DNA from: Acidobacteriota bacterium
GTDB taxonomy: Bacteria > Acidobacteriota > UBA4820
Length of the DNA stretch: 64,000 nt
Assembly: GCA_029559035.1 (NCBI GenBank)
Contig: JAKQCT010000001.1
Location: forward strand, 62,001 to 126,000
Reading direction: 5' to 3'
This document shows, in pieces, positions 1-64,000 of this stretch. How positions within the stretch are numbered: the first letter of the stretch is position 1; each line of letters opens with the position of its first letter. The notes beneath the pieces are model-generated. The model was not told the DNA's origin. It was given only the letters and a program-made list of their open reading frames with translations, and searched no databases. Position numbers and translations under genes: made by a program.

Positions 1-384
1 ACAAAAGAAACGCTGGTACATACGAGCCCGCAAATGTGGGGAACATGGTCGATCGGAGTATACGGATACAACGCAGGTTCCTATACCGTCACGGCAACTT
101 ATTCGACGGGAACAAATCCTCCGACCAATGCAATCCAGGGAACGGTTGCAGACTCGCAGGACATTGGAGTCTCCGGCATCAAGATGAAAACCGGTAATGT
201 GACAACCACGACAGACGAAACGGGAGGTTTTATTTTTGCAGGTCTTGAAGAGGGCGACTACACTCTTGAGCCTGGCGAGGATGCTGCGGTGATTTACACT
301 TTCGACCCTGCCAGCCGCAAGATAAAAATCAAGAAGAACGATGATCCGCATACCGGACAGGATTTTAAAGCTGCACCAAGGTGA
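1..384 (+). CDS. C-terminal part of a secreted protein (PPC-like beta domain followed by a carboxypeptidase-regulatory-like domain); 5' truncated by window edge
   Basis: Frame is open from base 1 (TKETLVHTSPQMWGTWSIGVYGYNAGSYTVTATY, then IQGTVADSQDIGVSGIKMKTG..TTTDETGGFIFAGLEEGDYTLEP). W.I.VyGYnaGsYtv resembles PPC domains of secreted peptidases. Confidence 0.6.
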   Translation, partial: TKETLVHTSPQMWGTWSIGVYGYNAGSYTVTATYSTGTNPPTNAIQGTVADSQDIGVSGIKMKTGNVTTTTDETGGFIFAGLEEGDYTLEPGEDAAVIYTFDPASRKIKIKKNDDPHTGQDFKAAPR

Positions 385-402
385 TGCCTATGAGCAATTC
401 AC

Positions 403-433
403 AAGCCTCCGCCGGTCTTCCCGGCGGAGGCTT
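403..433. terminator. 13-bp perfect GC-rich hairpin (AAGCCTCCGCCGG-TCTTC-CCGGCGGAGGCTT)
   Basis: Direct inverted repeat between the upstream stop codon and the SD of the next gene. Confidence 0.7.
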
Positions 434-447
434 TAATGGAGGTTGAA

Positions 448-2094
448 ATGAAGCTTTCCATTAGGCTTTTTCTCCTGATAACCGTGTTTTGCATCATCCC
501 CACCGCCGCTATTACCATGGAATCTCTTCCCGGACAAGTTCTCGGCATTTACGGGGGATCGGGCGATGATATGGGCTACAAGATTGCCAACGCGCCGGAT
601 GGAGGGTTCCTTCTTTGCGGGACGACAGAAAGCTTCGGCAACTCAAGGTATGATATTCCCGACATTCTCGCGATAAGGGTGGATTCCCAAGGTCGAATTG
701 TATGGCAGAAGGATTTCGGAGGGACGGGAAGCGAGTACCCATTCGGTCTGATAAGGACAAGGGATGGGGGCTATATAATTACGGGTGCCTCCTACAGTTT
801 TTTCGATTTCATTGCCGCGTGGGTAATAAAGATTACCGACGGCGGCGATGTTGTCTGGCAAAAAGCAATAGGTCCATATGCCTATGCAGCAGATATGACG
901 GAAGAGATGGCTGACGGAAGCGTGATTTTATCCGGCGCCTGGTATGACGAGCATTCTTATGATCACCCATGGATAGCAAAAATAGACCAAAACGGGAATA
1001 TTGTCTGGCAGAAGGCTATTATGACACCCTATGGCGATAACTGCCAAAACATTCTTGGGCTTGACGACATGGGTGTGGTCATCGGGACATTCTGCGGGAT
1101 TTATCGTTTTGACAGGGACGGGAACATGGCATGGGGCAAGATCCTAAGGGACTTTTCAAATGAGGAGGAAGGTTTCTACATCTCGGACATCGCGAAGGCG
1201 CAAACCGGGGGCTTTTTGCTGGCGAACGGCCGCCAATGGAAGGATGATAAGTACTTTAGGGCGGAACTGATGCGCGTATCGGAAGAAGGGGAGGTGATGT
1301 GGACAAAAAGCCATGATAATGACAATAGTGATACCGATGCTGGAACATGGCTGTATCAGATACTGTCTGTGGGCAACGGGAAGTATTACGCATGCGGCAA
1401 AGGTAATTATAACAACAATATTGGCGTGACTATGTTTTCGTTCGACGAGACTAGCGGCACAAATGAAGATTTTAAGATTTATTCTTCGTCCCTATTTATT
1501 CAAATTAACACATGGTTCAGTAAATTCGCGACAGTTGCCGCTGACGGCAATATTGCTTTTGCAGCTGATAGTTGGATAGGGGATTGGCAGGACAAGCGAT
1601 GGCAAATTGTTCTTGTCAAAACCGGGCTCGAAAATAGAATATCGGGTGGTTGCGCCGATACTTTAGAAGCCCCCATATCCTGGGAAGATATCTCAATTGC
1701 AGCACAGTCTGTCACTTATGATTTAAACGATGTAAATCCTGGGTGCATTGACACTGCGCCCTATAATTACTTAAATGAATCGCAGGCCAGTGGGATCAAC
1801 ACATTCTGTCCGGTGATCTACTCGGTCAGAAAGCTACAAAATCCATTGCGGCTGGAAATTATTGGCGATAATTTTACACTAAAAGGGGGCTATCAACAGT
1901 TTGATATAACTGTAGATGGCGTCGCCGTCCCGAATACGACCTGGAAAAGCGCATACAGGTTAATAGCTAAAAAAGGGGAGTCTCTTAAAGCCATGCTTCC
2001 AAAGGGCGTCCCCGTCTGCATAAAAATAAAAGGTAAGGCGCTGGACGATCCTTTGGGCCTTTATGAATCCGACTGTTTCACTTTTACTCGATGA
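448..2094 (+). CDS. Secreted delta-60/WD-like repeat protein with C-terminal IPT/TIG-like domain
   Basis: Signal peptide MKLSIRLFLLITVFCIIPTAAIT; repeated GGF..G.. / W.kI...G.vvWQK motifs; C-term NPLRLEIIGDNF...LPKGVPVCIKIKGK...SDCFTFTR. ATG at 448 preferred over 436 because GGAGG lies just upstream. Confidence 0.7.
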   Translation: MKLSIRLFLLITVFCIIPTAAITMESLPGQVLGIYGGSGDDMGYKIANAPDGGFLLCGTTESFGNSRYDIPDILAIRVDSQGRIVWQKDFGGTGSEYPFGLIRTRDGGYIITGASYSFFDFIAAWVIKITDGGDVVWQKAIGPYAYAADMTEEMADGSVILSGAWYDEHSYDHPWIAKIDQNGNIVWQKAIMTPYGDNCQNILGLDDMGVVIGTFCGIYRFDRDGNMAWGKILRDFSNEEEGFYISDIAKAQTGGFLLANGRQWKDDKYFRAELMRVSEEGEVMWTKSHDNDNSDTDAGTWLYQILSVGNGKYYACGKGNYNNNIGVTMFSFDETSGTNEDFKIYSSSLFIQINTWFSKFATVAADGNIAFAADSWIGDWQDKRWQIVLVKTGLENRISGGCADTLEAPISWEDISIAAQSVTYDLNDVNPGCIDTAPYNYLNESQASGINTFCPVIYSVRKLQNPLRLEIIGDNFTLKGGYQQFDITVDGVAVPNTTWKSAYRLIAKKGESLKAMLPKGVPVCIKIKGKALDDPLGLYESDCFTFTR

Positions 2095-2167
2095 CTTGTT
2101 CAAAGATACCGTTGCTGTTTTTGATTATTTCGTTGTCAATCTTGCCGTCAAGACTTTATGCCGCGAC
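2068..2167 (+). repeat. Copy 1 of ~100-bp direct repeat spanning a C-terminal IPT end/stop and the next gene's start/signal peptide
   Basis: tccgactgtttcacttttactcgatgacttgttcaaagatacc...agactttatgccgcgac; 2 mismatches by eye to 4041-4140. Confidence 0.9.
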
Positions 2168-2411
2168 AGCATCACCGACTTCAAGTGCCCACGCACCCTT
2201 GACAGTAACTTTTAGTTGTAGCGCAAGCGGTGGAACAGCACCATATAGCTACTTGTGGGATTTTGGTGACGGCGCTTCTTCAACAGAGGCAAATACAACA
2301 CATATATACAATTCTGTTGGTACGTTCACTGCAAAAGTAATCGTGGCCGATTTTAACGGGAACACTGCGCAAAAAACGTTTTTTATAAAGATCGGTGCAA
2401 TACATTTATAG
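2091..2411 (+). CDS. Small secreted PKD-domain protein
   Basis: Signal peptide MTCSKIPLLFLIISLSILPSRLYAATA; PKD motif YLWDFGDGASSTEANTTHIYNSVGTFTAKVIV; ATGA overlap with upstream stop. Confidence 0.65.
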   Translation: MTCSKIPLLFLIISLSILPSRLYAATASPTSSAHAPLTVTFSCSASGGTAPYSYLWDFGDGASSTEANTTHIYNSVGTFTAKVIVADFNGNTAQKTFFIKIGAIHL

Positions 2412-2423
2412 CGACATCGGGTC

Positions 2424-2446
2424 GGGGGGCGGCGATGCCGCCCCCC
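2424..2446. terminator. 10-bp perfect hairpin GGGGGGCGGC-GAT-GCCGCCCCCC
   Basis: Inverted repeat between the PKD gene stop and the SD of the next gene. Confidence 0.65.
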
Positions 2447-2465
2447 TGAAAAAATGGAGGAAAAC

Positions 2466-4067
2466 ATGAGCTTTAAAAAAAAATTTAAGCTCTTTTTAAT
2501 AACAATATTTCTTCTCCCTCTTTTAACGTACGCGGAAGAGCAATGGGTTCATATATACTCACCGTTGGACAACAAGCCGGGGTTTATCATTGATAAATTG
2601 ATTCCTTTTTCCGGCGGGGGTTATATTGGGACAGGCCATTGTTGCAAGGACGAATCATGTGATGGAGTCCTATTATATTTGGGAAGGACCGACAGCCACG
2701 GCAATTTCTTATGGGCGAAACAATTTGCGCAAGCAACAAATTGCTTGGGGCCGCCGCTGAATGTTCTTGACAATGGCGATGGGACGATCACCGTGACTAA
2801 AGTAAATTTCTCTTCGATAATCAAATTTGATGAAGACGGAAGCATCATCTTTGAAAAAGGATACCAAGACGGTTTGCTCATTGATATCATACATTCTGGC
2901 ACTATCAAAGCAAATAACGGAGACTTGTATTCGCTGATAGCAGACTCATTTAATAAGATGACATTACTGCGCATCAATAATTCGGATGGCAAAGCAGTGT
3001 TTGCTAAATATTTCCATTGGGGAGGGTTTTATTTTGAAGGAAAAGTTATTGCAGTTACCGCGGACAATAATATCGTCATGTTCGGCATAGGCGCGGATTG
3101 GTCCGGCGCTGTTATTGTAAAGGTTGATGAAAGCGGCGACGTTATTTGGGCGCGCCGCTGTGATGCGATTTATGAAAAATCTGACACACGGGCAGAGTAC
3201 CGTATGTCTGCCACGGGGGATGGCGGGTTTCTTTTGCTTGTCGCGCCGGAAGGGGGGAGCCTGCCCACAATTGTTATAAAGATGGACAAAGACGGTACTG
3301 TGGCTTGGCAGGAAAAGATAATCGTTTCTTACAATTCCCGCACGGAACCTGCTTATCTGCTGGGCGCGGCGGAAAACGAAGATGGTTCGATAATGATTGC
3401 GGGAATGACAAAGTCGGAAGATCCGGTAACGATCAAACTAAATGAAAAAGGAGAAGCGGTTTCAGGGACATTAATTTATGTTCCTTACTACAGTTTGGTC
3501 TGCCCTTCGGATATTGTGGCGACAAGCGAAGGATATGTGTTTATCAGCCATGGCCCATTCGGATTTAGTTGTTACGACTGGATGGGGGTGGGTGGAGCAA
3601 TCGGGACATTGGATCAAAACGGGAAACCGCCTGCCGAATGTTATGAATCAATAAATATTGATTCTGTTGCGGAAAGCACGTCATTGGTATTTTCGGCAAT
3701 TTTGCAACCCACAAGTGGGGACAGCGACCCCATAGTTGCTTATCCGATTTCCATATCCCTGATAGATGTACCCAATTATGTGGTTGGTTGCGGCGACTCG
3801 TGGCCGGCTATCCTCACCGCCCAAAAAGCATCAAACCCTTTCAGGCTGAAACTCACGGGCTGGAATTTCCAGCAGGGCAGCGAAGTGTATGTAAACGGAG
3901 TCAAAGCGGGAAAAGTTACGATCAAGGGCACGGACAGCTACAACAGGACTAAGATTGTTGTGAAGGGTTCTGATTTCAAAGCATTGCTTCCAAAAGGGCA
4001 ACCCGTCTGCATAACCGTCAAAAATCCAGACGGTCATGAGTCCGACTGTTTCACTTTTACTCGATGA
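2466..4067 (+). CDS. Secreted delta-60/WD-like repeat protein with C-terminal IPT/TIG-like domain (paralogue of 448-2094)
   Basis: Signal peptide MSFKKKFKLFLITIFLLPLLTYAE; repeated IKMDKDGTVAWQEKI-type motifs; C-term NPFRLKLTGWNFQQGSEVYVNG...LPKGQPVCITVKNPDGHESDCFTFTR. SD ggagg at 2456-2460. Confidence 0.7.
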   Translation: MSFKKKFKLFLITIFLLPLLTYAEEQWVHIYSPLDNKPGFIIDKLIPFSGGGYIGTGHCCKDESCDGVLLYLGRTDSHGNFLWAKQFAQATNCLGPPLNVLDNGDGTITVTKVNFSSIIKFDEDGSIIFEKGYQDGLLIDIIHSGTIKANNGDLYSLIADSFNKMTLLRINNSDGKAVFAKYFHWGGFYFEGKVIAVTADNNIVMFGIGADWSGAVIVKVDESGDVIWARRCDAIYEKSDTRAEYRMSATGDGGFLLLVAPEGGSLPTIVIKMDKDGTVAWQEKIIVSYNSRTEPAYLLGAAENEDGSIMIAGMTKSEDPVTIKLNEKGEAVSGTLIYVPYYSLVCPSDIVATSEGYVFISHGPFGFSCYDWMGVGGAIGTLDQNGKPPAECYESINIDSVAESTSLVFSAILQPTSGDSDPIVAYPISISLIDVPNYVVGCGDSWPAILTAQKASNPFRLKLTGWNFQQGSEVYVNGVKAGKVTIKGTDSYNRTKIVVKGSDFKALLPKGQPVCITVKNPDGHESDCFTFTR

Positions 4068-4140
4068 CTTGTTCAAAGATACCGTTGCTGTTTTTGATTG
4101 TTTCGTTGTCAATATTGCCGTCAAGACTTTATGCCGCGAC
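4041..4140 (+). repeat. Copy 2 of ~100-bp direct repeat (junction module)
   Basis: Near-identical to 2068-2167. Confidence 0.9.
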
Positions 4141-5485
4141 TGCCGACCATCTGTGGCTTCACGGCAATTGTTTGCCCGGAAATCCTCAATATGATGTTTC
4201 AGATGTCCCGTTGGTTGCTCTCGATTCGTTTGTTGATGATTGGATTAAGATCATTGCTGGTTGTTCGGGAAGCACCTTTCTCCGTTCCGATAAAAAACTG
4301 TTTCAATTCTGTCCTGATAACCAGGATGAACTTTGCTTTCTTATGGATAACGTCGATGCAGTAGCATCGGATGGAGCATATCGGCTTGTTTTAAAGCCTG
4401 ATGGGACAGTATGGGGGTGGGGAAGCAACAGGGAGGGGCAGCTTGGCGATGGAACTTATAACAATATCAGGCAAGAACCAGTTCAAGCGCTTGGAGTAAC
4501 AAACGTAAAACAAATTGCCATTGGAGTTGGAGCATCATACGCTCTTAAAGACGACGGCACAGTTTGGGCATGGGGGCGCGGAGAGAGCGGTCAACTTGGC
4601 GATGGACAATGGGGGTGTACTGTATTTCCGCCAGTAGACCCTGCCGATTGTTACATTTCAGTTTTGCCCAAACAAGTGACGAATTTGACAGATGTAAAGG
4701 CACTGTTCGACGGACCTTATGTAATTAAGAATGATGGTACTGTATGGGCATGGGGCCCGATCCCATGCATTCCTCCCTATCCCTCCGACCAATGCTGTAT
4801 GGCAACCATCCCGGTTCAAATAGAGGGCCTTGAGGATATCGTTTCGGTAGGCGACCACGTGGCACTCAAGGCTGATGGCACGGTATGGACCTGGGGGGAT
4901 AACGCTTATGGCAGGCTAGGAATCGGAACGATAGATCCCGATGAGGATCATTGCTATGCCGCCGTCATGGTACCCACTCTTTCAAACGTTACCTGGGTGG
5001 GAAGGCAGTTCGCCATAAAGGCTGATGGGACTTTGTGGGGATGGGGTTCTCACTATGGCCTGGGTATTCCACCCAACGGGGCTTATGCCTTCCCTACGCC
5101 CGTTCAGGTCAAGCCCTTGGGAAATGTCAAACTGGCATCCATATTCTCGGAAGGGTTCACCGATTACGCGATGGTCCTGGCGGGTGATTACGATCCTGTG
5201 ACTATAACCAATGTCGTGCCATTGAGCAGCCCTTTTAGAATCAAACTGAAGGGAACGGGCTTTTTATCAGGATTGGAGGTCTATCCAAACACGCCACCAG
5301 TTCTGTATGTTGACAGAACTGCAGTTGATAGGCTTGAAGTCAAGCTCAACAGGAAGGGAATGCTTTTATTCAAAAGCACACCGGCATCCATCCTGAAAAA
5401 TTATTTTCCAAAAGGGGTCACAAAGACGATCCAGATCAAGAACCCCGACGGCAGGATTTCCAACGAATTTCAATTCACGAGGTGA
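4064..5485 (+). CDS. Secreted RCC1-repeat protein with C-terminal IPT/TIG-like domain
   Basis: Signal peptide MTCSKIPLLFLIVSLSILPSRLYAATA; RCC1 motifs (LKPDGTVWGWGSNREGQLGDGT, LKDDGTVWAWGRGESGQLGDG, LKADGTVWTWGDNAYGRLGIG); C-term SPFRIKLKGTGF...FPKGVTKTIQIKNPDGRISNEFQFTR. Confidence 0.8.
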   Translation: MTCSKIPLLFLIVSLSILPSRLYAATADHLWLHGNCLPGNPQYDVSDVPLVALDSFVDDWIKIIAGCSGSTFLRSDKKLFQFCPDNQDELCFLMDNVDAVASDGAYRLVLKPDGTVWGWGSNREGQLGDGTYNNIRQEPVQALGVTNVKQIAIGVGASYALKDDGTVWAWGRGESGQLGDGQWGCTVFPPVDPADCYISVLPKQVTNLTDVKALFDGPYVIKNDGTVWAWGPIPCIPPYPSDQCCMATIPVQIEGLEDIVSVGDHVALKADGTVWTWGDNAYGRLGIGTIDPDEDHCYAAVMVPTLSNVTWVGRQFAIKADGTLWGWGSHYGLGIPPNGAYAFPTPVQVKPLGNVKLASIFSEGFTDYAMVLAGDYDPVTITNVVPLSSPFRIKLKGTGFLSGLEVYPNTPPVLYVDRTAVDRLEVKLNRKGMLLFKSTPASILKNYFPKGVTKTIQIKNPDGRISNEFQFTR

Positions 5486-5512
5486 TGGAGCATAATGGAT
5501 TCTCAACATGAA

Positions 5513-5538
5513 AATCCCCCTCCTTTCGGAGTGGGATT
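5513..5538 (-). terminator. Hairpin terminator copy 1 (AATCCCCCTCC-TTTC-GGAGTGGGATT)
   Basis: Hairpin with T-run on the minus strand, between convergent genes ending at 5485(+) and 5566(-). Confidence 0.75.
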
Positions 5539-5565
5539 AATTTGTAGCAGCGCTCTTATTTAAGA

Positions 5566-6207
5566 TCAGCAGGGGGGAGGAGGGCATTTGATAATACCGC
5601 AATTGGGAGGGAATTCGCATGAGCAACAGCACGTTCCTTCGAAGGTGGGGTAACTTCTGGAACAATCACAGCATCCGCAGTAAATTCTGAATCCATCTCC
5701 TCCCTGCATGGGAGTAACTGAAAAATCAATTGACGATGTATTGTCAACACCCATCACTGCCGCAGGAACTGTAGATAGCATGCCATCCTTTTCCACAAGG
5801 TACTCGATTCGAATGAGATCATCCTGTCCGATTTCCGGCGGGTAGTCAAGGGATATTTGGGGGGAAAGCTCCTCCATTGATATTGCAGATGTTTCTATAG
5901 ATGATAGGGGTTTTTTGGATGCCAGGAAGCCGCTTTTAACTTTGGCTGCATCTTTCTCGCAGAATACAACTAAAGGGATGGTCCCGCTTGGCTCGAAAGT
6001 TACCTTGACGGCCTTAATAAGATAAGGTTGAGTCGGCTCCTTTTTGAAATGAAGAGAAATGATAAAGCGATCGTCTATCTTTTCGGCCTTGAGGGCTACA
6101 CCTGCAGGTTCGATCAAGCCGGCCTGGCCTTTTTGAACTTCAGATTGCGCTTTGATTGCGGGGTTAAGTAAAAACAATGCTACAAAGACAAGCAAGGCCT
6201 TTTTCAT
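5566..6207 (-). CDS. Secreted protein with extremely Cys-rich C-terminal tail
   Basis: Signal peptide MKKALLVFVALFLLNPAIKAQ; tail YCGCCDCSRSYPTFEGTCCCSCEFPPNCGIIKCPPPPC has 11 Cys in 38 residues. Confidence 0.65.
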   Translation of the reverse strand: MKKALLVFVALFLLNPAIKAQSEVQKGQAGLIEPAGVALKAEKIDDRFIISLHFKKEPTQPYLIKAVKVTFEPSGTIPLVVFCEKDAAKVKSGFLASKKPLSSIETSAISMEELSPQISLDYPPEIGQDDLIRIEYLVEKDGMLSTVPAAVMGVDNTSSIDFSVTPMQGGDGFRIYCGCCDCSRSYPTFEGTCCCSCEFPPNCGIIKCPPPPC

Positions 6208-6255
6208 GGGTTCTTCCTCCTTTCATTCGGATAATGAAGCACTTTATCGTCACAA

Positions 6256-6277
6256 AGAGAATGAACGTACATTCTCT
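6256..6277. promoter_or_regulatory. Palindromic operator-like site AGAGAATGAACGTACATTCTCT (site 1)
   Basis: 22-bp inverted repeat with one mismatched pair, ~50 bp upstream of the 5566-6207 minus-strand start; similar to sites at 9747 and 11627. Confidence 0.6.
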
Positions 6278-6320
6278 TAAAACATTGTAAATAGCAAAAT
6301 GCCTCTTGTCAAGCATCAAA

Positions 6321-6346
6321 AATCCCCCTCCTTTCGGAGGGGGATT
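6321..6346 (-). terminator. Hairpin terminator copy 2 (AATCCCCCTCC-TTTC-GGAGGGGGATT) followed by T-run on minus strand
   Basis: Perfect 11-bp stem, 4-nt loop; a second hairpin TGCCGGA...TCCGGCA (6348-6376) lies between it and the stop of the TIR gene. Confidence 0.85.
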
Positions 6347-6395
6347 ATGCCGGACAAAGGGAGGCTTAATCCGGCAATATATGAGGCGCCCCGTT

Positions 6396-6971
6396 TCAAG
6401 GCATATCTTTAAAGGAAATGTCGTATAAGCTTCTTGTCTTGGGCACATATTCAGAAAGAAGTATCTTGTCCCCCTCGCTGAAAGATATCTCTTCTAAAAC
6501 CATTCCTTTTCGTACCATCTGCCCAAGTGGTTTCAACCAACGCTCCAGATCGGGAATGCTTATTAATAGGGGAGATATCCTTACATAGGAGGGCAGTTGC
6601 GTGACACTGCCCTGCACCAGATGTGCACAGCTCCGCTTCCTCCCGCTCGCACCCCCTATTTCATAGGGTACCCACCAAGAATCGAATGTCTTGTGTGTGA
6701 TGACGCCGAGAAGATGAGTGCAGGTCTCCAACCCCCGCTCGATGCATTCTACGATCTTTTTATGATCATCGGCAGCCGAGGCATTTTGCAGGTCATGATC
6801 ATACTCATCGAAGTAAACATCTATTCCCATCTGCCTGATTGACCGACTGACGGCCCTTGCCATTGCCTTGTCATCGCTCCGATGCGATATGAAGACGCAA
6901 TAATGGTCGTAAGACCTTGCAAGGCGGCGGATATCCTTGTAATTTTCAAATAGATTCTTTCCTTCCATCAT
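6396..6971 (-). CDS. TIR-domain protein
   Basis: YDHYCVFISHRSDDKAMARAVSRSIRQMGIDVYFDEYD (TIR beta-A/box 1); HLLGVITHKTFDSWWVPYEIGGA, with W/E in the usual TIR NADase Glu region. Confidence 0.85.
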   Translation of the reverse strand: MMEGKNLFENYKDIRRLARSYDHYCVFISHRSDDKAMARAVSRSIRQMGIDVYFDEYDHDLQNASAADDHKKIVECIERGLETCTHLLGVITHKTFDSWWVPYEIGGASGRKRSCAHLVQGSVTQLPSYVRISPLLISIPDLERWLKPLGQMVRKGMVLEEISFSEGDKILLSEYVPKTRSLYDISFKDMP

Positions 6972-6977
6972 TTCCTC

Positions 6978-7454
6978 CTATTCCTGCCGTTCCAGAGCAG
7001 TAAGATCCTCAACGTCGGCCATTTGAGCCAGCATCGACGAGTAAGTTCTCAGCTTGTCTTGTAATTCCTGCAATTCCTTCCGAAACAACTCGCACTGCTT
7101 CTTTTTCTTGAATGCCCCATCCAGATCCAGCTTGTGCCACTTGGCAGTGAAAGGCCGGACAATTTGATTAAGAACTACAATCGCTATCTTTGTGAATTCT
7201 TCGCAGTCACGGCCGTGGTCCTTGATTATCCCGCGAGTAAGCCCGAATATCGAATTTATGCTTTCCAGGGCGGTATTTTCGTCGCCGTGCTTTTCAGGCA
7301 GCGGCTGAGTCGTGATCCGTGTCAGCAATTCGATGTAAAGTTCCCAGGCCGCAGCCTTATCCTCTTCTTTGGGCTTCCACACCATTTCAAGGAAAGGAGT
7401 ATTGATCTTCAAGGAGGTCATGTCCCAGTTTTCAAGCCATTTTTTCCATTTCAT
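6978..7454 (-). CDS. Uncharacterised conserved-looking helical protein (158 aa) next to TIR gene
   Basis: MKWKKWLENWDMTSLKINTPFLEMVWKPKEEDKAAAWELYIELLTRITTQPLPEKHGDE...; adjacent to TIR ORF on same strand, 6-nt gap. Confidence 0.65.
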   Translation of the reverse strand: MKWKKWLENWDMTSLKINTPFLEMVWKPKEEDKAAAWELYIELLTRITTQPLPEKHGDENTALESINSIFGLTRGIIKDHGRDCEEFTKIAIVVLNQIVRPFTAKWHKLDLDGAFKKKKQCELFRKELQELQDKLRTYSSMLAQMADVEDLTALERQE

Positions 7455-7496
7455 GCATATCTCCTGAATAGTGGTGGCGGGAAACAGGCAACTTGT

Positions 7497-7778
7497 CTAG
7501 AATATGAATACAAATACCCCATTGCTTGATCCAGAGGATCTGAAATCAGCGTCTTTCATTCCAAGATAATCAACGAAATAATGGCGTATTGCCTCTGCGT
7601 CGTGAAGAGAATCCGCCGGCCATTGCCCCCACTTTTCGAGATTATTCCCTTCGGCGGCAAGCTGCTCAAGTCTTTTATCAGGTGAATCGGTCATGCCGAT
7701 TGTCCAAATATGGTAGTCGAGCACTTTTGAAGACTCCACCCGTCTGATTATCTGCTTTACTATTTCCATCTTGTTCAT
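7497..7778 (-). CDS. Small (93 aa) protein with possible GIY-YIG-like fold
   Basis: YHIWTIGMTDSPDKRLEQLAAEGNNLEKWGQWPADSLHDAEAIRHYFVDYLGM: G.T..p..R...H-like and w.a.s...A..ie.yF pattern. Confidence 0.45.
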   Translation of the reverse strand: MNKMEIVKQIIRRVESSKVLDYHIWTIGMTDSPDKRLEQLAAEGNNLEKWGQWPADSLHDAEAIRHYFVDYLGMKDADFRSSGSSNGVFVFIF

Positions 7779-7831
7779 AACCGTTTCTCCTATGGAATGA
7801 CAATTTAATCACATCGTAAATCGTGGTGAGT

Positions 7832-8380
7832 TCAGTAGCGCCATTGGTCCCCGGATTTGTTATATGAAAACGAAGGGAAAGAAATATCCGGTTCAACCGC
7901 GTTCCTTTTGTCGAAGGCATCCTGTATCCATTCACGGATGTCGTCGGGGTTATTTGTCCAGTTGTGCAGTTTGGCGTAACCGCATTTGACGTTGTCATAT
8001 AATCGCGGCGGGATCGTATAAGGATTGTAGTTTGTCATTGAGGCCCTGGGATAAGTCGGCAACAGGATCCCCAGTAATCCGGAACGTGGATTTAGGCGGG
8101 TATCCCTGATACTTGAGGATATCTCCCAATCGATATGTTTTCTCCTCCATGTATCGCTTCCCACGAGGACAACCGTTACCGTCGTATCCCTAAGGTATTC
8201 ATCCCTGATTTTTTGCCTTATCGTATCCGAAGGAAGATTCGGGTCAATATCGCCTTCTTCCACGGCCATGGAGATGAATACTTCATAGTAATCCGCGAAC
8301 ATCTTCCTGAAAAGGGTTTTGTAATCCTCATCGTTCTCGTGATGGTAACTTATAAACGTTTTATGCTTTTCGAAAATCAT
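7832..8380 (-). CDS. TIR-like (DUF1863/MTH538, ThsB-like) protein
   Basis: HKTFISYHHENDEDYKTLFRKMF...DTTVTVVLVGSDTWRRKHIDWEISSSIRD matches the DUF1863 pattern (K.FISy.h.nD...; tvtvvLiG..T..r..v.wEi..s). Confidence 0.75.
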   Translation of the reverse strand: MIFEKHKTFISYHHENDEDYKTLFRKMFADYYEVFISMAVEEGDIDPNLPSDTIRQKIRDEYLRDTTVTVVLVGSDTWRRKHIDWEISSSIRDTRLNPRSGLLGILLPTYPRASMTNYNPYTIPPRLYDNVKCGYAKLHNWTNNPDDIREWIQDAFDKRNAVEPDISFPSFSYNKSGDQWRY

Positions 8381-8435
8381 GGCAATTCCTTTCCATCAAG
8401 GCGCACATGAGCGTAAATCCATTTGAATCGTCGAC

Positions 8436-8508
8436 ACCCTCCGCCTTGAGATGGGGACCAAGGCGGAGGGTTGGCGGGCGGGCATCGGTTTCGAGGGTCC
8501 TGCCCGCC
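8436..8508. promoter_or_regulatory. Two adjacent hairpins between TIR-like gene and upstream 224-aa gene
   Basis: ACCCTCCGCCTTG (8436-8448)/CAAGGCGGAGGGT (8459-8471) and GGCGGGCA (8477-8484)/TGCCCGCC (8501-8508). Confidence 0.55.
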
Positions 8509-8561
8509 TTTATTGCTCTCCATGAGGGTGATGGAGAGTTCAAGGGGCTTTCCTTCATTTT

Positions 8562-9236
8562 TTATGCCTTCGGCGGTTCGGGCGGGGTATCGTCATCGTC
8601 TTTTTTGGGCTTGGAGACTTTCTTGAAGAATGTGTCGGCGCTTCGTTTATCCCCGTCCAGGACGGAAAGCACATCGCCGTAGCTCTTGCTGTAGGCGACA
8701 AGCCAGTTGATCTTTTCGGCCTCCACAAGCTCCCACGCGTTGCTCGCGGCGGTGATGGCCGCCTTGAGGCCCGCGATTGACTTCTGGTATGTCTCAAGCA
8801 ATGCCTTCAGGTTCGGCAGAATTCTTGCCACAACCGGGTCATCCGGGGTTTCGGAAAGAACCCCGATCAAAGCGGTGACTTTGCCCGCTTCTTCATCGAA
8901 ACTGCACCTGATCAAGGCCGTCAGCCCGTCCGGGAACCACCTGAGGACGGCGGGGTCTTTCTTGTTGTTCCCGCACGCCCCGAGCTTTGAAAAGTAAAGG
9001 TCGCGCACGGTGTTGTCCAAATCATAGTCCGCCTTGACCATCTGCGCTTCAAGCGCCGAAATCGTCCTTTGGGCCTGGTTGAACGCGTTGCCTTTTCTTT
9101 CAAGCTCTTCCTGCCTTTTTTTGAAACTTTCCGCCAAATCCTTCATTTTCGGATCCGCTTCAAGGCGTGAATGCGTAAATACTCCAAACTCGTTTACCAT
9201 TGTCAGCCAACCGATACTGCCTTTTACCATCTCCAT
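8562..9236 (-). CDS. Uncharacterised mostly helical protein (224 aa)
   Basis: MEMVKGSIGWLTMVNEFGVFTHSRLEADPKMKDLAESFKKRQEELERKG...; good SD (ggagg) upstream on minus strand; no recognised domain. Confidence 0.6.
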   Translation of the reverse strand: MEMVKGSIGWLTMVNEFGVFTHSRLEADPKMKDLAESFKKRQEELERKGNAFNQAQRTISALEAQMVKADYDLDNTVRDLYFSKLGACGNNKKDPAVLRWFPDGLTALIRCSFDEEAGKVTALIGVLSETPDDPVVARILPNLKALLETYQKSIAGLKAAITAASNAWELVEAEKINWLVAYSKSYGDVLSVLDGDKRSADTFFKKVSKPKKDDDDTPPEPPKA

Positions 9237-9746
9237 TTGAATCCTCCTTCAAAAAAGTGCCCGCTTCAGAAATAAATTGGTTTATGAGTCAAGTCGGGAC
9301 GCCCCGACATGGCAAAAAAGGCCTCTTTTATGGAAGTATTTCCTCCGACCCCACTACAACATCCATTTTCTATCGCGTCGGAAATCAGAAACGGCAGAAA
9401 AAGAACTGTTGAAGGATCTAGGGAAAATTCGGAATGAGAGAAATACTCGTTTGTCGCCGTTGTCGGCGGGCAGACTTGAAAAAAAACAGGTTCTCCTACC
9501 GTTCCGGCAGGAGTTCTTCTGAAAAACACCTGAGAAATGGAGGGTTCTGGCGACTTTTTACTCTTTTTAAATGGTTCATTGGTTTTTTCTTGTTTCCCAA
9601 GAAGGATCAAACCCACTGCCACCTCCTGTTGATATTACGCTGAACAAGTTGCTTTGAATGTTTTCATACCAATTCATTTCAGACATCCGCTTGAAAAAGC
9701 TCATTGCCGCCTCATGAGAAAAACGCAATTCTATTCCCTAATAATG

Positions 9747-9760
9747 AATGAACGTTCATT
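9747..9760. promoter_or_regulatory. Palindromic operator-like site AATGAACGTTCATT (site 2)
   Basis: Perfect 14-bp palindrome. Confidence 0.6.
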
Positions 9761-9814
9761 TCAAGAGGTGAGCTTATAATATTTATTAGGCTGTTGTCAA
9801 GAGCCGAATAAAAA

Positions 9815-9840
9815 AATCCCCCCTCTTTCGAAGGGGGATT
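9815..9840 (-). terminator. Hairpin terminator copy 3 (AATCCCCCC-TCTTTCGAA-GGGGGATT), T-run on minus strand, plus second hairpin at 9842-9869
   Basis: Stem directly visible; CCCGGCAG (9842-9849)/CTGCCGGG (9862-9869) lies between it and the stop of the 9897-10619 gene. Confidence 0.8.
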
Positions 9841-9896
9841 ACCCGGCAGAAGAGGCGCCGACTGCCGGGATGTATCAGGAGGATGGTACGAGTTGC

Positions 9897-10619
9897 CTAG
9901 GAAGATAGAGAGGATATGCATTCTAAAGCCAATTTTGTCGATTCCTTTTTTGGCGTTTTTTTGAAAAGAAGTCCAAGGTCAAATTTTACCGCTATCGACG
10001 GATCATTTTCGAATACTCTCTTAGCCGTTCGTTCAAGGCGTTTTAATGTAAGGAATGTATGTCCTTTGAGGATGAGGAAGTCACGGGTGTTATCGGAAAG
10101 TGCTGCTATAGCCTTTTCCAGAGTAGTGCGACCGAGAAAAAGTCCTTCCATGATTTCCCTTCCCTCACGAATATCATTTTGCGAAAACCCCCATATCTCC
10201 AGCGGTTCGCGGAATTTCTGGGCAACAACAATAAGGGATTTGATCCGGTTCTCTACCTTTAGTATGTCGCATCCGGTTTTGCCACGAAGATGAAACTCAT
10301 CCCTGATTTCTGGCTCTTCTTGAAATGCATTATCAGCGGTTAGTGTAAGGTTTCTTATCCACTTCATCGCAGATTGAAAGAAAACCTCGACGAAGTCGCA
10401 TGCCGCCATTGAAGATTCCAGATCGGGTCGTTCCTCCTGATTCATCAATAGCGTTAATAGCAGTTGTTCAAGACCCTCAACCTCCTCATCCGGATACTTC
10501 CCTATCAGATCTACGGCATATCCTTTGGCCAACGCCAGACATATCTGGCTCTGTTCGATCAGCCTAATGGCCGAAAATTTGGTTCCGATCATCGCAAGCA
10601 TATTATCGTCCAGAGGCAT
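9897..10619 (-). CDS. Uncharacterised helical protein (240 aa)
   Basis: Long ORF with coding-like composition; starts 41 bp after the upstream minus-strand gene. Confidence 0.55.
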   Translation of the reverse strand: MPLDDNMLAMIGTKFSAIRLIEQSQICLALAKGYAVDLIGKYPDEEVEGLEQLLLTLLMNQEERPDLESSMAACDFVEVFFQSAMKWIRNLTLTADNAFQEEPEIRDEFHLRGKTGCDILKVENRIKSLIVVAQKFREPLEIWGFSQNDIREGREIMEGLFLGRTTLEKAIAALSDNTRDFLILKGHTFLTLKRLERTAKRVFENDPSIAVKFDLGLLFKKTPKKESTKLALECISSLSS

Positions 10620-10660
10620 GAATTTCTCCTTATGTATTTTCTTCCATATCGGGAAGATAT

Positions 10661-11566
10661 TTATCCATCATGTCGTGGTAGTGGCATATTCTTTCGTTCC
10701 TGCAAATCCGCAACTATTAAAAAATCGTCTGAATGCGTTTTAATTTGATCCATACCAATCCCATCTACTGATAATGCGAGAAGGTTGTCGCCGTCCTTAA
10801 GATTGATGGTGACTATGTCCCATCCTCCCGGGTTCCTTCGAAAAAGATTGGAAATGATCATATCGTTAAATCTGGCTTTAAAAGTCTCCGGAATTATCGC
10901 AAGATCATAGAATATGATCAAGGAGAATGCACTTGTTCCGGCAGGCAGTATTATGGTCGGTGCGATAAGATTTGCATACGTCAAGAAGGTCGGATTATTC
11001 TTGTTATCTGTTGCGTATCCGCCTTTGATAAAACTCCCCCTCATATTGTCACTGTTATAGTAAAGGAAATACTTATGAGGTATTCCTGGAAAATATGGAA
11101 TATTCTCGTAGCATTTCGTCAGCCTTTCATAGTTGTAGTTCCGTGCATGGATTTCCATCGTGTAAGCTGGTATATTTCCCTGGGCATCGTTAACGGTGAT
11201 GCCGTAATATCCGCTTTCAGCATGATTTACATAAAACTCTTTACAATCAGATTCTGCTCCCTGGCCGATCTTACAGGAATATGAAGAGGGAATTATATTG
11301 GGAGACACATTGCCGTAAGAGTCAATTTCCATTGTTTGGCCAAAGGGATCTTTAACGGAAAGGCCGACTTGTCCATATATTTTGATACTTACGCTATTTA
11401 AAGTGGTTGCATCGATTTTCGATGAACTTCGTATCGGATTGCGAAAACCTGATGCTTCTCTTTCTTCTTTTGATTTGATTACTCTTGTTGTTATACCCGC
11501 GATCACCAGAGCAGTTATCAATAAGAAAGCTAAAATCACTCCGGAGATTATAATCGCCATTTTCAT
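10661..11566 (-). CDS. Membrane-anchored uncharacterised protein with one N-terminal TM helix
   Basis: MKMAIIISGVILAFLLITALVIAGITTRVIKSK then a beta-rich region; ATG at 11566 preferred to GTG at 11623. Confidence 0.6.
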   Translation of the reverse strand: MKMAIIISGVILAFLLITALVIAGITTRVIKSKEEREASGFRNPIRSSSKIDATTLNSVSIKIYGQVGLSVKDPFGQTMEIDSYGNVSPNIIPSSYSCKIGQGAESDCKEFYVNHAESGYYGITVNDAQGNIPAYTMEIHARNYNYERLTKCYENIPYFPGIPHKYFLYYNSDNMRGSFIKGGYATDNKNNPTFLTYANLIAPTIILPAGTSAFSLIIFYDLAIIPETFKARFNDMIISNLFRRNPGGWDIVTINLKDGDNLLALSVDGIGMDQIKTHSDDFLIVADLQERKNMPLPRHDG

Positions 11567-11626
11567 AATTGGTTCATTCTCCGCATGCCGTTCCTTTACC
11601 GTTAACTCAAGATGAACGCCCACTTA

Positions 11627-11640
11627 ATTGAACGTTCATT
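11627..11640. promoter_or_regulatory. Palindromic operator-like site ATTGAACGTTCATT (site 3)
   Basis: TGAACGTTCA perfect core, ~60 bp upstream of the 11566 minus-strand start. Confidence 0.6.
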
Positions 11641-11724
11641 CAGAAAGCGATGGTACTCCCGCGCGGGATGTTTGTCAAGCCCCGTTTCCGCGTTCAGGAA
11701 AAAGCGCAATATTCCGGCTCCCGC

Positions 11725-11737
11725 GGGGGGGGGGGGG
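11725..11737 (+). repeat. Homopolymeric (G)13 tract
   Basis: ccgcGGGGGGGGGGGGGcttgaca read directly. Confidence 0.85.
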
Positions 11738-11738
11738 C

Positions 11739-11767
11739 TTGACAAATCAGAATTATGATTCTAATAT
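11739..11767 (+). promoter_or_regulatory. Sigma-70-type promoter TTGACA-N17-TAATAT with embedded palindrome AGAATTATGATTCT (11749-11762)
   Basis: -35 at 11739-11744, -10 at 11762-11767; inverted repeat AGAAT-N4-ATTCT in the spacer suggests TetR autoregulation. Confidence 0.7.
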
Positions 11768-11795
11768 TTGAATCCTTGTTTTGGGGAGGTTGAAA

Positions 11796-12410
11796 ATGAC
11801 GCCTTCAAGGAAAGAGAGAGAAAGGGAACTCAGGGTAAGGCTGGTACTCGAGGCCGCCGAAAAAGTGTTCGGCAAGAAATCCTACGAGGACGCTTCGATG
11901 CTCGAGATCGCCAAGGAAGCGCAGCTCGGGATGCAGAGTCTCTACAACACCTTTCAGAGCAAGCGGGACCTCTACGAGAGCCTGGTCACCTACCGGATAA
12001 GCAAGTTCAGGGCGGCGATGGACGAAGTCTTCAAGAAGAACGAAGACCCTCTGGAAGCGCTGCGCGAATGGACTACGGAACATTTCAAGACTTTCGCCGA
12101 CCTTTCGGCCTTCTACCCCGTGTTCCTCAAGGAGAGGTTCAACTACGTCTGGGGGTTCAAGTCGCGCTCCCTTCCCGCGCTTACCGTCGCTTTTCAGAAG
12201 GAGGAGAAGAGGCTGGTCGGCCTGCTGGAGAAGGCTCAAAGGGCGGGCTACCTTAAACCCGTACCGATAGAACAGGTCAAGACCGTTTTCGTCGGGCTTC
12301 TTCAGTCCAGGCTCGAATACCATTTCCTTAACAAGAAGCCGATAGAGGTGAACCAATGCGTGGAAGAAACCTTGAGCATTTTCCTCGATGGATTAAAGCC
12401 GCAGTCCTGA
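11796..12410 (+). CDS. TetR/AcrR family transcriptional regulator
   Basis: RLVLEAAEKVFGKKSYEDASMLEIAKEAQLGMQSLYNTFQSKRDLYESLV, typical TetR HTH; SD ggggagg upstream. Confidence 0.9.
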   Translation: MTPSRKERERELRVRLVLEAAEKVFGKKSYEDASMLEIAKEAQLGMQSLYNTFQSKRDLYESLVTYRISKFRAAMDEVFKKNEDPLEALREWTTEHFKTFADLSAFYPVFLKERFNYVWGFKSRSLPALTVAFQKEEKRLVGLLEKAQRAGYLKPVPIEQVKTVFVGLLQSRLEYHFLNKKPIEVNQCVEETLSIFLDGLKPQS

Positions 12411-13705
12411 CGACGGCGCTGCCCGCTTTCGGCGCGGCAGTTTCCGCTCAGGAGGTCCTGACCCTGGACCAGGCCCTCGAGATGGCGGCGGCGGGATCGT
12501 ATGCCGCCCAGGCCGGAGCTCTTGACGAAAAGATCGCGGAGCAGAAGGTGAAGGAGAGCCTTTCGCTCTACTACCCGAAGATCGATGTCTCGGTCGGGCA
12601 TGTACATCTCGACAACGACCCCGCGTTCAAGTTCGGACCCGCGATCTTTCCGGCCGGAGAACAGCTCTACTGGAAATGGGACCTCACGGTCCAACAGACC
12701 CTGTGGGATTTCGGAAGGAGGCGGGACATCCTGAACGCTTCCGAGACCGCTAGGGTCGCCGTCGGGAAAAGGGTGTCGAACGAGATAAGGATGAAGCAGG
12801 CCGAGGTGACCGCCATCTACATGCAGGCGGTGACCCTTGCGGACCAGATATCGGTCGTCGGGTCGAGGAAGAAGAGCCTCGAGGACCATCTCAAGGTAGC
12901 AAAGAACCTCTACGAACAGGGAGTCGTCACCAGGAACGACCTGCTCAGGACGGAGGTGGCCCTCAGGTCGCTGGACGACGCCGCGCGGGAGCTCGAAACA
13001 GCGCGGAGGACGGCCGTCGACAAGCTGCTGGTCGCCGCGGGGATGGACATCTCCGATGACGTCGTCCTCGAAGACCCGGCCGGGAAGGTCGCGCCGCTCT
13101 CGCTGACCCGCGGATGGAGCGAGGCAGAGCTGAGGGACAGGGCCGTTTCGGGCAACGAAGGATTGAAGGCGCTCGACGGTAAGATCTCCGCCCTGGAGGA
13201 CGCCCACAGCTTCGCCAGAAAGGAATCGTATCCCTATCTTGTCGGAGCGGCCGGCCACAGCTACGAGCAGAACAGGTATTTCGCCTATCCTCATGTCAAC
13301 AGGCTCTTCCTCGGGGTGTCGGTGAACCTGTTCGACGGAGGCGCCAGGAAAGCCAGAGAAGTGGAAGCAAGGGCGGAGGTCGAAAAGGCGAGAAGAGAGC
13401 GCCTCGAAGCCGAGAGGGAAGTGGTCTCCGCGATAATGAAAGCCTACAGGGATTACAGGGACGCCGTGGAGGAGCATGACACGGCCAAGCTCAACGCCGC
13501 GTCGTCAGCCGAGAACCTGAGGATAATCGAGGACCAGTACAGGGAAGGACTCCTGAAGACCACGGACTACCTGGAGGCGGAATCGCTCCTCGCGGACAGC
13601 CGTTTCCGTGAGACCGAAAGTCTTCACAAAGTTATATCCTGCGAGGCGGCGATCGCCGCGCTGATGGGCGAAGACCTCAGGCAGTTCTTCGCCGGAAAGA
13701 ACTGA
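12356..13705 (+). CDS. TolC-family outer membrane efflux protein
   Basis: Signal peptide, LTLDQALEMA..., coiled-coil regions, LYEQGVVTRNDLLRTEVAL and YREGLLKTTDYLEAESLL. Confidence 0.9.
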   Translation: MRGRNLEHFPRWIKAAVLTTALPAFGAAVSAQEVLTLDQALEMAAAGSYAAQAGALDEKIAEQKVKESLSLYYPKIDVSVGHVHLDNDPAFKFGPAIFPAGEQLYWKWDLTVQQTLWDFGRRRDILNASETARVAVGKRVSNEIRMKQAEVTAIYMQAVTLADQISVVGSRKKSLEDHLKVAKNLYEQGVVTRNDLLRTEVALRSLDDAARELETARRTAVDKLLVAAGMDISDDVVLEDPAGKVAPLSLTRGWSEAELRDRAVSGNEGLKALDGKISALEDAHSFARKESYPYLVGAAGHSYEQNRYFAYPHVNRLFLGVSVNLFDGGARKAREVEARAEVEKARRERLEAEREVVSAIMKAYRDYRDAVEEHDTAKLNAASSAENLRIIEDQYREGLLKTTDYLEAESLLADSRFRETESLHKVISCEAAIAALMGEDLRQFFAGKN

Positions 13706-13715
13706 GGAGGTTCAG

Positions 13716-14717
13716 ATGGCGGTTCAAAAAAGGTTCGCGGCGCTGTTCATCCTGGTGGGACTCCTTGCGGTCGGGTCCGTCGCGGGCTACTTCCGCTGGC
13801 AGCATTCGAAGATATTCGTGAAAACGGAGAACGCCTATGTCATGGGCGACATATACACGGTCTCCTTCAAGACCCCGGGGAAGATCTCGAGGATGGAGGT
13901 CGAGGAGAACAGGCTGGTCAAAAAGGGCGACATGATCGCCGTCCTGGAACCGGAGGATCACGATACCGCTATAAGGAACGCGGAGGGGAAAGCCGACGAG
14001 GCTCTCGCGGGCGTCGATACCACCCGGGCGCAGATCAGCCAGGCACGCTCCGCGGTGAAGGTGATCGAAAGCCAGCTCGAACTCGCCGTGATAGAAAGGA
14101 AAAGGGCGGAGAACCTCTACTCGAAGGAATCGGTTCCCAAGCAGAAATACGACCATGCCTTGACGAACGAGAAGGTCCTTCTGGCACAGCTCGATGCCGC
14201 GAAGAAAGCCCTTCTGACCGCAGAGGCCGGCCTGAAAGTTTCCGAGGAGAAGGTGAAGACCGCCCGGGCCTCGCTCGATTCCGCGAAGCTGACCAGGTCC
14301 TACTGCGAGCTCTACGCCCCCGAAACCGGATATGTCACGAAAAAAAGCGCCGAGCCGGGGCAGGTGGTGCAGGCCGGACAGCCGCTATGCGCGATCGTCC
14401 CGCTGAGCGGCGGGTCGGTCTGGGTCGAAGCCAACTACAAGGAGACCCAGCTCAAAAGGATGAAGCCGGGACAGAAGGCCAGGTTCTGGAGCGATGTGGA
14501 CAAGTCGGTCGTTTTCGAGGGAGAAGTAGAAAGCATCGCGCCCGGGACAGGAGTGGTATTTTCCCTTTTCCCGCCGGAGAACGCGACGGGCAACTGGGTC
14601 AAGGTGGTCCAGCGCGTCCCGGTCAGGATTAAGATCGCTCCGGGACAGCAGAAGGCAGACATGCTCCGCCTCGGCCTTTCGGTCACATGCGTCGTGGAGA
14701 CAAAGGAAGACAAGTAG
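13716..14717 (+). CDS. HlyD/EmrA-family membrane fusion protein
   Basis: N-terminal TM, KTENAYVMGDIYTVSFKTPGKISRMEVEENRLVKKGD, YAPETGYVTKKSAEPGQVVQAGQPL. Confidence 0.9.
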   Translation: MAVQKRFAALFILVGLLAVGSVAGYFRWQHSKIFVKTENAYVMGDIYTVSFKTPGKISRMEVEENRLVKKGDMIAVLEPEDHDTAIRNAEGKADEALAGVDTTRAQISQARSAVKVIESQLELAVIERKRAENLYSKESVPKQKYDHALTNEKVLLAQLDAAKKALLTAEAGLKVSEEKVKTARASLDSAKLTRSYCELYAPETGYVTKKSAEPGQVVQAGQPLCAIVPLSGGSVWVEANYKETQLKRMKPGQKARFWSDVDKSVVFEGEVESIAPGTGVVFSLFPPENATGNWVKVVQRVPVRIKIAPGQQKADMLRLGLSVTCVVETKEDK

Positions 14718-14826
14718 GAAGTTGGGATGCCGGGAAGCCGGCAAGCCAGGAAGGAAAGATCAATAAGGAAATGAATTCCTTCATTTTTCATTTTTCAATT
14801 TTCAATTCGCCGCAGGCGTTTTTCCC

Positions 14827-16374
14827 ATGATGAACTCCGGCAACAAATACCTCATCGCCTTCACGACGATGCTGGGCACCTTCATGGAGATCGTCGACAC
14901 TTCCGTCGCGAACGTCGCCCTTCCTCACATGGCGGGAACATACGGCGCGGGAACGGACGAGATAACCTGGGTGATAACTTCCTACCTGGTCGCCAACGCC
15001 GTCATCCTCCCGCTTACCGGCTGGATAGGCAATTTCTTCGGTAGGAAGAGGGCGTACCTTGCCTGCCTTGTCATCTTCACTCTCGCCTCGCTCGGTTCTG
15101 GCGCCGCGCCGACTCTGCCGATCCTGATCCTGATGCGGGTCGTACAGGGGCTGGCGGGAGGCGCGATGGTGCCGATGTCGCAGGCGATCATGCTCGAGAC
15201 CTTCCCGAAGGAGGAGCACGGCAAGGCGATGGCGCTCTTCGGGGTCGGCGTCATCTTCGGCCCCATAATCGGCCCCACTCTCGGCGGCTGGATCACCGAC
15301 AACTGGAACTGGCCATGGATCTTTTATGTCAACATACCCGTCGGGATCGTCGCGATCGTCCTGGGATACATGCTGATCGAAGACCCTCACTACATAAAAA
15401 AGCCCGAAGGCAGGGTCGATTACTGGTCGTTCGCCTTCGTCGCACTGGGGCTCGGAAGCCTCGAGGTCCTGCTGAACAGGGGAGAGAGGTACGACTGGTT
15501 CGAGAGCGGGTTCATCAGGTTCTGGGCCGTCGCGGCCGCCGTAGGCATCTTCCTTTTCATCTGGAGGTCCTTCACCGCCGAGAACCCCCTCGTCAACCTT
15601 TCCATAATGAAGAACAAGGAGTACGCCGCGGGAACGAGCCTGATGTTCCTCACCGGGTTCGGCCTCTACGGCTCCTTCGTTATGCTTCCCATCTTCTGCC
15701 AGCACCTCCTGGGCTACACCCCCACTCTCGCCGGGCTGGTGATATCCCCGGGAGGCTTCGCCTCGCTGATCGCGATGGTCTTCGTGGGGACGCTGGTCGG
15801 AAGGATTGACACGAGGATCCTCGTCTTCACAGGCATCATCTTCAACATCGTCTCGCTGTGGCTGCTGACCTTCTCGAGCCTCTCGTCCGACTTCGCCTTC
15901 CTCATGGCGTCGAGGCTGTTCCAGGGGTTCGGCCTCGGCTTCCTTTTCGTCCCGATCACGGTCTCGGCCTTCACTCGGATACCTCCGCATCTCACCGGGC
16001 AGGCGACCGGCCTCTTCAATCTCCTCAGGAACGAGGGCGCTTCCGTCGGGATCGCCCTTTCCGCGACGGTCCTCTCGCAGAGGTCGCAGTTCCACCATAA
16101 CAATCTCGTCTCGAACCTTACGCCCTTCTCCGGGGAGCTTTCGGAGGCTCTCGGGGCGGCGGGACACTACTTCTTCGGGGCGGGCGGACTCGATCCAGCG
16201 TCGTCGAAACTGGCGGGAATGGGCCTTGTTTACAGGGAGCTCGTCAGGCAGTCATACCTGATGGCGTTCGTGGATGTGTTTCACTTCCTCATGATCGTCT
16301 TCTTCCTTCTGATACCGTTCGTTTTCCTGCTGAAGGGAAGGGCGGGAAAGGCCGCGGCTCAGACCCCTCAATAG
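14827..16374 (+). CDS. DHA2-family MFS drug exporter (EmrB/QacA type)
   Basis: MLGTFMEIVDTSVANVALPHMAGTYG, ITWVITSYLVANAVILPLTGWIGNFFGRKR; multiple TM helices. Confidence 0.9.
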   Translation: MMNSGNKYLIAFTTMLGTFMEIVDTSVANVALPHMAGTYGAGTDEITWVITSYLVANAVILPLTGWIGNFFGRKRAYLACLVIFTLASLGSGAAPTLPILILMRVVQGLAGGAMVPMSQAIMLETFPKEEHGKAMALFGVGVIFGPIIGPTLGGWITDNWNWPWIFYVNIPVGIVAIVLGYMLIEDPHYIKKPEGRVDYWSFAFVALGLGSLEVLLNRGERYDWFESGFIRFWAVAAAVGIFLFIWRSFTAENPLVNLSIMKNKEYAAGTSLMFLTGFGLYGSFVMLPIFCQHLLGYTPTLAGLVISPGGFASLIAMVFVGTLVGRIDTRILVFTGIIFNIVSLWLLTFSSLSSDFAFLMASRLFQGFGLGFLFVPITVSAFTRIPPHLTGQATGLFNLLRNEGASVGIALSATVLSQRSQFHHNNLVSNLTPFSGELSEALGAAGHYFFGAGGLDPASSKLAGMGLVYRELVRQSYLMAFVDVFHFLMIVFFLLIPFVFLLKGRAGKAAAQTPQ

Positions 16375-16892
16375 CGGTAGCGCGAGAAGGAGTGCTTCGG
16401 GAAGGCGGTCTTGTAATAGACCTCGAACGAAAGCGTCGCCGCGAATACCATGAAAGCGAAAAGATAGACTCCTCCCGGGACCTGGAACAGCGAGAGCGCC
16501 TTCTCGAACAGAGGCCCGAGCGTGTTGATCACGGGGCCGATGTACGGCTTCAGCTTCTCGAAATAACCGGCCGCGAACACCTTGGGGAAAGCGGCGGCAC
16601 CTCCGCCGAGAAGCACAGAAAATACAAGCGCCTGTATGGCGGAATCCTCGATTATCGTCCTGAAGGAAGAGCGCCTCTCCCGCTCCCTCTTGGACAGCGA
16701 TACCAGGTAGTTCCTCATCTGCGGAGGAAAGAAAAGCTTCTCACGGCTGGCGGGCGCTTCGAGAAGGACGGCCTCGATCTTCCACAGCTCCGAGCATTTC
16801 GGGCAATCCTTCAGGTGCTCTTCCGCTCCCCCGGGGAGGGTCTTCTCTTTCGGGTTCTCGAAAAGCCATTTTTCAAAAGCGGCGCAGTCCAT
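16368..16892 (-). CDS. Anti-sigma factor with N-terminal zinc-finger-like motif
   Basis: HLKDCPKCSELW motif, later TM segments, immediately downstream of an ECF sigma gene. Confidence 0.7.
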   Translation of the reverse strand: MDCAAFEKWLFENPKEKTLPGGAEEHLKDCPKCSELWKIEAVLLEAPASREKLFFPPQMRNYLVSLSKRERERRSSFRTIIEDSAIQALVFSVLLGGGAAAFPKVFAAGYFEKLKPYIGPVINTLGPLFEKALSLFQVPGGVYLFAFMVFAATLSFEVYYKTAFPKHSFSRYRY

Positions 16893-16895
16893 CTT

Positions 16896-17471
16896 CTACT
16901 CCTGCTGCAAAGAGGGGACCATGATCTCCCTCAGCTTCTCCCTTCCCCTGAAGAGAAGGGTCTTCACTTTTCCTTCGGAGGCCTTCAACACCCTGGATAT
17001 CTCTTTAAGGTCCGCCTCCTCGAAATAAAAAAGGTATATGGCCGCCGCCTGCTCCTTAGGCAGCTTCGAGATCGACTTCATCATGAGCCTGTTCAGCTCC
17101 TTTTTCTCGATCTCCTTCTCGGCGGGGGGAGAGCCGCTCCCGATCGCCATAACCCGTTCGTCGATCTCCTCCTGCCTCGGCTCCGCCGCCCTCGCCTTGT
17201 CTATGAAGATGTTGTAGGAGACGCGGTAGAGCCAGGTGCCGAGCGACGATTCGCCCTTCAGGTCGCGCGCGGCCTTTATCAGCCTTATGAACACTTCCTG
17301 GCTCAGCTCCTCGGCGGTCTCCTTGTTCCCGGAGAGCCTGTAGAGGAAGTTGAGAACGTATGAACCGTAGTGGTCGAGGATCATTTCGAAAGCCCTTTCG
17401 TCGCCGTCCAGCCAGTTCTTCAGCAGTTTCTTCTCGTCGTTGAGTCTGTCCATTCGGGCCCTTTCAGACAA
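16896..17471 (-). CDS. ECF RNA polymerase sigma factor
   Basis: YGSYVLNFLYRLSGNKETAEELSQEVFIRLIKAARDLKGESSLGTWLYRVSYNIFIDKAR plus region-4-like HTH. Confidence 0.9.
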   Translation of the reverse strand: MSERARMDRLNDEKKLLKNWLDGDERAFEMILDHYGSYVLNFLYRLSGNKETAEELSQEVFIRLIKAARDLKGESSLGTWLYRVSYNIFIDKARAAEPRQEEIDERVMAIGSGSPPAEKEIEKKELNRLMMKSISKLPKEQAAAIYLFYFEEADLKEISRVLKASEGKVKTLLFRGREKLREIMVPSLQQE

Positions 17472-17502
17472 CTTAGACGGAAGCGGCGGAAAAAGGTTTC
17501 GG

Positions 17503-18798
17503 CTACTCCCTCTTCCTTGTCATCCTGTCGAAAACCAGCATCATCGCGAGCGCCGCCATCGCCAGCGCCGAGTAGTAGTACCAGATGTAATGGGCGTGGG
17601 TGTAAAGCGCGGCGAGCTTGTCGGCGGCGAGGTCGGGGAACTTGGCCGGGTCGGGGCAGTATTTGTCGAGGAGATAGCCGGAGGAGACGAAAGCCAAAAT
17701 CGACGCCACAGTCGTGTTCAGGTGGGCGTACCCCATGTAGAGGCCCTCTTCCCCCGGAGGCGCCTCTTTGCTGGCGTATTCGAGGTAGCGCGGGCTGAGG
17801 AAGCATTCCGCGAAGCCCTGTATCGCTATGCCGATGACCATCATGAGCGTGATGGGGTGGGTGGTCCATCCGAGGAAGTTAACGCTGCCGCTGAAGAGCG
17901 ACGACATCGACATCGTGAAGGAGGAGACGATCAGGAGGGCGAAGGAGATCGCGATGGAACTGATCGGCTTGATCGATTTAGCGAGCGCGGTCACCGGGAC
18001 GACGAAGGCTACGACCACGAGCGGGTTCACGTTGGCGTACCACTCGGGGCTCGCGTCCTTTCCGACCAGCCTGATCACATACTTCGGAAGCGTGGCGTAA
18101 AGCTGGTGCTGGATGGCCCAGAACGCTCCGGTGATTATTATGAGCGCGGTGAACCTGTAGTTCTTCAGGGCGACCCCCATCCCCCTCAGGACGTCCCCGA
18201 TCTTCCTCGCCGCCTGGCTTCCCGCCTCGGTCCTGGGGAAATAGAAGAGGATCACCAGGACCAGCGCGATTACCGCGAGCAGGCTGGAATAGTATGGAAT
18301 GTACTCGATGCCGAGGTTGGTCCTCAGAGGCTTGGCGATGCTCTTTCCGGTGAACGAGCCGATGTTCACCGTCATGTAGAACAGGCTGTAAGCCCTCGCC
18401 CTCATGTCGCCCGAAGAGCTCTTGGCGACCGTCCCCGTTATGACAGGCTTGACGAACGAGCCTCCCAGGGCTATCAGCATCAGGAATAGAACGACCGACA
18501 CCTTCGTGGGGAAGAACCCCAGGCCGAAATAACCTGCGGTGAGGCAGGCGAAGGCTATTATGAGAGCGGCCCTGAAGCCGATCTTGTCGGAGACCGCCCC
18601 CGTGAACAGGGGAAGGAAATAGATCAGGGCCGTGAATACCCCTCCGACCCAGCCCGCTTCTATGTCCGTGTAGCCGACGATGTTCGTAAGGAAAAGGACC
18701 AGCGCGATGAAGGTGCCGTAGTAGGCCGCCCTCTCGAAGAGCTCCACGCCGTTCGCGATCCAGAAGGTCTTCCCGAAATTCCAGCTTTTGGCGGTCAT
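17503..18798 (-). CDS. MFS transporter (POT/PTR-like)
   Basis: FWIANGVELFERAAYYGTFIALVLFLTNIVGYTDIEAGWVGGVFTALIYFLPLFTGAVSDKIGFR. Confidence 0.8.
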   Translation of the reverse strand: MTAKSWNFGKTFWIANGVELFERAAYYGTFIALVLFLTNIVGYTDIEAGWVGGVFTALIYFLPLFTGAVSDKIGFRAALIIAFACLTAGYFGLGFFPTKVSVVLFLMLIALGGSFVKPVITGTVAKSSSGDMRARAYSLFYMTVNIGSFTGKSIAKPLRTNLGIEYIPYYSSLLAVIALVLVILFYFPRTEAGSQAARKIGDVLRGMGVALKNYRFTALIIITGAFWAIQHQLYATLPKYVIRLVGKDASPEWYANVNPLVVVAFVVPVTALAKSIKPISSIAISFALLIVSSFTMSMSSLFSGSVNFLGWTTHPITLMMVIGIAIQGFAECFLSPRYLEYASKEAPPGEEGLYMGYAHLNTTVASILAFVSSGYLLDKYCPDPAKFPDLAADKLAALYTHAHYIWYYYSALAMAALAMMLVFDRMTRKRE

Positions 18799-18916
18799 CC
18801 ATCCTCCGTAAAAAAGACATTATACCCGAATTCCCCGGGATCGCTCCCTTCCCCGTCAACTCGCCCATGAGGCCGCTTTGTGCTAGAATCGACTCTTACG
18901 GGGAGGAAGCGCTCAA

Positions 18917-19294
18917 ATGGCAAGAGTTGTGATAATCGACGACCACGAACCTTTCGCTATAATGTGGACCGATTTCCTTGAATGGCAGTATCCGGGGAAA
19001 GCCCAGGTGGAGTTCTACACCGACCCGGTAAAGGCTCTCACGAAGATCGGCCCGGACATCGGCCTTCTCCTCCTGGATTACGAAATGCCGCAGATAGACG
19101 GGCTCAAGATGCTCAATTTCGCGGTCCACAACGGCGTGGACAAGAACAGGATCATCATCTCGAGCGCGAGGGACATCGGCCAGCTCCACGAGATATTCCC
19201 GCAGGGCAGCTGCCTGGCCGTGATAAACAAGGACGACCCCAAGCAGAACGAAGTGTTCCTCCAGATCCTCGATTCAGTGATGAAAAAACTTTGA
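18917..19294 (+). CDS. Stand-alone response regulator receiver-domain protein
   Basis: ARVVIIDDHEPF...LLLLDYEMPQIDGLKML...IIISSARD; no output domain. Confidence 0.85.
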   Translation: MARVVIIDDHEPFAIMWTDFLEWQYPGKAQVEFYTDPVKALTKIGPDIGLLLLDYEMPQIDGLKMLNFAVHNGVDKNRIIISSARDIGQLHEIFPQGSCLAVINKDDPKQNEVFLQILDSVMKKL

Positions 19295-20472
19295 ACGCCT
19301 CCCCGCTTCCAAGGATCAGGCTGAAAAGCGGCGGCGGCAGGAGGTTCAGGGAGGGTCATCCGTGGGTCTTCTCAAACGAGCTCGCGGGAATACCCAAGCT
19401 CGCCCCGGGAACGACGGTCGCCCTCGATGACGCGGGCGGAGGTTTCCTCGCGATCGGCTGCTTCAATCCCAAAAGCCTCATCTCCTTCAGGACCCTGACG
19501 AGGAAAGAAGAACTGTCGCCGTCATTCATCAAGGAGAGGATCGGCCGCGCCTCGGAGCAGAGGAAGACAATCATCCCCGAGGGAGAAGCGCGCAGGGTGG
19601 TCTTCGGGGAATCCGACAGGCTTCCCGGCCTCGTGATCGACGATTACGGAAAAGCCGTCTCCGTCCAGCTCCTCACCGCGGGGATGGAGAATTTCAAAGA
19701 GGAGATCGCCTCTGCCGTTGATGAACTTTTCAGCCCGGATGTGATCTTTTTCAAGAACGATTCCTCCATGAGGGAACTCGAGGGCCTGCCGAAGGAGAGC
19801 TTTCTTCACAAGGGCGCCTCTTCCGTCACGAGCACGAAGTTTCGCGGCCTCTCCTTCGAGTTCGACCTCGCGCTCGCGCAGAAGACAGGGCTTTTCCTGG
19901 ACCAGCGGGAGAACCTGGAACTTGTCTCTTCGTTCGACCTCAAGGGAAAAAGGGCGCTCGACCTTTTCTGCTACTACGGATGCTGGGGCATGACGGCCCT
20001 CCATTCCGGAGCAAGGGAGGCGCTCTTCGTCGATTCGTCGAGGCGCGCCCTGGAAGCCGCCGAAAAAGCCCTGGAACTCTCGGGCCTGAAAGGCGCCGAC
20101 CTCATGGAGTCGGATGTGTTCGATTACCTTCCGAAGCTCAAAGCGGACGGCGAGAAGTTCGACATCGTCTTTTCCGACCCCCCCGCCTTCGCCAAATCGG
20201 CGAAGCATGTGAGGGAAGCCTACAAGGCATACCGGAAGCTCAACGAGGGATGCATGAAGCTACTCTCGAAGGGAGGCATCCTCGTCGCGTCGAGCTGTTC
20301 ATACAACATGCCGAGGGAGCTTTTCCTCGAATCGCTTCAAGAAGCTGCGGCGAGATCGCGAAGGGATGTCCGTTTCCTCTTCTGGGGCAGGCAGTCCTTC
20401 GACCACCCCGTCTCGCTCTCCTTCCCCGAGAGCGCCTACCTCAAGACCGCCTTCCTGAAGATAATCGAATAA
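19291..20472 (+). CDS. Class I SAM-dependent rRNA methyltransferase, RlmI-like
   Basis: PUA-like N-term (GHPWVFSNELAG), ALDLFCYYGCWGMTALHSGA, DPPAFAKS, SCSYNM. Probable TTG start overlapping the previous stop. Confidence 0.85.
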   Translation: MNASPLPRIRLKSGGGRRFREGHPWVFSNELAGIPKLAPGTTVALDDAGGGFLAIGCFNPKSLISFRTLTRKEELSPSFIKERIGRASEQRKTIIPEGEARRVVFGESDRLPGLVIDDYGKAVSVQLLTAGMENFKEEIASAVDELFSPDVIFFKNDSSMRELEGLPKESFLHKGASSVTSTKFRGLSFEFDLALAQKTGLFLDQRENLELVSSFDLKGKRALDLFCYYGCWGMTALHSGAREALFVDSSRRALEAAEKALELSGLKGADLMESDVFDYLPKLKADGEKFDIVFSDPPAFAKSAKHVREAYKAYRKLNEGCMKLLSKGGILVASSCSYNMPRELFLESLQEAAARSRRDVRFLFWGRQSFDHPVSLSFPESAYLKTAFLKIIE

Positions 20473-21033
20473 AGCAGGCGCCTGCCGTTCAGGGAGGGGC
20501 TGACGCTAGGACTGAAGCGCAGAAGAGCTGAAGAGCGGAAGTTCGATAGGGACCAGAATATCTTAATTATGAACATGAAAAAGTGATAAGCTGCCGGCGA
20601 TGGCTGCCGCAAGACAATGGAAGTTCGAGCCTCCAATAGACGATAAGGGCAACAAAATATCGGTTTATTTTATAAGGACTGTAAACTTTAAAGCAAAATG
20701 ATCACTGTCATTCTGAGATCAGGAAGATAGTATTTCGAGTTCAGCGCTTGAATCACGAAATAATCAAGTTGCGACTCGCTGCGTTGACTTTCGGATACTT
20801 TCCTCTGCGGCGATCTACATTATCCATGATTGAAGAAAACGGAAAGCACAAACCCGAGAGTGATGAAAGGGAAAAAGCGTCATCACGAGAAAGACTTCGC
20901 GGCGTTCCAGACGAAGCGATCCGCCTTATTCCGCAAACGCATAATGCATGACCTGATCCTGTGGGTTCCTCGTTTGTGGTGATGAGATTCATCGCATCTG
21001 GAACGCGCGATAAATCCCGCTAAAAAGAACAAT

Positions 21034-21060
21034 AAAAAAGGGGCCCGGAGGCCCCTTTCT
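21034..21060 (-). terminator. Rho-independent terminator GGGGCC-CGGA-GGCCCC with A/T runs on both sides
   Basis: Hairpin just past the stop of the minus-strand 21081 gene. Confidence 0.85.
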
Positions 21061-21080
21061 TATTGTTGCTGCAGCTGTGC

Positions 21081-24000
21081 TCAGTGGAAGCTGATGTCCG
21101 ATCCTCGGGGCCTTGCCTTGTTGGGATAGGGAGGCGTCGGCGGGATCTCCTTCGGGTCCCTGGCGATCTCGTCCATCAGGTGCTTGATGACGGTGTCGAG
21201 CTGGACATCCTTGCCGTCCAAAACATCCTTGGGCATGTTCTGCACCTCGACGTCCGGGTCGGTGCCCCTGCCTTCGATGAGCCACTTCCTGTCGAGGCTG
21301 TAGAGGCCGAACTGCGGGGGGGTGACGGTGCCGCCGTCGATCGTGTCCTGGTGGGGTTCGATGCCTTCCGCTCCGCCCCAGGTCCTCATGCCGAAGACCT
21401 TTCCGAACTTGCGGAACTTGAACGCCTCGGCGAAGAACTCGCCGCACGAGCCGGTGTCCTCGTTGATCATCAGCGCCACGTGAGAATAAAGGCCCATCTC
21501 GGGGTTGGTGCAGGGCTTGCCTTCCCTGGGCTGGGTGACCGCCCAGGTCTTCCTTCCGAGCCTGGAGATGAGCATGTCTCCCGTGAAGCCGCCGCCGTTG
21601 TAGCGGTCGTCTATGATGATGCCTGGCTTGTCGAGCTGGGAGTAGTAGGTCCTCGCGAACTCGGTGAGGCCAGATTCGCCCATGTCCGGGATGTGGATGT
21701 AGCCGATCTTTCCGCCGGAGGCCCTCGCCACCTTTTCCCTGTTCTCGTCGACCCAGACCCTGTATCTCAGGCCGCCTTCGCCCCTGATCGGCTTCACGAA
21801 GAACTTCTTCGCGCCTTCGGCCTGGGGCTTGTCGTTGACTGCTATCTCGGTCCAGTTGGTCTTGTTCTCGAAGAGGGAGTAGAAGTTCCTGCCCTTTCCG
21901 GCGTCGACCTTGTCAACGGAGATGATGTAATCGCCGTCCTTCGCGGGGGTGAGGGCGAGGGCGCTCTTCAGCGCCGGGTCGGCTTCGGAGGGCCTGAGGA
22001 TCTTCCTGATCTTCGGGTAGCTTCCGCTGAAGTCGAGGTCGCAGCCAAGGAGGGTGACGGGCATCTTCTTGGCCTCGTCCTTGATGTCTCCGCCCCAGAC
22101 GTATGTGTGGCCGATGTTGAGTTCGCCGATCATCTCGCCGATGAGGTAGTTGAGGTCGTTCCTGTTGCCGCATTCCTTGACATATGGAAGGTAGTGGTCC
22201 CTGACCGCAGGCCAATCGACGCCGTGCATGTTCGCGTCGTAGAACCAGTCGCGCTCGATCCGCCACGCTTCGTTGAAGATCTGGGGGAACTCTTCGAGGA
22301 AGTCGATCTTGAACTTCGCCTGCGCCAGGTCCACCGAGCCGTCGCCCACGCCGCCCTTGCCGGGGGCGTCAATGATGCCGAACTTGCCGCCCGCCTTGTA
22401 AACGAGCTTTTTGCCGTCCGCGGAGAGGTGGTAGTTGTTGATCCCCTTGATGCCGTCGGTGGTCTTCTTGTCCTTGAACGACCAGATCTTGAGGTCGTAG
22501 CTCCCTCCGGTCGTGTCGGTTACTACCGTATAGCAGTTCTCGAAGACGGGCTTGTCCTGGGAGAGGAAGACGCAGCCGTCCTCGGCCGCTTCGAGGCGGA
22601 AATACGAACCCGCTTCGACGCCTTCAAGGGGAATGGTCCTCTGCATGATGCCCGCGATGTCTATCTTCGTTCCTGTTGCCGCCGGAGCAGGCGCGTCCTT
22701 GCCCTTCGCGGCGGGCTCGGCCTTCTTCTCGACCTTCTCGACGGGCGTGAACGGGTCGGGCTCGTTCGCTGACAGAATGATCATGTAAGGCCGCGTCGTG
22801 TTCAGGAAAATGTGCTCCTGGTCGACTACGCCCATGGTCGGCGAGAAATCCCTGTTGGATAGGAAATAGAGATATTTCCCCTTGGGGTCGAATGAGGGGC
22901 TGAAGTTCTGGTAGAGGTCGGTCGTGACGGCGTAGGATTTCTTTTCCGCCATGTTGTAGAGGTAGATAACTTCGTAGGTGTTGGCCATCTTCTTGGTGTA
23001 GGCGATCCATTTCGAATCCGGGGAGAATGTGTAGTCCTGGATGCCCCATCTTTCCCAGCCGTCGTCGTAGTCGCCCTTGTCGATGACATCGCCCCTTCCC
23101 GCCGCGACATCGACGAGGTTCAGCCTCATGTGCTTGTCGTGGAAAAGGACGCATTTCGAGTCGGGGGACCAGCGCAGGTTCATCTTGAATCCCCTGCCGT
23201 TGGTCGTGAACTGGCGGGCGGGCTTCTCGCCCTTGGAGTCGATCACATATATCTCTTCTTCGCCCGTCTTGTCGGATATGTAGGCGATCCACTTTCCGTC
23301 TGGCGAGATGGCGGGGTCCTTCTCCCTGACGCCGCTGGTGTTCGTCAGGTTGCGGGCGAACCCCTTGTCCTCCTTGTCGGCTGGGATCATGAGGATCTCG
23401 CCCCTGCTCTCGAGAAGCAGCCACTTGCCGCAGGGCGAGACGGCGAAGGTCCTGGTGACGTCGCCCGGATCTACATAGTCGGTCCTCGTGTGGACCCTGT
23501 CGGATGAGAGCCTGATGTCGAGGGGTGTGACCTTTTCGGTCGAGAGTTCGAGGATGTGGAGCTTCTCGTGGTAGTTGTAGATTATCTTCCCGTCGCCGAG
23601 CGAGGGGTACTTTACGTCGTAATCGCTGTAATTGGTAAGTCTCTTCACTTCGCCGGTCTTGGTGTCGAACTTGCAGATGTTGAGCGTTCCGTCGTAGCGG
23701 TCGGAGGTGAAATAGATGTGTACGCCGTGCCACATCGGATAATTGTCCATTCCGCGCCACGGCGCCATTATCTTGTAGTCGTGTGTCTCGAGGCTTCCCC
23801 ACCAGATGTCCTGGGCGTCTCCGCCTTCGTGCCTCTTCCACGTGGCGTTCTCGCCGCTTATCCTGTTGTAGGCTATGCTCTTGCCGTCGGGGGAGATGCA
23901 GGCGAGGCCGCCCCTGTCGACGGGAAGCTTCCTCTCTGTGCCGCCATCAGCTCTGATCGCGTAGATCTGCTCGCCCCTCATGGGATATTCCCTTCTCGAA

Positions 24001-24365
24001 CGGAATAGGATCTCCTTGCCGTCGGGTGTCCAGCCGAGGACCAGGTCGGGAGCGGGGTGCCAGGTCAGGCGCGTGGGAGGGCCTCCCCAGGCCGGCATCA
24101 GATAGACGTCCATCCCGCCGTCGTATTCGCCGGTGAAGGCGATCCATTTCCCGTCGGGGCTGAACTTGCCGAAGCGCTCTTCGCCGTTGTCGTTGGTCAG
24201 GCGCGAAGCTCCTCCTCCCGAGGTCGTGGCGGACCAAAGGTCGCCCTCGTAAGTGAAAAGCACATTGTCGCCCCTGACGTCGCCGAAGCGCAGAAGGTGT
24301 TCCTGCGACACGGCGGGAATGACGAACCAAATCGCCAGAATCGAAACAAGAATAAGTTTTTTCAT
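21081..24365 (-). CDS. Secreted Tricorn-type protease (S41 family, WD-like/TolB-like propeller + PDZ)
   Basis: MKKLILVSILAIWFVIPAVSQ signal; repeated FSPDGKWIAFTG motifs; KIGYIHIPDMG...IIIDDRYNGGG...MINEDTGSCGEFFAEAFK catalytic core. Confidence 0.9.
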   Translation of the reverse strand: MKKLILVSILAIWFVIPAVSQEHLLRFGDVRGDNVLFTYEGDLWSATTSGGGASRLTNDNGEERFGKFSPDGKWIAFTGEYDGGMDVYLMPAWGGPPTRLTWHPAPDLVLGWTPDGKEILFRSRREYPMRGEQIYAIRADGGTERKLPVDRGGLACISPDGKSIAYNRISGENATWKRHEGGDAQDIWWGSLETHDYKIMAPWRGMDNYPMWHGVHIYFTSDRYDGTLNICKFDTKTGEVKRLTNYSDYDVKYPSLGDGKIIYNYHEKLHILELSTEKVTPLDIRLSSDRVHTRTDYVDPGDVTRTFAVSPCGKWLLLESRGEILMIPADKEDKGFARNLTNTSGVREKDPAISPDGKWIAYISDKTGEEEIYVIDSKGEKPARQFTTNGRGFKMNLRWSPDSKCVLFHDKHMRLNLVDVAAGRGDVIDKGDYDDGWERWGIQDYTFSPDSKWIAYTKKMANTYEVIYLYNMAEKKSYAVTTDLYQNFSPSFDPKGKYLYFLSNRDFSPTMGVVDQEHIFLNTTRPYMIILSANEPDPFTPVEKVEKKAEPAAKGKDAPAPAATGTKIDIAGIMQRTIPLEGVEAGSYFRLEAAEDGCVFLSQDKPVFENCYTVVTDTTGGSYDLKIWSFKDKKTTDGIKGINNYHLSADGKKLVYKAGGKFGIIDAPGKGGVGDGSVDLAQAKFKIDFLEEFPQIFNEAWRIERDWFYDANMHGVDWPAVRDHYLPYVKECGNRNDLNYLIGEMIGELNIGHTYVWGGDIKDEAKKMPVTLLGCDLDFSGSYPKIRKILRPSEADPALKSALALTPAKDGDYIISVDKVDAGKGRNFYSLFENKTNWTEIAVNDKPQAEGAKKFFVKPIRGEGGLRYRVWVDENREKVARASGGKIGYIHIPDMGESGLTEFARTYYSQLDKPGIIIDDRYNGGGFTGDMLISRLGRKTWAVTQPREGKPCTNPEMGLYSHVALMINEDTGSCGEFFAEAFKFRKFGKVFGMRTWGGAEGIEPHQDTIDGGTVTPPQFGLYSLDRKWLIEGRGTDPDVEVQNMPKDVLDGKDVQLDTVIKHLMDEIARDPKEIPPTPPYPNKARPRGSDISFH

Positions 24366-24411
24366 GACATCCTCCCTGAACTTTTTTATACGAAAAGGGC
24401 TTTTCAAAGTT

Positions 24412-24825
24412 CTATTCGATGGGCGGGGGGCGTTTCGGGTCGTCCGGCTCCCTTTTCTTCATGTATTTCGAGGGAAAGAGAAAGACGATGCCCAGAAGGC
24501 AGATGCCGACAGCCTTCAGCGAAAGCTCCCTGCAGCCGAAAAGAATGTACATCACGAGGGCGAAGATGGCGCCGGTCTCGGCTATGGCGAGCTTGACGAT
24601 GTAAAAGCCGAGCGATAAGTTCTTCCTGAGCTGATAGATGCTGCCTATCAGGTGGGGTAGGGCGGCGAAGCCCGCCGCGACGGTCAGGAAGGATATCTCG
24701 TCGATGGGAACGGGCTTTTCAGGCATCCCGAGGATGAAGATGACAAGGCCGTAAACGAGGACGCACCAGAGGAAGGCGAACCAGAGGATGAGGAAGATCC
24801 TGCCCTGGGGCAAGCCCCCGTTCAT
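24412..24825 (-). CDS. Small integral membrane protein, unknown function
   Basis: Four predicted hydrophobic segments; overlaps rmuC start by 4 nt. Confidence 0.55.
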   Translation of the reverse strand: MNGGLPQGRIFLILWFAFLWCVLVYGLVIFILGMPEKPVPIDEISFLTVAAGFAALPHLIGSIYQLRKNLSLGFYIVKLAIAETGAIFALVMYILFGCRELSLKAVGICLLGIVFLFPSKYMKKREPDDPKRPPPIE

Positions 24826-26177
24826 TTGTCCTCCCCCTTCCAGTCGGGCGCCGTAAGCGACCTCGGGATCTCGTCGACCTGCCCGAGCTCGGGAAGCTCC
24901 TTCGTGCTGAGGGATGCGATCTGCCTCCCCTGAGAGAGCACCCTCGACTCGAGGCTCCCGACCATCCTGTTGTACGACTCGACCGTCTTGTGGAGGTTCT
25001 TCTCCATTTCCTTCAGGTGTTCGGTGGCTGTGCAGAGCCTTTCGTAGAGCTCTTTTGACAGGCCTATGAACTTGGCCGCGTTGCGCTCGGCCATCTCCTG
25101 CCTCCAGCCGTAGGCGATCGCCTTAAGGAGGGCGATGAGGGTCAGCGGCGAGGCGGGGATGACCCGTGCCTTCACGGCGTCGTCGAGGAACTGCATGTCC
25201 TGTTCGAGGACGGAGGCGAAATAGGATTCTCCCGGAAGGAACATCACGACGAACTCTGGCGAGTCACCCAGCTTTTCCCAGTATTCCTTTTTCGATAGTT
25301 CTTTGAGCCTGTTCCTTACGTTGGCGCCATGCTCGGATAGGCGGGCCTTTTTCTCTTCCTCGCTTTCCGCTTCGAGCGCCCTGAGGAAAGCGTCCATCGA
25401 GGCCTTCGCGTCCACGACGATCTTCCTTCCGCCGGGCAGCTTGATGATCATGTCGGGCGTGTCCCTGTCGGCGGTGATCTGAACCTGCTCCTCGAAATCG
25501 ACGTAGGGGAGCATGTCCGCCATCTCGACGACCCGCCTGAGCTGCAGCTCGCCCCAGTTGCCCCGTGCCTTCGGGGACTTGAGCGCCTTCAAAAGGTCGG
25601 TCGTAGTGGTGTCCAGCTTCGCCTGTCCGCCCTTCACGTTGCCTATCTCGTTCATGAGGTCCGAGTAGGCGCGGATCCTCTCCTTCTCTATCTCCTTTAT
25701 GCCGTCGCTGATCTTTTCGAGGGATTCCTTGAGAGGCTTAACGAGGCCGCCGATGGCCTCCTCCTTCTTGTCGAGGACGCCTTTCGTGCTCTCCTGCAGT
25801 GTCTGGAGGTTGGCGATGGCTTCTTCGAGGAATTTCCTGCTGTTCTGGTGCAGGGCGTCGGCCGCGAGGGCGGTGAAGGTCTGGGCGAAGGTCTCTTTCG
25901 CCCGGTCGAGGAGCGCCTCCTTTTCCGCGTGGCCCTGCCTCTCCTTCTCAAGGGTGGCTTCGAGACGGCTCTTCTCCGAAAGGAGCGTCTTGACCGCCTC
26001 CTCGTCCCTTTCCCTCAGGGCCAGGGCGTCGTTCTTCTCACGGAGCAGCGCCGCCTCCCTGAGATCGCGCTCCTTTATCCTTTCGTTGAAAAGGCTTTTC
26101 TCCCTCCTGAGGAAGACGAACATGAGGACCAGCCCCAGGGCGAGGCCGGCGGCGAACAATGCGAGGTCAACGACCAT
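24822..26177 (-). CDS. rmuC: RmuC-family DNA recombination protein
   Basis: N-term TM, coiled coil, NWGELQLRRVVEMADMLPYVDFEEQVQI...PDMIIKLPGGRKIVVDAKA. Confidence 0.92.
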   Translation of the reverse strand: MVVDLALFAAGLALGLVLMFVFLRREKSLFNERIKERDLREAALLREKNDALALRERDEEAVKTLLSEKSRLEATLEKERQGHAEKEALLDRAKETFAQTFTALAADALHQNSRKFLEEAIANLQTLQESTKGVLDKKEEAIGGLVKPLKESLEKISDGIKEIEKERIRAYSDLMNEIGNVKGGQAKLDTTTTDLLKALKSPKARGNWGELQLRRVVEMADMLPYVDFEEQVQITADRDTPDMIIKLPGGRKIVVDAKASMDAFLRALEAESEEEKKARLSEHGANVRNRLKELSKKEYWEKLGDSPEFVVMFLPGESYFASVLEQDMQFLDDAVKARVIPASPLTLIALLKAIAYGWRQEMAERNAAKFIGLSKELYERLCTATEHLKEMEKNLHKTVESYNRMVGSLESRVLSQGRQIASLSTKELPELGQVDEIPRSLTAPDWKGEDK

Positions 26178-26250
26178 GAAACCCCTCCCGCCATAAAAGG
26201 CAGATAATAGGATACAGGAGAATTAGTTAAAAGTGAAAATGAGGATTGCG

Positions 26251-26309
26251 GTAGCCGCGCCCTTCACGGGCGCGCTCGCGGGCATAAAGCCCCCGCCTAC
26301 CCGTAGCCG
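26251..26309. repeat. 59-bp REP-like element copy 1 (GGTAGCCGCGCCCTTCACGGGCGCG..GCGGGCATAAAGCCC..CCTACCCGTAGCC)
   Basis: Near-identical to 27556-27614, internally palindromic. Confidence 0.85.
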
Positions 26310-26356
26310 TGCGCCTTCAACGCTCTTATTCATTCTGCCGGTATAACCGATACAAT

Positions 26357-26379
26357 TAGGTAATGGAATAGGTAATATG
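26357..26379. repeat. 23-bp direct repeat TAGGTAATGGAATAGGTAATATG copy 1, upstream of Fic gene
   Basis: Exact match to 27480-27502. Confidence 0.9.
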
Positions 26380-26411
26380 ATACAATTGCGTCGGGGAAAG
26401 AAGGTGACGCG

Positions 26412-27464
26412 ATGATGACCCTGAAGATGCTTGATACCAAACTGGATTCGATCCCGGTTTCCACCGCATGGAATCTCTCGTGGCTTGCAGAAGCCAAGGG
26501 CAGACAGGAGCTTTATTCGAACCGGTCTCCCCAAAAGCTGAAAACTCTGAAGGAGCACGCGCTCATTCAGAGCGCCGTTTCATCGAACAGGATAGAAGGA
26601 GTGGAAGTAAAAAAGGCGAGAGTCGGAACGGTCATATTCGGCAGAAAGCTTCTGAACGATCGCGACGAGGAGGAAGTCAGAGGATATCGGGACGCGCTCG
26701 GCCTCATCCATGAAAAGGGCTGTAAATTGGGAGTCACCGAAAAAACCATCCTGGTTCTTCACAAGCTCGCGAGGGGGAAGGTGTGGGATGCGGGCAGCTA
26801 TAAAAAGGAAGAGAGCGACATCATAGAGAAGTACAAGGACGGCAGGAGCAGAGTACGGTTTCGGACGGTTCAGGCGGCTCAAACCCCTTTATTCATGAAA
26901 AAACTTGTTGCGGATTACCAAAAAGTTTTGAATGAACAGAGAATCCCGCCTCTGATCCTCGCCATCGCCTTCAATCTTGATTTCTTATGCATCCACCCCT
27001 TTCGCGACGGGAATGGAAGAGTATCCCGGCTTCTTCTCCTCCTTGAAATCTACCGCTGCGGGTTGGAGGTCGGGAGATATGTGAGCATCGAGCGTCTGAT
27101 AGAGCAGAACAAGGAGCGCTATTACGAAACCCTTGAAGAAAGCTCGAAAGGATGGCACGAGGGGAGGCACGATCCGTGGCCTTACATCAATTATGTCCTG
27201 TTCATACTAAAAGAAGCCTACAGGGATTTCGAGCGGAAGCTTCAGAGCACCGCCGTCCAAAAGGGGGAAAAGAGCTCCCTGATCTTCAATGCCGTTCAGA
27301 ACATGAATGAACCTTTCAAGATCTCGATGATAAAAGAGGAAGTGCCCGGAGCAAGCCTTGAGCTTATAAGAAAGGTCCTGAAAAACCTGCAAGCCGAGGG
27401 ACGGGTGAAATGCCTCGGGCGCGGCCCCAACGCCCAGTGGAAGAGACTCAAGCCCGTCAAATAG
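26412..27464 (+). CDS. Fic/DOC family protein with C-terminal winged-HTH-like domain
   Basis: Fic motif HPFRDGNGRVSR; N-term QSAVSSNRIEGVEV (inhibitory-helix-like S..IEG); C-term wHTH-like region. Confidence 0.92.
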   Translation: MMTLKMLDTKLDSIPVSTAWNLSWLAEAKGRQELYSNRSPQKLKTLKEHALIQSAVSSNRIEGVEVKKARVGTVIFGRKLLNDRDEEEVRGYRDALGLIHEKGCKLGVTEKTILVLHKLARGKVWDAGSYKKEESDIIEKYKDGRSRVRFRTVQAAQTPLFMKKLVADYQKVLNEQRIPPLILAIAFNLDFLCIHPFRDGNGRVSRLLLLLEIYRCGLEVGRYVSIERLIEQNKERYYETLEESSKGWHEGRHDPWPYINYVLFILKEAYRDFERKLQSTAVQKGEKSSLIFNAVQNMNEPFKISMIKEEVPGASLELIRKVLKNLQAEGRVKCLGRGPNAQWKRLKPVK

Positions 27465-27479
27465 ATAATACCCATTATA

Positions 27480-27502
27480 TAGGTAATGGAATAGGTAATA
27501 TG
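27480..27502. repeat. 23-bp direct repeat TAGGTAATGGAATAGGTAATATG copy 2, downstream of Fic gene
   Basis: Exact match to 26357-26379. Confidence 0.9.
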
Positions 27503-27555
27503 GCAAGCCTCGGCAGGTTTCGTTTAAATCGAAAATTGAAAAGTGAAGGTTGGAT

Positions 27556-27614
27556 GGTAGCCGCGCCCTTCACGGGCGCGCCCGCGGGCATAAAGCCCGC
27601 GCCTACCCGTAGCC
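27556..27614. repeat. 59-bp REP-like element copy 2
   Basis: Near-identical to 26251-26309. Confidence 0.85.
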
Positions 27615-27730
27615 TTCCGCTTTCAGCCTGTCTGGTGGGTCGGTCTTTGCGAAGAGCTCATCGAAGCGTTATCCCTTCTGCGGCAATCTACCCTATCCCG
27701 GTAATTCAAGAGTAAAACCGGAGCACGGCA

Positions 27731-27759
27731 CAATATGCAAATATGCAAGCCTGACCCCG
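27731..27759 (+). repeat. Left 29-bp inverted repeat CAATATGCAAATATGCAAGCCTGACCCCG
   Basis: Perfect reverse complement of 32774-32802. Confidence 0.92.
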
Positions 27760-28126
27760 GTCATGGTCACTTTGAAGAAGAATAGGTTATGAACCTTAAT
27801 AAGATCATCTCAATTTGATTGTCTGTGAAGGAGAATTCAATTCAACAGTTCATCTCTATTGACATGTAAAACAATTTCAAATAAAATCTTAGTCTATAAG
27901 AGTAAGTATATGTGAAAGCTCTTAGAATGGTGGATAAAATTAATGAGATGCTTACTTGTTTCAGTTTTTTAAGCGGACTTTTTAGATGGAATCCGCACTA
28001 AATGATGATTCTGATTCATTTATCTGGTATTTTAAAAGAAAACCATGAAAGATGTGGATCTGGCTGCCAATATTTTCCGTTGGTTGAACAATCTGATAAA
28101 GGATTAATCAAAAAGGAGGGTGTGAA

Positions 28127-30472
28127 ATGAGGGCAAAATCATTGTTTTTCATTTTTATTGTGTTGGTCTGTATGTTGCTGACCACAGTCCTGTTTGCTCA
28201 GTCAACTCCCGAAGAGATGCAAGTGATAATTGACAACCAAGGATTAAGCTGGAAAGCTGAATGGACACCCTACTCCAATTTATCAGCCGAGGAATTGCAG
28301 GGGCTTTTAGGAACCTCTGATACACCAAGTAACTTTGTTCACGAACCTACAATAATACCTCCGCCAATAACGCCACTTCCAAGTAGTTTTGATTGGAGGA
28401 ATAAAGTGGGGCATAATTATGTCACGGGAATAAGGAATCAAAAAAAGGATTATAACGGAAATTTAGTAAACTGCGGATCCTGTTATGCACATGCAACAAC
28501 CGCAGCCCTTGAATCCCATATGTTAATCCAGATGGAAAAACCAGATGCAAACCTTGATCTGTCAGAACAAATGATGGTAGGAAATTGTTCAAACCAACAT
28601 CCCGGTGATTGTGCAAATGGTGGCTACATTTCCGCGGCTACTGCATTTCTCGCAAACCCGGGAATTTCTGAAGAATGGTGCGATCCATATAGGGGAACGA
28701 GTGAAGGTTGCGCGAATGCTTGTCCTGATTGGACTTCTCATAGATATTATCTTACTGGTTCAAGCATGGTAGCCTTTAGTAAAGATCAGATAAAAAACGC
28801 CATATATACCTATGGACCTGTTGTGGCAGATATGAGTGTTACAAATGATTTTGCACAGTATTATGGTTTATACAGCGGAGTTTATGAATCTCCCAGTTGC
28901 TGTATTTACGGCAGTTGTACCTCATGTTTGGGAGACCTTCCGATTTGCTCTCAGGATGGTTGTGGTTCTGTAACGAGAAGTTGCGTGGCATACCATTCTA
29001 TTTTGATCGTCGGTTGGCAGGATGATCCCAGTATTGCGTCGTGGGGAGGTGGCTATTTTATTGGAAAAAACAGCTGGGGAGAGAGCTGGGGTGTAAATGG
29101 TTTTTTCAAGATAGCTTATTCTCAAATGAACAATTGTATAAAGTTCGGAAGGAATGCCTTTGTATACACCTCTTCTTCAACATCACAGCCGGTTTATTCC
29201 ATCGAAGGTCAAGTCAATGGTTATTATGGACCGAATTGTTGCATTAATGCCTCAATCACAGTATTTAATCAGGAAAATGCCGTGGTCCAACAAACCGCCT
29301 GCAGCAGGAAGCCGGGTACCTCTTCTTATTACCGCATGTTATTGCCAGGTGGATCTTACACTTTGACAGCAACAGAGCCGAGTCCTTCAGAGGGTTATAC
29401 ATTTAACCAGCCGACGACAACTGTTAATCTCGCGGGATCTAACCTAACGGGAATCAATTTTATTGCTTACGGCAAATATTCCATATCTGGCAATACTACT
29501 TTCAATAGTACCCCGTTGGCTAATGTTACAATAAAAATTACAGGAACCGCGCTACCAACAAATGGATACACTACAACAAGCAATTACAATGGACTTTATA
29601 GCATGCCATTTCTTTTACCTGGAACATACACTATAACACCGACATTAAACGGATATGTATTTTCTGCTGCAACTGTTAATATTTCGAACGCGAGTCAAAC
29701 AATGGATTTTTCTGCCACTCAAGAAACTTATAGCGTATCTGGCACGATAACAAAATGTGGAAATCCAGATCCTTCTGTTCAAGTTAAATCTATTGATGCA
29801 AATGGAGGAATGACATATGCATACACCAATATTTCAGGTAATTATACGATCAGTGGTCTTATCAATGGCACTTATACGATAAAAGCAAACAAGTCCTTAA
29901 TGACAAAATTCTCGCCAACATCCCAGAGCGCAACTATTAACGGCCACAATATTACAGGAATTAACTTCCAAGAGGTGGCGCTATGTAGAATATGTTCACA
30001 AAGCTATTTTGATGGCTTAAAAACATGCGACCTAAGAGATGAGGATGACACCTGTTTCCGTTCCAATCTTGATAGCTACACGGCATGTATCATCAATCAA
30101 ACTATTAATAGTAGTTCTCCTCTTTATGGACAGCTTCTTCTGGCAACAACCGCTAGTAGAGCTAAGGGGCAACCTGTTAATGAGGAGCATACATTTCATG
30201 TTGCTTCTGAAGGGGACTATTATGTCAATATTGTAAACGGCGACGGTGAAAATTCAAACACCCTTGTTTCGTCAGCAACTATTGACATTTCAGATATTGG
30301 TCAAATTATTCGCCCCAATGAGTTTAACAAAAATGTTGCTTTAATATCAAAGCCAGTTCATTTAATGGAGGGCGAATATGTGCTTACCTCTAATGTTAGA
30401 AGCCAACCTGGTTCTTACATTACAATTATCCTTTCAAGTTTCGATCTGTCATCGGGCGGGGAATTGCCATAA
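28127..30472 (+). CDS. Secreted papain-family (C1A) cysteine protease with several carboxypeptidase-regulatory-like domains
   Basis: Signal peptide; NCGSCYAHATTAALESHM (catalytic Cys), AYHSILIVGWQDD (His), GKNSWGESWGVNGFFKI (Asn); repeated G.V....G.YT..gL..GtYTi domains. Confidence 0.9.
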   Translation: MRAKSLFFIFIVLVCMLLTTVLFAQSTPEEMQVIIDNQGLSWKAEWTPYSNLSAEELQGLLGTSDTPSNFVHEPTIIPPPITPLPSSFDWRNKVGHNYVTGIRNQKKDYNGNLVNCGSCYAHATTAALESHMLIQMEKPDANLDLSEQMMVGNCSNQHPGDCANGGYISAATAFLANPGISEEWCDPYRGTSEGCANACPDWTSHRYYLTGSSMVAFSKDQIKNAIYTYGPVVADMSVTNDFAQYYGLYSGVYESPSCCIYGSCTSCLGDLPICSQDGCGSVTRSCVAYHSILIVGWQDDPSIASWGGGYFIGKNSWGESWGVNGFFKIAYSQMNNCIKFGRNAFVYTSSSTSQPVYSIEGQVNGYYGPNCCINASITVFNQENAVVQQTACSRKPGTSSYYRMLLPGGSYTLTATEPSPSEGYTFNQPTTTVNLAGSNLTGINFIAYGKYSISGNTTFNSTPLANVTIKITGTALPTNGYTTTSNYNGLYSMPFLLPGTYTITPTLNGYVFSAATVNISNASQTMDFSATQETYSVSGTITKCGNPDPSVQVKSIDANGGMTYAYTNISGNYTISGLINGTYTIKANKSLMTKFSPTSQSATINGHNITGINFQEVALCRICSQSYFDGLKTCDLRDEDDTCFRSNLDSYTACIINQTINSSSPLYGQLLLATTASRAKGQPVNEEHTFHVASEGDYYVNIVNGDGENSNTLVSSATIDISDIGQIIRPNEFNKNVALISKPVHLMEGEYVLTSNVRSQPGSYITIILSSFDLSSGGELP

Positions 30473-30496
30473 AAGTGATAGTATAGAAATGCCAAA

Positions 30497-30523
30497 GGCG
30501 GGAAGCACAAAAAGCTTCCCGCC
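30497..30523. terminator. 10-bp hairpin GGCGGGAAGC-ACAAAAA-GCTTCCCGCC
   Basis: Inverted repeat between papain-like gene and the start of the next gene. Confidence 0.65.
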
Positions 30524-30544
30524 ACTGTGGTAAAGGAACATGGC

Positions 30545-32737
30545 ATGAATAAAGTTAAGGATCTACAGAAACTTGTTCACCGTCATATAGTGTTATTAAT
30601 GTTAGTAAATATAATATCTCTTGGAATTTATTCAGGAGATAATAGGTGGACCCTCATCGGTCCGAACGGAGGTGATATTTCCCAAATTGTGGTAAATGGT
30701 TCTTCGCCAGAAATTATCTATGCTCTGGCAAGGCAAAATTATTTTGTGCCAGACAGCAGAATATATAAGAGTGTCGATTCCGGAAATAGCTACCAGGATA
30801 TAACCTTTCAATTAATTCCCCTTTTCAACGATCAAGATGTCTATATTTTTCAGATTGACAATTCTGCAACAAATCCGAATATTCTATATGTCGCAACGAG
30901 TATCGGGATTTTTAAAACGGAGGATGGTGGTGACAGCTATATTTCTTGTGACCTTCGCGATATGTGCATTACATGTCTGACAATAGATCCGCAAAATATT
31001 AATGTAATATTTGCAGGGACGAAAGAAAATGGTTTGTTCAAGAGCAGTGACGGAGGAAATATCTGGACCTCAGTTAATCATGGAATCAATTCAACCCAGA
31101 TTAACTGTATAACAGTTGATCCGATCAATAATAAAAAAATATATGCTTGTACAGCTCCAGCAACAATATATGAAAGTATCGATGGTGGCATGACATGGAT
31201 CGAATTATCTAGCATTATAAACCCTTCCAGGCTAGTTATCAATCCAATAGAAACTAATATCCTATATATACTTGCGGGGGAATATGGACTTTCTCCATAT
31301 AAAAGCATAGATGGCGGCTTGACATGGTCTTATATAGAAGTAGGTTGGCCTTTCGTATCGACCTTAATTGTGAGTTCGGATGCCCCTGCACGAATATATG
31401 CCGGTACACCAAATGGAATCTGTACAAGTATTGATAGTGGTAATCATTGGGAATGTAAGGGTGATATGTTCCCAAACAATAGAGATGTTGCTTCTTTCGC
31501 GCTTGACCCACATAACACATCCGTTTTGTATGCGGGAACATCTGGTGGCGGCATTTTCAAAAGCGCGGATGGGGGGGACAGTTGGGTTAAATCCGATAAA
31601 GGGTTAGAAGCTTCATTTACGTGGAAGGTTGCGCTTGATCCGAGCAATGACCACATAATATATGCCGGAACAAACGGGGGCGGCTTATATAAAAGTGAAA
31701 ACAACGGGCTAGATTGGCAAATGAAGAATCAAGCAGATGCAGGGGTGGCTGTCTGGAATATATTCGATATGGCCTTTGATCCCACCAATCCTTCTACAAT
31801 GTATATCGGATCGGGATGCTGCAAAGGTATGTTTAAAACTGAGGATTCCGGCAATACTTGGCAAGAATTGGGCACTTTCTCATTTGTAGAGACTCTCGCG
31901 ATTGATCCATTAAACTCTTCCACCTTATATGCGAATGGAAGTAAGAGCCTGGATGGCGGAAACACATGGTTTTCCTCATGCCCCGAAACAATTGGAAAAA
32001 TCAATAAAATAGCAATAGATCCGACCCGGCCATCAAATATATACTTAATAACATCAAATTCTGAGATATTTAGAAGCAATGACGGAGGTCTTAGCTGGGC
32101 AAGGAAGGATATTCCTATTCCTAATTCGGCAAAAGATAACTATCACTGCACAGTGGCTCTAGATTCACAAACGCCGGATACAATATACGCGGGACTTAAA
32201 GGGATCTACCAGAGTGAAGACGGCGGGAATACATGGGTATGCAAAGGGCTTGAGGAGGATTGCATCTTGGAAATTCTGGTAGATCCGGGAAATCCTGATG
32301 TCGTATTTGCAGGATCATTGCGCAATGGAGTTTATAGAAGTAACAATAGAGGCGATACATGGGAAAGCTTTTCCGATGGGATGAATTCATCCACTGTCCT
32401 CTCTCTCGCAATTATCCAGCAACCTACTTGGACTATCTATGCAGGAACAACTATAGGGATATTCTCTTATGCCGAAAACCATCCCGTAATCAATTCAATC
32501 CGGAAGCTTTCCAATCCTTTTCGTTTGAAGATTATCGGCGGCAATATTAATCCCGATGTCAAGGTATATATCGGCACATCTCAAATACAGTGGACGAATA
32601 TTAAGTACAAAAGCCCCAATGAAATAGTGCTCAAAGGTGGAGTAACGCTAAAGAATCTTATCCCCAAAGGTGTTCCCGTCGAAATTAAGGTCGTCAATGG
32701 AGACGGTGGAAGTGCAACATATATCTATACAAGATAA
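30545..32737 (+). CDS. BNR/sortilin-like repeat protein with C-terminal IPT/TIG-like domain
   Basis: Many kS.DgG.tW / AGT..GifkS.DGG.sW repeats; C-term NPFRLKIIGGNINPDVKVYIG...IPKGVPVEIKVVNGDGGSATYIYTR. Confidence 0.85.
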   Translation: MNKVKDLQKLVHRHIVLLMLVNIISLGIYSGDNRWTLIGPNGGDISQIVVNGSSPEIIYALARQNYFVPDSRIYKSVDSGNSYQDITFQLIPLFNDQDVYIFQIDNSATNPNILYVATSIGIFKTEDGGDSYISCDLRDMCITCLTIDPQNINVIFAGTKENGLFKSSDGGNIWTSVNHGINSTQINCITVDPINNKKIYACTAPATIYESIDGGMTWIELSSIINPSRLVINPIETNILYILAGEYGLSPYKSIDGGLTWSYIEVGWPFVSTLIVSSDAPARIYAGTPNGICTSIDSGNHWECKGDMFPNNRDVASFALDPHNTSVLYAGTSGGGIFKSADGGDSWVKSDKGLEASFTWKVALDPSNDHIIYAGTNGGGLYKSENNGLDWQMKNQADAGVAVWNIFDMAFDPTNPSTMYIGSGCCKGMFKTEDSGNTWQELGTFSFVETLAIDPLNSSTLYANGSKSLDGGNTWFSSCPETIGKINKIAIDPTRPSNIYLITSNSEIFRSNDGGLSWARKDIPIPNSAKDNYHCTVALDSQTPDTIYAGLKGIYQSEDGGNTWVCKGLEEDCILEILVDPGNPDVVFAGSLRNGVYRSNNRGDTWESFSDGMNSSTVLSLAIIQQPTWTIYAGTTIGIFSYAENHPVINSIRKLSNPFRLKIIGGNINPDVKVYIGTSQIQWTNIKYKSPNEIVLKGGVTLKNLIPKGVPVEIKVVNGDGGSATYIYTR

Positions 32738-32773
32738 AAAATAGATTCCAAGGGCTCCATCCCCAATTATGCG

Positions 32774-32802
32774 CGGGGTCAGGCTTGCATATTTGCATAT
32801 TG
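32774..32802 (-). repeat. Right 29-bp inverted repeat CGGGGTCAGGCTTGCATATTTGCATATTG
   Basis: Perfect reverse complement of 27731-27759. Confidence 0.92.
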
Positions 32803-32954
32803 AACGGTGCTCTTACTTTAATCTTGAATTCCCGGGATATTGTAGATTACTTCGCTTGTCTCGGCTCCGAGGACGCTCTCGTAATGACCGGCTTTTATTG
32901 GCTCGGAGGAGGGACGCTTCAAAGGCCGGTTCGCGATGATGACCCTTCGCGGCT

Positions 32955-33824
32955 TCATTTTATCTTGAGCTTGTCTTTTGTCACGGAGGCGAAGAAATCT
33001 TCGGACCACAGCTCGACGGCGCGATGATCCTTGATGAACGGAAGAATATCCCTTTTCGCCCTGGAGAAATCGGTCGCCTCGAACCGCTCGTTCAACATTT
33101 GTCGGATCTCCTTTTCGGTGAGCTTGCCCTTCTTGCCGATGTCACCGGTCTGGGCCAGGCGTGCGGCGAGGTGGGCGCTGTTGAGCGGTTCGCCCTTTGA
33201 AAGATACCAGATGAAATCATAGTAATCACGGCCCTTGACGCGGCCCTGCCATCCCCTGCAGAGGAGGGCGTGGACTTTGCCCGCGAAGAGCGAGGGGAGA
33301 TCGAACACTCTGACGCTGAAAGGTATCGGGACGAGGTGATACTTGATGTCGTACTCCGCCCCCGGGGGAGGATCGGTATCAACTTCGAGCTTTATCTTGA
33401 TAAGCTCTCCCGGATGAACACCGCTTACCGGGGGCTTGAGGGAGGTTATCTTCAGAAGGTGGACCTGCGTGCCTCCCTTGATAAATGCCGATTTGATGGC
33501 GGAATCGCTCCTTTTTGTCTTTTCCTCAACGCTCATCTCGAGGCCGAATGAGCCCAGCTCGGACCGGACAGCTTCGGTGAAGGGAGAGATGTCGAACCTG
33601 GAGTCCTTCGTGATGAGGCTGAAGTCGAGGTCTTCCGAGAAGCGGTCCAGGCGGTGAAAGATCCGAAGCGCCGTTCCGCCGTAGAAAGCCGCGATCTTGA
33701 AGAATCCCTCGCGGTAAAGCCCCAGCAGGGCGATCTCCTGGATGATCTCCTTGAGGGCGCTTATATGATCGTCGGCTGTCCTGGGAGAATATTCGGCCAG
33801 CATGCTTTCGATCGCGCTATGCAC
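32955..33824 (-). CDS. AbiEii-type nucleotidyltransferase toxin
   Basis: FYGGTALRIFHRLDRFSEDLDFSL nucleotidyltransferase motif; operon with AbiEi-like gene. Confidence 0.85.
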   Translation of the reverse strand: MHSAIESMLAEYSPRTADDHISALKEIIQEIALLGLYREGFFKIAAFYGGTALRIFHRLDRFSEDLDFSLITKDSRFDISPFTEAVRSELGSFGLEMSVEEKTKRSDSAIKSAFIKGGTQVHLLKITSLKPPVSGVHPGELIKIKLEVDTDPPPGAEYDIKYHLVPIPFSVRVFDLPSLFAGKVHALLCRGWQGRVKGRDYYDFIWYLSKGEPLNSAHLAARLAQTGDIGKKGKLTEKEIRQMLNERFEATDFSRAKRDILPFIKDHRAVELWSEDFFASVTKDKLKIK

Positions 33825-34434
33825 GGGAAGCCTCCTTTTTCATCCACTCTGCGAAAAGGAGAATTGGCCTTCTTCTATACAGCGGGGCAAGGATGGAAAC
33901 AGCCCTTCTGTTCAGGGCGGCAACCGCCTTTTCATCCATACGCCACTCATTGAACAACAGAGATTTTACGGAATCGATCGAATCGACTCCCCTGGCCTTG
34001 TAAAGCGAATCGCAGAGAGCCTTTTCAGGGGTCGCGATCAGGTATCCCTGGCCGTTGTCGTCATTTCGGGCGATCCCGTAGGGGAAAACAGCCCTGGGCA
34101 AATAGTAATAATAGAAATCGCCGATCGGCGTGTGAAATCTCTTGTTCTTGTTCTTGTCGTAGATCGCGGAAGTGACCGCGCCGGCCCTTTCGGGGATCAG
34201 GCCGTAGAACGAGAGGGCGTACTCGAAGGAGATGTAGGAAGGGCCGTAGATGGCTGAAGCGAGGCTCCTAAGCGAGTATCCCGCTTCGCTTCCTTCGATG
34301 AACAAACCGCGGCGGATCTGGATGACTTCTCCCGAGCGGATCATGCGCGTGATCTTCGCCCGGGGTGAGGCGTAATCCTTGAGTTTGTCGGCCAAAGTCA
34401 TGTGATCCATGAGCATGTTCATTATCTCCCGCAA
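33817..34434 (-). CDS. AbiEi-like antitoxin/transcriptional regulator
   Basis: ITRMIRSGEVIQIRRGLFIEG, YISFEYALSFYGLIPE, TPEKALCDSLY; overlaps toxin start by 8 bp. Confidence 0.8.
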   Translation of the reverse strand: MREIMNMLMDHMTLADKLKDYASPRAKITRMIRSGEVIQIRRGLFIEGSEAGYSLRSLASAIYGPSYISFEYALSFYGLIPERAGAVTSAIYDKNKNKRFHTPIGDFYYYYLPRAVFPYGIARNDDNGQGYLIATPEKALCDSLYKARGVDSIDSVKSLLFNEWRMDEKAVAALNRRAVSILAPLYRRRPILLFAEWMKKEASRA

Positions 34435-34560
34435 GTATTAATTTATGATACATACAGGAGAAAGTCAAGAGCCGGGCAAACTCCTTTGCGCCGAAGTTAT
34501 ATCATTTGACTTAATCAAACGAATGAATTATATTATCGGCTTGAAGGGAGTTAACCTGAG

Positions 34561-35253
34561 ATGACGCCAGGAACCGCAGCGAAAAGAAGGGGAGAAACGA
34601 CGAGGACCAGGATGCTGGAGGCAGGAGTCGAGCCTTTCGCCCGTTTCGGTCCGGACGGCATATCGACCCGGGAGCTCGCGAAGATGGCCGGCGTCAACAG
34701 CGCGGCGATCGCGTACCATTTCGGCGGGAAGGAGAATTACTACTGCGAGGTCGTCAGATACATCATTGAGACCCGCACCCGCCCCATCTTCGATATCGTG
34801 AAAAAGACGATGGACGAGCTGAAGCGCGTCGGCGGCGACAGGAAAGCCGCGGGCAGACTGCTTGTCGGACTGGTGAGTTCCCTCATCGAGACTGTCACGC
34901 TGAATCCGCGGACCAGGGTCATGCCGGGCATCTTCGCCAGGGAACAGCTGCATCCCACGAAGGCGTTCGACATAATCCACAAGGAGGCGATACTCAAAAT
35001 GGAGACGGCGCTCTCCGAGCTTATAGCCGCCGCGACAGGTTCGAAGCCGGGAGCTCCGGAGGTGATAGTAAAGGCCCACGCCCTGATAGGCCAGGTGATG
35101 GTCTTCAACGTGGGGGCGGATGTACTCAGGATCAGGCTGGGCCATTCCGTCATGGGAAAGAAGGAGTCCGCCTTCGTGGCCGGAGTGGCCGCGGAGATGA
35201 CGGCGCGCTTCGTCGGGATCGAAACAGGAACGAGAAAAAAGGGAACACTTTAA
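34561..35253 (+). CDS. TetR family regulator
   Basis: TRMLEAGVEPFARFGPDGISTRELAKMAGVNSAAIAYHFGGKENYYCEVV. Confidence 0.9.
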   Translation: MTPGTAAKRRGETTRTRMLEAGVEPFARFGPDGISTRELAKMAGVNSAAIAYHFGGKENYYCEVVRYIIETRTRPIFDIVKKTMDELKRVGGDRKAAGRLLVGLVSSLIETVTLNPRTRVMPGIFAREQLHPTKAFDIIHKEAILKMETALSELIAAATGSKPGAPEVIVKAHALIGQVMVFNVGADVLRIRLGHSVMGKKESAFVAGVAAEMTARFVGIETGTRKKGTL

Positions 35254-35263
35254 GGAGTCTGAC

Positions 35264-36232
35264 ATGAGACGGTCGATGGTTGTCATGATGGCGGTTGTGA
35301 TCTTGGGGCTCTCCTGCGGCCGGGGCGACGGGAACGGAAGGCTGAAACTTTCCGGAACGGTCGAGGCCACCACGGCCGACCTCTCGTTCAAGGTCCCGGG
35401 AAGGCTCCTGGAGCGCTTTGTGGACGAAGGGGCAGCCGTTTCTGAAGGCGCCCGGGTGGCGAAGCTTGAAGAGACCGAATATGTGAAGGCCGCTGAAAAA
35501 TTCAGGGCGGGGGCCGGCGCGGCGAAGGCCGTTCTCGATGAGCTTCATGCCGGCTTCCGCGGCGAAGATGTAAAACAGGCGGCCGCCGCGGAGTCTGGAG
35601 CCAGGGCCGATTACGAGAAGGCGCGGGCCGATTACTCGAGGATCGAGGCCCTTTACAAGGACGGTGTCGCCTCCAAAAGGGATTACGATTTCGCGCTGAG
35701 CGCGAGGGACTCGGCGAAGGCGAAGCTCGACCAGGCCGTACAGCAGCACCTGCTGATGAAGCGTGGCGCGAGGAAGGAGCAGGTCGAGGCGGCCCAGGCG
35801 CAGTACGACCAGGCTTCAGCCGCGTCGGCAGAGGCGGAGATCAGGCTCGGCGACACTCTTCTTATCGCGCCATTCGCGGGGATCGTCCTTTCGAAGCACG
35901 CCGAAGAAGGAGAGTTCCTTTCGGCAGGCGCGCCGGTAGTAACGCTCGGCGACATAGCTCATCCGTGGATCAGGGCATACCTCGAAGAGTCGGACCTCGG
36001 AAGAGTGAAGATCGGGGCGGGAGCGAAAGTGACGACAGATACTTTCTCCGGAAAGTCCTATCCCGGAAAAGTGACCTTCATCGCCTCGCAGGCCGAGTTC
36101 ACCCCCAAGACCATCGAAACGAAGAAGGAGAGAGTCAAGCTTGTCTACAGGATCAAGGTGGAGGTGGACAACCCCGCGATGGAACTGAAGCCGGGGATGC
36201 CCGCCGATGTAGAGATAGAGACGGGAAGATAG
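35264..36232 (+). CDS. HlyD-family efflux adaptor (YbhG-like)
   Basis: Signal, KLSGTVEATTADLSFKVPGRLLERFVDEGAAVSEGARVAKLE, coiled coil, barrel. Confidence 0.88.
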   Translation: MRRSMVVMMAVVILGLSCGRGDGNGRLKLSGTVEATTADLSFKVPGRLLERFVDEGAAVSEGARVAKLEETEYVKAAEKFRAGAGAAKAVLDELHAGFRGEDVKQAAAAESGARADYEKARADYSRIEALYKDGVASKRDYDFALSARDSAKAKLDQAVQQHLLMKRGARKEQVEAAQAQYDQASAASAEAEIRLGDTLLIAPFAGIVLSKHAEEGEFLSAGAPVVTLGDIAHPWIRAYLEESDLGRVKIGAGAKVTTDTFSGKSYPGKVTFIASQAEFTPKTIETKKERVKLVYRIKVEVDNPAMELKPGMPADVEIETGR

Positions 36233-36241
36233 GAGACAGAC

Positions 36242-37195
36242 TTGACCGGGCCAGGCGCCTCGGGCGCCATCGTATGCCGCTCAGTTTCACGCGTTTTCGG
36301 GAAACTGGAAGCCCTGAAGGACATCTCCTTCGAGGTTGAAAAGGGAGAGCTGTTCGGACTCGTCGGACCGGACGGGGCGGGCAAGACAACCATGATGCGC
36401 ATCCTCGCCTCGATCCTGAAGCCCACCTCCGGCGAGGCTTTCGTGGCGGGCTGCCACACGGTAAAAGAGGCAGCGCTAGTGCAGGACAGGACCGGCTACA
36501 TGAGCCAGCGGTTCGGGCTCTACCCGGACCTGACCGTCGAGGAGAACCTCGGTTTCTACGCCGACATATACAGCGTCTCGAAGCCGGACAGGGAAGCGAG
36601 ACAGAAAAGGTTCCTCGAATTCTCCGGCCTCGCCCCTTTCCTGAAAAGAAGGGCCGGCAACCTTTCGGGCGGGATGAAGCAGAAGCTGGGCCTCTGCTGC
36701 GCGCTGATACACACACCCGAGGTGCTCCTGCTCGACGAACCGACCAACGGCGTCGATCCTGTTTCGAGAAGGGATTTCTGGAAGATCCTCTATGGCCTTC
36801 TGGGCGAGGGGGTGGCGATCTTCGTTTCAACCTCATACCTCGACGAGGCCGAAAGGTGCGGAAAGCTGGCGCTGCTGAACAAGGGCTCCATCCTGGCTCT
36901 CGGGACCCCCGATGAAGTGAAGAAGCTTCTGGGCCACGACATCCTGGAGGTGATCGCCGAGCCCGACCGGGAAGCCGCGGCGGCGCTAAAAGCCTCCGCC
37001 GAATCTTCCGGCTTCAGCTCTGTCATCCTCTTCGGCGACCGGATACATGTAGCCTCGGACGACATGGCGGCAAGCCGCGCGGAAGTAAAAAAGATACTTG
37101 AAAGAAAGAATATCAGGATCATTTCGACGAGGGTCGTCGGCCCTTCCATTGAAGATGTCTTCGTCGAAGCCGTCCGCGGGGAGAAAGGGCAATGA
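36242..37195 (+). CDS. ABC transporter ATPase
   Basis: GPDGAGKTTMMR (Walker A-like), NLSGGMKQKLGLCCAL, LLLDEPTNGVDPVSRR. Confidence 0.92.
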   Translation: MTGPGASGAIVCRSVSRVFGKLEALKDISFEVEKGELFGLVGPDGAGKTTMMRILASILKPTSGEAFVAGCHTVKEAALVQDRTGYMSQRFGLYPDLTVEENLGFYADIYSVSKPDREARQKRFLEFSGLAPFLKRRAGNLSGGMKQKLGLCCALIHTPEVLLLDEPTNGVDPVSRRDFWKILYGLLGEGVAIFVSTSYLDEAERCGKLALLNKGSILALGTPDEVKKLLGHDILEVIAEPDREAAAALKASAESSGFSSVILFGDRIHVASDDMAASRAEVKKILERKNIRIISTRVVGPSIEDVFVEAVRGEKGQ

Positions 37196-38154
37196 CAACG
37201 CCGGCCGTATCGCTCGACAGGCTGGTCAAGCGTTTCGGGGATTTCACCGCGGTGGACGGCATCTCCCTCGATGTCCCAGCGGGCGAGATATTCGGCTTCC
37301 TGGGGCCGAACGGGGCCGGGAAATCGACAACGATAAGAATGCTCTGCGGGCTTCTTCTGCCTTCGGGCGGGAGCGGTACCGTGGCGGGGTTCGACATCAA
37401 CCGCGAATCGGAGAAGATCAAGGAGCACATCGGCTACATGAGCCAGAAGTTCTCACTTTATGATGATCTGACGGTCGAGGAGAACATCGATTTCTTCGGG
37501 GGGATCTACAGGATACCGGGGGCCAGGCTTAAGGAAAGAAAATCCTGGGCGCTCGATATGGCGGAGCTGACCGACCTCCGGAGGGCGGTCACAGGGACTC
37601 TGCCGGGCGGCGTGAAGCAGAGGCTGTCACTCGGCTGCGCCGTTTTGCACGAACCGCCGATACTTTTCCTCGACGAACCGACATCTGGCGTGGACCCGAT
37701 AAGCCGCAGGAAGTTCTGGAACCTCATATACCAGCTCTCGGCGGGAGGCTCCACCGTCTTCGTGACGACACACTACATGGAGGAGGCGGAGTACTGCGAC
37801 CGACTCGGCCTGATCTACAGAGGGGCGCTGATCGCCCTGGGGACGCCTTCACAGCTCAAGCACGGGCTGATTTCAGACAGGATCGTGGAAGTGAAGTGCG
37901 GAGAGCCGCAGTTGGTACTTGATCAGCTCGGCGCCCTGCCGGGGGTTTCGGACGTCGCGCTCTTCGGACAGGGGCTTCACCTGACGACCGCGGAGCCGGA
38001 AGCCCTGATGGCCCGGCTCGAAAGGACATTCGCAGAATTGAAGATCAACGGAGCTTCCTGGGAAGAAGTGGAGCCTTCGCTGGAAGACGTTTTCGTTTCG
38101 CTGATTGAGAGCCACGAGAAGAGCGCCTCGCCGCGCGGGGAGTTCAAGTCGTGA
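37192..38154 (+). CDS. ABC transporter ATPase
   Basis: GPNGAGKSTTIRML, LPGGVKQRLSLGCA, LFLDEPTSGVDPISRR. Confidence 0.92.
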   Translation: MTTPAVSLDRLVKRFGDFTAVDGISLDVPAGEIFGFLGPNGAGKSTTIRMLCGLLLPSGGSGTVAGFDINRESEKIKEHIGYMSQKFSLYDDLTVEENIDFFGGIYRIPGARLKERKSWALDMAELTDLRRAVTGTLPGGVKQRLSLGCAVLHEPPILFLDEPTSGVDPISRRKFWNLIYQLSAGGSTVFVTTHYMEEAEYCDRLGLIYRGALIALGTPSQLKHGLISDRIVEVKCGEPQLVLDQLGALPGVSDVALFGQGLHLTTAEPEALMARLERTFAELKINGASWEEVEPSLEDVFVSLIESHEKSASPRGEFKS

Positions 38155-39287
38155 ACGCCGGAAGGTTCATTGCTGTCGCAAGGAAGGAATGCCTTCATGT
38201 TTGGCGCGACCTGAGGGCGCTCGGCGTCGGCATCGTCCTGCCCATGATTCTGCTGATGCTCTTCGGATACGCCCTGACGCTGGACGTGGACGACGTGCCT
38301 CTCGCGCTCCTCGACCTGAGCGGTACGCCCGAGAGCAGGGAGCTTACGGCGAGGTTCGACGGCTCGCCCTATTTTTCCCTTTCAACAGTTTGCCGCGATT
38401 ACGGAGAAGTCGAAAAGGCGATAGACAGCCGCAAGGCGGTAGTCGCCTTGATAATTCCAGCCGACTTCGCGCTGAACCTCAGAAGCGGCAGGACGGCCGC
38501 TGTTCAGCTCATCGCGGACGGCAGCGACCCGAACACCGCGCAGATCGCCGTCAACTACGCGGAAGCCATCGTGATGGGCCTGGACCGCGAGATAACGATG
38601 AAAAGAGTGCTCCGCTCGGGAGGTTCCGCGGCGCGCCAGCCGCTGGACCTCAGGCAGAGGATCCGTTTCAACGAATCGATGGAATCGCGCATGTTCATAG
38701 TTCCCGGCCTCATAGCGGTCATAATGATGATCATCGCCGCCCTCCTGACCTCTCTCACAATCGCGAGGGAGTGGGAGACGGGAACGATGGAACAGCTCAT
38801 TTCTACCCCGGTCAGGGGGACCGAGCTTGTCCTCGGGAAGCTCGTGCCCTATTTCGCCATAGGGTTTGTGGACATGGGCCTCAGCGTCCTAGCGGGAAGG
38901 TTCCTCTTCGACGTCCCGCTCAGGGGGAGCGTCATCTATCTGCTGATCTTCTCTACGGTCTTCCTCTGCTGCGCCCTCGGGCTCGGCATCCTCATCAGCA
39001 CCCTCGCGAGGAGACAGCTTCTGGCGAGCCAGGTCGCATTCGTCGTCACCTTCCTGCCCGCGTTCCTTCTGTCCGGCTTCATGTTCGACACCGTCAACAT
39101 GCCGCCCGTCCTCCAGGCGATAAGCCACATCGTCCCCGCGAAGTATTTCGTCTCGCTGCTCAGGAACCTCTACCTTAAGGGCGCGGGCCCGTCCGTGCTT
39201 GCGTGGGACGCGCTGCCACTTCTCCTGTTCACGGCCCTGATATTTTTCGCGGCGATACGCGCTTTCAGGAAAGAGATGCCGGTGTAG
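38151..39287 (+). CDS. ABC-2 type permease
   Basis: ARKECLHVWRDLRALGVGIVLPMILLMLFGYAL; REWETGTMEQLISTPV. Confidence 0.9.
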   Translation: MNAGRFIAVARKECLHVWRDLRALGVGIVLPMILLMLFGYALTLDVDDVPLALLDLSGTPESRELTARFDGSPYFSLSTVCRDYGEVEKAIDSRKAVVALIIPADFALNLRSGRTAAVQLIADGSDPNTAQIAVNYAEAIVMGLDREITMKRVLRSGGSAARQPLDLRQRIRFNESMESRMFIVPGLIAVIMMIIAALLTSLTIAREWETGTMEQLISTPVRGTELVLGKLVPYFAIGFVDMGLSVLAGRFLFDVPLRGSVIYLLIFSTVFLCCALGLGILISTLARRQLLASQVAFVVTFLPAFLLSGFMFDTVNMPPVLQAISHIVPAKYFVSLLRNLYLKGAGPSVLAWDALPLLLFTALIFFAAIRAFRKEMPV

Positions 39288-39290
39288 AAT

Positions 39291-40418
39291 ATGGCGCAGA
39301 GATTGAAGGCTATGCTCGTCAAGGAGTTCATCCAGACCTTCAGGGACCCGAGGATGCGAGCCGTCCTCATGGTCGTTCCTATCGTCCAGGTGCTGATCTT
39401 CGGTTACGCGGTGACTACCGACATCAGGCATGTGGCGACCGCGGTGCTCGACCGGGACAACTCTCCCGAGAGCAGGGAAGCCGCCGCCGCGTTCACAGGA
39501 TCGAACTGCTTCGACATCGCCGCTACGCCGTCCACCCCCGACGAGGCGGAAAAGCTTCTGGACAGGGGAAAGGTGAAGTGCGTCATCAGGATGGACCCCG
39601 GTTTCGGCAACGCCGTCAGGGGGAAGGATACGGGGCAATTGCAGCTCCTCGTCGACGGGAGCGACTCGAACACGGCCTCGATAGTCCTCGGCTACGCCTC
39701 GAGGATATCCGCGTCGCTCAACGCGAAGTGGATGAGCGATCGCGCCGCAAGGATGGGAAGAGGCTCGCCTGTTCAATCGCTCGAGCTGCGCCCGAGGGCG
39801 TGGTTCAACCCCAACATGGACAGCCGGCCGTTCTTCGTCCCGGGCGTGATCGCCCTGCTCCTCATGGTGACGACCCTCCTTCTGTCGAGCATGGCGATAG
39901 TCAGAGAGAAGGAGATGGGGACGATCGAGCAGATCCTCGTAACCCCGATAGGCAGGCTGGAATTCATTCTCGGAAAGGTGACGCCGTTCATCATAATCGG
40001 GTACATGAACGTGTTTCTTGTCGCTTCGGTCGCGGTCTTCTGGTTCGAGATACCGCTGAGGGGGAACATCCTCGCCCTCATCTTCGCGACGGGGCTATAT
40101 CTCGCCTCGATGCTCGGCACCGGCCTTTTCATCTCGACGGTAAGCCAGACCCAGCAGCAGGCGATGATGACCACTTTCTTCTTCACGATGCCGTTCATCC
40201 TGCTTTCAGGGTTCATCTACCCGATCGCCAACATGCCGGGGTGGATACAGCTCATAACCTATCTCAACCCGCTCAGGTATTTCCTCGTGATAATAAGGGG
40301 AATCTTCCTCAAGGGAATCGGCCTCTCAATCCTCTGGCCCGAGTACGTCGGGCTCGTCGTCCTGGGCGCGGCATCCCTCGCCCTCGCCGCCGTCCGTTTC
40401 CGCAAGAGGACCGCCTAG
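39291..40418 (+). CDS. ABC-2 type permease
   Basis: VKEFIQTFRDPRMRAVLMVVPIVQVLIFGYAV; REKEMGTIEQILVTPI. Confidence 0.9.
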   Translation: MAQRLKAMLVKEFIQTFRDPRMRAVLMVVPIVQVLIFGYAVTTDIRHVATAVLDRDNSPESREAAAAFTGSNCFDIAATPSTPDEAEKLLDRGKVKCVIRMDPGFGNAVRGKDTGQLQLLVDGSDSNTASIVLGYASRISASLNAKWMSDRAARMGRGSPVQSLELRPRAWFNPNMDSRPFFVPGVIALLLMVTTLLLSSMAIVREKEMGTIEQILVTPIGRLEFILGKVTPFIIIGYMNVFLVASVAVFWFEIPLRGNILALIFATGLYLASMLGTGLFISTVSQTQQQAMMTTFFFTMPFILLSGFIYPIANMPGWIQLITYLNPLRYFLVIIRGIFLKGIGLSILWPEYVGLVVLGAASLALAAVRFRKRTA

Positions 40419-40671
40419 CCCCTCTTTCTTGACAGCGAAAAGAAGCGCGAGTAAAGTGAAAGTCTAAGCGATCTTTGCAAGAAAGGACTTAAATGGGAAG
40501 GCGGACGGTCTTTTCGATGGGTTTCCCGGAGAGAAAACGGAGGACGCGCTGACGGCCAACTTTTACGCGGCGTGGATCGGATTCCTCTGCGGCTGCGTCG
40601 CGGGCGCCGTTCCGGGGCTGTTCTTTCACCGCGAGGATTGGCTGGGCGGTTACGGCTCCTGGCGCAGGAGG

Positions 40672-40923
40672 ATGATACGCCTCGGGCATATCGCCTTTTT
40701 CGGATTGGGATTTCTCAATCTCGGGTTCGCTCTTTCGGCAAGATCGCTCGACATCGACGGCAGCATCTACGCGGTTTCGGCCCTTCTGATAACCGGAGCG
40801 GCCGCCATGCCGGCGGTATGTTATCTTTCCGCGTGGAAACAGCCGTTCAGGCATCTCTTTTTCATTCCCGCCGGTTCGGTGACGATCGCGGTCGCCCTTT
40901 TTCTCTGGAGGATAATGAGATGA
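40672..40923 (+). CDS. Small membrane protein; 5' end uncertain (frame open further upstream)
   Basis: Hydrophobic segments (GHIAFFGLGFLNLGFALSA, IYAVSALLITGAAAMPAVCYL) directly upstream of the radical SAM gene. Confidence 0.4.
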   Translation: MIRLGHIAFFGLGFLNLGFALSARSLDIDGSIYAVSALLITGAAAMPAVCYLSAWKQPFRHLFFIPAGSVTIAVALFLWRIMR

Positions 40924-42245
40924 AGATCGGGATGTTCCCCTTGAGCGGGATAAGGGTCTGCGACACGGAACTGCTTGAAATGGGCCTCACGCTTCCGGGT
41001 TTCGTCGAAAGGAGCAAAACGATAGCGTCGCTTCCCAGCCTCGGCCTTCTGACCCTCGCCGGGATGACGCCGGCCAGGCACGAGATAAGCTATGTCGAGG
41101 TGCCCGACCTGAACGATGTCGAATCCCTGCTTCTGGACATAGACCTTGCAGCCATTTCTTCCTACAGCGCGCAGATGGATGAAGCCTATTATCTCGCAGG
41201 TAGATTCAAAGAATGGGGCATCCCCACCGTTATCGGCGGGCCGCATGTCACGGCCGTTCCGGAAGAGGCGTCGAAGCACTGCGATTCGGTCGCGATCGGA
41301 GAGGGCGAACCCCTCTGGCACAGGATCCTTGCCGACGCGGAGATCGGCTCTCTCAAGAAATTCTACAGGGCCGAAGCGGATTTCGAGATGAAGGACGCCC
41401 CGATGCCCGCGTTCGAGCTTCTCGACATGTCGAAGTACAACCGCCTCACGGTGCAGACCAGCCGAGGTTGTCCCCACAAGTGCGAGTTCTGCGCGAGCTC
41501 GGTGATCCTTACCGGCAGATACAAGCAGAAGCCCGCGGAGAAGGTCGCCGCGGAGATCGAGAAGATCATGGGGATTTGGGAGCACCCGTTCATAGAGTTC
41601 GCCGACGACAACAGCTTCGTCGACCGCGCCTACTGGAAGAAGCTGCTCGGCCTGCTGAAAGGAAAGAAGTTCCGCTGGTTCGCCGAGACCGACATCTCCG
41701 TGGCGGAGGACGCCGAGCTGCTTGAAATGATGAGGGAGTCGGACTGCGAGCAGGTGCTGATAGGCCTTGAAAGCCCCGAAGAGAACAGCCTCCGGGGAGT
41801 GGAGACGAAGAGCGACTGGAAGCTGAGGAAGTTTCCCCGCTACAAGGAGGCGGTGAACAGGATCCAGTCCGCGGGGATCTCCGTCAACGGCTGTTTCGTT
41901 ATCGGCCTCGACGGGCAGGGGCCGGACATCTTCGACAGGGTGTTCGATTTCGCGGAGGACGCGGGGCTGTACGAAGTGCAGATAACGATAATGACTGCCT
42001 TCCCGGGGACTCCTCTCTACTCGAGGCTGGAGAAGGAAGGGCGGCTGATGGAACCTGCCAACTGGAAGAAATGCACGCTCTTCGACATCAACTTCAAGCC
42101 CCTGAAGATGTCCGCGAAAGAGCTTCACGAAGGGTTCAAGTCGCTCGGCGCCAGGCTTTACGGCGATGAGTGCACTCACAAGCGCAGGAACCGTTTCAGG
42201 CAGACGCTCAAGGAGATCCGCCGGAAGAAGGGCGGGGAGGTGTGA
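40920..42245 (+). CDS. B12-binding-domain radical SAM protein
   Basis: TVQTSRGCPHKCEFCASS (CxxxCxxC); N-terminal AAISSYSAQMDEAY...GGPHVTAVPEEA. Confidence 0.92.
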   Translation: MKIGMFPLSGIRVCDTELLEMGLTLPGFVERSKTIASLPSLGLLTLAGMTPARHEISYVEVPDLNDVESLLLDIDLAAISSYSAQMDEAYYLAGRFKEWGIPTVIGGPHVTAVPEEASKHCDSVAIGEGEPLWHRILADAEIGSLKKFYRAEADFEMKDAPMPAFELLDMSKYNRLTVQTSRGCPHKCEFCASSVILTGRYKQKPAEKVAAEIEKIMGIWEHPFIEFADDNSFVDRAYWKKLLGLLKGKKFRWFAETDISVAEDAELLEMMRESDCEQVLIGLESPEENSLRGVETKSDWKLRKFPRYKEAVNRIQSAGISVNGCFVIGLDGQGPDIFDRVFDFAEDAGLYEVQITIMTAFPGTPLYSRLEKEGRLMEPANWKKCTLFDINFKPLKMSAKELHEGFKSLGARLYGDECTHKRRNRFRQTLKEIRRKKGGEV

Positions 42246-42246
42246 G

Positions 42247-42639
42247 ATGAAAAGGATCGTCTCGTCGATATTCCTGCTTTCGGCCTTGTACGACGGACTG
42301 CTCGGGCTCGCATTCATGTTCTTCGCGCCATCGCTCTTTCAGGCTTACGGCGTCACGCCGCCGAACCATTGGGGGTATGTCCAGTTCCCCGCGGCCATCC
42401 TCATCATTTTCGCGGTGATGTTCACGGCGATCGCTATGGATCCTATCAAGAACCGGAACCTGATGCCGTACGGCGCGATGCTGAAGCTGAGCTACAGCGG
42501 GGTGGTCTTTTATTACTGGTTCACGACGAACATTCCTGACATGTGGAAGCCGTTCGCCGTGGCGGACTTCGTATTCATGATACTTTTCATCTGGGCGTGG
42601 TTCGCGGTCGCGAAGACTGGAAACTCTGAAATCAAGTAG
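42247..42639 (+). CDS. Small multi-TM membrane protein
   Basis: Four hydrophobic segments in 130 aa. Confidence 0.6.
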   Translation: MKRIVSSIFLLSALYDGLLGLAFMFFAPSLFQAYGVTPPNHWGYVQFPAAILIIFAVMFTAIAMDPIKNRNLMPYGAMLKLSYSGVVFYYWFTTNIPDMWKPFAVADFVFMILFIWAWFAVAKTGNSEIK

Positions 42640-42658
42640 ATGGCATAGGAGGGACGTC

Positions 42659-43258
42659 ATGGCGGCAATAACGAACGCGGGGCAGGCTTTCACACACCGG
42701 AATTATCTTGTCCGCAGGAAGATCCTGAAGCTCTTCGGGGCTTCTTTCCACATCTTCGATCCGCAGGGCAACGTAGTGATGTTTTCCAGCCAGAAGGCTT
42801 TCAAGCTGAAGGAGGACATCAGGATCTACACGGGCGAGGACATGACGACGGAGGTCCTCACGATCCAGGCGAGAAGGATTATCGACATCGCCGCGACCTA
42901 CGACGTTTACGACCCGATGCAGGCGGGGATGAAGGTCGGCGCCCTGAGAAGGAAAGGGCTGCGGTCCATTCTGCGCGACGAATGGATCATAATGGACGAG
43001 AGGGACAACGAGATCGGGCTCATCCAGGAGGACAGCATGATGCTGGCGATGGTCAGGCGCCTCCTGACGAACCTCGTGCCGCAAAGGTTCGCGGGGTTCA
43101 TCAGGGGGACGGAAGTCTGCACTTTCAGGCAGAACTTCAACCCGTTCGTCATGAAGATCGAACTCGATTTCTCGATGGACCGGGGAAACCTTCTGGACAG
43201 GAGGCTGGGGATCGCGGCGGCAGTCCTGCTCTGCGCGATAGAAGGAAGGCAGAACTAG
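42659..43258 (+). CDS. LURP-one-related/scramblase-like family protein
   Basis: NYLVRRKILKLFGASFHIFDPQGNVVMFSSQKAFKLKEDIRIYT. Confidence 0.65.
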   Translation: MAAITNAGQAFTHRNYLVRRKILKLFGASFHIFDPQGNVVMFSSQKAFKLKEDIRIYTGEDMTTEVLTIQARRIIDIAATYDVYDPMQAGMKVGALRRKGLRSILRDEWIIMDERDNEIGLIQEDSMMLAMVRRLLTNLVPQRFAGFIRGTEVCTFRQNFNPFVMKIELDFSMDRGNLLDRRLGIAAAVLLCAIEGRQN

Positions 43259-43403
43259 CGCCTTCGGCACATTGAAAATTGAAAAATGAAGATTGAAAAA
43301 GTAAAACAAGAACTGAACGTGGATTGGAAGCATATTCCGCCATCAGGCGCTTTCCAAATCTCTTACGCGCAAACAATCCATGTAGATTATCACCTACTTG
43401 ACG

Positions 43404-43435
43404 CCACACATACAAATGTGTCAATATATGTGTGG
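43404..43435. promoter_or_regulatory. Nested inverted repeats, probable VapB operator
   Basis: CCACACAT (43404-43411)...ATGTGTGG (43428-43435), and ACACAT-ACAA-ATGTGT (43406-43421), just upstream of vapB. Confidence 0.6.
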
Positions 43436-43440
43436 AGGTG

Positions 43441-43647
43441 ATGGCCGTGGCCACGAATCTTCAGATCGAAGACAAGCTGATAGACAAGGCGGTTAAACTT
43501 GGCAAGCACAAGACCAAGAAGGCGGCGGTGACTCAGGCTCTCGAGGACTACATAAGGCGCCTGGAGCAGGAAAAGATAACCGCTCTTTTCGGAAGCGTCG
43601 TTTACGAACCGGAGTACGACTACAAGAAGCAGCGGGCCCGAAAGTGA
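43441..43647 (+). CDS. vapB: VapB-type antitoxin
   Basis: TNLQIEDKLIDKAVKLGKHKTKKAAVTQALEDYIRRLEQ RHH-type; overlaps PIN gene. Confidence 0.85.
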   Translation: MAVATNLQIEDKLIDKAVKLGKHKTKKAAVTQALEDYIRRLEQEKITALFGSVVYEPEYDYKKQRARK

Positions 43648-44045
43648 GGGTCATCGTCGACACAAGCATCTGGTCGCTGGCTCTCAGGCGGGGAGGCGGC
43701 GGGGAAACGCCGGCGGTACGGGAGCTCAGGAGCCTCATATCGGACGACCGCGTACAGATGATCGGAGCCGTCAGGCAGGAGATCCTCTCGGGGGTTCGGG
43801 AAGAGAAACAGTTCCGGGAGCTTGAGGCCAGGCTCGGCGCGTTTCCCGACCTCTGTCTCGAAGCGGAGGATCATGTCGCCGCAGCAAGGTATTTCAACAT
43901 GTGCAGGGCTAAAGGGATACAAGGCTCGAACACCGATTTTTTGATCTGCGCGGCCGCGGCCCGCCGCAAAATGGAGATATTCACGACCGACAAGGACTTC
44001 GATCGTTACTCGGGGATCCTGCCCGTAGCTCTTCACAAGATTTAG
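43644..44045 (+). CDS. vapC: VapC-type PIN-domain toxin
   Basis: VDTSIWSLALRR, GSNTDFLICAAAARRKMEIFTTDKDFDRYS. Confidence 0.9.
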   Translation: MRVIVDTSIWSLALRRGGGGETPAVRELRSLISDDRVQMIGAVRQEILSGVREEKQFRELEARLGAFPDLCLEAEDHVAAARYFNMCRAKGIQGSNTDFLICAAAARRKMEIFTTDKDFDRYSGILPVALHKI

Positions 44046-44073
44046 AAGGAGTATTAAAAATGGGAGAGCTCCC

Positions 44074-44649
44074 ATGCCTGTGAAGATCACGACGAGGGAA
44101 CTGACGCCGGAGATGTGGGGTAAGGTCGAGGAGCTTTTCGGGAAGACCGGCGCTTGCGGCGGCTGCTGGTGCCAGGCGTGGCGTATCGAGAAGGGCGAAA
44201 AGTGGCAGGACATACAGGGGGAATCCGCGAAAAAGAGACTGAAAAAAGGCATCAAGGACGGAACGACGATGGCCATCCTCGCGTTCGACGGAAAATCGCC
44301 CGTGGGATGGTGCACCTTCGGTCCGAGGGTTTCTTTTGCCAGGCTCGACCGCGCTCCGAGTCTGAAGTGCGACGATACGGAGGATGTCTGGTCGATCCCC
44401 TGTTTCTTCGTGATCAGCGGGTACAGGAAAAAGGGTGTGGCGACGGCGATGCTGAACCACGCGCTTCTGGCGATCAAGGAAAAGGGCGGCAGGATCGCCG
44501 AAGGATATCCGTCAAAGCCAAACCGGCGAGGAGAGTACATTCCCGCCTTCTCCTGGACCGGGACCCTTTCCCTTTTCGAAAAGGCCGGTTTTAAGATCGC
44601 AGGCAACAGGGACGGCGGCAAGGTAAGAATGAGGAAGAGGGTTTCATGA
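44074..44649 (+). CDS. GNAT-family acetyltransferase
   Basis: CGGCWCQAWR N-terminal motif; CFFVISGYRKKGVATAMLNHALLAIKEKG. Confidence 0.8.
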   Translation: MPVKITTRELTPEMWGKVEELFGKTGACGGCWCQAWRIEKGEKWQDIQGESAKKRLKKGIKDGTTMAILAFDGKSPVGWCTFGPRVSFARLDRAPSLKCDDTEDVWSIPCFFVISGYRKKGVATAMLNHALLAIKEKGGRIAEGYPSKPNRRGEYIPAFSWTGTLSLFEKAGFKIAGNRDGGKVRMRKRVS

Positions 44650-45116
44650 TGAAAGACGAAAAAAAACGGAAAAGAGAACGTTACGAAAGGATCATAGCCC
44701 AGCTTGAGGGACTCTTGCTTAAATGCGAGGATGAGCAGGCGCGCATGGCGACCGTCGCCGCGCTTCTTCATCACAAGATGGACAACTTTTTCTTAACGGG
44801 GTTTTATGGCCTGAAGCAGGGACGGCTAATCGTGAAATTGTACCAGGGGCCGCTCGCGTGCATGGAACTGAAGAAAGATACCGGCGTCTGCTGGGCCGCG
44901 GTCGACAGCGGAAAGACGGTGATCGTTCCGGACGTGGATCAATTCCCCGGACACATAGCCTGCGACAGCAGAGCAAGGTCCGAGATCTGCGTCCCTTTCA
45001 GGAACAGGGAGGGAGCGATTACCGCGGTCCTCGACATAGATAGCGACAAGCCAGCCAACTTCGACCAGATTGACGGCGAAGAGTTGGAAAAGATTTTGGA
45101 GTTGATCAACAAATAG
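44646..45116 (+). CDS. GAF-domain protein, probable free methionine-(R)-sulfoxide reductase (fRMsr-like)
   Basis: YQGPLACMELKKDTGVCWAAVDSGKTVIVPDVDQFPGHIACDSRARSEICVPF retains the three fRMsr-type cysteines. Confidence 0.8.
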   Translation: MMKDEKKRKRERYERIIAQLEGLLLKCEDEQARMATVAALLHHKMDNFFLTGFYGLKQGRLIVKLYQGPLACMELKKDTGVCWAAVDSGKTVIVPDVDQFPGHIACDSRARSEICVPFRNREGAITAVLDIDSDKPANFDQIDGEELEKILELINK

Positions 45117-45305
45117 AAAACAATTTGCGGGATAAGGTTGATCACTTCGCATGACTTTTCCTCGAAGTATGCCTCGTGATGACGCTTCTACCTCCCCCTT
45201 CCTCTTTTGTTTGCTCTTTTATGGAATTTATTGGCATTAACTTCAGAACTTCAGCTCTTCGGCCTTCAGCGCTTCTGTATTACAATATCTTCCGGGAGGC
45301 CTGTC

Positions 45306-47783
45306 TTGGAAAAACTTTTCCTCGTCGACGCGACTTCGATCCTCTTCAGGGCGTTCTACGCGGTCAGGGAACTATCCACATCGAAAGGCAAGCCCACGAA
45401 CGCCATATTCGGCGCCTTGAAGATCACTGAAAAGCTGATAAAGACCTACGACCCGAAATATCTCGCCTTCGTCTTCGACCTTGGCGCTCCGACCTTCAGG
45501 CACGAGGCATTCAAGGAATACAAGGCAAACAGGAAGGAGATCCCGAAAGAACTTGTCGAACAGATCGAGCCCGCCAAGGAGATCATCAGGGCCATGGGGA
45601 TCCCTCTTATCGAAAAGGCAGGCTTCGAAGCCGACGACATAATCGCCTTCCTCGCCAAAAAGGGGAAAGGGGAGAATTACGAAGTGATAATCGTCACTTC
45701 GGACAAGGACCTTTACCAGCTGGTCGAAGACGGCGTGTCGATCATCAATCCCAAGAAAGAGGATCTTATCCTGGACGCGGACGGGGTCAAGGAAGTATTC
45801 GGCGTAGAACCCAAATTCGTCGCGGACGTCCTCGCGCTCTGGGGAGACCCGTCAGACAACATTCCCGGCGTTCCGGGCATAGGGGAAAAGGGCGCGAAGG
45901 AGATCGTTCTCAAGTACGGCCACCTTGATGATATCCTGCAGAACATCGAAAAGATCGAGAAGAAGAGCTACAGGGAAGGGCTTGCCGCGAACATCGAGCA
46001 GGCGAAGTTCTCGAAGGAGCTGGCGACCATTCGAAGCGACGTCCCGGTCGAGATCGGGATAGACCAGCTCGGGATCAAGGAAAAGGACACGGAAAAACTG
46101 AACTCCCTCTGCAGGGAATACGAGTTCTTTTCGATAATCGAGGAGACGAAAAAGGAATCTCCGCAGGTCGAAGCGGCAGTCTTCGACCAAGCCGCCCGAG
46201 AAAGGCTGCGGTCCGCCGAACACGTTGGATTCTGTTACGACCGCGACGAGATGTTCCTTTCAGACGGGGACAAGGCCTACATCGTTAAGAATGAGACCAT
46301 GAAAGAGGATGAATTATTTTCCCTGCGTCTCGCCTCGGCGGGCTTCAAGGAAATATTCATGGAGCTTGGCCTCCCCGACGGCTGGATTTCAAAATACTGC
46401 GACCTCGACCTCGCGGCATATCTGATCTCGCCAGAGACGGCTAACCCGCTGGAAACCCTTTCGAGGGAACACCTTTCGGCCAACATTTCCGAGAACCTCC
46501 TGATCAGGTCCTCGCAGTTCGCGAAATTGGCACCGTTCGTCCTTGGCAGATTGAAAGAGCTGGAGATGGACGGGCTCTTCGCGAAGATAGAAATGCCCCT
46601 TTCCATGATCCTGGCGAAGATAGAATCGGAAGGCATCTTCGTGGACGCTCCCTATTTCAAAGAGCTCTCCGAGGAGATGGAAAAAAGAATAGGGGAGATA
46701 GAGGCGGAAGCTCACGGGATCGCGGGAACCACCTTCAACATCGCGAGCCCGAAACAGGTGGGAGAGATACTGTTCGACAAGCTGAACCTCCCCGTGGTGA
46801 AGAAAACCGCCAAGACGAAGAGCTACTCGACCGACAACGAGGTCCTCGAACAGATCGCGCCCCTTCACCCGATCGTCCCGCTGATCCTTGAACACAGGGG
46901 GCTCTCCAAACTGAAGGGGACTTACACCGATGCCATTCCCGCCCAGATCGACGAAAGCACCGGAAGGGTCCACAGCCGTTTCAACCAGATGGTGACGGCC
47001 ACCGGCAGGCTCTCCTCCTCTGAGCCGAACCTCCAGAACATCCCCGTCCGCGGCGAGTGGGGTCCGAGGATCCGTCACGGCTTCATGGCGGAAGAGGGGC
47101 ATCTTCTTGTCGGGGCGGATTACAGCCAGATAGAGCTGAGGATCCTCGCCCACCTTTGCGGCGACGCGGTGCTGGCGGACGTGTTCAGGAGGGGGGAGGA
47201 CATCCACACGAGGACGGCCTCTCAGGTGTTCGACGTTTCGCCGATGTTCGTCACGCAGGAGATGAGGCGGCAGTCGAAGGCGATCAACTTCGGATTGATC
47301 TACGGCAAGGGCCCGTTCGGCTTGTCACAGGAGCTGGGGATAACTCAGAAAGAGGCGAAGGAGTTCATCGAAAGGTATTTCGGCTCCTTCCCGAAGGTCA
47401 AGGGGTACCTCGACGCGACCCGGCAGGAGGCTCTCGAAAATGGCGAGACGAAGACGATCCTCGGGAGAAGGCGGTTCTTCCCGAATATCAAGACGGTCCC
47501 AAAGCCCCAGCAGGAGGCGCTCCTGAGGCAGGCGGTGAACGCGGTGATCCAGGGTTCGGCGGCCGACCTCATCAAGAAGGCGATGATCGATGTGGACGCG
47601 GCGCTTCCCGAAGGGGCGAGGCTGGTGCTCCAGGTTCACGACGAGCTGATCGTAGAGGCGAGGGAGGATGTCGCTGAGAAGGCGGGAGCGGTCCTGAAGG
47701 AGAAGATGGAGAACGCGCTCACGCTCTCCGTCCCGCTGACCGTCAGCCTTTCCATCGGCAAGAGATGGGACGAACTCAAATAG
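45306..47783 (+). CDS. polA: DNA polymerase I
   Basis: N-terminal 5' nuclease domain; QSKAINFGLIYGKGPFGLSQELGI; VLQVHDELIVEA. Probable TTG start. Confidence 0.93.
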   Translation: MEKLFLVDATSILFRAFYAVRELSTSKGKPTNAIFGALKITEKLIKTYDPKYLAFVFDLGAPTFRHEAFKEYKANRKEIPKELVEQIEPAKEIIRAMGIPLIEKAGFEADDIIAFLAKKGKGENYEVIIVTSDKDLYQLVEDGVSIINPKKEDLILDADGVKEVFGVEPKFVADVLALWGDPSDNIPGVPGIGEKGAKEIVLKYGHLDDILQNIEKIEKKSYREGLAANIEQAKFSKELATIRSDVPVEIGIDQLGIKEKDTEKLNSLCREYEFFSIIEETKKESPQVEAAVFDQAARERLRSAEHVGFCYDRDEMFLSDGDKAYIVKNETMKEDELFSLRLASAGFKEIFMELGLPDGWISKYCDLDLAAYLISPETANPLETLSREHLSANISENLLIRSSQFAKLAPFVLGRLKELEMDGLFAKIEMPLSMILAKIESEGIFVDAPYFKELSEEMEKRIGEIEAEAHGIAGTTFNIASPKQVGEILFDKLNLPVVKKTAKTKSYSTDNEVLEQIAPLHPIVPLILEHRGLSKLKGTYTDAIPAQIDESTGRVHSRFNQMVTATGRLSSSEPNLQNIPVRGEWGPRIRHGFMAEEGHLLVGADYSQIELRILAHLCGDAVLADVFRRGEDIHTRTASQVFDVSPMFVTQEMRRQSKAINFGLIYGKGPFGLSQELGITQKEAKEFIERYFGSFPKVKGYLDATRQEALENGETKTILGRRRFFPNIKTVPKPQQEALLRQAVNAVIQGSAADLIKKAMIDVDAALPEGARLVLQVHDELIVEAREDVAEKAGAVLKEKMENALTLSVPLTVSLSIGKRWDELK

Positions 47784-48342
47784 AGACAAAGGCGCAGGTC
47801 GGATGCGCTGCATCCTTTATGAGCTTCAAGCCAGCCTCTAATAAATGCAAGCATTTTCCGAGGCTGTCTTTCGCTCCCTGCCGATGTTCCATCGGCTCTC
47901 CTGCGCTTAAATAATAGCTACCCACCTCACACACCCAACGATACGCCGACGGCGACGGACCATATGCGGTGTCAGCCTTCGGGATTTTCAAATCCTAGAT
48001 TTCTATATTATTCCGCTCGGTACGGAGCCCTCGCTAACTTGAAGCCAAGCAGTTGGCTTCAGATGCCTCGGCTTGTCCCTTTCGCTTTCCTTGCCTCTGG
48101 TCCATCGGCGTCGGGACGCGGCAAGCTCCGCTTGCCTTCAGCAGATTTCAAAAATCCTGCAAAAACAATCGTAAGAAATTCTCCTCCCTATGAAATATTA
48201 GCCTTAATCATATGCTTTCCACCGCGGGTATGGGGCATCCTGCATAGCTTTGCCAGAAGAGTTATAATCAATATGGGAAGAAAATGGGAGACCGTGGATT
48301 ATTTCTGGACTAGAAGGCCCTGATGATCAGAAAGAGCGGTGA

Positions 48343-48750
48343 GTGCAGGTGATAAGAAATGAATGTTGTGTCGCAGAAAAAAATAATTTTAAAGATTGGT
48401 CGCAACTGCTTGCAACATTGAACGGCCAATTAGCTTCTTTTCGCAAGCAGCTCTTAATTGATCCCAGATATATTAGAGTTGAATATGATCTTGAATTCAA
48501 GAAATACAACAACACGTTGATTATCTCGATCTTTGTCGATGCTTGCTGCAATGACGATAATTCAATTGTTTGGTGGATGGATATTATGCCGGAGGGATCA
48601 GGTTGGAGGATGGAACGCCGAATAACCAGGAACGGACGAGATATTGTTTTGGAATTCGCTGATATTTTGATAAATGACGATTTTGAATTGATGAATCACT
48701 GGGAACTATTATTGAAAGAATTATTGAAGGATGTTCATACAATAAAGTAG
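48343..48750 (+). CDS. Hypothetical protein (135 aa), AT-rich orphan
   Basis: Coherent ORF with acidic/aromatic composition; no recognised domain. Confidence 0.45.
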   Translation: MQVIRNECCVAEKNNFKDWSQLLATLNGQLASFRKQLLIDPRYIRVEYDLEFKKYNNTLIISIFVDACCNDDNSIVWWMDIMPEGSGWRMERRITRNGRDIVLEFADILINDDFELMNHWELLLKELLKDVHTIK

Positions 48751-49099
48751 CCATAATCTAGTAGGAATTCCAGAATCCCTTCCAGATCCCTCTTGGTTCG
48801 TGAATATTCAGGATATGGTGGATGGTTTCGTCGGCGACGCTTTGAAGTTTCTCTCGCCATGACCGGCTTCTTCTTTCCCTCCCCCTCCTTAAGAAAAAAA
48901 GGCGGCCGGTTGGCCGCCGCCGGCAATTTCCCGACGTCGATTGCCTTATAAAAAATATTGCGCCATGCGTCGAATTTACTTCGCGCTAAGGCGCATTCCT
49001 ATCCGGGGGTGAATCAGCGTGGCGAGCATCAGCGAGCCCGCGTCTAAGGAGGGAGCGGAGCGCCCCCTTCTTCGGAAAGCGCTGAAGCCTTCAGCGCGA

Positions 49100-49786
49100 T
49101 CACTCCGCCGGGTTCTTCAGGCTGACCTTCTCCCTCTTCACCTTGGTGCCCTTGGGCAGGTCGATGTCGAAGACCTTCTGGTCGAACTTGGCGTTGATGT
49201 CCCAGTTGGAGAACTCGAACTTGACCTTGTCGCCTTCGGGCTCGGCGATCTCCATCGCCCTTATGGTGTTGTCCTTTTCGTTGACCCAGAATTCGAGGGA
49301 AGCGAGGCGCTTCGCCATCGATTTCTTCTGCGGAGTGAAGCTGAGGTGGACGATGTCGCCCTCCTTGTCGACGAACTTCACGTCGAACTTCTTCTCAAGC
49401 TCAGCGAAGGGGGTCGAGACGCCCATGTACTTCATGATCTTGTTCTGGTAGCGGGAGATGTCCTGGACGTTCGCCTCCTTCTTCTTGGGGTTGTAGACCA
49501 TCAGCTCGCCGTCTTTGATGAGGTAGTAGAGTTTTTCCGGAGCCTGGTAGAGATAAAGGGCGGTCGAGGGCTTCTTGATGTAGATCTCGCCCTTGAGCAC
49601 CTCGGGCTTTTTCAGCATCTCGAAGTCGTTTACCTGGACGAAAGAGACCTTGAGCGTCTCGATCTTCTCCTGGAACTTCTGCATGCTGTCGAGAAGCTTC
49701 TTGATGTCGCATTCCTCGTCCTTTCCCTTTCCCATGATGAGAAGGGGGAGAAGAAGGATGAAGACGATACAGGCCCGCTTAACCAT
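49100..49786 (-). CDS. LolA-like outer-membrane lipoprotein carrier
   Basis: Signal peptide; [57 protein letters not shown]. Confidence 0.75.
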
Positions 49787-51323
49787 GTCTGAAGTGCCTC
49801 CTCCCGGAGAATACCATAGCAACGCCCAGCTTGTCAGCAGTCTCTATGACCTCGTTGTCCCTGATGCTCCCTCCCGGCTGGATGACGGCGGTGATGCCGG
49901 CGGCCGCGAGTTCCTCGACTCCGTCGGGGAACGGGAAGAAGGCGTCCGAGGCTGCGACGCATCCTTTGGTGTCCTTGTAAGCCTTCATCTTGGTGGCGAT
50001 CTTGACGGAATCGACGCGGCTCATCTGGCCCGCGCCCACTCCGACCGTGCCGGTTGAGTCAACCAGGACTATGGCGTTCGACTTGACGTGCTTGCAGATG
50101 ATCCATCCGAGCTCCATCGCGCTCATTTCCGCGCCCGTGGGAGCCCTCTTCGTGACGACCTTCCTCTCGGTGTCCCCCGCGAAAAGGTCGTTCTCCTGGA
50201 CAAGCATCCCTCCCGCCACTCTCTTGTAGTTGTAGCCGTCGAAGGGTTTCGTTTCGGTTATCGAGATGACCCTGAGGTTCTTCTTCTTCGAAAGGATGTC
50301 GAGCGCTTCCTTTTCGAAGCGGGGCCCGACGACGACCTCGAGGAACATGTCCTTCAGCGCTTCGACCGCGGCCGCGTCGACGGGGACGTTGAACGCGACG
50401 ATCCCGCCGAAGGCCGACAGCGGATCGGTCTCCTTCGCCCTCAGGAATGCCTTTTCGGCCGTCTCCCCCAGTCCCACGCCGCAGGGATTGGTGTGCTTGA
50501 TGATGGCGCATGCGGTCTTCGGAAGGTCGCAGACGAGCGCCCACGCGGCGTCGAGGTCGAGGATGTTGTTGTATGAAAGCTCCTTGCCCTGGTGCTGGAT
50601 CAGCCTGCCGAGGTAGCTTTCCTGATCGCGGTAGAAGGCCGCCTTCTGATGGGGGTTCTCCCCGTAACGAAGGTCCTCAACCTTGTTGAAGACGAGCGGA
50701 AGGACCGGCGGAAAATCCGATCCCTCTTTCGACACGACGGAGGAGAGCTTGCCCGCGATCGCGCAGTCGTACCTCGCCGTGAACTCGAACGCCTTGGCGG
50801 CGAGCCTCAGCCTTGTCTCCGCGGTCACGCCTCCCTGCTCTTTGATCTCGCCAATGATGACATCGTAATCCTTCGGGTCGGTGACGACGACCACCCAGTC
50901 GTTGTTCTTCGCGGCGGCCCTCACCATGGACGGCCCTCCGATGTCTATCTTCTCTATAAGCTCCGGCAGAGTCGTCGATTTGACCTTTGCCGCTTCCTCG
51001 AAGGGGTAGAAATTGACGACGATGAGGTCTATCGGCGCTCCGCCGATCTCCTCCAGCGAGTCGAGGTGTTCCCTTGTCCGCTTGGCGAGGATGCCTCCCA
51101 GGACCTTGGGATGGAGCGTCTTGAGCCTTCCCTCCATCACTTCCTTCATGCCCGTGAACTGGCTGACATCCTTTACGGGGATGTCTTCCTGTCTGAGGGC
51201 CTTCGCGGTCCCGCCGGTCGACAGTATCTCGACGCCCTTGTCCGCGAGGAATTTCGAGAACTTGATGAGTCCGTCTTTCTGGGAAACCGAAATCAGCGCC
51301 CTGTGGATCTCGAGTGGTTTCAT
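49779..51323 (-). CDS. purH: Bifunctional AICAR formyltransferase/IMP cyclohydrolase
   Basis: [66 protein letters not shown]. Confidence 0.95.
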
Positions 51324-52057
51324 TTTTCTTTGCCTTTCTCTTTGCCTTTGTCCTTATCCTTTAGGAACGGCGTGCCGGAAACATCGCCGTCCATTGACTT
51401 CCAGACATGGAGCCACACCTTGGCCGCGTCCGAGACCGATTTCGACAGGACTATCTGTGAAACGCCGAACGCGTTGGACCTGTCGTCGAAGGTCTTGGAT
51501 GATACCCTTTCTCCCGATGGAAAATAGCAGAAGAGGACCGACTCGACATAACGCGGAAAAGCTGCTTTCCTCTTTTCGAAATAACCGCTGACGGGAATCT
51601 CGAACGCGGGGGAGGCGTATCCCTCGAAAGTGAGGATGTGCTTCGCGACCTTTCTCTCCATGTACTCCTTGTAGTCGGAGGATATCTCCTTCACCCTCGA
51701 GTCCTCATTGTTCCTGAAAGGATCGTCGAGAAGGAAGACGAGGGCCGCCACCTTTCCGAAATGGAAGGCGATCTGCTCGAAGGAGCTTTGCTTCGATGCG
51801 AGCTTTGGCAATAGAGCCATCTCCTCCTCGAGCGCGAGGCAGAGATCCACGTCCTGTTTTCCCGATTGGGTGTCCAGGGTTTCCCTGACGCCCGAAAGAG
51901 TGTCCTTCCTGAAGGCCGTCAACAGCCCCTTGAGCGAGGGCGGAGCCAGCCACACCGCGCTGTCCACCATCTTCTCGGTGGTCTTCTCTCCGTAAGCGAA
52001 AGCGCCCGTCGAGAGAAGCACGATGGACAAGACAAGAAACGCCCTCAGGATCTTCAA
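51320..52057 (-). CDS. Secreted hypothetical protein
   Basis: Signal-like [23 protein letters not shown]; probable TTG start; overlaps icd stop by 4 nt. Confidence 0.5.
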
Positions 52058-53499
52058 TTTTTCATCGCGGTAACCACCGCGTCGCCGAATTCCGAACACT
52101 TTACCTCCTTGACGTTTGCGATACCTTCCGAGATCATCGGCCTCGCGAAATCGTATGTGACGGTTCTCGAGCCGATGGCTCTTTCTATTCCCCTGATGAC
52201 GAGTTCCGCCGCCTCCTCCCAGCCGACGTGGCGGAGCATCATCTCGCCGGAAAGGATCAGCGCCGTCGGGTTGACGATGTCCAGTCCGGCATACTTGGGC
52301 GCCGTGCCGTGGGTCGCTTCGAAGATCGCGTGACCCGTCTCGTAATTGATGTTGGCTCCGGGGGCTATCCCCGTGCCTCCTACCTGCGCCGCGAGCGCGT
52401 CGGCGAGGTAGTCTCCGTTCAGGTTCATCGCGGCGATCACGTCGAATTTCTCCGGCCTGGTGAGGACCTGCTCCATCATGACGTCAACGATGGCGTCCTT
52501 TACGAGGAGTTTTTCGGCCCATTTCCCGCCGCCGTGCGTGGGCATGAGGTCGAGCGCCCTCCTGACTTCGCGGAGCACCTCTTCCTTCCTCTCCGGATCG
52601 AACATTCCGATCCCGGGTTCCAGCATCTTCGCGTTCTCCTCGACCGTGAGCAAAGAGTTTTGGTCCTTGTTCCTGAGGACCCTCAGCTCCCTCTTTGTAA
52701 CCACGTCCTGCCTGAATTCGTTTACGGCGACCTCGTAGCCCCACTCCTTGAAGGCGCCCTCGGTGAATTTCATGATGTTACCCTTGTGGGCGATGTCGAG
52801 ACATCTCCTGCCGTTCTTTAAGGCGTGGCGTATCGCCGCGCGGCAGAGCCTTTTCGAACCCTGTTCCGAAACCGGTTTGACGCCGATACCGGTAGTTTCA
52901 GGGTGCATTATCGCTCCCTCGCCCATTTCAACAGCGATGAAGTCCATGAACCTCTTCGCCGCGGGGCTGCCCGATTTCCATTCGATCCCGGTATAGGTGT
53001 CTTCGGTATTCTCCCTGAAGAGGGCGATGTCGACCTTCTCCGGGTGCTTTACCGGGCTGGGCGCGCCTTCGAAATACCTGACCGGCCTGAGGCAGACGTA
53101 AAGGTCCAGCAGACGGCGGAGTGTAACGTTCAGCGACCTTATCCCGCCGCCGACAGGTGTGGTAAGCGGTCCCTTCATGCCGATCAGGTGTGAGGAGAAG
53201 GCGCTGACGGTCTCATCCGGAAGCCATTCCCCCTGTTCCAGGAAAGCCTTTTCGCCCGCAAGAACCTCCATCCATCGGATACTTCTGCGTTTCCCGTACG
53301 CTCTTTCGACGGCGGCATCAAGCACCCTGCAGGTCGCCCTCCATATGTCGGGGCCAGTCCCGTCCCCCTCGATGAACGGTATCTCGGGGTGATCGGGGAC
53401 AACGAGCTTCCCGTTTTCCATTTTTATCAGGGAACCCTCCGCGCGGGGCTCCGTCGTCGCGGGCAGGACCAAGAAGGTCTCCTTTCCTGAACGAGACAT
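52054..53499 (-). CDS. icd: NADP-dependent isocitrate dehydrogenase
   Basis: [40 protein letters not shown]. Confidence 0.93.
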
Positions 53500-53599
53500 T
53501 ATAAGCTTTTTTAAGAAGATGGGTCAATGAAAAACCGCGCCTCGAGGGACGCGCAAGTTCTTGAAAAACAAACGGTATAGCTTCAGCTCAGACTGCCGG

Positions 53600-54442
53600 T
53601 CAGCGACCGTTCTCCATTGTCTCCCACGCGCATTGGAGCGCCTGGCGGTTCTCAGCCACGTCGTGGACCCTGAAGATCCTCGCTCCGCCTTGAAGGGCGC
53701 ATACATTCAGGGCTATCGTGCCGGGAAGACGGTGTTCCGGGTCCGCGCCCGTGACGCCCCCGATCACGCTTTTTCTCGAAACTCCCACCATTACGGGGAA
53801 TCCCAGACCGGCGATGGAAGGTAATCCGGCGATGAGGGCCAGGTTGTCCTCCTTCCTCTTGCCGAAGCCGATCCCAGGATCGACAATGATCCTCTCTTTC
53901 TCCACGCCGGCCAGCATCGCCGCGTCCGAGAAAGACGAAAGCTCGGCCCGGATCTCCGCGGTGGCGTCCGCGTAGGAAGGTGAATCCTGCATGGTCTTCG
54001 GAGTGCCTTTCATGTGCATGAGAACGAGGTCGGCGTTCTTGTCCCTGGCCACCTTGAAGATGCGAGGATCCGTGCGGCCTGAGGATATGTCGTTGATCAT
54101 CACGGCTCCCAGGTCGGCCGCCATTGCGGCGATCTCCGATTTCTGAGTGTCGATCGAGATCGCCAGGTCGAACTTGTCCCTCGAAAGAGCCGTGAGGACG
54201 GGATAGAGGCGGCTCCATTCCTCTTCGGATGATAGGGGAAGGCTCCCCGGGCGCGTCGATTCCGCGCCTATGTCGATGATATCGGCTCCTTCCTCCTTCA
54301 TCCTGTAAACATGTCTTACAGCGGCTTCAGCCGAGCGGTGGCGGCCGCCGTCGTAGAATGAATCCGGGGTGAGGTTCAGTATCCCCATGACGAGGAAGTG
54401 TCTGGTTTTGAGGAGTTCAGTTGCTCTCGGCCGCATTTTCAC
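53600..54442 (-). CDS. folP: Dihydropteroate synthase
   Basis: MGILNLTPDSFYDGGRH; DIIDIGAESTRPGS; VDPGIGFGKRKEDN. Confidence 0.95.
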   Translation of the reverse strand: MKMRPRATELLKTRHFLVMGILNLTPDSFYDGGRHRSAEAAVRHVYRMKEEGADIIDIGAESTRPGSLPLSSEEEWSRLYPVLTALSRDKFDLAISIDTQKSEIAAMAADLGAVMINDISSGRTDPRIFKVARDKNADLVLMHMKGTPKTMQDSPSYADATAEIRAELSSFSDAAMLAGVEKERIIVDPGIGFGKRKEDNLALIAGLPSIAGLGFPVMVGVSRKSVIGGVTGADPEHRLPGTIALNVCALQGGARIFRVHDVAENRQALQCAWETMENGR

Positions 54443-56276
54443 GCGAGTCGTGGAACGAAGACATGCCCGGAAGCTTCCTGCCGGTGATCTCTTCGAGCTC
54501 GTCCTTGTCGAGGACTTCCTTTTCGAGGAGGGCGGCGACCAGCTTGCCCATGGTCTCCGAATTCTCCGTAAGGATCTTCTCCGCCTTTTCGTGGGCGACG
54601 GAGATCATCTTCTTGATCTCCGCGTCGATCTCCTCGGCGGTCCTTTCAGAGTAAACGCCCTTCGAGCTTCCCTCCCACAGGTTCAGGAACGGGGTCTTGT
54701 CGCCCTTGAGGCTTAAAAGGCCGATCTTCTCGCTCATGCCCCACTGGGTGACCATGTTTCTGGCTATCTCGGTGGCCCTCTCGAGGTCGTTCCCCGCGCC
54801 GGTGGTGATGTTCTTAAGGAATATCTCCTCCGCCGTGCGCCCGCCCAGCAGAACGGCCAACTCCGCGTCGAGATAGGCCTTGCTGTAATTGTAGCGGTCG
54901 TCGATGGGAAGCTGCTGAGTCACGCCCAGCGCCATCCCGCGCGGGACGATGGAGACCTTGTGGACGGGGTCGGCTTCCGGTATGTTCAGGGCCACTATGG
55001 CGTGCCCCGCCTCGTGGTAGGCGACCACCTTCTTGTCGTCCTCCGAAAGGATCATCGACCGGCGTTCCATTCCGAGAAGGACCTTGTCCTTGGCGTAATC
55101 GAAATCCACCATCTCCACGGATTGCTTGTCCTTGCGTGCAGCCCTGAGCGCGGCCTCGTTCGCGAGGTTGGCGAGGTCCGCGCCTGAGAAACCAGGCGTA
55201 CCTCTCGCGATTATTGATACATCCACGTTGTCGGATATCTTGATGTTCCTGAGATGCACCTTGAGGATCGCTTCGCGTCCTCTCAGGTCGGGCCTCGGGA
55301 TCACGATCCTCCTGTCGAAGCGGCCCGGCCTCAAGAGCGCCGGGTCCAGCACGTCGGGACGGTTGGTCGCGGCCATCATTATCACGCCCTGGTTCGATTC
55401 GAAGCCGTCCATCTCGACCAGCAATTGGTTGAGCGTCTGCTCCCTTTCCTCGTGTCCGCCTCCGCTCACGCCCGCGCCCCTGTGCCTGCCTACCGCGTCT
55501 ATCTCGTCGACGAAGACGATGCAAGGGGAGTTCTTCTTCGCCTGGTCGAACATGTCTCTTACCCTGCTCGCGCCCACGCCGACGAAGAGCTCGACGAACT
55601 CGGAGCCGGAGATCGAGAAGAAGGGGACGTTGGCCTCGCCGGCGATAGCCTTGGCGAGGAGCGTCTTGCCTGTTCCGGGAGGCCCCATGAGAAGCACCCC
55701 CTTGGGGATCTTGCCGCCCAGGGCTTCGAACCTCTTAGGGTCCTTGAGGAAATCGATGATCTCCTGGACCTCCTCCTCCACCTCGTCCATTCCCGCGACG
55801 TCGTCGAAAGTGACCCTGTTCTTGCTGGAAGTTATCATCCTCGCCTTCGACTTGCCGAAGGACATCGCCTTGTTCCCGCCGGACTGCATCTGCCTGATGA
55901 AGACGAACCAGAAAACGACCATCAGGATGACAGGCAGAAGGTAGAGGAAATAGACGAGGTACTGGCCCGAAGAACTTTCGGAAGCGTCCACCGCGACACC
56001 CTTCTGCACCAGCGTCGGTGTGAAGTTCTGAAGGTCGGGGGGAAGGGTCACCGAGTAGCGGGTCGCGCCTTCCTTGCCTGGCTTGGCGAGCTCTCCGCTG
56101 ATGGCCGTACCTTTTATGGTTGCGCTCTTTATCTCCCCGGCGTCCACCATCTTGGAGAACTCGGTGAATGAAAGCGCGGTTTCCTTCTCGAACGCCTTCT
56201 TGAAGAGGCCGAAGGAGATGAAAAAAATGACGAAAACAAGGAGTATAAGTGCCACAGATCTGAATTGCTGGTTCAA
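54417..56276 (-). CDS. ftsH: ATP-dependent zinc metalloprotease FtsH
   Basis: [26 protein letters not shown] of AAA; HEAGH zinc site. Confidence 0.97.
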
Positions 56277-56451
56277 AACGCCTCCGTTTCAGCCAAAAAA
56301 TGGGTGAACATTTTTCGGAATTGTAAATTGTAATTTATAAAACGGAAATTGTAAATTTCAGGACACGCCCCCCCGGCACTCACGAGAAGATCCGGACGGC
56401 GCTCCGGGCATCGTTCCGCCGGCGGGGTCGCCTGCAAAGGGTTCCCGCCTT

Positions 56452-56967
56452 CTAGGGCTCGACCCAGGTGAGGTAGGGAAGGTTCCTGTATTTCTCGTTG
56501 TAGTCGAGGCCGTAACCCACGATGAACTGATTGGGGACCGCGAACCCCCTGTAATGGATTGGGACCTCGATCTTCCTCGCCTCCGGTTTGTCCAGGAACG
56601 CCGCCACCCTTATAGACCTTGTGCCCTTCTCGACCTCGAGGTGTTTGATCAAATAATCGAGCGTTATTCCTGTGTCGACTATGTCCTCGACTATCATGAC
56701 ATCCTTGCCCTTGAGGTTCATGGCGGTGGTGAAGACTATCGAGGCGTTCTTCCCGTCGACCATGCTCTTCATCTCAATCAGGGAGATCTCGATGTCGCCG
56801 CCGATCTTTCGCATCAGGTCCGCCAGGAAGGGCAGGCATCCCTTGAGGACCCCGCAGAGCACCAGGGGCCTGCCTTCGTAGTCCTTCTCGATCTGTTTCG
56901 CGATCTCGTTGACCCGCGCCTGGATCTGTTTCTCGGTGAAAAGAATTCCGCTGGCCGGTTTCATCAT
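56452..56967 (-). CDS. hpt: Hypoxanthine phosphoribosyltransferase
   Basis: VMIVEDIVDTGITLDYL PRPP loop; FIVGYGLDYNEKYRNLPYL. Confidence 0.93.
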   Translation of the reverse strand: MMKPASGILFTEKQIQARVNEIAKQIEKDYEGRPLVLCGVLKGCLPFLADLMRKIGGDIEISLIEMKSMVDGKNASIVFTTAMNLKGKDVMIVEDIVDTGITLDYLIKHLEVEKGTRSIRVAAFLDKPEARKIEVPIHYRGFAVPNQFIVGYGLDYNEKYRNLPYLTWVEP

Positions 56968-57915
56968 CTGAGCGCCTCTCTCTTCCTTCTCTTCAAACGG
57001 ACACCTTTTTCTTCCCTTTCGGCCATCAGTCCGCCCGGGAGCGGGACCCACGCCCCTTTCGGAGCCCGGACAAGAGCCGTGACGGCTTCATAATGCCTTC
57101 GTCCGAACCCTCTCAGCCCGCCGTTCATCGCCCTCAGGCCCAGCCTGAAAGCCGCCAGGGCTTCAGACGATCCGAGCGGAGCGAGGGAGCTCAAAGAATA
57201 ATATAGTGAATTACCATCCGCTTTTGCAATGGCGGGATGGTCGTCCGCCTCCGAACCGGCTATCAGGGAAAGGCTGAGAAGCCCGCCGACGATGCCCGGA
57301 AGGGCTTTCTCGAGTACGGGCATGGCTTCGTTCCTCAGGCGGTTCCTGAGGAATTTCGGGTCCTTGTTTGAGGAGTCCTCCACGTAGGGGATCCCGCATT
57401 CGGCGGCCGCCGCCCTCAGGTCGGATGCCCGGATATCCAGGCAAGGCCTGATGACCCTCGAGGATACCTTCAATATCCCCCTGAGTCCTTCGATCCCCGT
57501 CCCCCGGGCTATCCTCATGAGTAGTGTCTCGGCCTGGTCGTCCATCGAGTGGGCTGTCGCGACGAAGTCCCACTTCCCCCTCTTCCTGGCCCTTTCCAGG
57601 AGTCCGTACCTTTGCTCCCTGGCCCATTCCTCGAGGCTCTTTCCGCGCGGAGGGGCTTCATTCACATTCATTACATATAAAGGAAGGGAAAGCTTCTCCG
57701 CGATGGCGGAGCACGCGGCGACGTCCCTGTCGGATTCGGCTCCTCTCAGGTTATGATCTATGTGGCAGAGCCCTATCGCGATGTCGGGCCTGGGAAGCGC
57801 GGATAGAAAGAGCGCCAGCATTCCCGCCGAATCGCCTCCGCCCGAATACGCGAGCAGCACCTTGTCCCCGTTGCCGACGGGAAGTTCCTTGAGGCCTTTC
57901 CTGAATTTTTTGAGG
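56964..57915 (-). CDS. tilS: tRNA(Ile)-lysidine synthetase; start codon uncertain
   Basis: PP-loop VLLAYSGGGDS; CHIDHNLRGAESDRD; TAHSMDDQAETLLMRIARGTGIEGLRG. The ORF-track 5' extension runs through the tRNA gene and is not real; 5' end approximate. Confidence 0.88.
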
Positions 57916-57921
57916 ATAGGA

Positions 57922-57998
57922 TGGTGGCGGTGCAGGGAGTTGAACCCCGGACACAACGGATATGAGCCGTTTGCTCTAACCAACTGAGCTACACCGCC
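57922..57998 (-). tRNA. tRNA with CAT anticodon (elongator tRNA-Met likely; tRNA-Ile2 not excluded), CCA encoded
   Basis: Minus strand GGCGGTGTAGCTCAGTTGGTTAGAGCAAACGGCTCATATCCGTTGTGTCCGGGGTTCAACTCCCTGCACCGCCACCA folds as a full cloverleaf; anticodon loop CTCATAT. Confidence 0.95.
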
Positions 57999-58124
57999 TG
58001 ACCAAGCAAGAATGATAAAGATTTCTTCAAAAATTGTCAAATTCCGCCGCCCCCGGCACCGAAAGGACCTGTACTTGTTGACATTTACGGCCGTTATGGG
58101 GCAGAATAACCAATTGGAAGGCTG

Positions 58125-59270
58125 ATGAATATAAGGAAACTGTGCTTGATGTCCGTTGCATTGCTCTTCGCGGGAACCGCGGCATTCGCGGCGGCCGAGC
58201 CTGTTTCCCGGGACGAACTGATGACGCAGTTCGCCGATAAATGGAAATTTTATTTCGGGGATGCCCGGCAATCCGCCGCGGCCGCGCCTGATGATCAGAA
58301 CAGGTCCCAGGATGCCGTTTTCAGGGAGCTTCTGAACCAGTATTCCCTCTCCCTGGATCCGCAGGACCGTCCCGCCGCCGAGGCCGTGATGCGTTTCAAG
58401 CTGTTCGGCGACAGGAGGGTCTATTCCCAGGCTCTCAGGAACTGTCTTTCGTCGAGGGTCTTTTCTCCGGGGAGGAACGCCGAGATCCTTTATTATCTTT
58501 TTCTCGAAGAAGAGATCGGTGATCCCTCCCTGATGCCCATGGCTCTCCCCCCGGGAGAGAACGGCCAGAAGTTCTACGAGGCTTTCTCGATCCTCGGCGA
58601 GGATGAATCCAGGGTCAGGACGCGGCTCGCTGTTTTCATTTTCAGGAAGCTCATCGAGGAGAAGCTTTTCAAGAGCGTTAAGAACGATCTTCCGCTTGTT
58701 TGGCTCTCGACAAAGGGCCTGTCGCCCTCCGAAGCGGTCTTCGGAAGGATCGTCCTCGGCGAAGGGAACCCCTTCATCAAGGGAGAGTTCAACGAGGACG
58801 CGAAAGGCCTGAAGCTTATCTCGATCCTGACGGATTTTTCAGGAAGGATAATCAGGATGGGGATAGGGAACCCCGGCGACGGCGCCATGTTGATCCCGGC
58901 CGAGGCCGACATCCTCTATGTGATGCTTTTCAACCCCGGCAGGGAAACCTGCGGCGAAGGTTTTTCCGGGATCGTCTGGAAGGACTTTTCCGTGCCCGTT
59001 TCCGTCGAGGGCGTTTCCCTGAAAGGGCAGTTCCTGGAAGTGACCATCCAGGAGAGTTCCGCGATCCTCGGATACAAGATCGTCCCGTCCGACGAGGAGA
59101 CGAACGACGGCGGATTCGCCGCGTTCCCCTTCGCGAGGTCCTCGGGAGAAGGCGTCCATTCCTACCTCTTCAGCGTTCCACCCGGCGCGAAGCTTGCGGG
59201 CAGGCTGTCCCTCAAGGCCTGCACCTACAGCGGATTCACGCTCACGGTACCCCTGCCGACAATTAAATGA
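58125..59270 (+). CDS. Secreted hypothetical protein (381 aa)
   Basis: Signal peptide MNIRKLCLMSVALLFAGTAAFAAAEP; stop overlaps comM start. Confidence 0.6.
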   Translation: MNIRKLCLMSVALLFAGTAAFAAAEPVSRDELMTQFADKWKFYFGDARQSAAAAPDDQNRSQDAVFRELLNQYSLSLDPQDRPAAEAVMRFKLFGDRRVYSQALRNCLSSRVFSPGRNAEILYYLFLEEEIGDPSLMPMALPPGENGQKFYEAFSILGEDESRVRTRLAVFIFRKLIEEKLFKSVKNDLPLVWLSTKGLSPSEAVFGRIVLGEGNPFIKGEFNEDAKGLKLISILTDFSGRIIRMGIGNPGDGAMLIPAEADILYVMLFNPGRETCGEGFSGIVWKDFSVPVSVEGVSLKGQFLEVTIQESSAILGYKIVPSDEETNDGGFAAFPFARSSGEGVHSYLFSVPPGAKLAGRLSLKACTYSGFTLTVPLPTIK

Positions 59271-60802
59271 TCGCCAAAGTGTTTTCGGCCGCTCTTCGCG
59301 GGATAGAAGCTTTTCCGGTCGAAGTCGAGGTAGACATCCAGCTCGGGATGCCCGCTTACGTCACCGTTGGCCTTGCCGAGACCGCCGTGAAGGAGAGCCG
59401 TGAGCGGGTCAGGGGGGCCGTGCTGAACTCGGGTTTCATATTCCCCTCGGAACAGGTGACCGTCAACCTCGCGCCTGCGGAGATGCCGAAGGAGGGGACC
59501 CAGCTTGACCTGGCGGTGGCGATAGCCCTTGTCGCGGCTCAGAACGTGCAGAGGGATATATGGCCGCTCGGAGAGTGCCTCGTAGCGGGAGAACTGGCGC
59601 TCGACGGAAAGGTGAGGCCGGTCAGAGGGCTCCTGCCCATGGCGATAATGGCGAGGAACATGGGCAAAAGATTCTTCTTTCCCGAGGCGAACCTGCCCGA
59701 GGCGGAGATCGTCGGAGGGCTCGAAGCGTACCCCGTGAAAAGCCTTGCCGAACTTGTCCACCATCTCCGCGGAGAGAGGTTGCTGGCGAAGATCGCCCAC
59801 AGGAGCTACGAGGAGATTCTGGAAGAGCCTCCGTCGGACGAGGATTTTTCCGATGTCCGCGGCCAGCACTATGCCAAGAGGGCGCTGGAAGTGGCAGGCG
59901 CGGGAGGCCACAACATCCTGCTGATAGGTCCCCCGGGCTCGGGAAAATCGATGCTGGCGAAGAGGTTCCCGACCATACTTCCCGGAATGTCCTTCGATGA
60001 AGCCCTCGAGACTACGCAGATCCACTCGGTGAAAGGAGAAGGCAGGCGCCGCGAAAAGGGGCTCCTGGTGTTGAGGCCTTTCCGTTCGCCTCATCACACC
60101 ATCTCATACGCGGGCATGACCGGGGGAGGAAGCACGGTGATGCCGGGTGAGGTGTCCCTCGCGCACAACGGTGTACTTTTCCTCGACGAATTGACAGAAT
60201 TCAGGAGGGACGTTCTGGAGAGCCTGAGGCAGCCTCTCGAGGACAGGAAGGTCGACATAAGCAGGGCCAAGGAGAGCCTGTCCTTCCCGTCGAGCTTCAC
60301 TCTGCTTGCCGCCAGCAATCCGTGCCCTTGCGGCTTTTACGGTGACCCGGCGAAAAGGTGCAAGTGCACTCCCCTCCAGATATCGAGGTACCTCTCGAAG
60401 ATAAGCGGTCCGCTCATGGACAGGATCGACATCCAGATAGAGGTCCCGGCGGTCCTTCCCGAGGAGTTGAGAGGAAAACGGCCGGGGGAGACTTCCGCGG
60501 AAATAAGGAAGAGGATAACGAAGGCGAGATCGGTCCAGGGCAGAAGGTTCGGAAAAACCAGGATAAAGACGAACGCGGAGATGTCGGAAAAAATGGTGGA
60601 GAAGCACTGTCCGCTGAGCGCCGAACCGGAGAAATTCCTGCTCGAAGCGCTGAGGAGCTTCGGCCTGACGGCGAGGGGGCACCACAGGATACTGAAGGTC
60701 GCGAGGACGATCGCGGACCTTGAAGGCGCGGATGAGATCTCTGCGGCGCATCTCGCGGAAGCGGTGCAGTACAGGACGCTGGACAGGAAGCTGTTCGGGT
60801 AG
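59267..60802 (+). CDS. comM: YifB/ComM-family Mg-chelatase-like AAA ATPase
   Basis: MPAYVTVGLAETAVKESRERVRGAVLNSGF; GPPGSGKSMLAKRFPTILPG; ASNPCPCGFYGDPAKRCKCTP. Confidence 0.93.
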   Translation: MIAKVFSAALRGIEAFPVEVEVDIQLGMPAYVTVGLAETAVKESRERVRGAVLNSGFIFPSEQVTVNLAPAEMPKEGTQLDLAVAIALVAAQNVQRDIWPLGECLVAGELALDGKVRPVRGLLPMAIMARNMGKRFFFPEANLPEAEIVGGLEAYPVKSLAELVHHLRGERLLAKIAHRSYEEILEEPPSDEDFSDVRGQHYAKRALEVAGAGGHNILLIGPPGSGKSMLAKRFPTILPGMSFDEALETTQIHSVKGEGRRREKGLLVLRPFRSPHHTISYAGMTGGGSTVMPGEVSLAHNGVLFLDELTEFRRDVLESLRQPLEDRKVDISRAKESLSFPSSFTLLAASNPCPCGFYGDPAKRCKCTPLQISRYLSKISGPLMDRIDIQIEVPAVLPEELRGKRPGETSAEIRKRITKARSVQGRRFGKTRIKTNAEMSEKMVEKHCPLSAEPEKFLLEALRSFGLTARGHHRILKVARTIADLEGADEISAAHLAEAVQYRTLDRKLFG

Positions 60803-60959
60803 CGGCGCACTACTTCATTTTAAATTTCAAGTTTTAATGAATTCCTTACTAAAATCCCCGTGCGTGAGCTCGTGGGATGGAGTCCCTCCGCCAAAGGCGG
60901 ACGAGCTTGCTCGCGACAGAGAAAACCCCGGGCGTAAGCCCGTGGGAAGTTTATATTGA

Positions 60960-61215
60960 AAAATTTCTATTTGTAGAATCCATTTGCTTGTTGACCTTCA
61001 GCCATCAGCCGAGCAAGCGGAGCTTGCACTGAAAATTGAAAATTGAAAATTGAAAACTGAAAAATTGTGGAATCAATTTCCTTATTGAACTTCAGCTCTT
61101 CAGCCTTCAGCCCGTCAGGCTGCGCCTGAATTTAAAATATCAAATTTTAAAGATTAAATTTCAAATTTGTGGAATCAATTTCCCTATTGAACTTCAGCTT
61201 TTCCGCCTTTTTGCC
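60960..61215. repeat. Three degenerate copies of a ~100-bp intergenic unit (core GTGGAATCAATTTCCYTATTGAACTTCAGCTCTTCAGCC) plus (TGAAAAT)n tract
   Basis: Copies near 60973, 61067 and 61171; TGAAAAT heptamers at ~61030-61066. Confidence 0.75.
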
Positions 61216-61225
61216 GCGTCACTTG

Positions 61226-63079
61226 TCAGAACTGAAAATCCTCGGAGGTGAATGGCGATGCTCCGCTCTCGTAAACCTCGTCGACCCCGTGTGTCCTCTT
61301 GTATTCCTTTTCTATTTCCTCGATGCGGGAGCGGTCGATCCCCTTCTCGACGATGAACTTCTCCCTAAGTTCGAAGTTCGCCTCCAACATGACCCTCGGG
61401 AAAACGGCCGTCATGTATTCGTTCTCGTCAACGAACTGCTTCAGCGCCGATTCGAAAGCGCCCTCTGGCACTGCTGAGCCCTCCGAGCCTGATTTCCTGA
61501 GCGCCCCGATGACCTCCTTCTTGAGGAGGTTGACGTGGGAAGGCCTGTTGAGGTCGAAGTAGGAGCGGGTGAATATCTCCTTGATCGAACCCAGCACGCG
61601 GTCGTGCGCCTTTTCAGCCTTGGATATGGAATTGATCTGGGAGACGGCGTGGCCTAGGGTGAGCTCGCCGAGCTCGATCTTTGAAAGGGAGGCGATGAGG
61701 GTTTCCACTTTCCTTTTCCCGAAGCGCAGCGTGTAAGGGTTTGCCACCGCCGGGTTCTCGACCAGTTCCTGGAAGAGCTTCGGGTCGAGCGTGTCGAGCT
61801 CCTTCTTGTTCCCGAGAAGCGAACGGATCTTGTCCTCCGTTATCTCGGCCCCTTCGAGAAAAGCAAGGTGGTTGATCACGGCGACCGCGTTGTCAAGCCG
61901 GTCGAAGTAGGTGACGATCTCGGTGAAGAGTTCGAACGCCTCGAAGTCCTCGCTCTCGGCAGTTTTCTCGTCGAGGATCCTGCCGGTATCGAGAAGTATG
62001 TGCTCGAAGCCGTTGTCCCTGTGCACCTGAGCCTCGTGCTTGATCCTGATAAGCCGGGCCGTTTCCTCTTTCCCTATGACGTCCCTCGGCTTCCTGCTCT
62101 CCAGGAAAAGGCCTTCGAATATCGAGCGCATTTCCTTGAGGTAGGGGCTTTCCTTCTCGCGCACTTCCGAAGCCTTGGGTCGCGGGATGAGGTTGTCCAG
62201 CGAGTCGAAGAGCGCGAGTGGGAGGTTGTGGCGCATCGCAAGGTTCCGGAGGGAGTTGAGGCGGGCGATATCGTTGTTGGTCAGCGGCTTCGCGAGAGAG
62301 CCGGCGAGGATGTCCTTGTACTCGTCGACAAGGGGCCGGTTGACCGGGGACTTGTAGAGTATGTCGATGGCTATCCTCTTTCTCTGGTAGGTCTCGACGT
62401 TTATCTCGTCCGCCATCTTGGTGATGAAGAAATCGTCGTCTTCGCTCCACACATCTTTTTTGGCGTAGTAGCGTTCGACGAAATTGTAGAACTGGCTGTT
62501 CTGCTTGTTGCGCAGGCGGATAAGAAGCAGTATCGCGTTGGGGTCGGATATCTCCTTGAGTATCCCTTCCGAGAGGGCGTCGTCGTCCTCCATCCCCGCG
62601 AAGGATGTCCTCTTAAGGAAATGGCCGAGGAGCCTGAGAAGGACTTCCTGCGTCCTCCTCGAAGAATACGGCCAGCTTGTCTTGATAAGGAAGAATGTGT
62701 TGGAGAGTGCGTTGCCTTCAACGAACAGGTCCTTGTAGGAGACTTCTCCCTGGAGGTTGGATGTGAACTCCAGCTTCTCTTCCCCCTGGTAAGTCCCGAA
62801 GAAGAGAAGGCGGTTCAGGATTTCCTTGTGGCTCAGGTCGTTCAGCGGAAGCGGCGAGCCGAACATGTATTCCGATAAGATCCCTCCGTTGCCGGAGAAC
62901 TTCACGAGTTCCGGGGTAAGGGAAACATAATTCCCCGCGAGGAAGAAAGAGATGGTCCTTCCTTTTTCGTTTTCTTCTATCTCATAGAAATGAGAAGCGA
63001 GAGGTTTTTCCCCCGCGAGGTTCGCGAAAAACTCTATCTCATAATTTATCGCGCCGTGAAGACGAATGTCCTTTATCAT
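61226..63079 (-). CDS. Large hypothetical protein (~617 aa)
   Basis: Long coherent ORF starting MIKDIRLHGAINYEIEFFANLAGEKPLASHFYEIEENEKGRTISFFLAGNYVSLTPELVKFSGNGGIL; no domain assigned with confidence. Confidence 0.7.
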   Translation of the reverse strand: MIKDIRLHGAINYEIEFFANLAGEKPLASHFYEIEENEKGRTISFFLAGNYVSLTPELVKFSGNGGILSEYMFGSPLPLNDLSHKEILNRLLFFGTYQGEEKLEFTSNLQGEVSYKDLFVEGNALSNTFFLIKTSWPYSSRRTQEVLLRLLGHFLKRTSFAGMEDDDALSEGILKEISDPNAILLLIRLRNKQNSQFYNFVERYYAKKDVWSEDDDFFITKMADEINVETYQRKRIAIDILYKSPVNRPLVDEYKDILAGSLAKPLTNNDIARLNSLRNLAMRHNLPLALFDSLDNLIPRPKASEVREKESPYLKEMRSIFEGLFLESRKPRDVIGKEETARLIRIKHEAQVHRDNGFEHILLDTGRILDEKTAESEDFEAFELFTEIVTYFDRLDNAVAVINHLAFLEGAEITEDKIRSLLGNKKELDTLDPKLFQELVENPAVANPYTLRFGKRKVETLIASLSKIELGELTLGHAVSQINSISKAEKAHDRVLGSIKEIFTRSYFDLNRPSHVNLLKKEVIGALRKSGSEGSAVPEGAFESALKQFVDENEYMTAVFPRVMLEANFELREKFIVEKGIDRSRIEEIEKEYKRTHGVDEVYESGASPFTSEDFQF

Positions 63080-63472
63080 CGCATGCCCAAAAAAAATTCT
63101 ACCAGATGACGCCCGATAAAAAAAACGGAGCGGCAATTCTGTGCCCCTTCCGCGGCTCTTAAAAAAATATTTTTCACCCGAAGATTTTTCTAACTGATGA
63201 CAGGGCAAGAAGAAAACAACGGGCCCAATTCGGCTAAGCCGGAAAAGCTCAAGGACAACATTAGCTTTCGTGAAGGAAAAATCCTAAGGTTGCATTCATA
63301 AAACCTTTATGCATGCTTGATTTCAAGGCAGCGAGTTTTCCACTCCGCCTGTGGGAAACCCTGTTGAAAAATCTGTGGAATATTTTAAAAAGTCAGTGAT
63401 AAAAAAGGAGATTTCGGGTGTTGCCCAATTTTTAAGCGTATGTAAAACTGCTATGTTTTATATGATAGTTTT

Positions 63473-64000
63473 TCATTTGCCCTTAGAAACCCTGGCAAAA
63501 AGCATCGTCCACCACTCCCCGTCGCTCGAAGCTTCGAGGAGCCTGTAGCCCAGTGAAGTATATATCTCCTTTATTTTCAAACCCATGTTGACACTAATTC
63601 CGCTGAGGATGAGATGCCCCGCCCTTTTGTTCAACCTCGTCAGTTCCTGTGACAGTTCGATCAATGTCTGGGCGAGTATGTTGGCGATCACAAGCCCGAA
63701 CTTGCCGCGAACCGCTTCCGGCCCGGAGGCGAAGATCGGTATCCTCATGCGGTTCATGGCGATGGTCTCCGCGGCGACCCTGCAGGCCACGGGGTCGATG
63801 TCGCAAGCGAAGACCTTCCTCGCGCCGAGATGCTTCGCCGCGATGGCGAGGACTCCTGTTCCGGTGCCCACGTCGATCACGGATGAGGGGAATTTCCCGA
63901 TCCTCTCCATCATCGCGATGGATGACGATGTCGTGTAATGTTCCCCCGTTCCGAAGGCTTCCCCGGGAACGAGCTTTATCGCGGTCCGTCCGCCGGCCTT
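63473..64000 (-). CDS. prmA: Ribosomal protein L11 methyltransferase, truncated at window edge
   Basis: LVPGEAFGTGEHYTTSS; SSVIDVGTGTGVLAIAAKHLGARKVFACDIDPVA; VIANILAQTLIEL. Confidence 0.9.
   Translation of the reverse strand, partial: KAGGRTAIKLVPGEAFGTGEHYTTSSSIAMMERIGKFPSSVIDVGTGTGVLAIAAKHLGARKVFACDIDPVACRVAAETIAMNRMRIPIFASGPEAVRGKFGLVIANILAQTLIELSQELTRLNKRAGHLILSGISVNMGLKIKEIYTSLGYRLLEASSDGEWWTMLFARVSKGK

What the first reader, a model, noticed from the sequence alone, without database searches (positions are those of the whole stretch)
5500..11640. Candidate undescribed TIR-based locus: eight same-strand genes in three units bounded by matching operators and terminators
Eight minus-strand ORFs include a canonical TIR protein (6396-6971), a DUF1863/ThsB-like TIR protein (7832-8380), a 158-aa uncharacterised protein, a 93-aa GIY-YIG-like protein, two other uncharacterised proteins, a membrane-anchored protein and a Cys-rich secreted protein. 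The block splits into three apparent units (11566->9897, 9236->6396, 6207->5566). Each ends in nearly the same hairpin terminator (9815, 6321, 5513) and has a similar palindrome upstream (11627, 9747, 6256). I recognise no ThsA (SIR2/SLOG), CBASS cyclase, NLR or STING gene, so it does not fit a known TIR defence layout. A coordinated TIR signalling or defence island is inference.
Basis: partly seen in the sequence, partly recalled or inferred. Interest (0 to 1): 0.85.

Follow-up and report, generated by a model that had tools for sequence, protein, structure and literature searches.

The report
TIR genes with conserved unnamed partner
A bacterium carries a small operon in which two TIR immune-type enzymes sit beside an unnamed small helical protein, and that TIR-plus-partner pairing recurs across many unrelated bacterial phyla and on prophages, pointing to a widespread, undescribed type of bacterial immune module that here shares an on/off switch with cell-envelope genes.

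Summary
Eight minus-strand ORFs, three units, three near-identical terminators and three matching palindromes lie where stated.

(1) Only the middle unit (9236->6396) is TIR-related. The other two units belong to a larger set: the palindrome AATGAACGTTCATT occurs eight times in one 25-kb low-GC island (five copies upstream of the window). Each copy lies just downstream of the -10 of a TTGACA promoter, and one precedes a TetR gene next to an efflux gene. This is probably one TetR-repressor regulon of efflux, envelope and secreted genes plus the TIR operon.

(2) The 158-aa protein is the key part. It has no Pfam, NCBIfam, PADLOC or PDB relative. Homologues (63-74% identical across at least seven phyla) have a TIR gene within 2 kb in 33 of 38 testable loci (chance about 0.7%), usually adjacent, and are fused to patatin in rhizobia. 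Both TIR-158 pairings recur on prophage-like contigs. The 93-, 224-, 240-, 301- and 213-aa genes do not share this recurrence.

Best reading: a Thoeris-like module without ThsA, with variable TIR enzymes and one constant helical partner, acting in abortive infection (inferred). New variant of a known kind.

The parts
6978..7454 (-). 158-aa helical protein; constant partner of TIR genes; key component
   Evidence: 63-74% identical homologues in many phyla; TIR within 2 kb in 33/38 full-flank loci; no Pfam/NCBIfam/PADLOC/PDB relative; AF2 helical bundle, pLDDT 81
7832..8380 (-). ThsB-like TIR protein (182 aa), catalytic-position Glu86 conserved
   Evidence: PF08937 2.9e-21; PDB ThsB1 9b7d by sequence; Foldseek EcThsB, B. 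cereus TIR, ThsB-Tad3; E86 invariant in the alignment of relatives
6396..6971 (-). TIR_2 protein (191 aa) with catalytic-position Glu104
   Evidence: PF13676 6.3e-9; aligns to AbTir/BtTir-type TIR structures at the Glu; 36% identical relative next to a 158-type gene on viral contig L117
7497..7778 (-). 93-aa orphan protein inside the TIR operon
   Evidence: ORF only; no relative in 297 genomes, plasmids or TIR loci; GIY-YIG not supported
8562..9236 (-). 224-aa helical protein, multi-copy family of the host's class; first gene of the TIR operon, probably a passenger
   Evidence: 6 matches in own genome, 28-53% in same-order genomes; copies in L107-L109 have no TIR nearby
9747..9760 (.). operator palindrome AATGAACGTTCATT of the TIR operon; promoter -35 9800-9795, -10 9778-9773
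6321..6346 (-). terminator of the TIR operon
9815..9840 (-). terminator of the upstream unit
5513..5538 (-). terminator of the downstream unit
6260..6273 (.). operator of the 213-aa unit; promoter TTGACA-17-TACAAT 6312-6284
11627..11640 (.). operator of the 301-aa/240-aa unit; promoter TTGACA-17-TACCAT 11678-11650
5566..6207 (-). 213-aa exported Cys-rich protein (separate unit, same operator)
   Evidence: ORF with signal-like N-terminus; no family
9897..10619 (-). 240-aa helical protein of a class-restricted family
10661..11566 (-). 301-aa membrane-anchored/exported protein, paralogue of three proteins elsewhere in the island
   Evidence: E 5e-31
1..5485 (+). window part of the plus-strand exported-protein run that follows the operator at contig 58495 (that the whole run is one unit is inferred)

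Best explanation
The core is a two-part immune module: TIR enzymes plus one constant small helical protein (the 158-aa family). By analogy with Thoeris, a TIR protein senses infection or damage and uses NAD+ to make an ADP-ribose-type signal or to deplete NAD+. The 158-aa protein is the regular partner, either the receiver/effector of the signal or the adaptor that holds and activates the TIR; I favour receiver/adaptor with membrane action. In this host the module (ThsB-like TIR, 158, second TIR) was acquired horizontally and placed under a TetR-family repressor that also controls an efflux gene, a lipid-A deacylase (PagL), a patatin, a transglutaminase-like protein and secreted proteins. Envelope damage or a toxic compound would then derepress the TIR operon together with envelope genes. 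Shown: the module's recurrence, conserved catalytic-position residues, patatin fusions, prophage carriage, eight shared promoter-operators. Inferred: NADase activity, abortive infection, the role of the 158-aa protein, and TetR control.
For: 158 family: loci found by its own sequence only, yet 33/38 loci with >=2 kb on both sides have a TIR gene within 2 kb; TIR density in the same genomes is 1.3/Mb, so about 0.7% is expected, binomial P about 1e-65 (Pfam TIR_2 in 45 of 50 neighbour ORFs). G860 has one TIR_2 gene in 5.2 Mb and it abuts the 158 gene; G770 has two 158 genes and two TIR_2 genes, each adjacent. Order ThsB-TIR, 158, TIR is shared with Zixibacteria L007. Across 50 neighbouring TIRs the only invariant internal columns are F8 and the catalytic-position Glu. 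The 158 protein is more conserved than its ThsB partner (74 vs 57%, 72 vs 44%, 69 vs 32%), i.e. a constant part with variable TIRs. N-terminal fusion to patatin in rhizobia. Prophage-like contigs L117/L118 carry TIR+158 beside integrases, CI-like repressor, holin and endolysin. Regulon: eight operators at promoter start positions, one before TetR and a membrane-fusion protein.
Against: No experiment. Five of 38 full-flank loci lack a TIR neighbour (L012, L027, L085, L102, and L105, which is a broken copy). The TIR-158 distance correlation is modest (Mantel r=0.50, p=0.015). The N-terminal membrane anchor is clear only in a few members. No solved fold matches the 158 model. TetR1 as the binder of the palindrome rests on position alone; a second TetR (11781-12410) lies next to the 11627 operator, though its own promoter does not show this palindrome. 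Only 1 of 13 class genomes has the module, so its role in this lineage cannot be tested by conservation.
Confidence: 0.6

Rival explanations
1. The 158-aa protein is an inhibitor or antitoxin-like regulator of the TIR enzyme (toxin-antitoxin logic), not a receiver or effector.
For: Small, helical, adjacent or overlapping genes, usually same strand; highly conserved motif RPFTAKWH.
Against: One conserved 158 protein pairs with very different TIR proteins (WD40, TPR, GUN4, caspase-type and ParA-type fusions), whereas antitoxins usually track their toxin; the patatin fusion puts it on an effector enzyme.
Confidence: 0.2
2. The 158-aa protein is a new effector-associated adaptor domain of the kind described for bacterial conflict systems (EADs): it brings TIR and other effectors together by protein-protein contact, with no signal molecule.
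For: Small non-catalytic helical domain, standalone or fused to effectors, beside TIR-WD40, GUN4, FGE and caspase proteins, as in the EAD papers PMC7159879 and PMC8195603.
Against: No EAD profile matched any of the 22 members at E<=0.5, although the presence of all EADs in Pfam was not checked; no second copy for homotypic contact in most loci.
Confidence: 0.3
3. The locus is an ordinary Thoeris system whose ThsA lies elsewhere in the genome or was lost; the 158-aa gene is a bystander.
For: ThsB_TIR profile match; two TIR genes as in multi-ThsB Thoeris loci.
Against: 158 is a recurrent neighbour of TIR across phyla; no SIR2, SLOG or macro gene among the genes tested here. ThsA elsewhere in the genome was not searched.
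Confidence: 0.1
4. The locus is envelope or stress physiology: TIR genes are co-regulated members of a TetR efflux/envelope regulon without an immune role.
For: Shared operators with PagL, patatin, transglutaminase and efflux genes.
Against: The same kind of TIR+158 pairs recurs on prophages, plasmids and in many phyla; the operator palindrome is not found in those loci apart from one chance-level site.
Confidence: 0.15

Closest known systems
Thoeris (ThsB TIR plus ThsA SIR2-SLOG)
   Same: ThsB-type TIR with the catalytic-position Glu; one constant gene with one or several TIR genes
   Different: No ThsA; the constant partner is a 158-aa helical protein with no SIR2, SLOG or recognised enzyme domain
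Thoeris with TM-macro ThsA (PMC11204291)
   Same: TIR genes with one constant partner that may act at the membrane
   Different: Partner has no macro domain, and only a few members have a clear transmembrane helix
Effector-associated domains (EADs) of vWA-MoxR/iSTAND conflict systems (PMC7159879, PMC8195603)
   Same: Small helical non-catalytic domain coupled to TIR and other effectors, in similar gene company (WD40, GUN4, FGE, caspase)
   Different: No EAD profile match; usually standalone; in the window there is no vWA, MoxR or STAND component
TetR-family repressor regulons
   Same: Palindrome over the promoter start region, copy before the tetR gene, adjacent efflux gene
   Different: Eight operons clustered in one island, including an immune-type TIR operon

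Membership tests
Thoeris | ThsB: TIR protein with NADase-type active site | tested here: met
   PF08937 2.9e-21; Glu86 conserved; ThsB folds among top Foldseek hits; activity itself not tested
Thoeris | ThsA effector (SIR2-SLOG or TM-macro) in the locus | tested here: not met
   None among the 8 genes or the neighbouring island genes scanned
Thoeris | phage protection through an ADPR-type signal | not testable with these tools
   needs experiment
Effector-associated domain (EAD) | small helical non-catalytic domain coupled to effector domains | tested here: met
   AF2 helical bundle; TIR neighbours and patatin fusion
Effector-associated domain (EAD) | sequence membership in one of the described EADs | tested here: inconclusive
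   no match in Pfam for 22 members, but it was not checked that all EADs are in Pfam; no Death-like fold matched
CBASS / STING / NLR systems | CD-NTase, STING or STAND NTPase in the operon | tested here: not met
TetR-repressor regulon | palindromic operator at the promoter of the tetR gene and of target operons | tested here: met
   48531 before TetR and seven further operons
TetR-repressor regulon | the TetR protein binds that palindrome | not testable with these tools
   needs DNA-binding assay
GIY-YIG nuclease (93-aa protein) | GIY-YIG profile match | tested here: not met
   only MUG113 at E=0.13, below cut-off; no PDB match

The most novel reading that the evidence does not exclude
The 158-aa family is the constant receiver/effector of a new, widespread class of TIR signalling system (a ThsA-independent 'Thoeris-like' type spread over many phyla and carried by prophages), and in this host it is wired to a TetR sensor of envelope-active compounds, so that chemical or envelope stress arms a suicide system.
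Probability: 0.35. Interest if true: 0.85.

Novelty: new variant of a known kind. Interest (0 to 1): 0.7.

Why it matters
TIR enzymes are shared between bacterial, plant and animal immunity, and the known bacterial TIR systems are largely told apart by the partner that receives the signal. A conserved, unnamed partner found next to TIR genes in very distant bacteria, and fused to a phospholipase in some, is a concrete candidate for a new receiver or adaptor. The host locus further suggests that an immune operon can be placed under an efflux-type TetR switch. Both can be tested with small synthetic operons in laboratory strains.

Tried and rejected
Eight-gene TIR island: rejected, because only the middle unit is TIR-related. 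GIY-YIG assignment of the 93-aa ORF: rejected. 224- and 240-aa genes as TIR partners: unsupported, since the other copies checked lie away from TIR, except one distant 240-aa paralogue at C30:3868 about 3.5 kb from the genome's only other TIR_2 gene. The window TIR191 used as viral query: no hit; its relative appeared only through the 158 search. Phage records (INPHARED) gave no 158 homologue. Fold of 158 against PDB: nothing better than E about 2. A TIR search in plasmids gave generic TIR hits. One literature search on Thoeris type names returned mainly cannabis papers. My distance script marked L086 and L091 as lacking TIR because it set aside ORFs that overlap the 158 gene; both have a TIR ORF overlapping the 158 match, and I count them as TIR-linked, which gives 33 of 38 (31 of 38 by the script as run).
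Full report
Observation. The eight ORFs, three hairpins and three palindromes are present at the stated coordinates. Profiles identify only the two TIR proteins: 7832-8380 is ThsB_TIR (E=2.9e-21) and 6396-6971 is TIR_2 (E=6.3e-9); the other six have no Pfam, NCBIfam or PADLOC family above cut-off. The 93-aa ORF is not a supported GIY-YIG protein.

The operators belong to a larger regulon. The window is contig C99:62001-126000 of a 2.86-Mb assembly. With up to two mismatches the palindrome has 13 sites genome-wide, eight of them within C99:48,531-73,640, a stretch of about 45% G+C in a contig of about 58%. All eight have the same architecture: TTGACA, a 16-18-nt spacer, a -10 box, then the palindrome about 8-13 nt further on, i.e. 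over the expected transcription start. The five other sites do not sit behind such promoters. The eight operators precede: a TetR gene (PF00440, PF22604) followed by an HlyD/CusB-type membrane-fusion protein; a PagL lipid-A deacylase; a unit with three exported paralogues and a patatin; a transglutaminase-like protein; a plus-strand run of secreted proteins that enters the window at base 1; the 213-aa unit; the TIR operon; and the 301/240-aa unit. The 301-aa protein is itself a paralogue of the exported trio. The simplest reading is one repressor, probably that TetR protein, controlling eight clustered operons; this is inferred from position.

Local duplication. C99:54,312-54,499 is 83% identical to 68,305-68,494, the 3' end of the window TIR gene plus its terminator, and 54,220-54,287 is 84% identical to 71,702-71,768, the TIR operon's promoter-operator-leader. 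A relic of a second TIR gene end therefore lies upstream, and the island has been reshuffled through these modules.

The 158-aa protein is the informative gene. A scan of 85,462 species genomes with it alone found 14 loci at 63-74% identity in records titled Zixibacteriota, Gammaproteobacteria, Campylobacterota, Clostridiales, Desulfobacteraceae/Desulfobacterales, Verrucomicrobia, cyanobacterium and others, although only the host among 13 genomes of its class has it. Plasmids of Photobacterium, Sinorhizobium, Calothrix, Vibrio, Rhizobium, Mesorhizobium, Streptomyces and Ruegeria hold further, mostly more distant relatives. A profile search of three phyla found it in 5/297, 5/399 and 16/293 genomes.

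Neighbourhood test. The loci were collected without regard to TIR. A TIR profile run over all ORFs, then real Pfam on the hits, shows a TIR gene within 2 kb in 33 of 38 loci that have at least 2 kb on both sides, many within 0-40 nt or overlapping (this counts L086 and L091, whose TIR ORFs overlap the 158 match and which the script set aside; without them 31 of 38). Pfam finds TIR_2 in 45, TIR in 26 and ThsB_TIR in 17 of 50 neighbour proteins. TIR_2 density in the same genomes is 237 in about 179 Mb, so chance gives about 0.7% per locus; binomial P about 1e-65, and still about 1e-42 at the density of the richest genome. These P values ignore relatedness among loci (about 15 are cyanobacterial), but the association is seen in every phylum sampled with more than one usable locus. 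The exceptions are L012, L027, L085, L102 and the broken L105.

Architecture. Zixibacterial L007 has ThsB-TIR, 158, TIR in the order of the window, where the 93-aa gene is inserted after the first. L008, L015, L017 and L083 have ThsB-TIR or a TIR directly beside 158. Elsewhere the TIR is fused to WD40, TPR, GUN4, caspase-type or ParA-type parts. In Sinorhizobium, Rhizobium and Mesorhizobium the 158 domain is the N-terminus of a long protein; Pfam finds patatin in the Sinorhizobium (below cut-off) and Mesorhizobium ones. Viral contigs L117 and L118 carry TIR+158 pairs, with the TIRs 36% and 58% identical to the window's two TIR types, among integrases, a CI-like repressor, holin and endolysin. 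The 158 protein is more conserved than the ThsB partner in most close pairs.

Structure. AlphaFold2 gives 158 an all-helical bundle (pLDDT 81) with a low-confidence N-terminus, although that N-terminus (MKWKKWLENWDMTSLKI) is nearly invariant in the main clade. In a few distant members a transmembrane helix occupies that place (L083, L088, L090; by eye also L026). Together with the patatin fusion this hints at membrane action, but most members show no such helix. No PDB fold matches. The ThsB model (pLDDT 74) matches TIR folds including EcThsB and the ThsB-Tad3 complex. Catalytic-position glutamates are Glu86 and Glu104, and across 50 neighbouring TIRs the only invariant internal columns are F8 and that Glu.

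Comparison. Thoeris is defined by one ThsA and one or more ThsB (PMC11204291). Here the TIR half is met and ThsA is not, so this is not filed as Thoeris, although it may work like it. The EAD concept (PMC7159879, PMC8195603) is the closest match to a small helical partner, but no EAD profile matched. I found no paper describing the 158 family in six text searches of an open-access library, which is weak evidence of novelty.

Verdict. Ordinary: two TIR proteins; a TetR-type regulon. Unusual: a conserved, unnamed, horizontally spread TIR partner, and an immune-type operon inside an envelope/efflux regulon.

Noticed in passing
contig C99:48,531-73,640 (window 1-11640 and L003): Eight clustered operons with the same promoter-operator, including TetR, efflux, PagL, patatin and transglutaminase genes; a compact low-GC TetR-type regulon.
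   Followed up: yes
C99:54,220-54,499 (L003:14220-14499): Relic of the TIR gene 3' end plus terminator, promoter and operator, next to an unrelated transglutaminase gene.
   Followed up: partly
L117 and L118 (IMG/VR contigs): Prophage-like contigs carry TIR+158 pairs of the two types seen in the window.
   Followed up: yes
L022, L025, L028 (rhizobial plasmids): 158-type domain at the N-terminus of a long patatin-type protein, among several TIR genes.
   Followed up: partly
window 8562-9236; L035-L050: 224-aa helical family in many copies in the class; some copies are preceded by open frames with short peptide repeats of the SESNALDRVIPAG type.
   Followed up: no
window 2063-2170 and 4036-4143: 108-bp near-identical (96%) repeats encoding the signal-peptide end of two secreted proteins.
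   Followed up: no
G000:C30:3817-10922 (L106): The only other TIR_2 gene of the genome lies about 3.5 kb from a distant paralogue of the window's 240-aa gene.
   Followed up: partly
window about 27000-33000: Second low-GC stretch (39-47%) with long secreted proteins, one with a papain-like look.
   Followed up: no
window about 11724-11736: Run of about 13 consecutive G on the plus strand between the divergent TetR gene and the 11627 operator.
   Followed up: no
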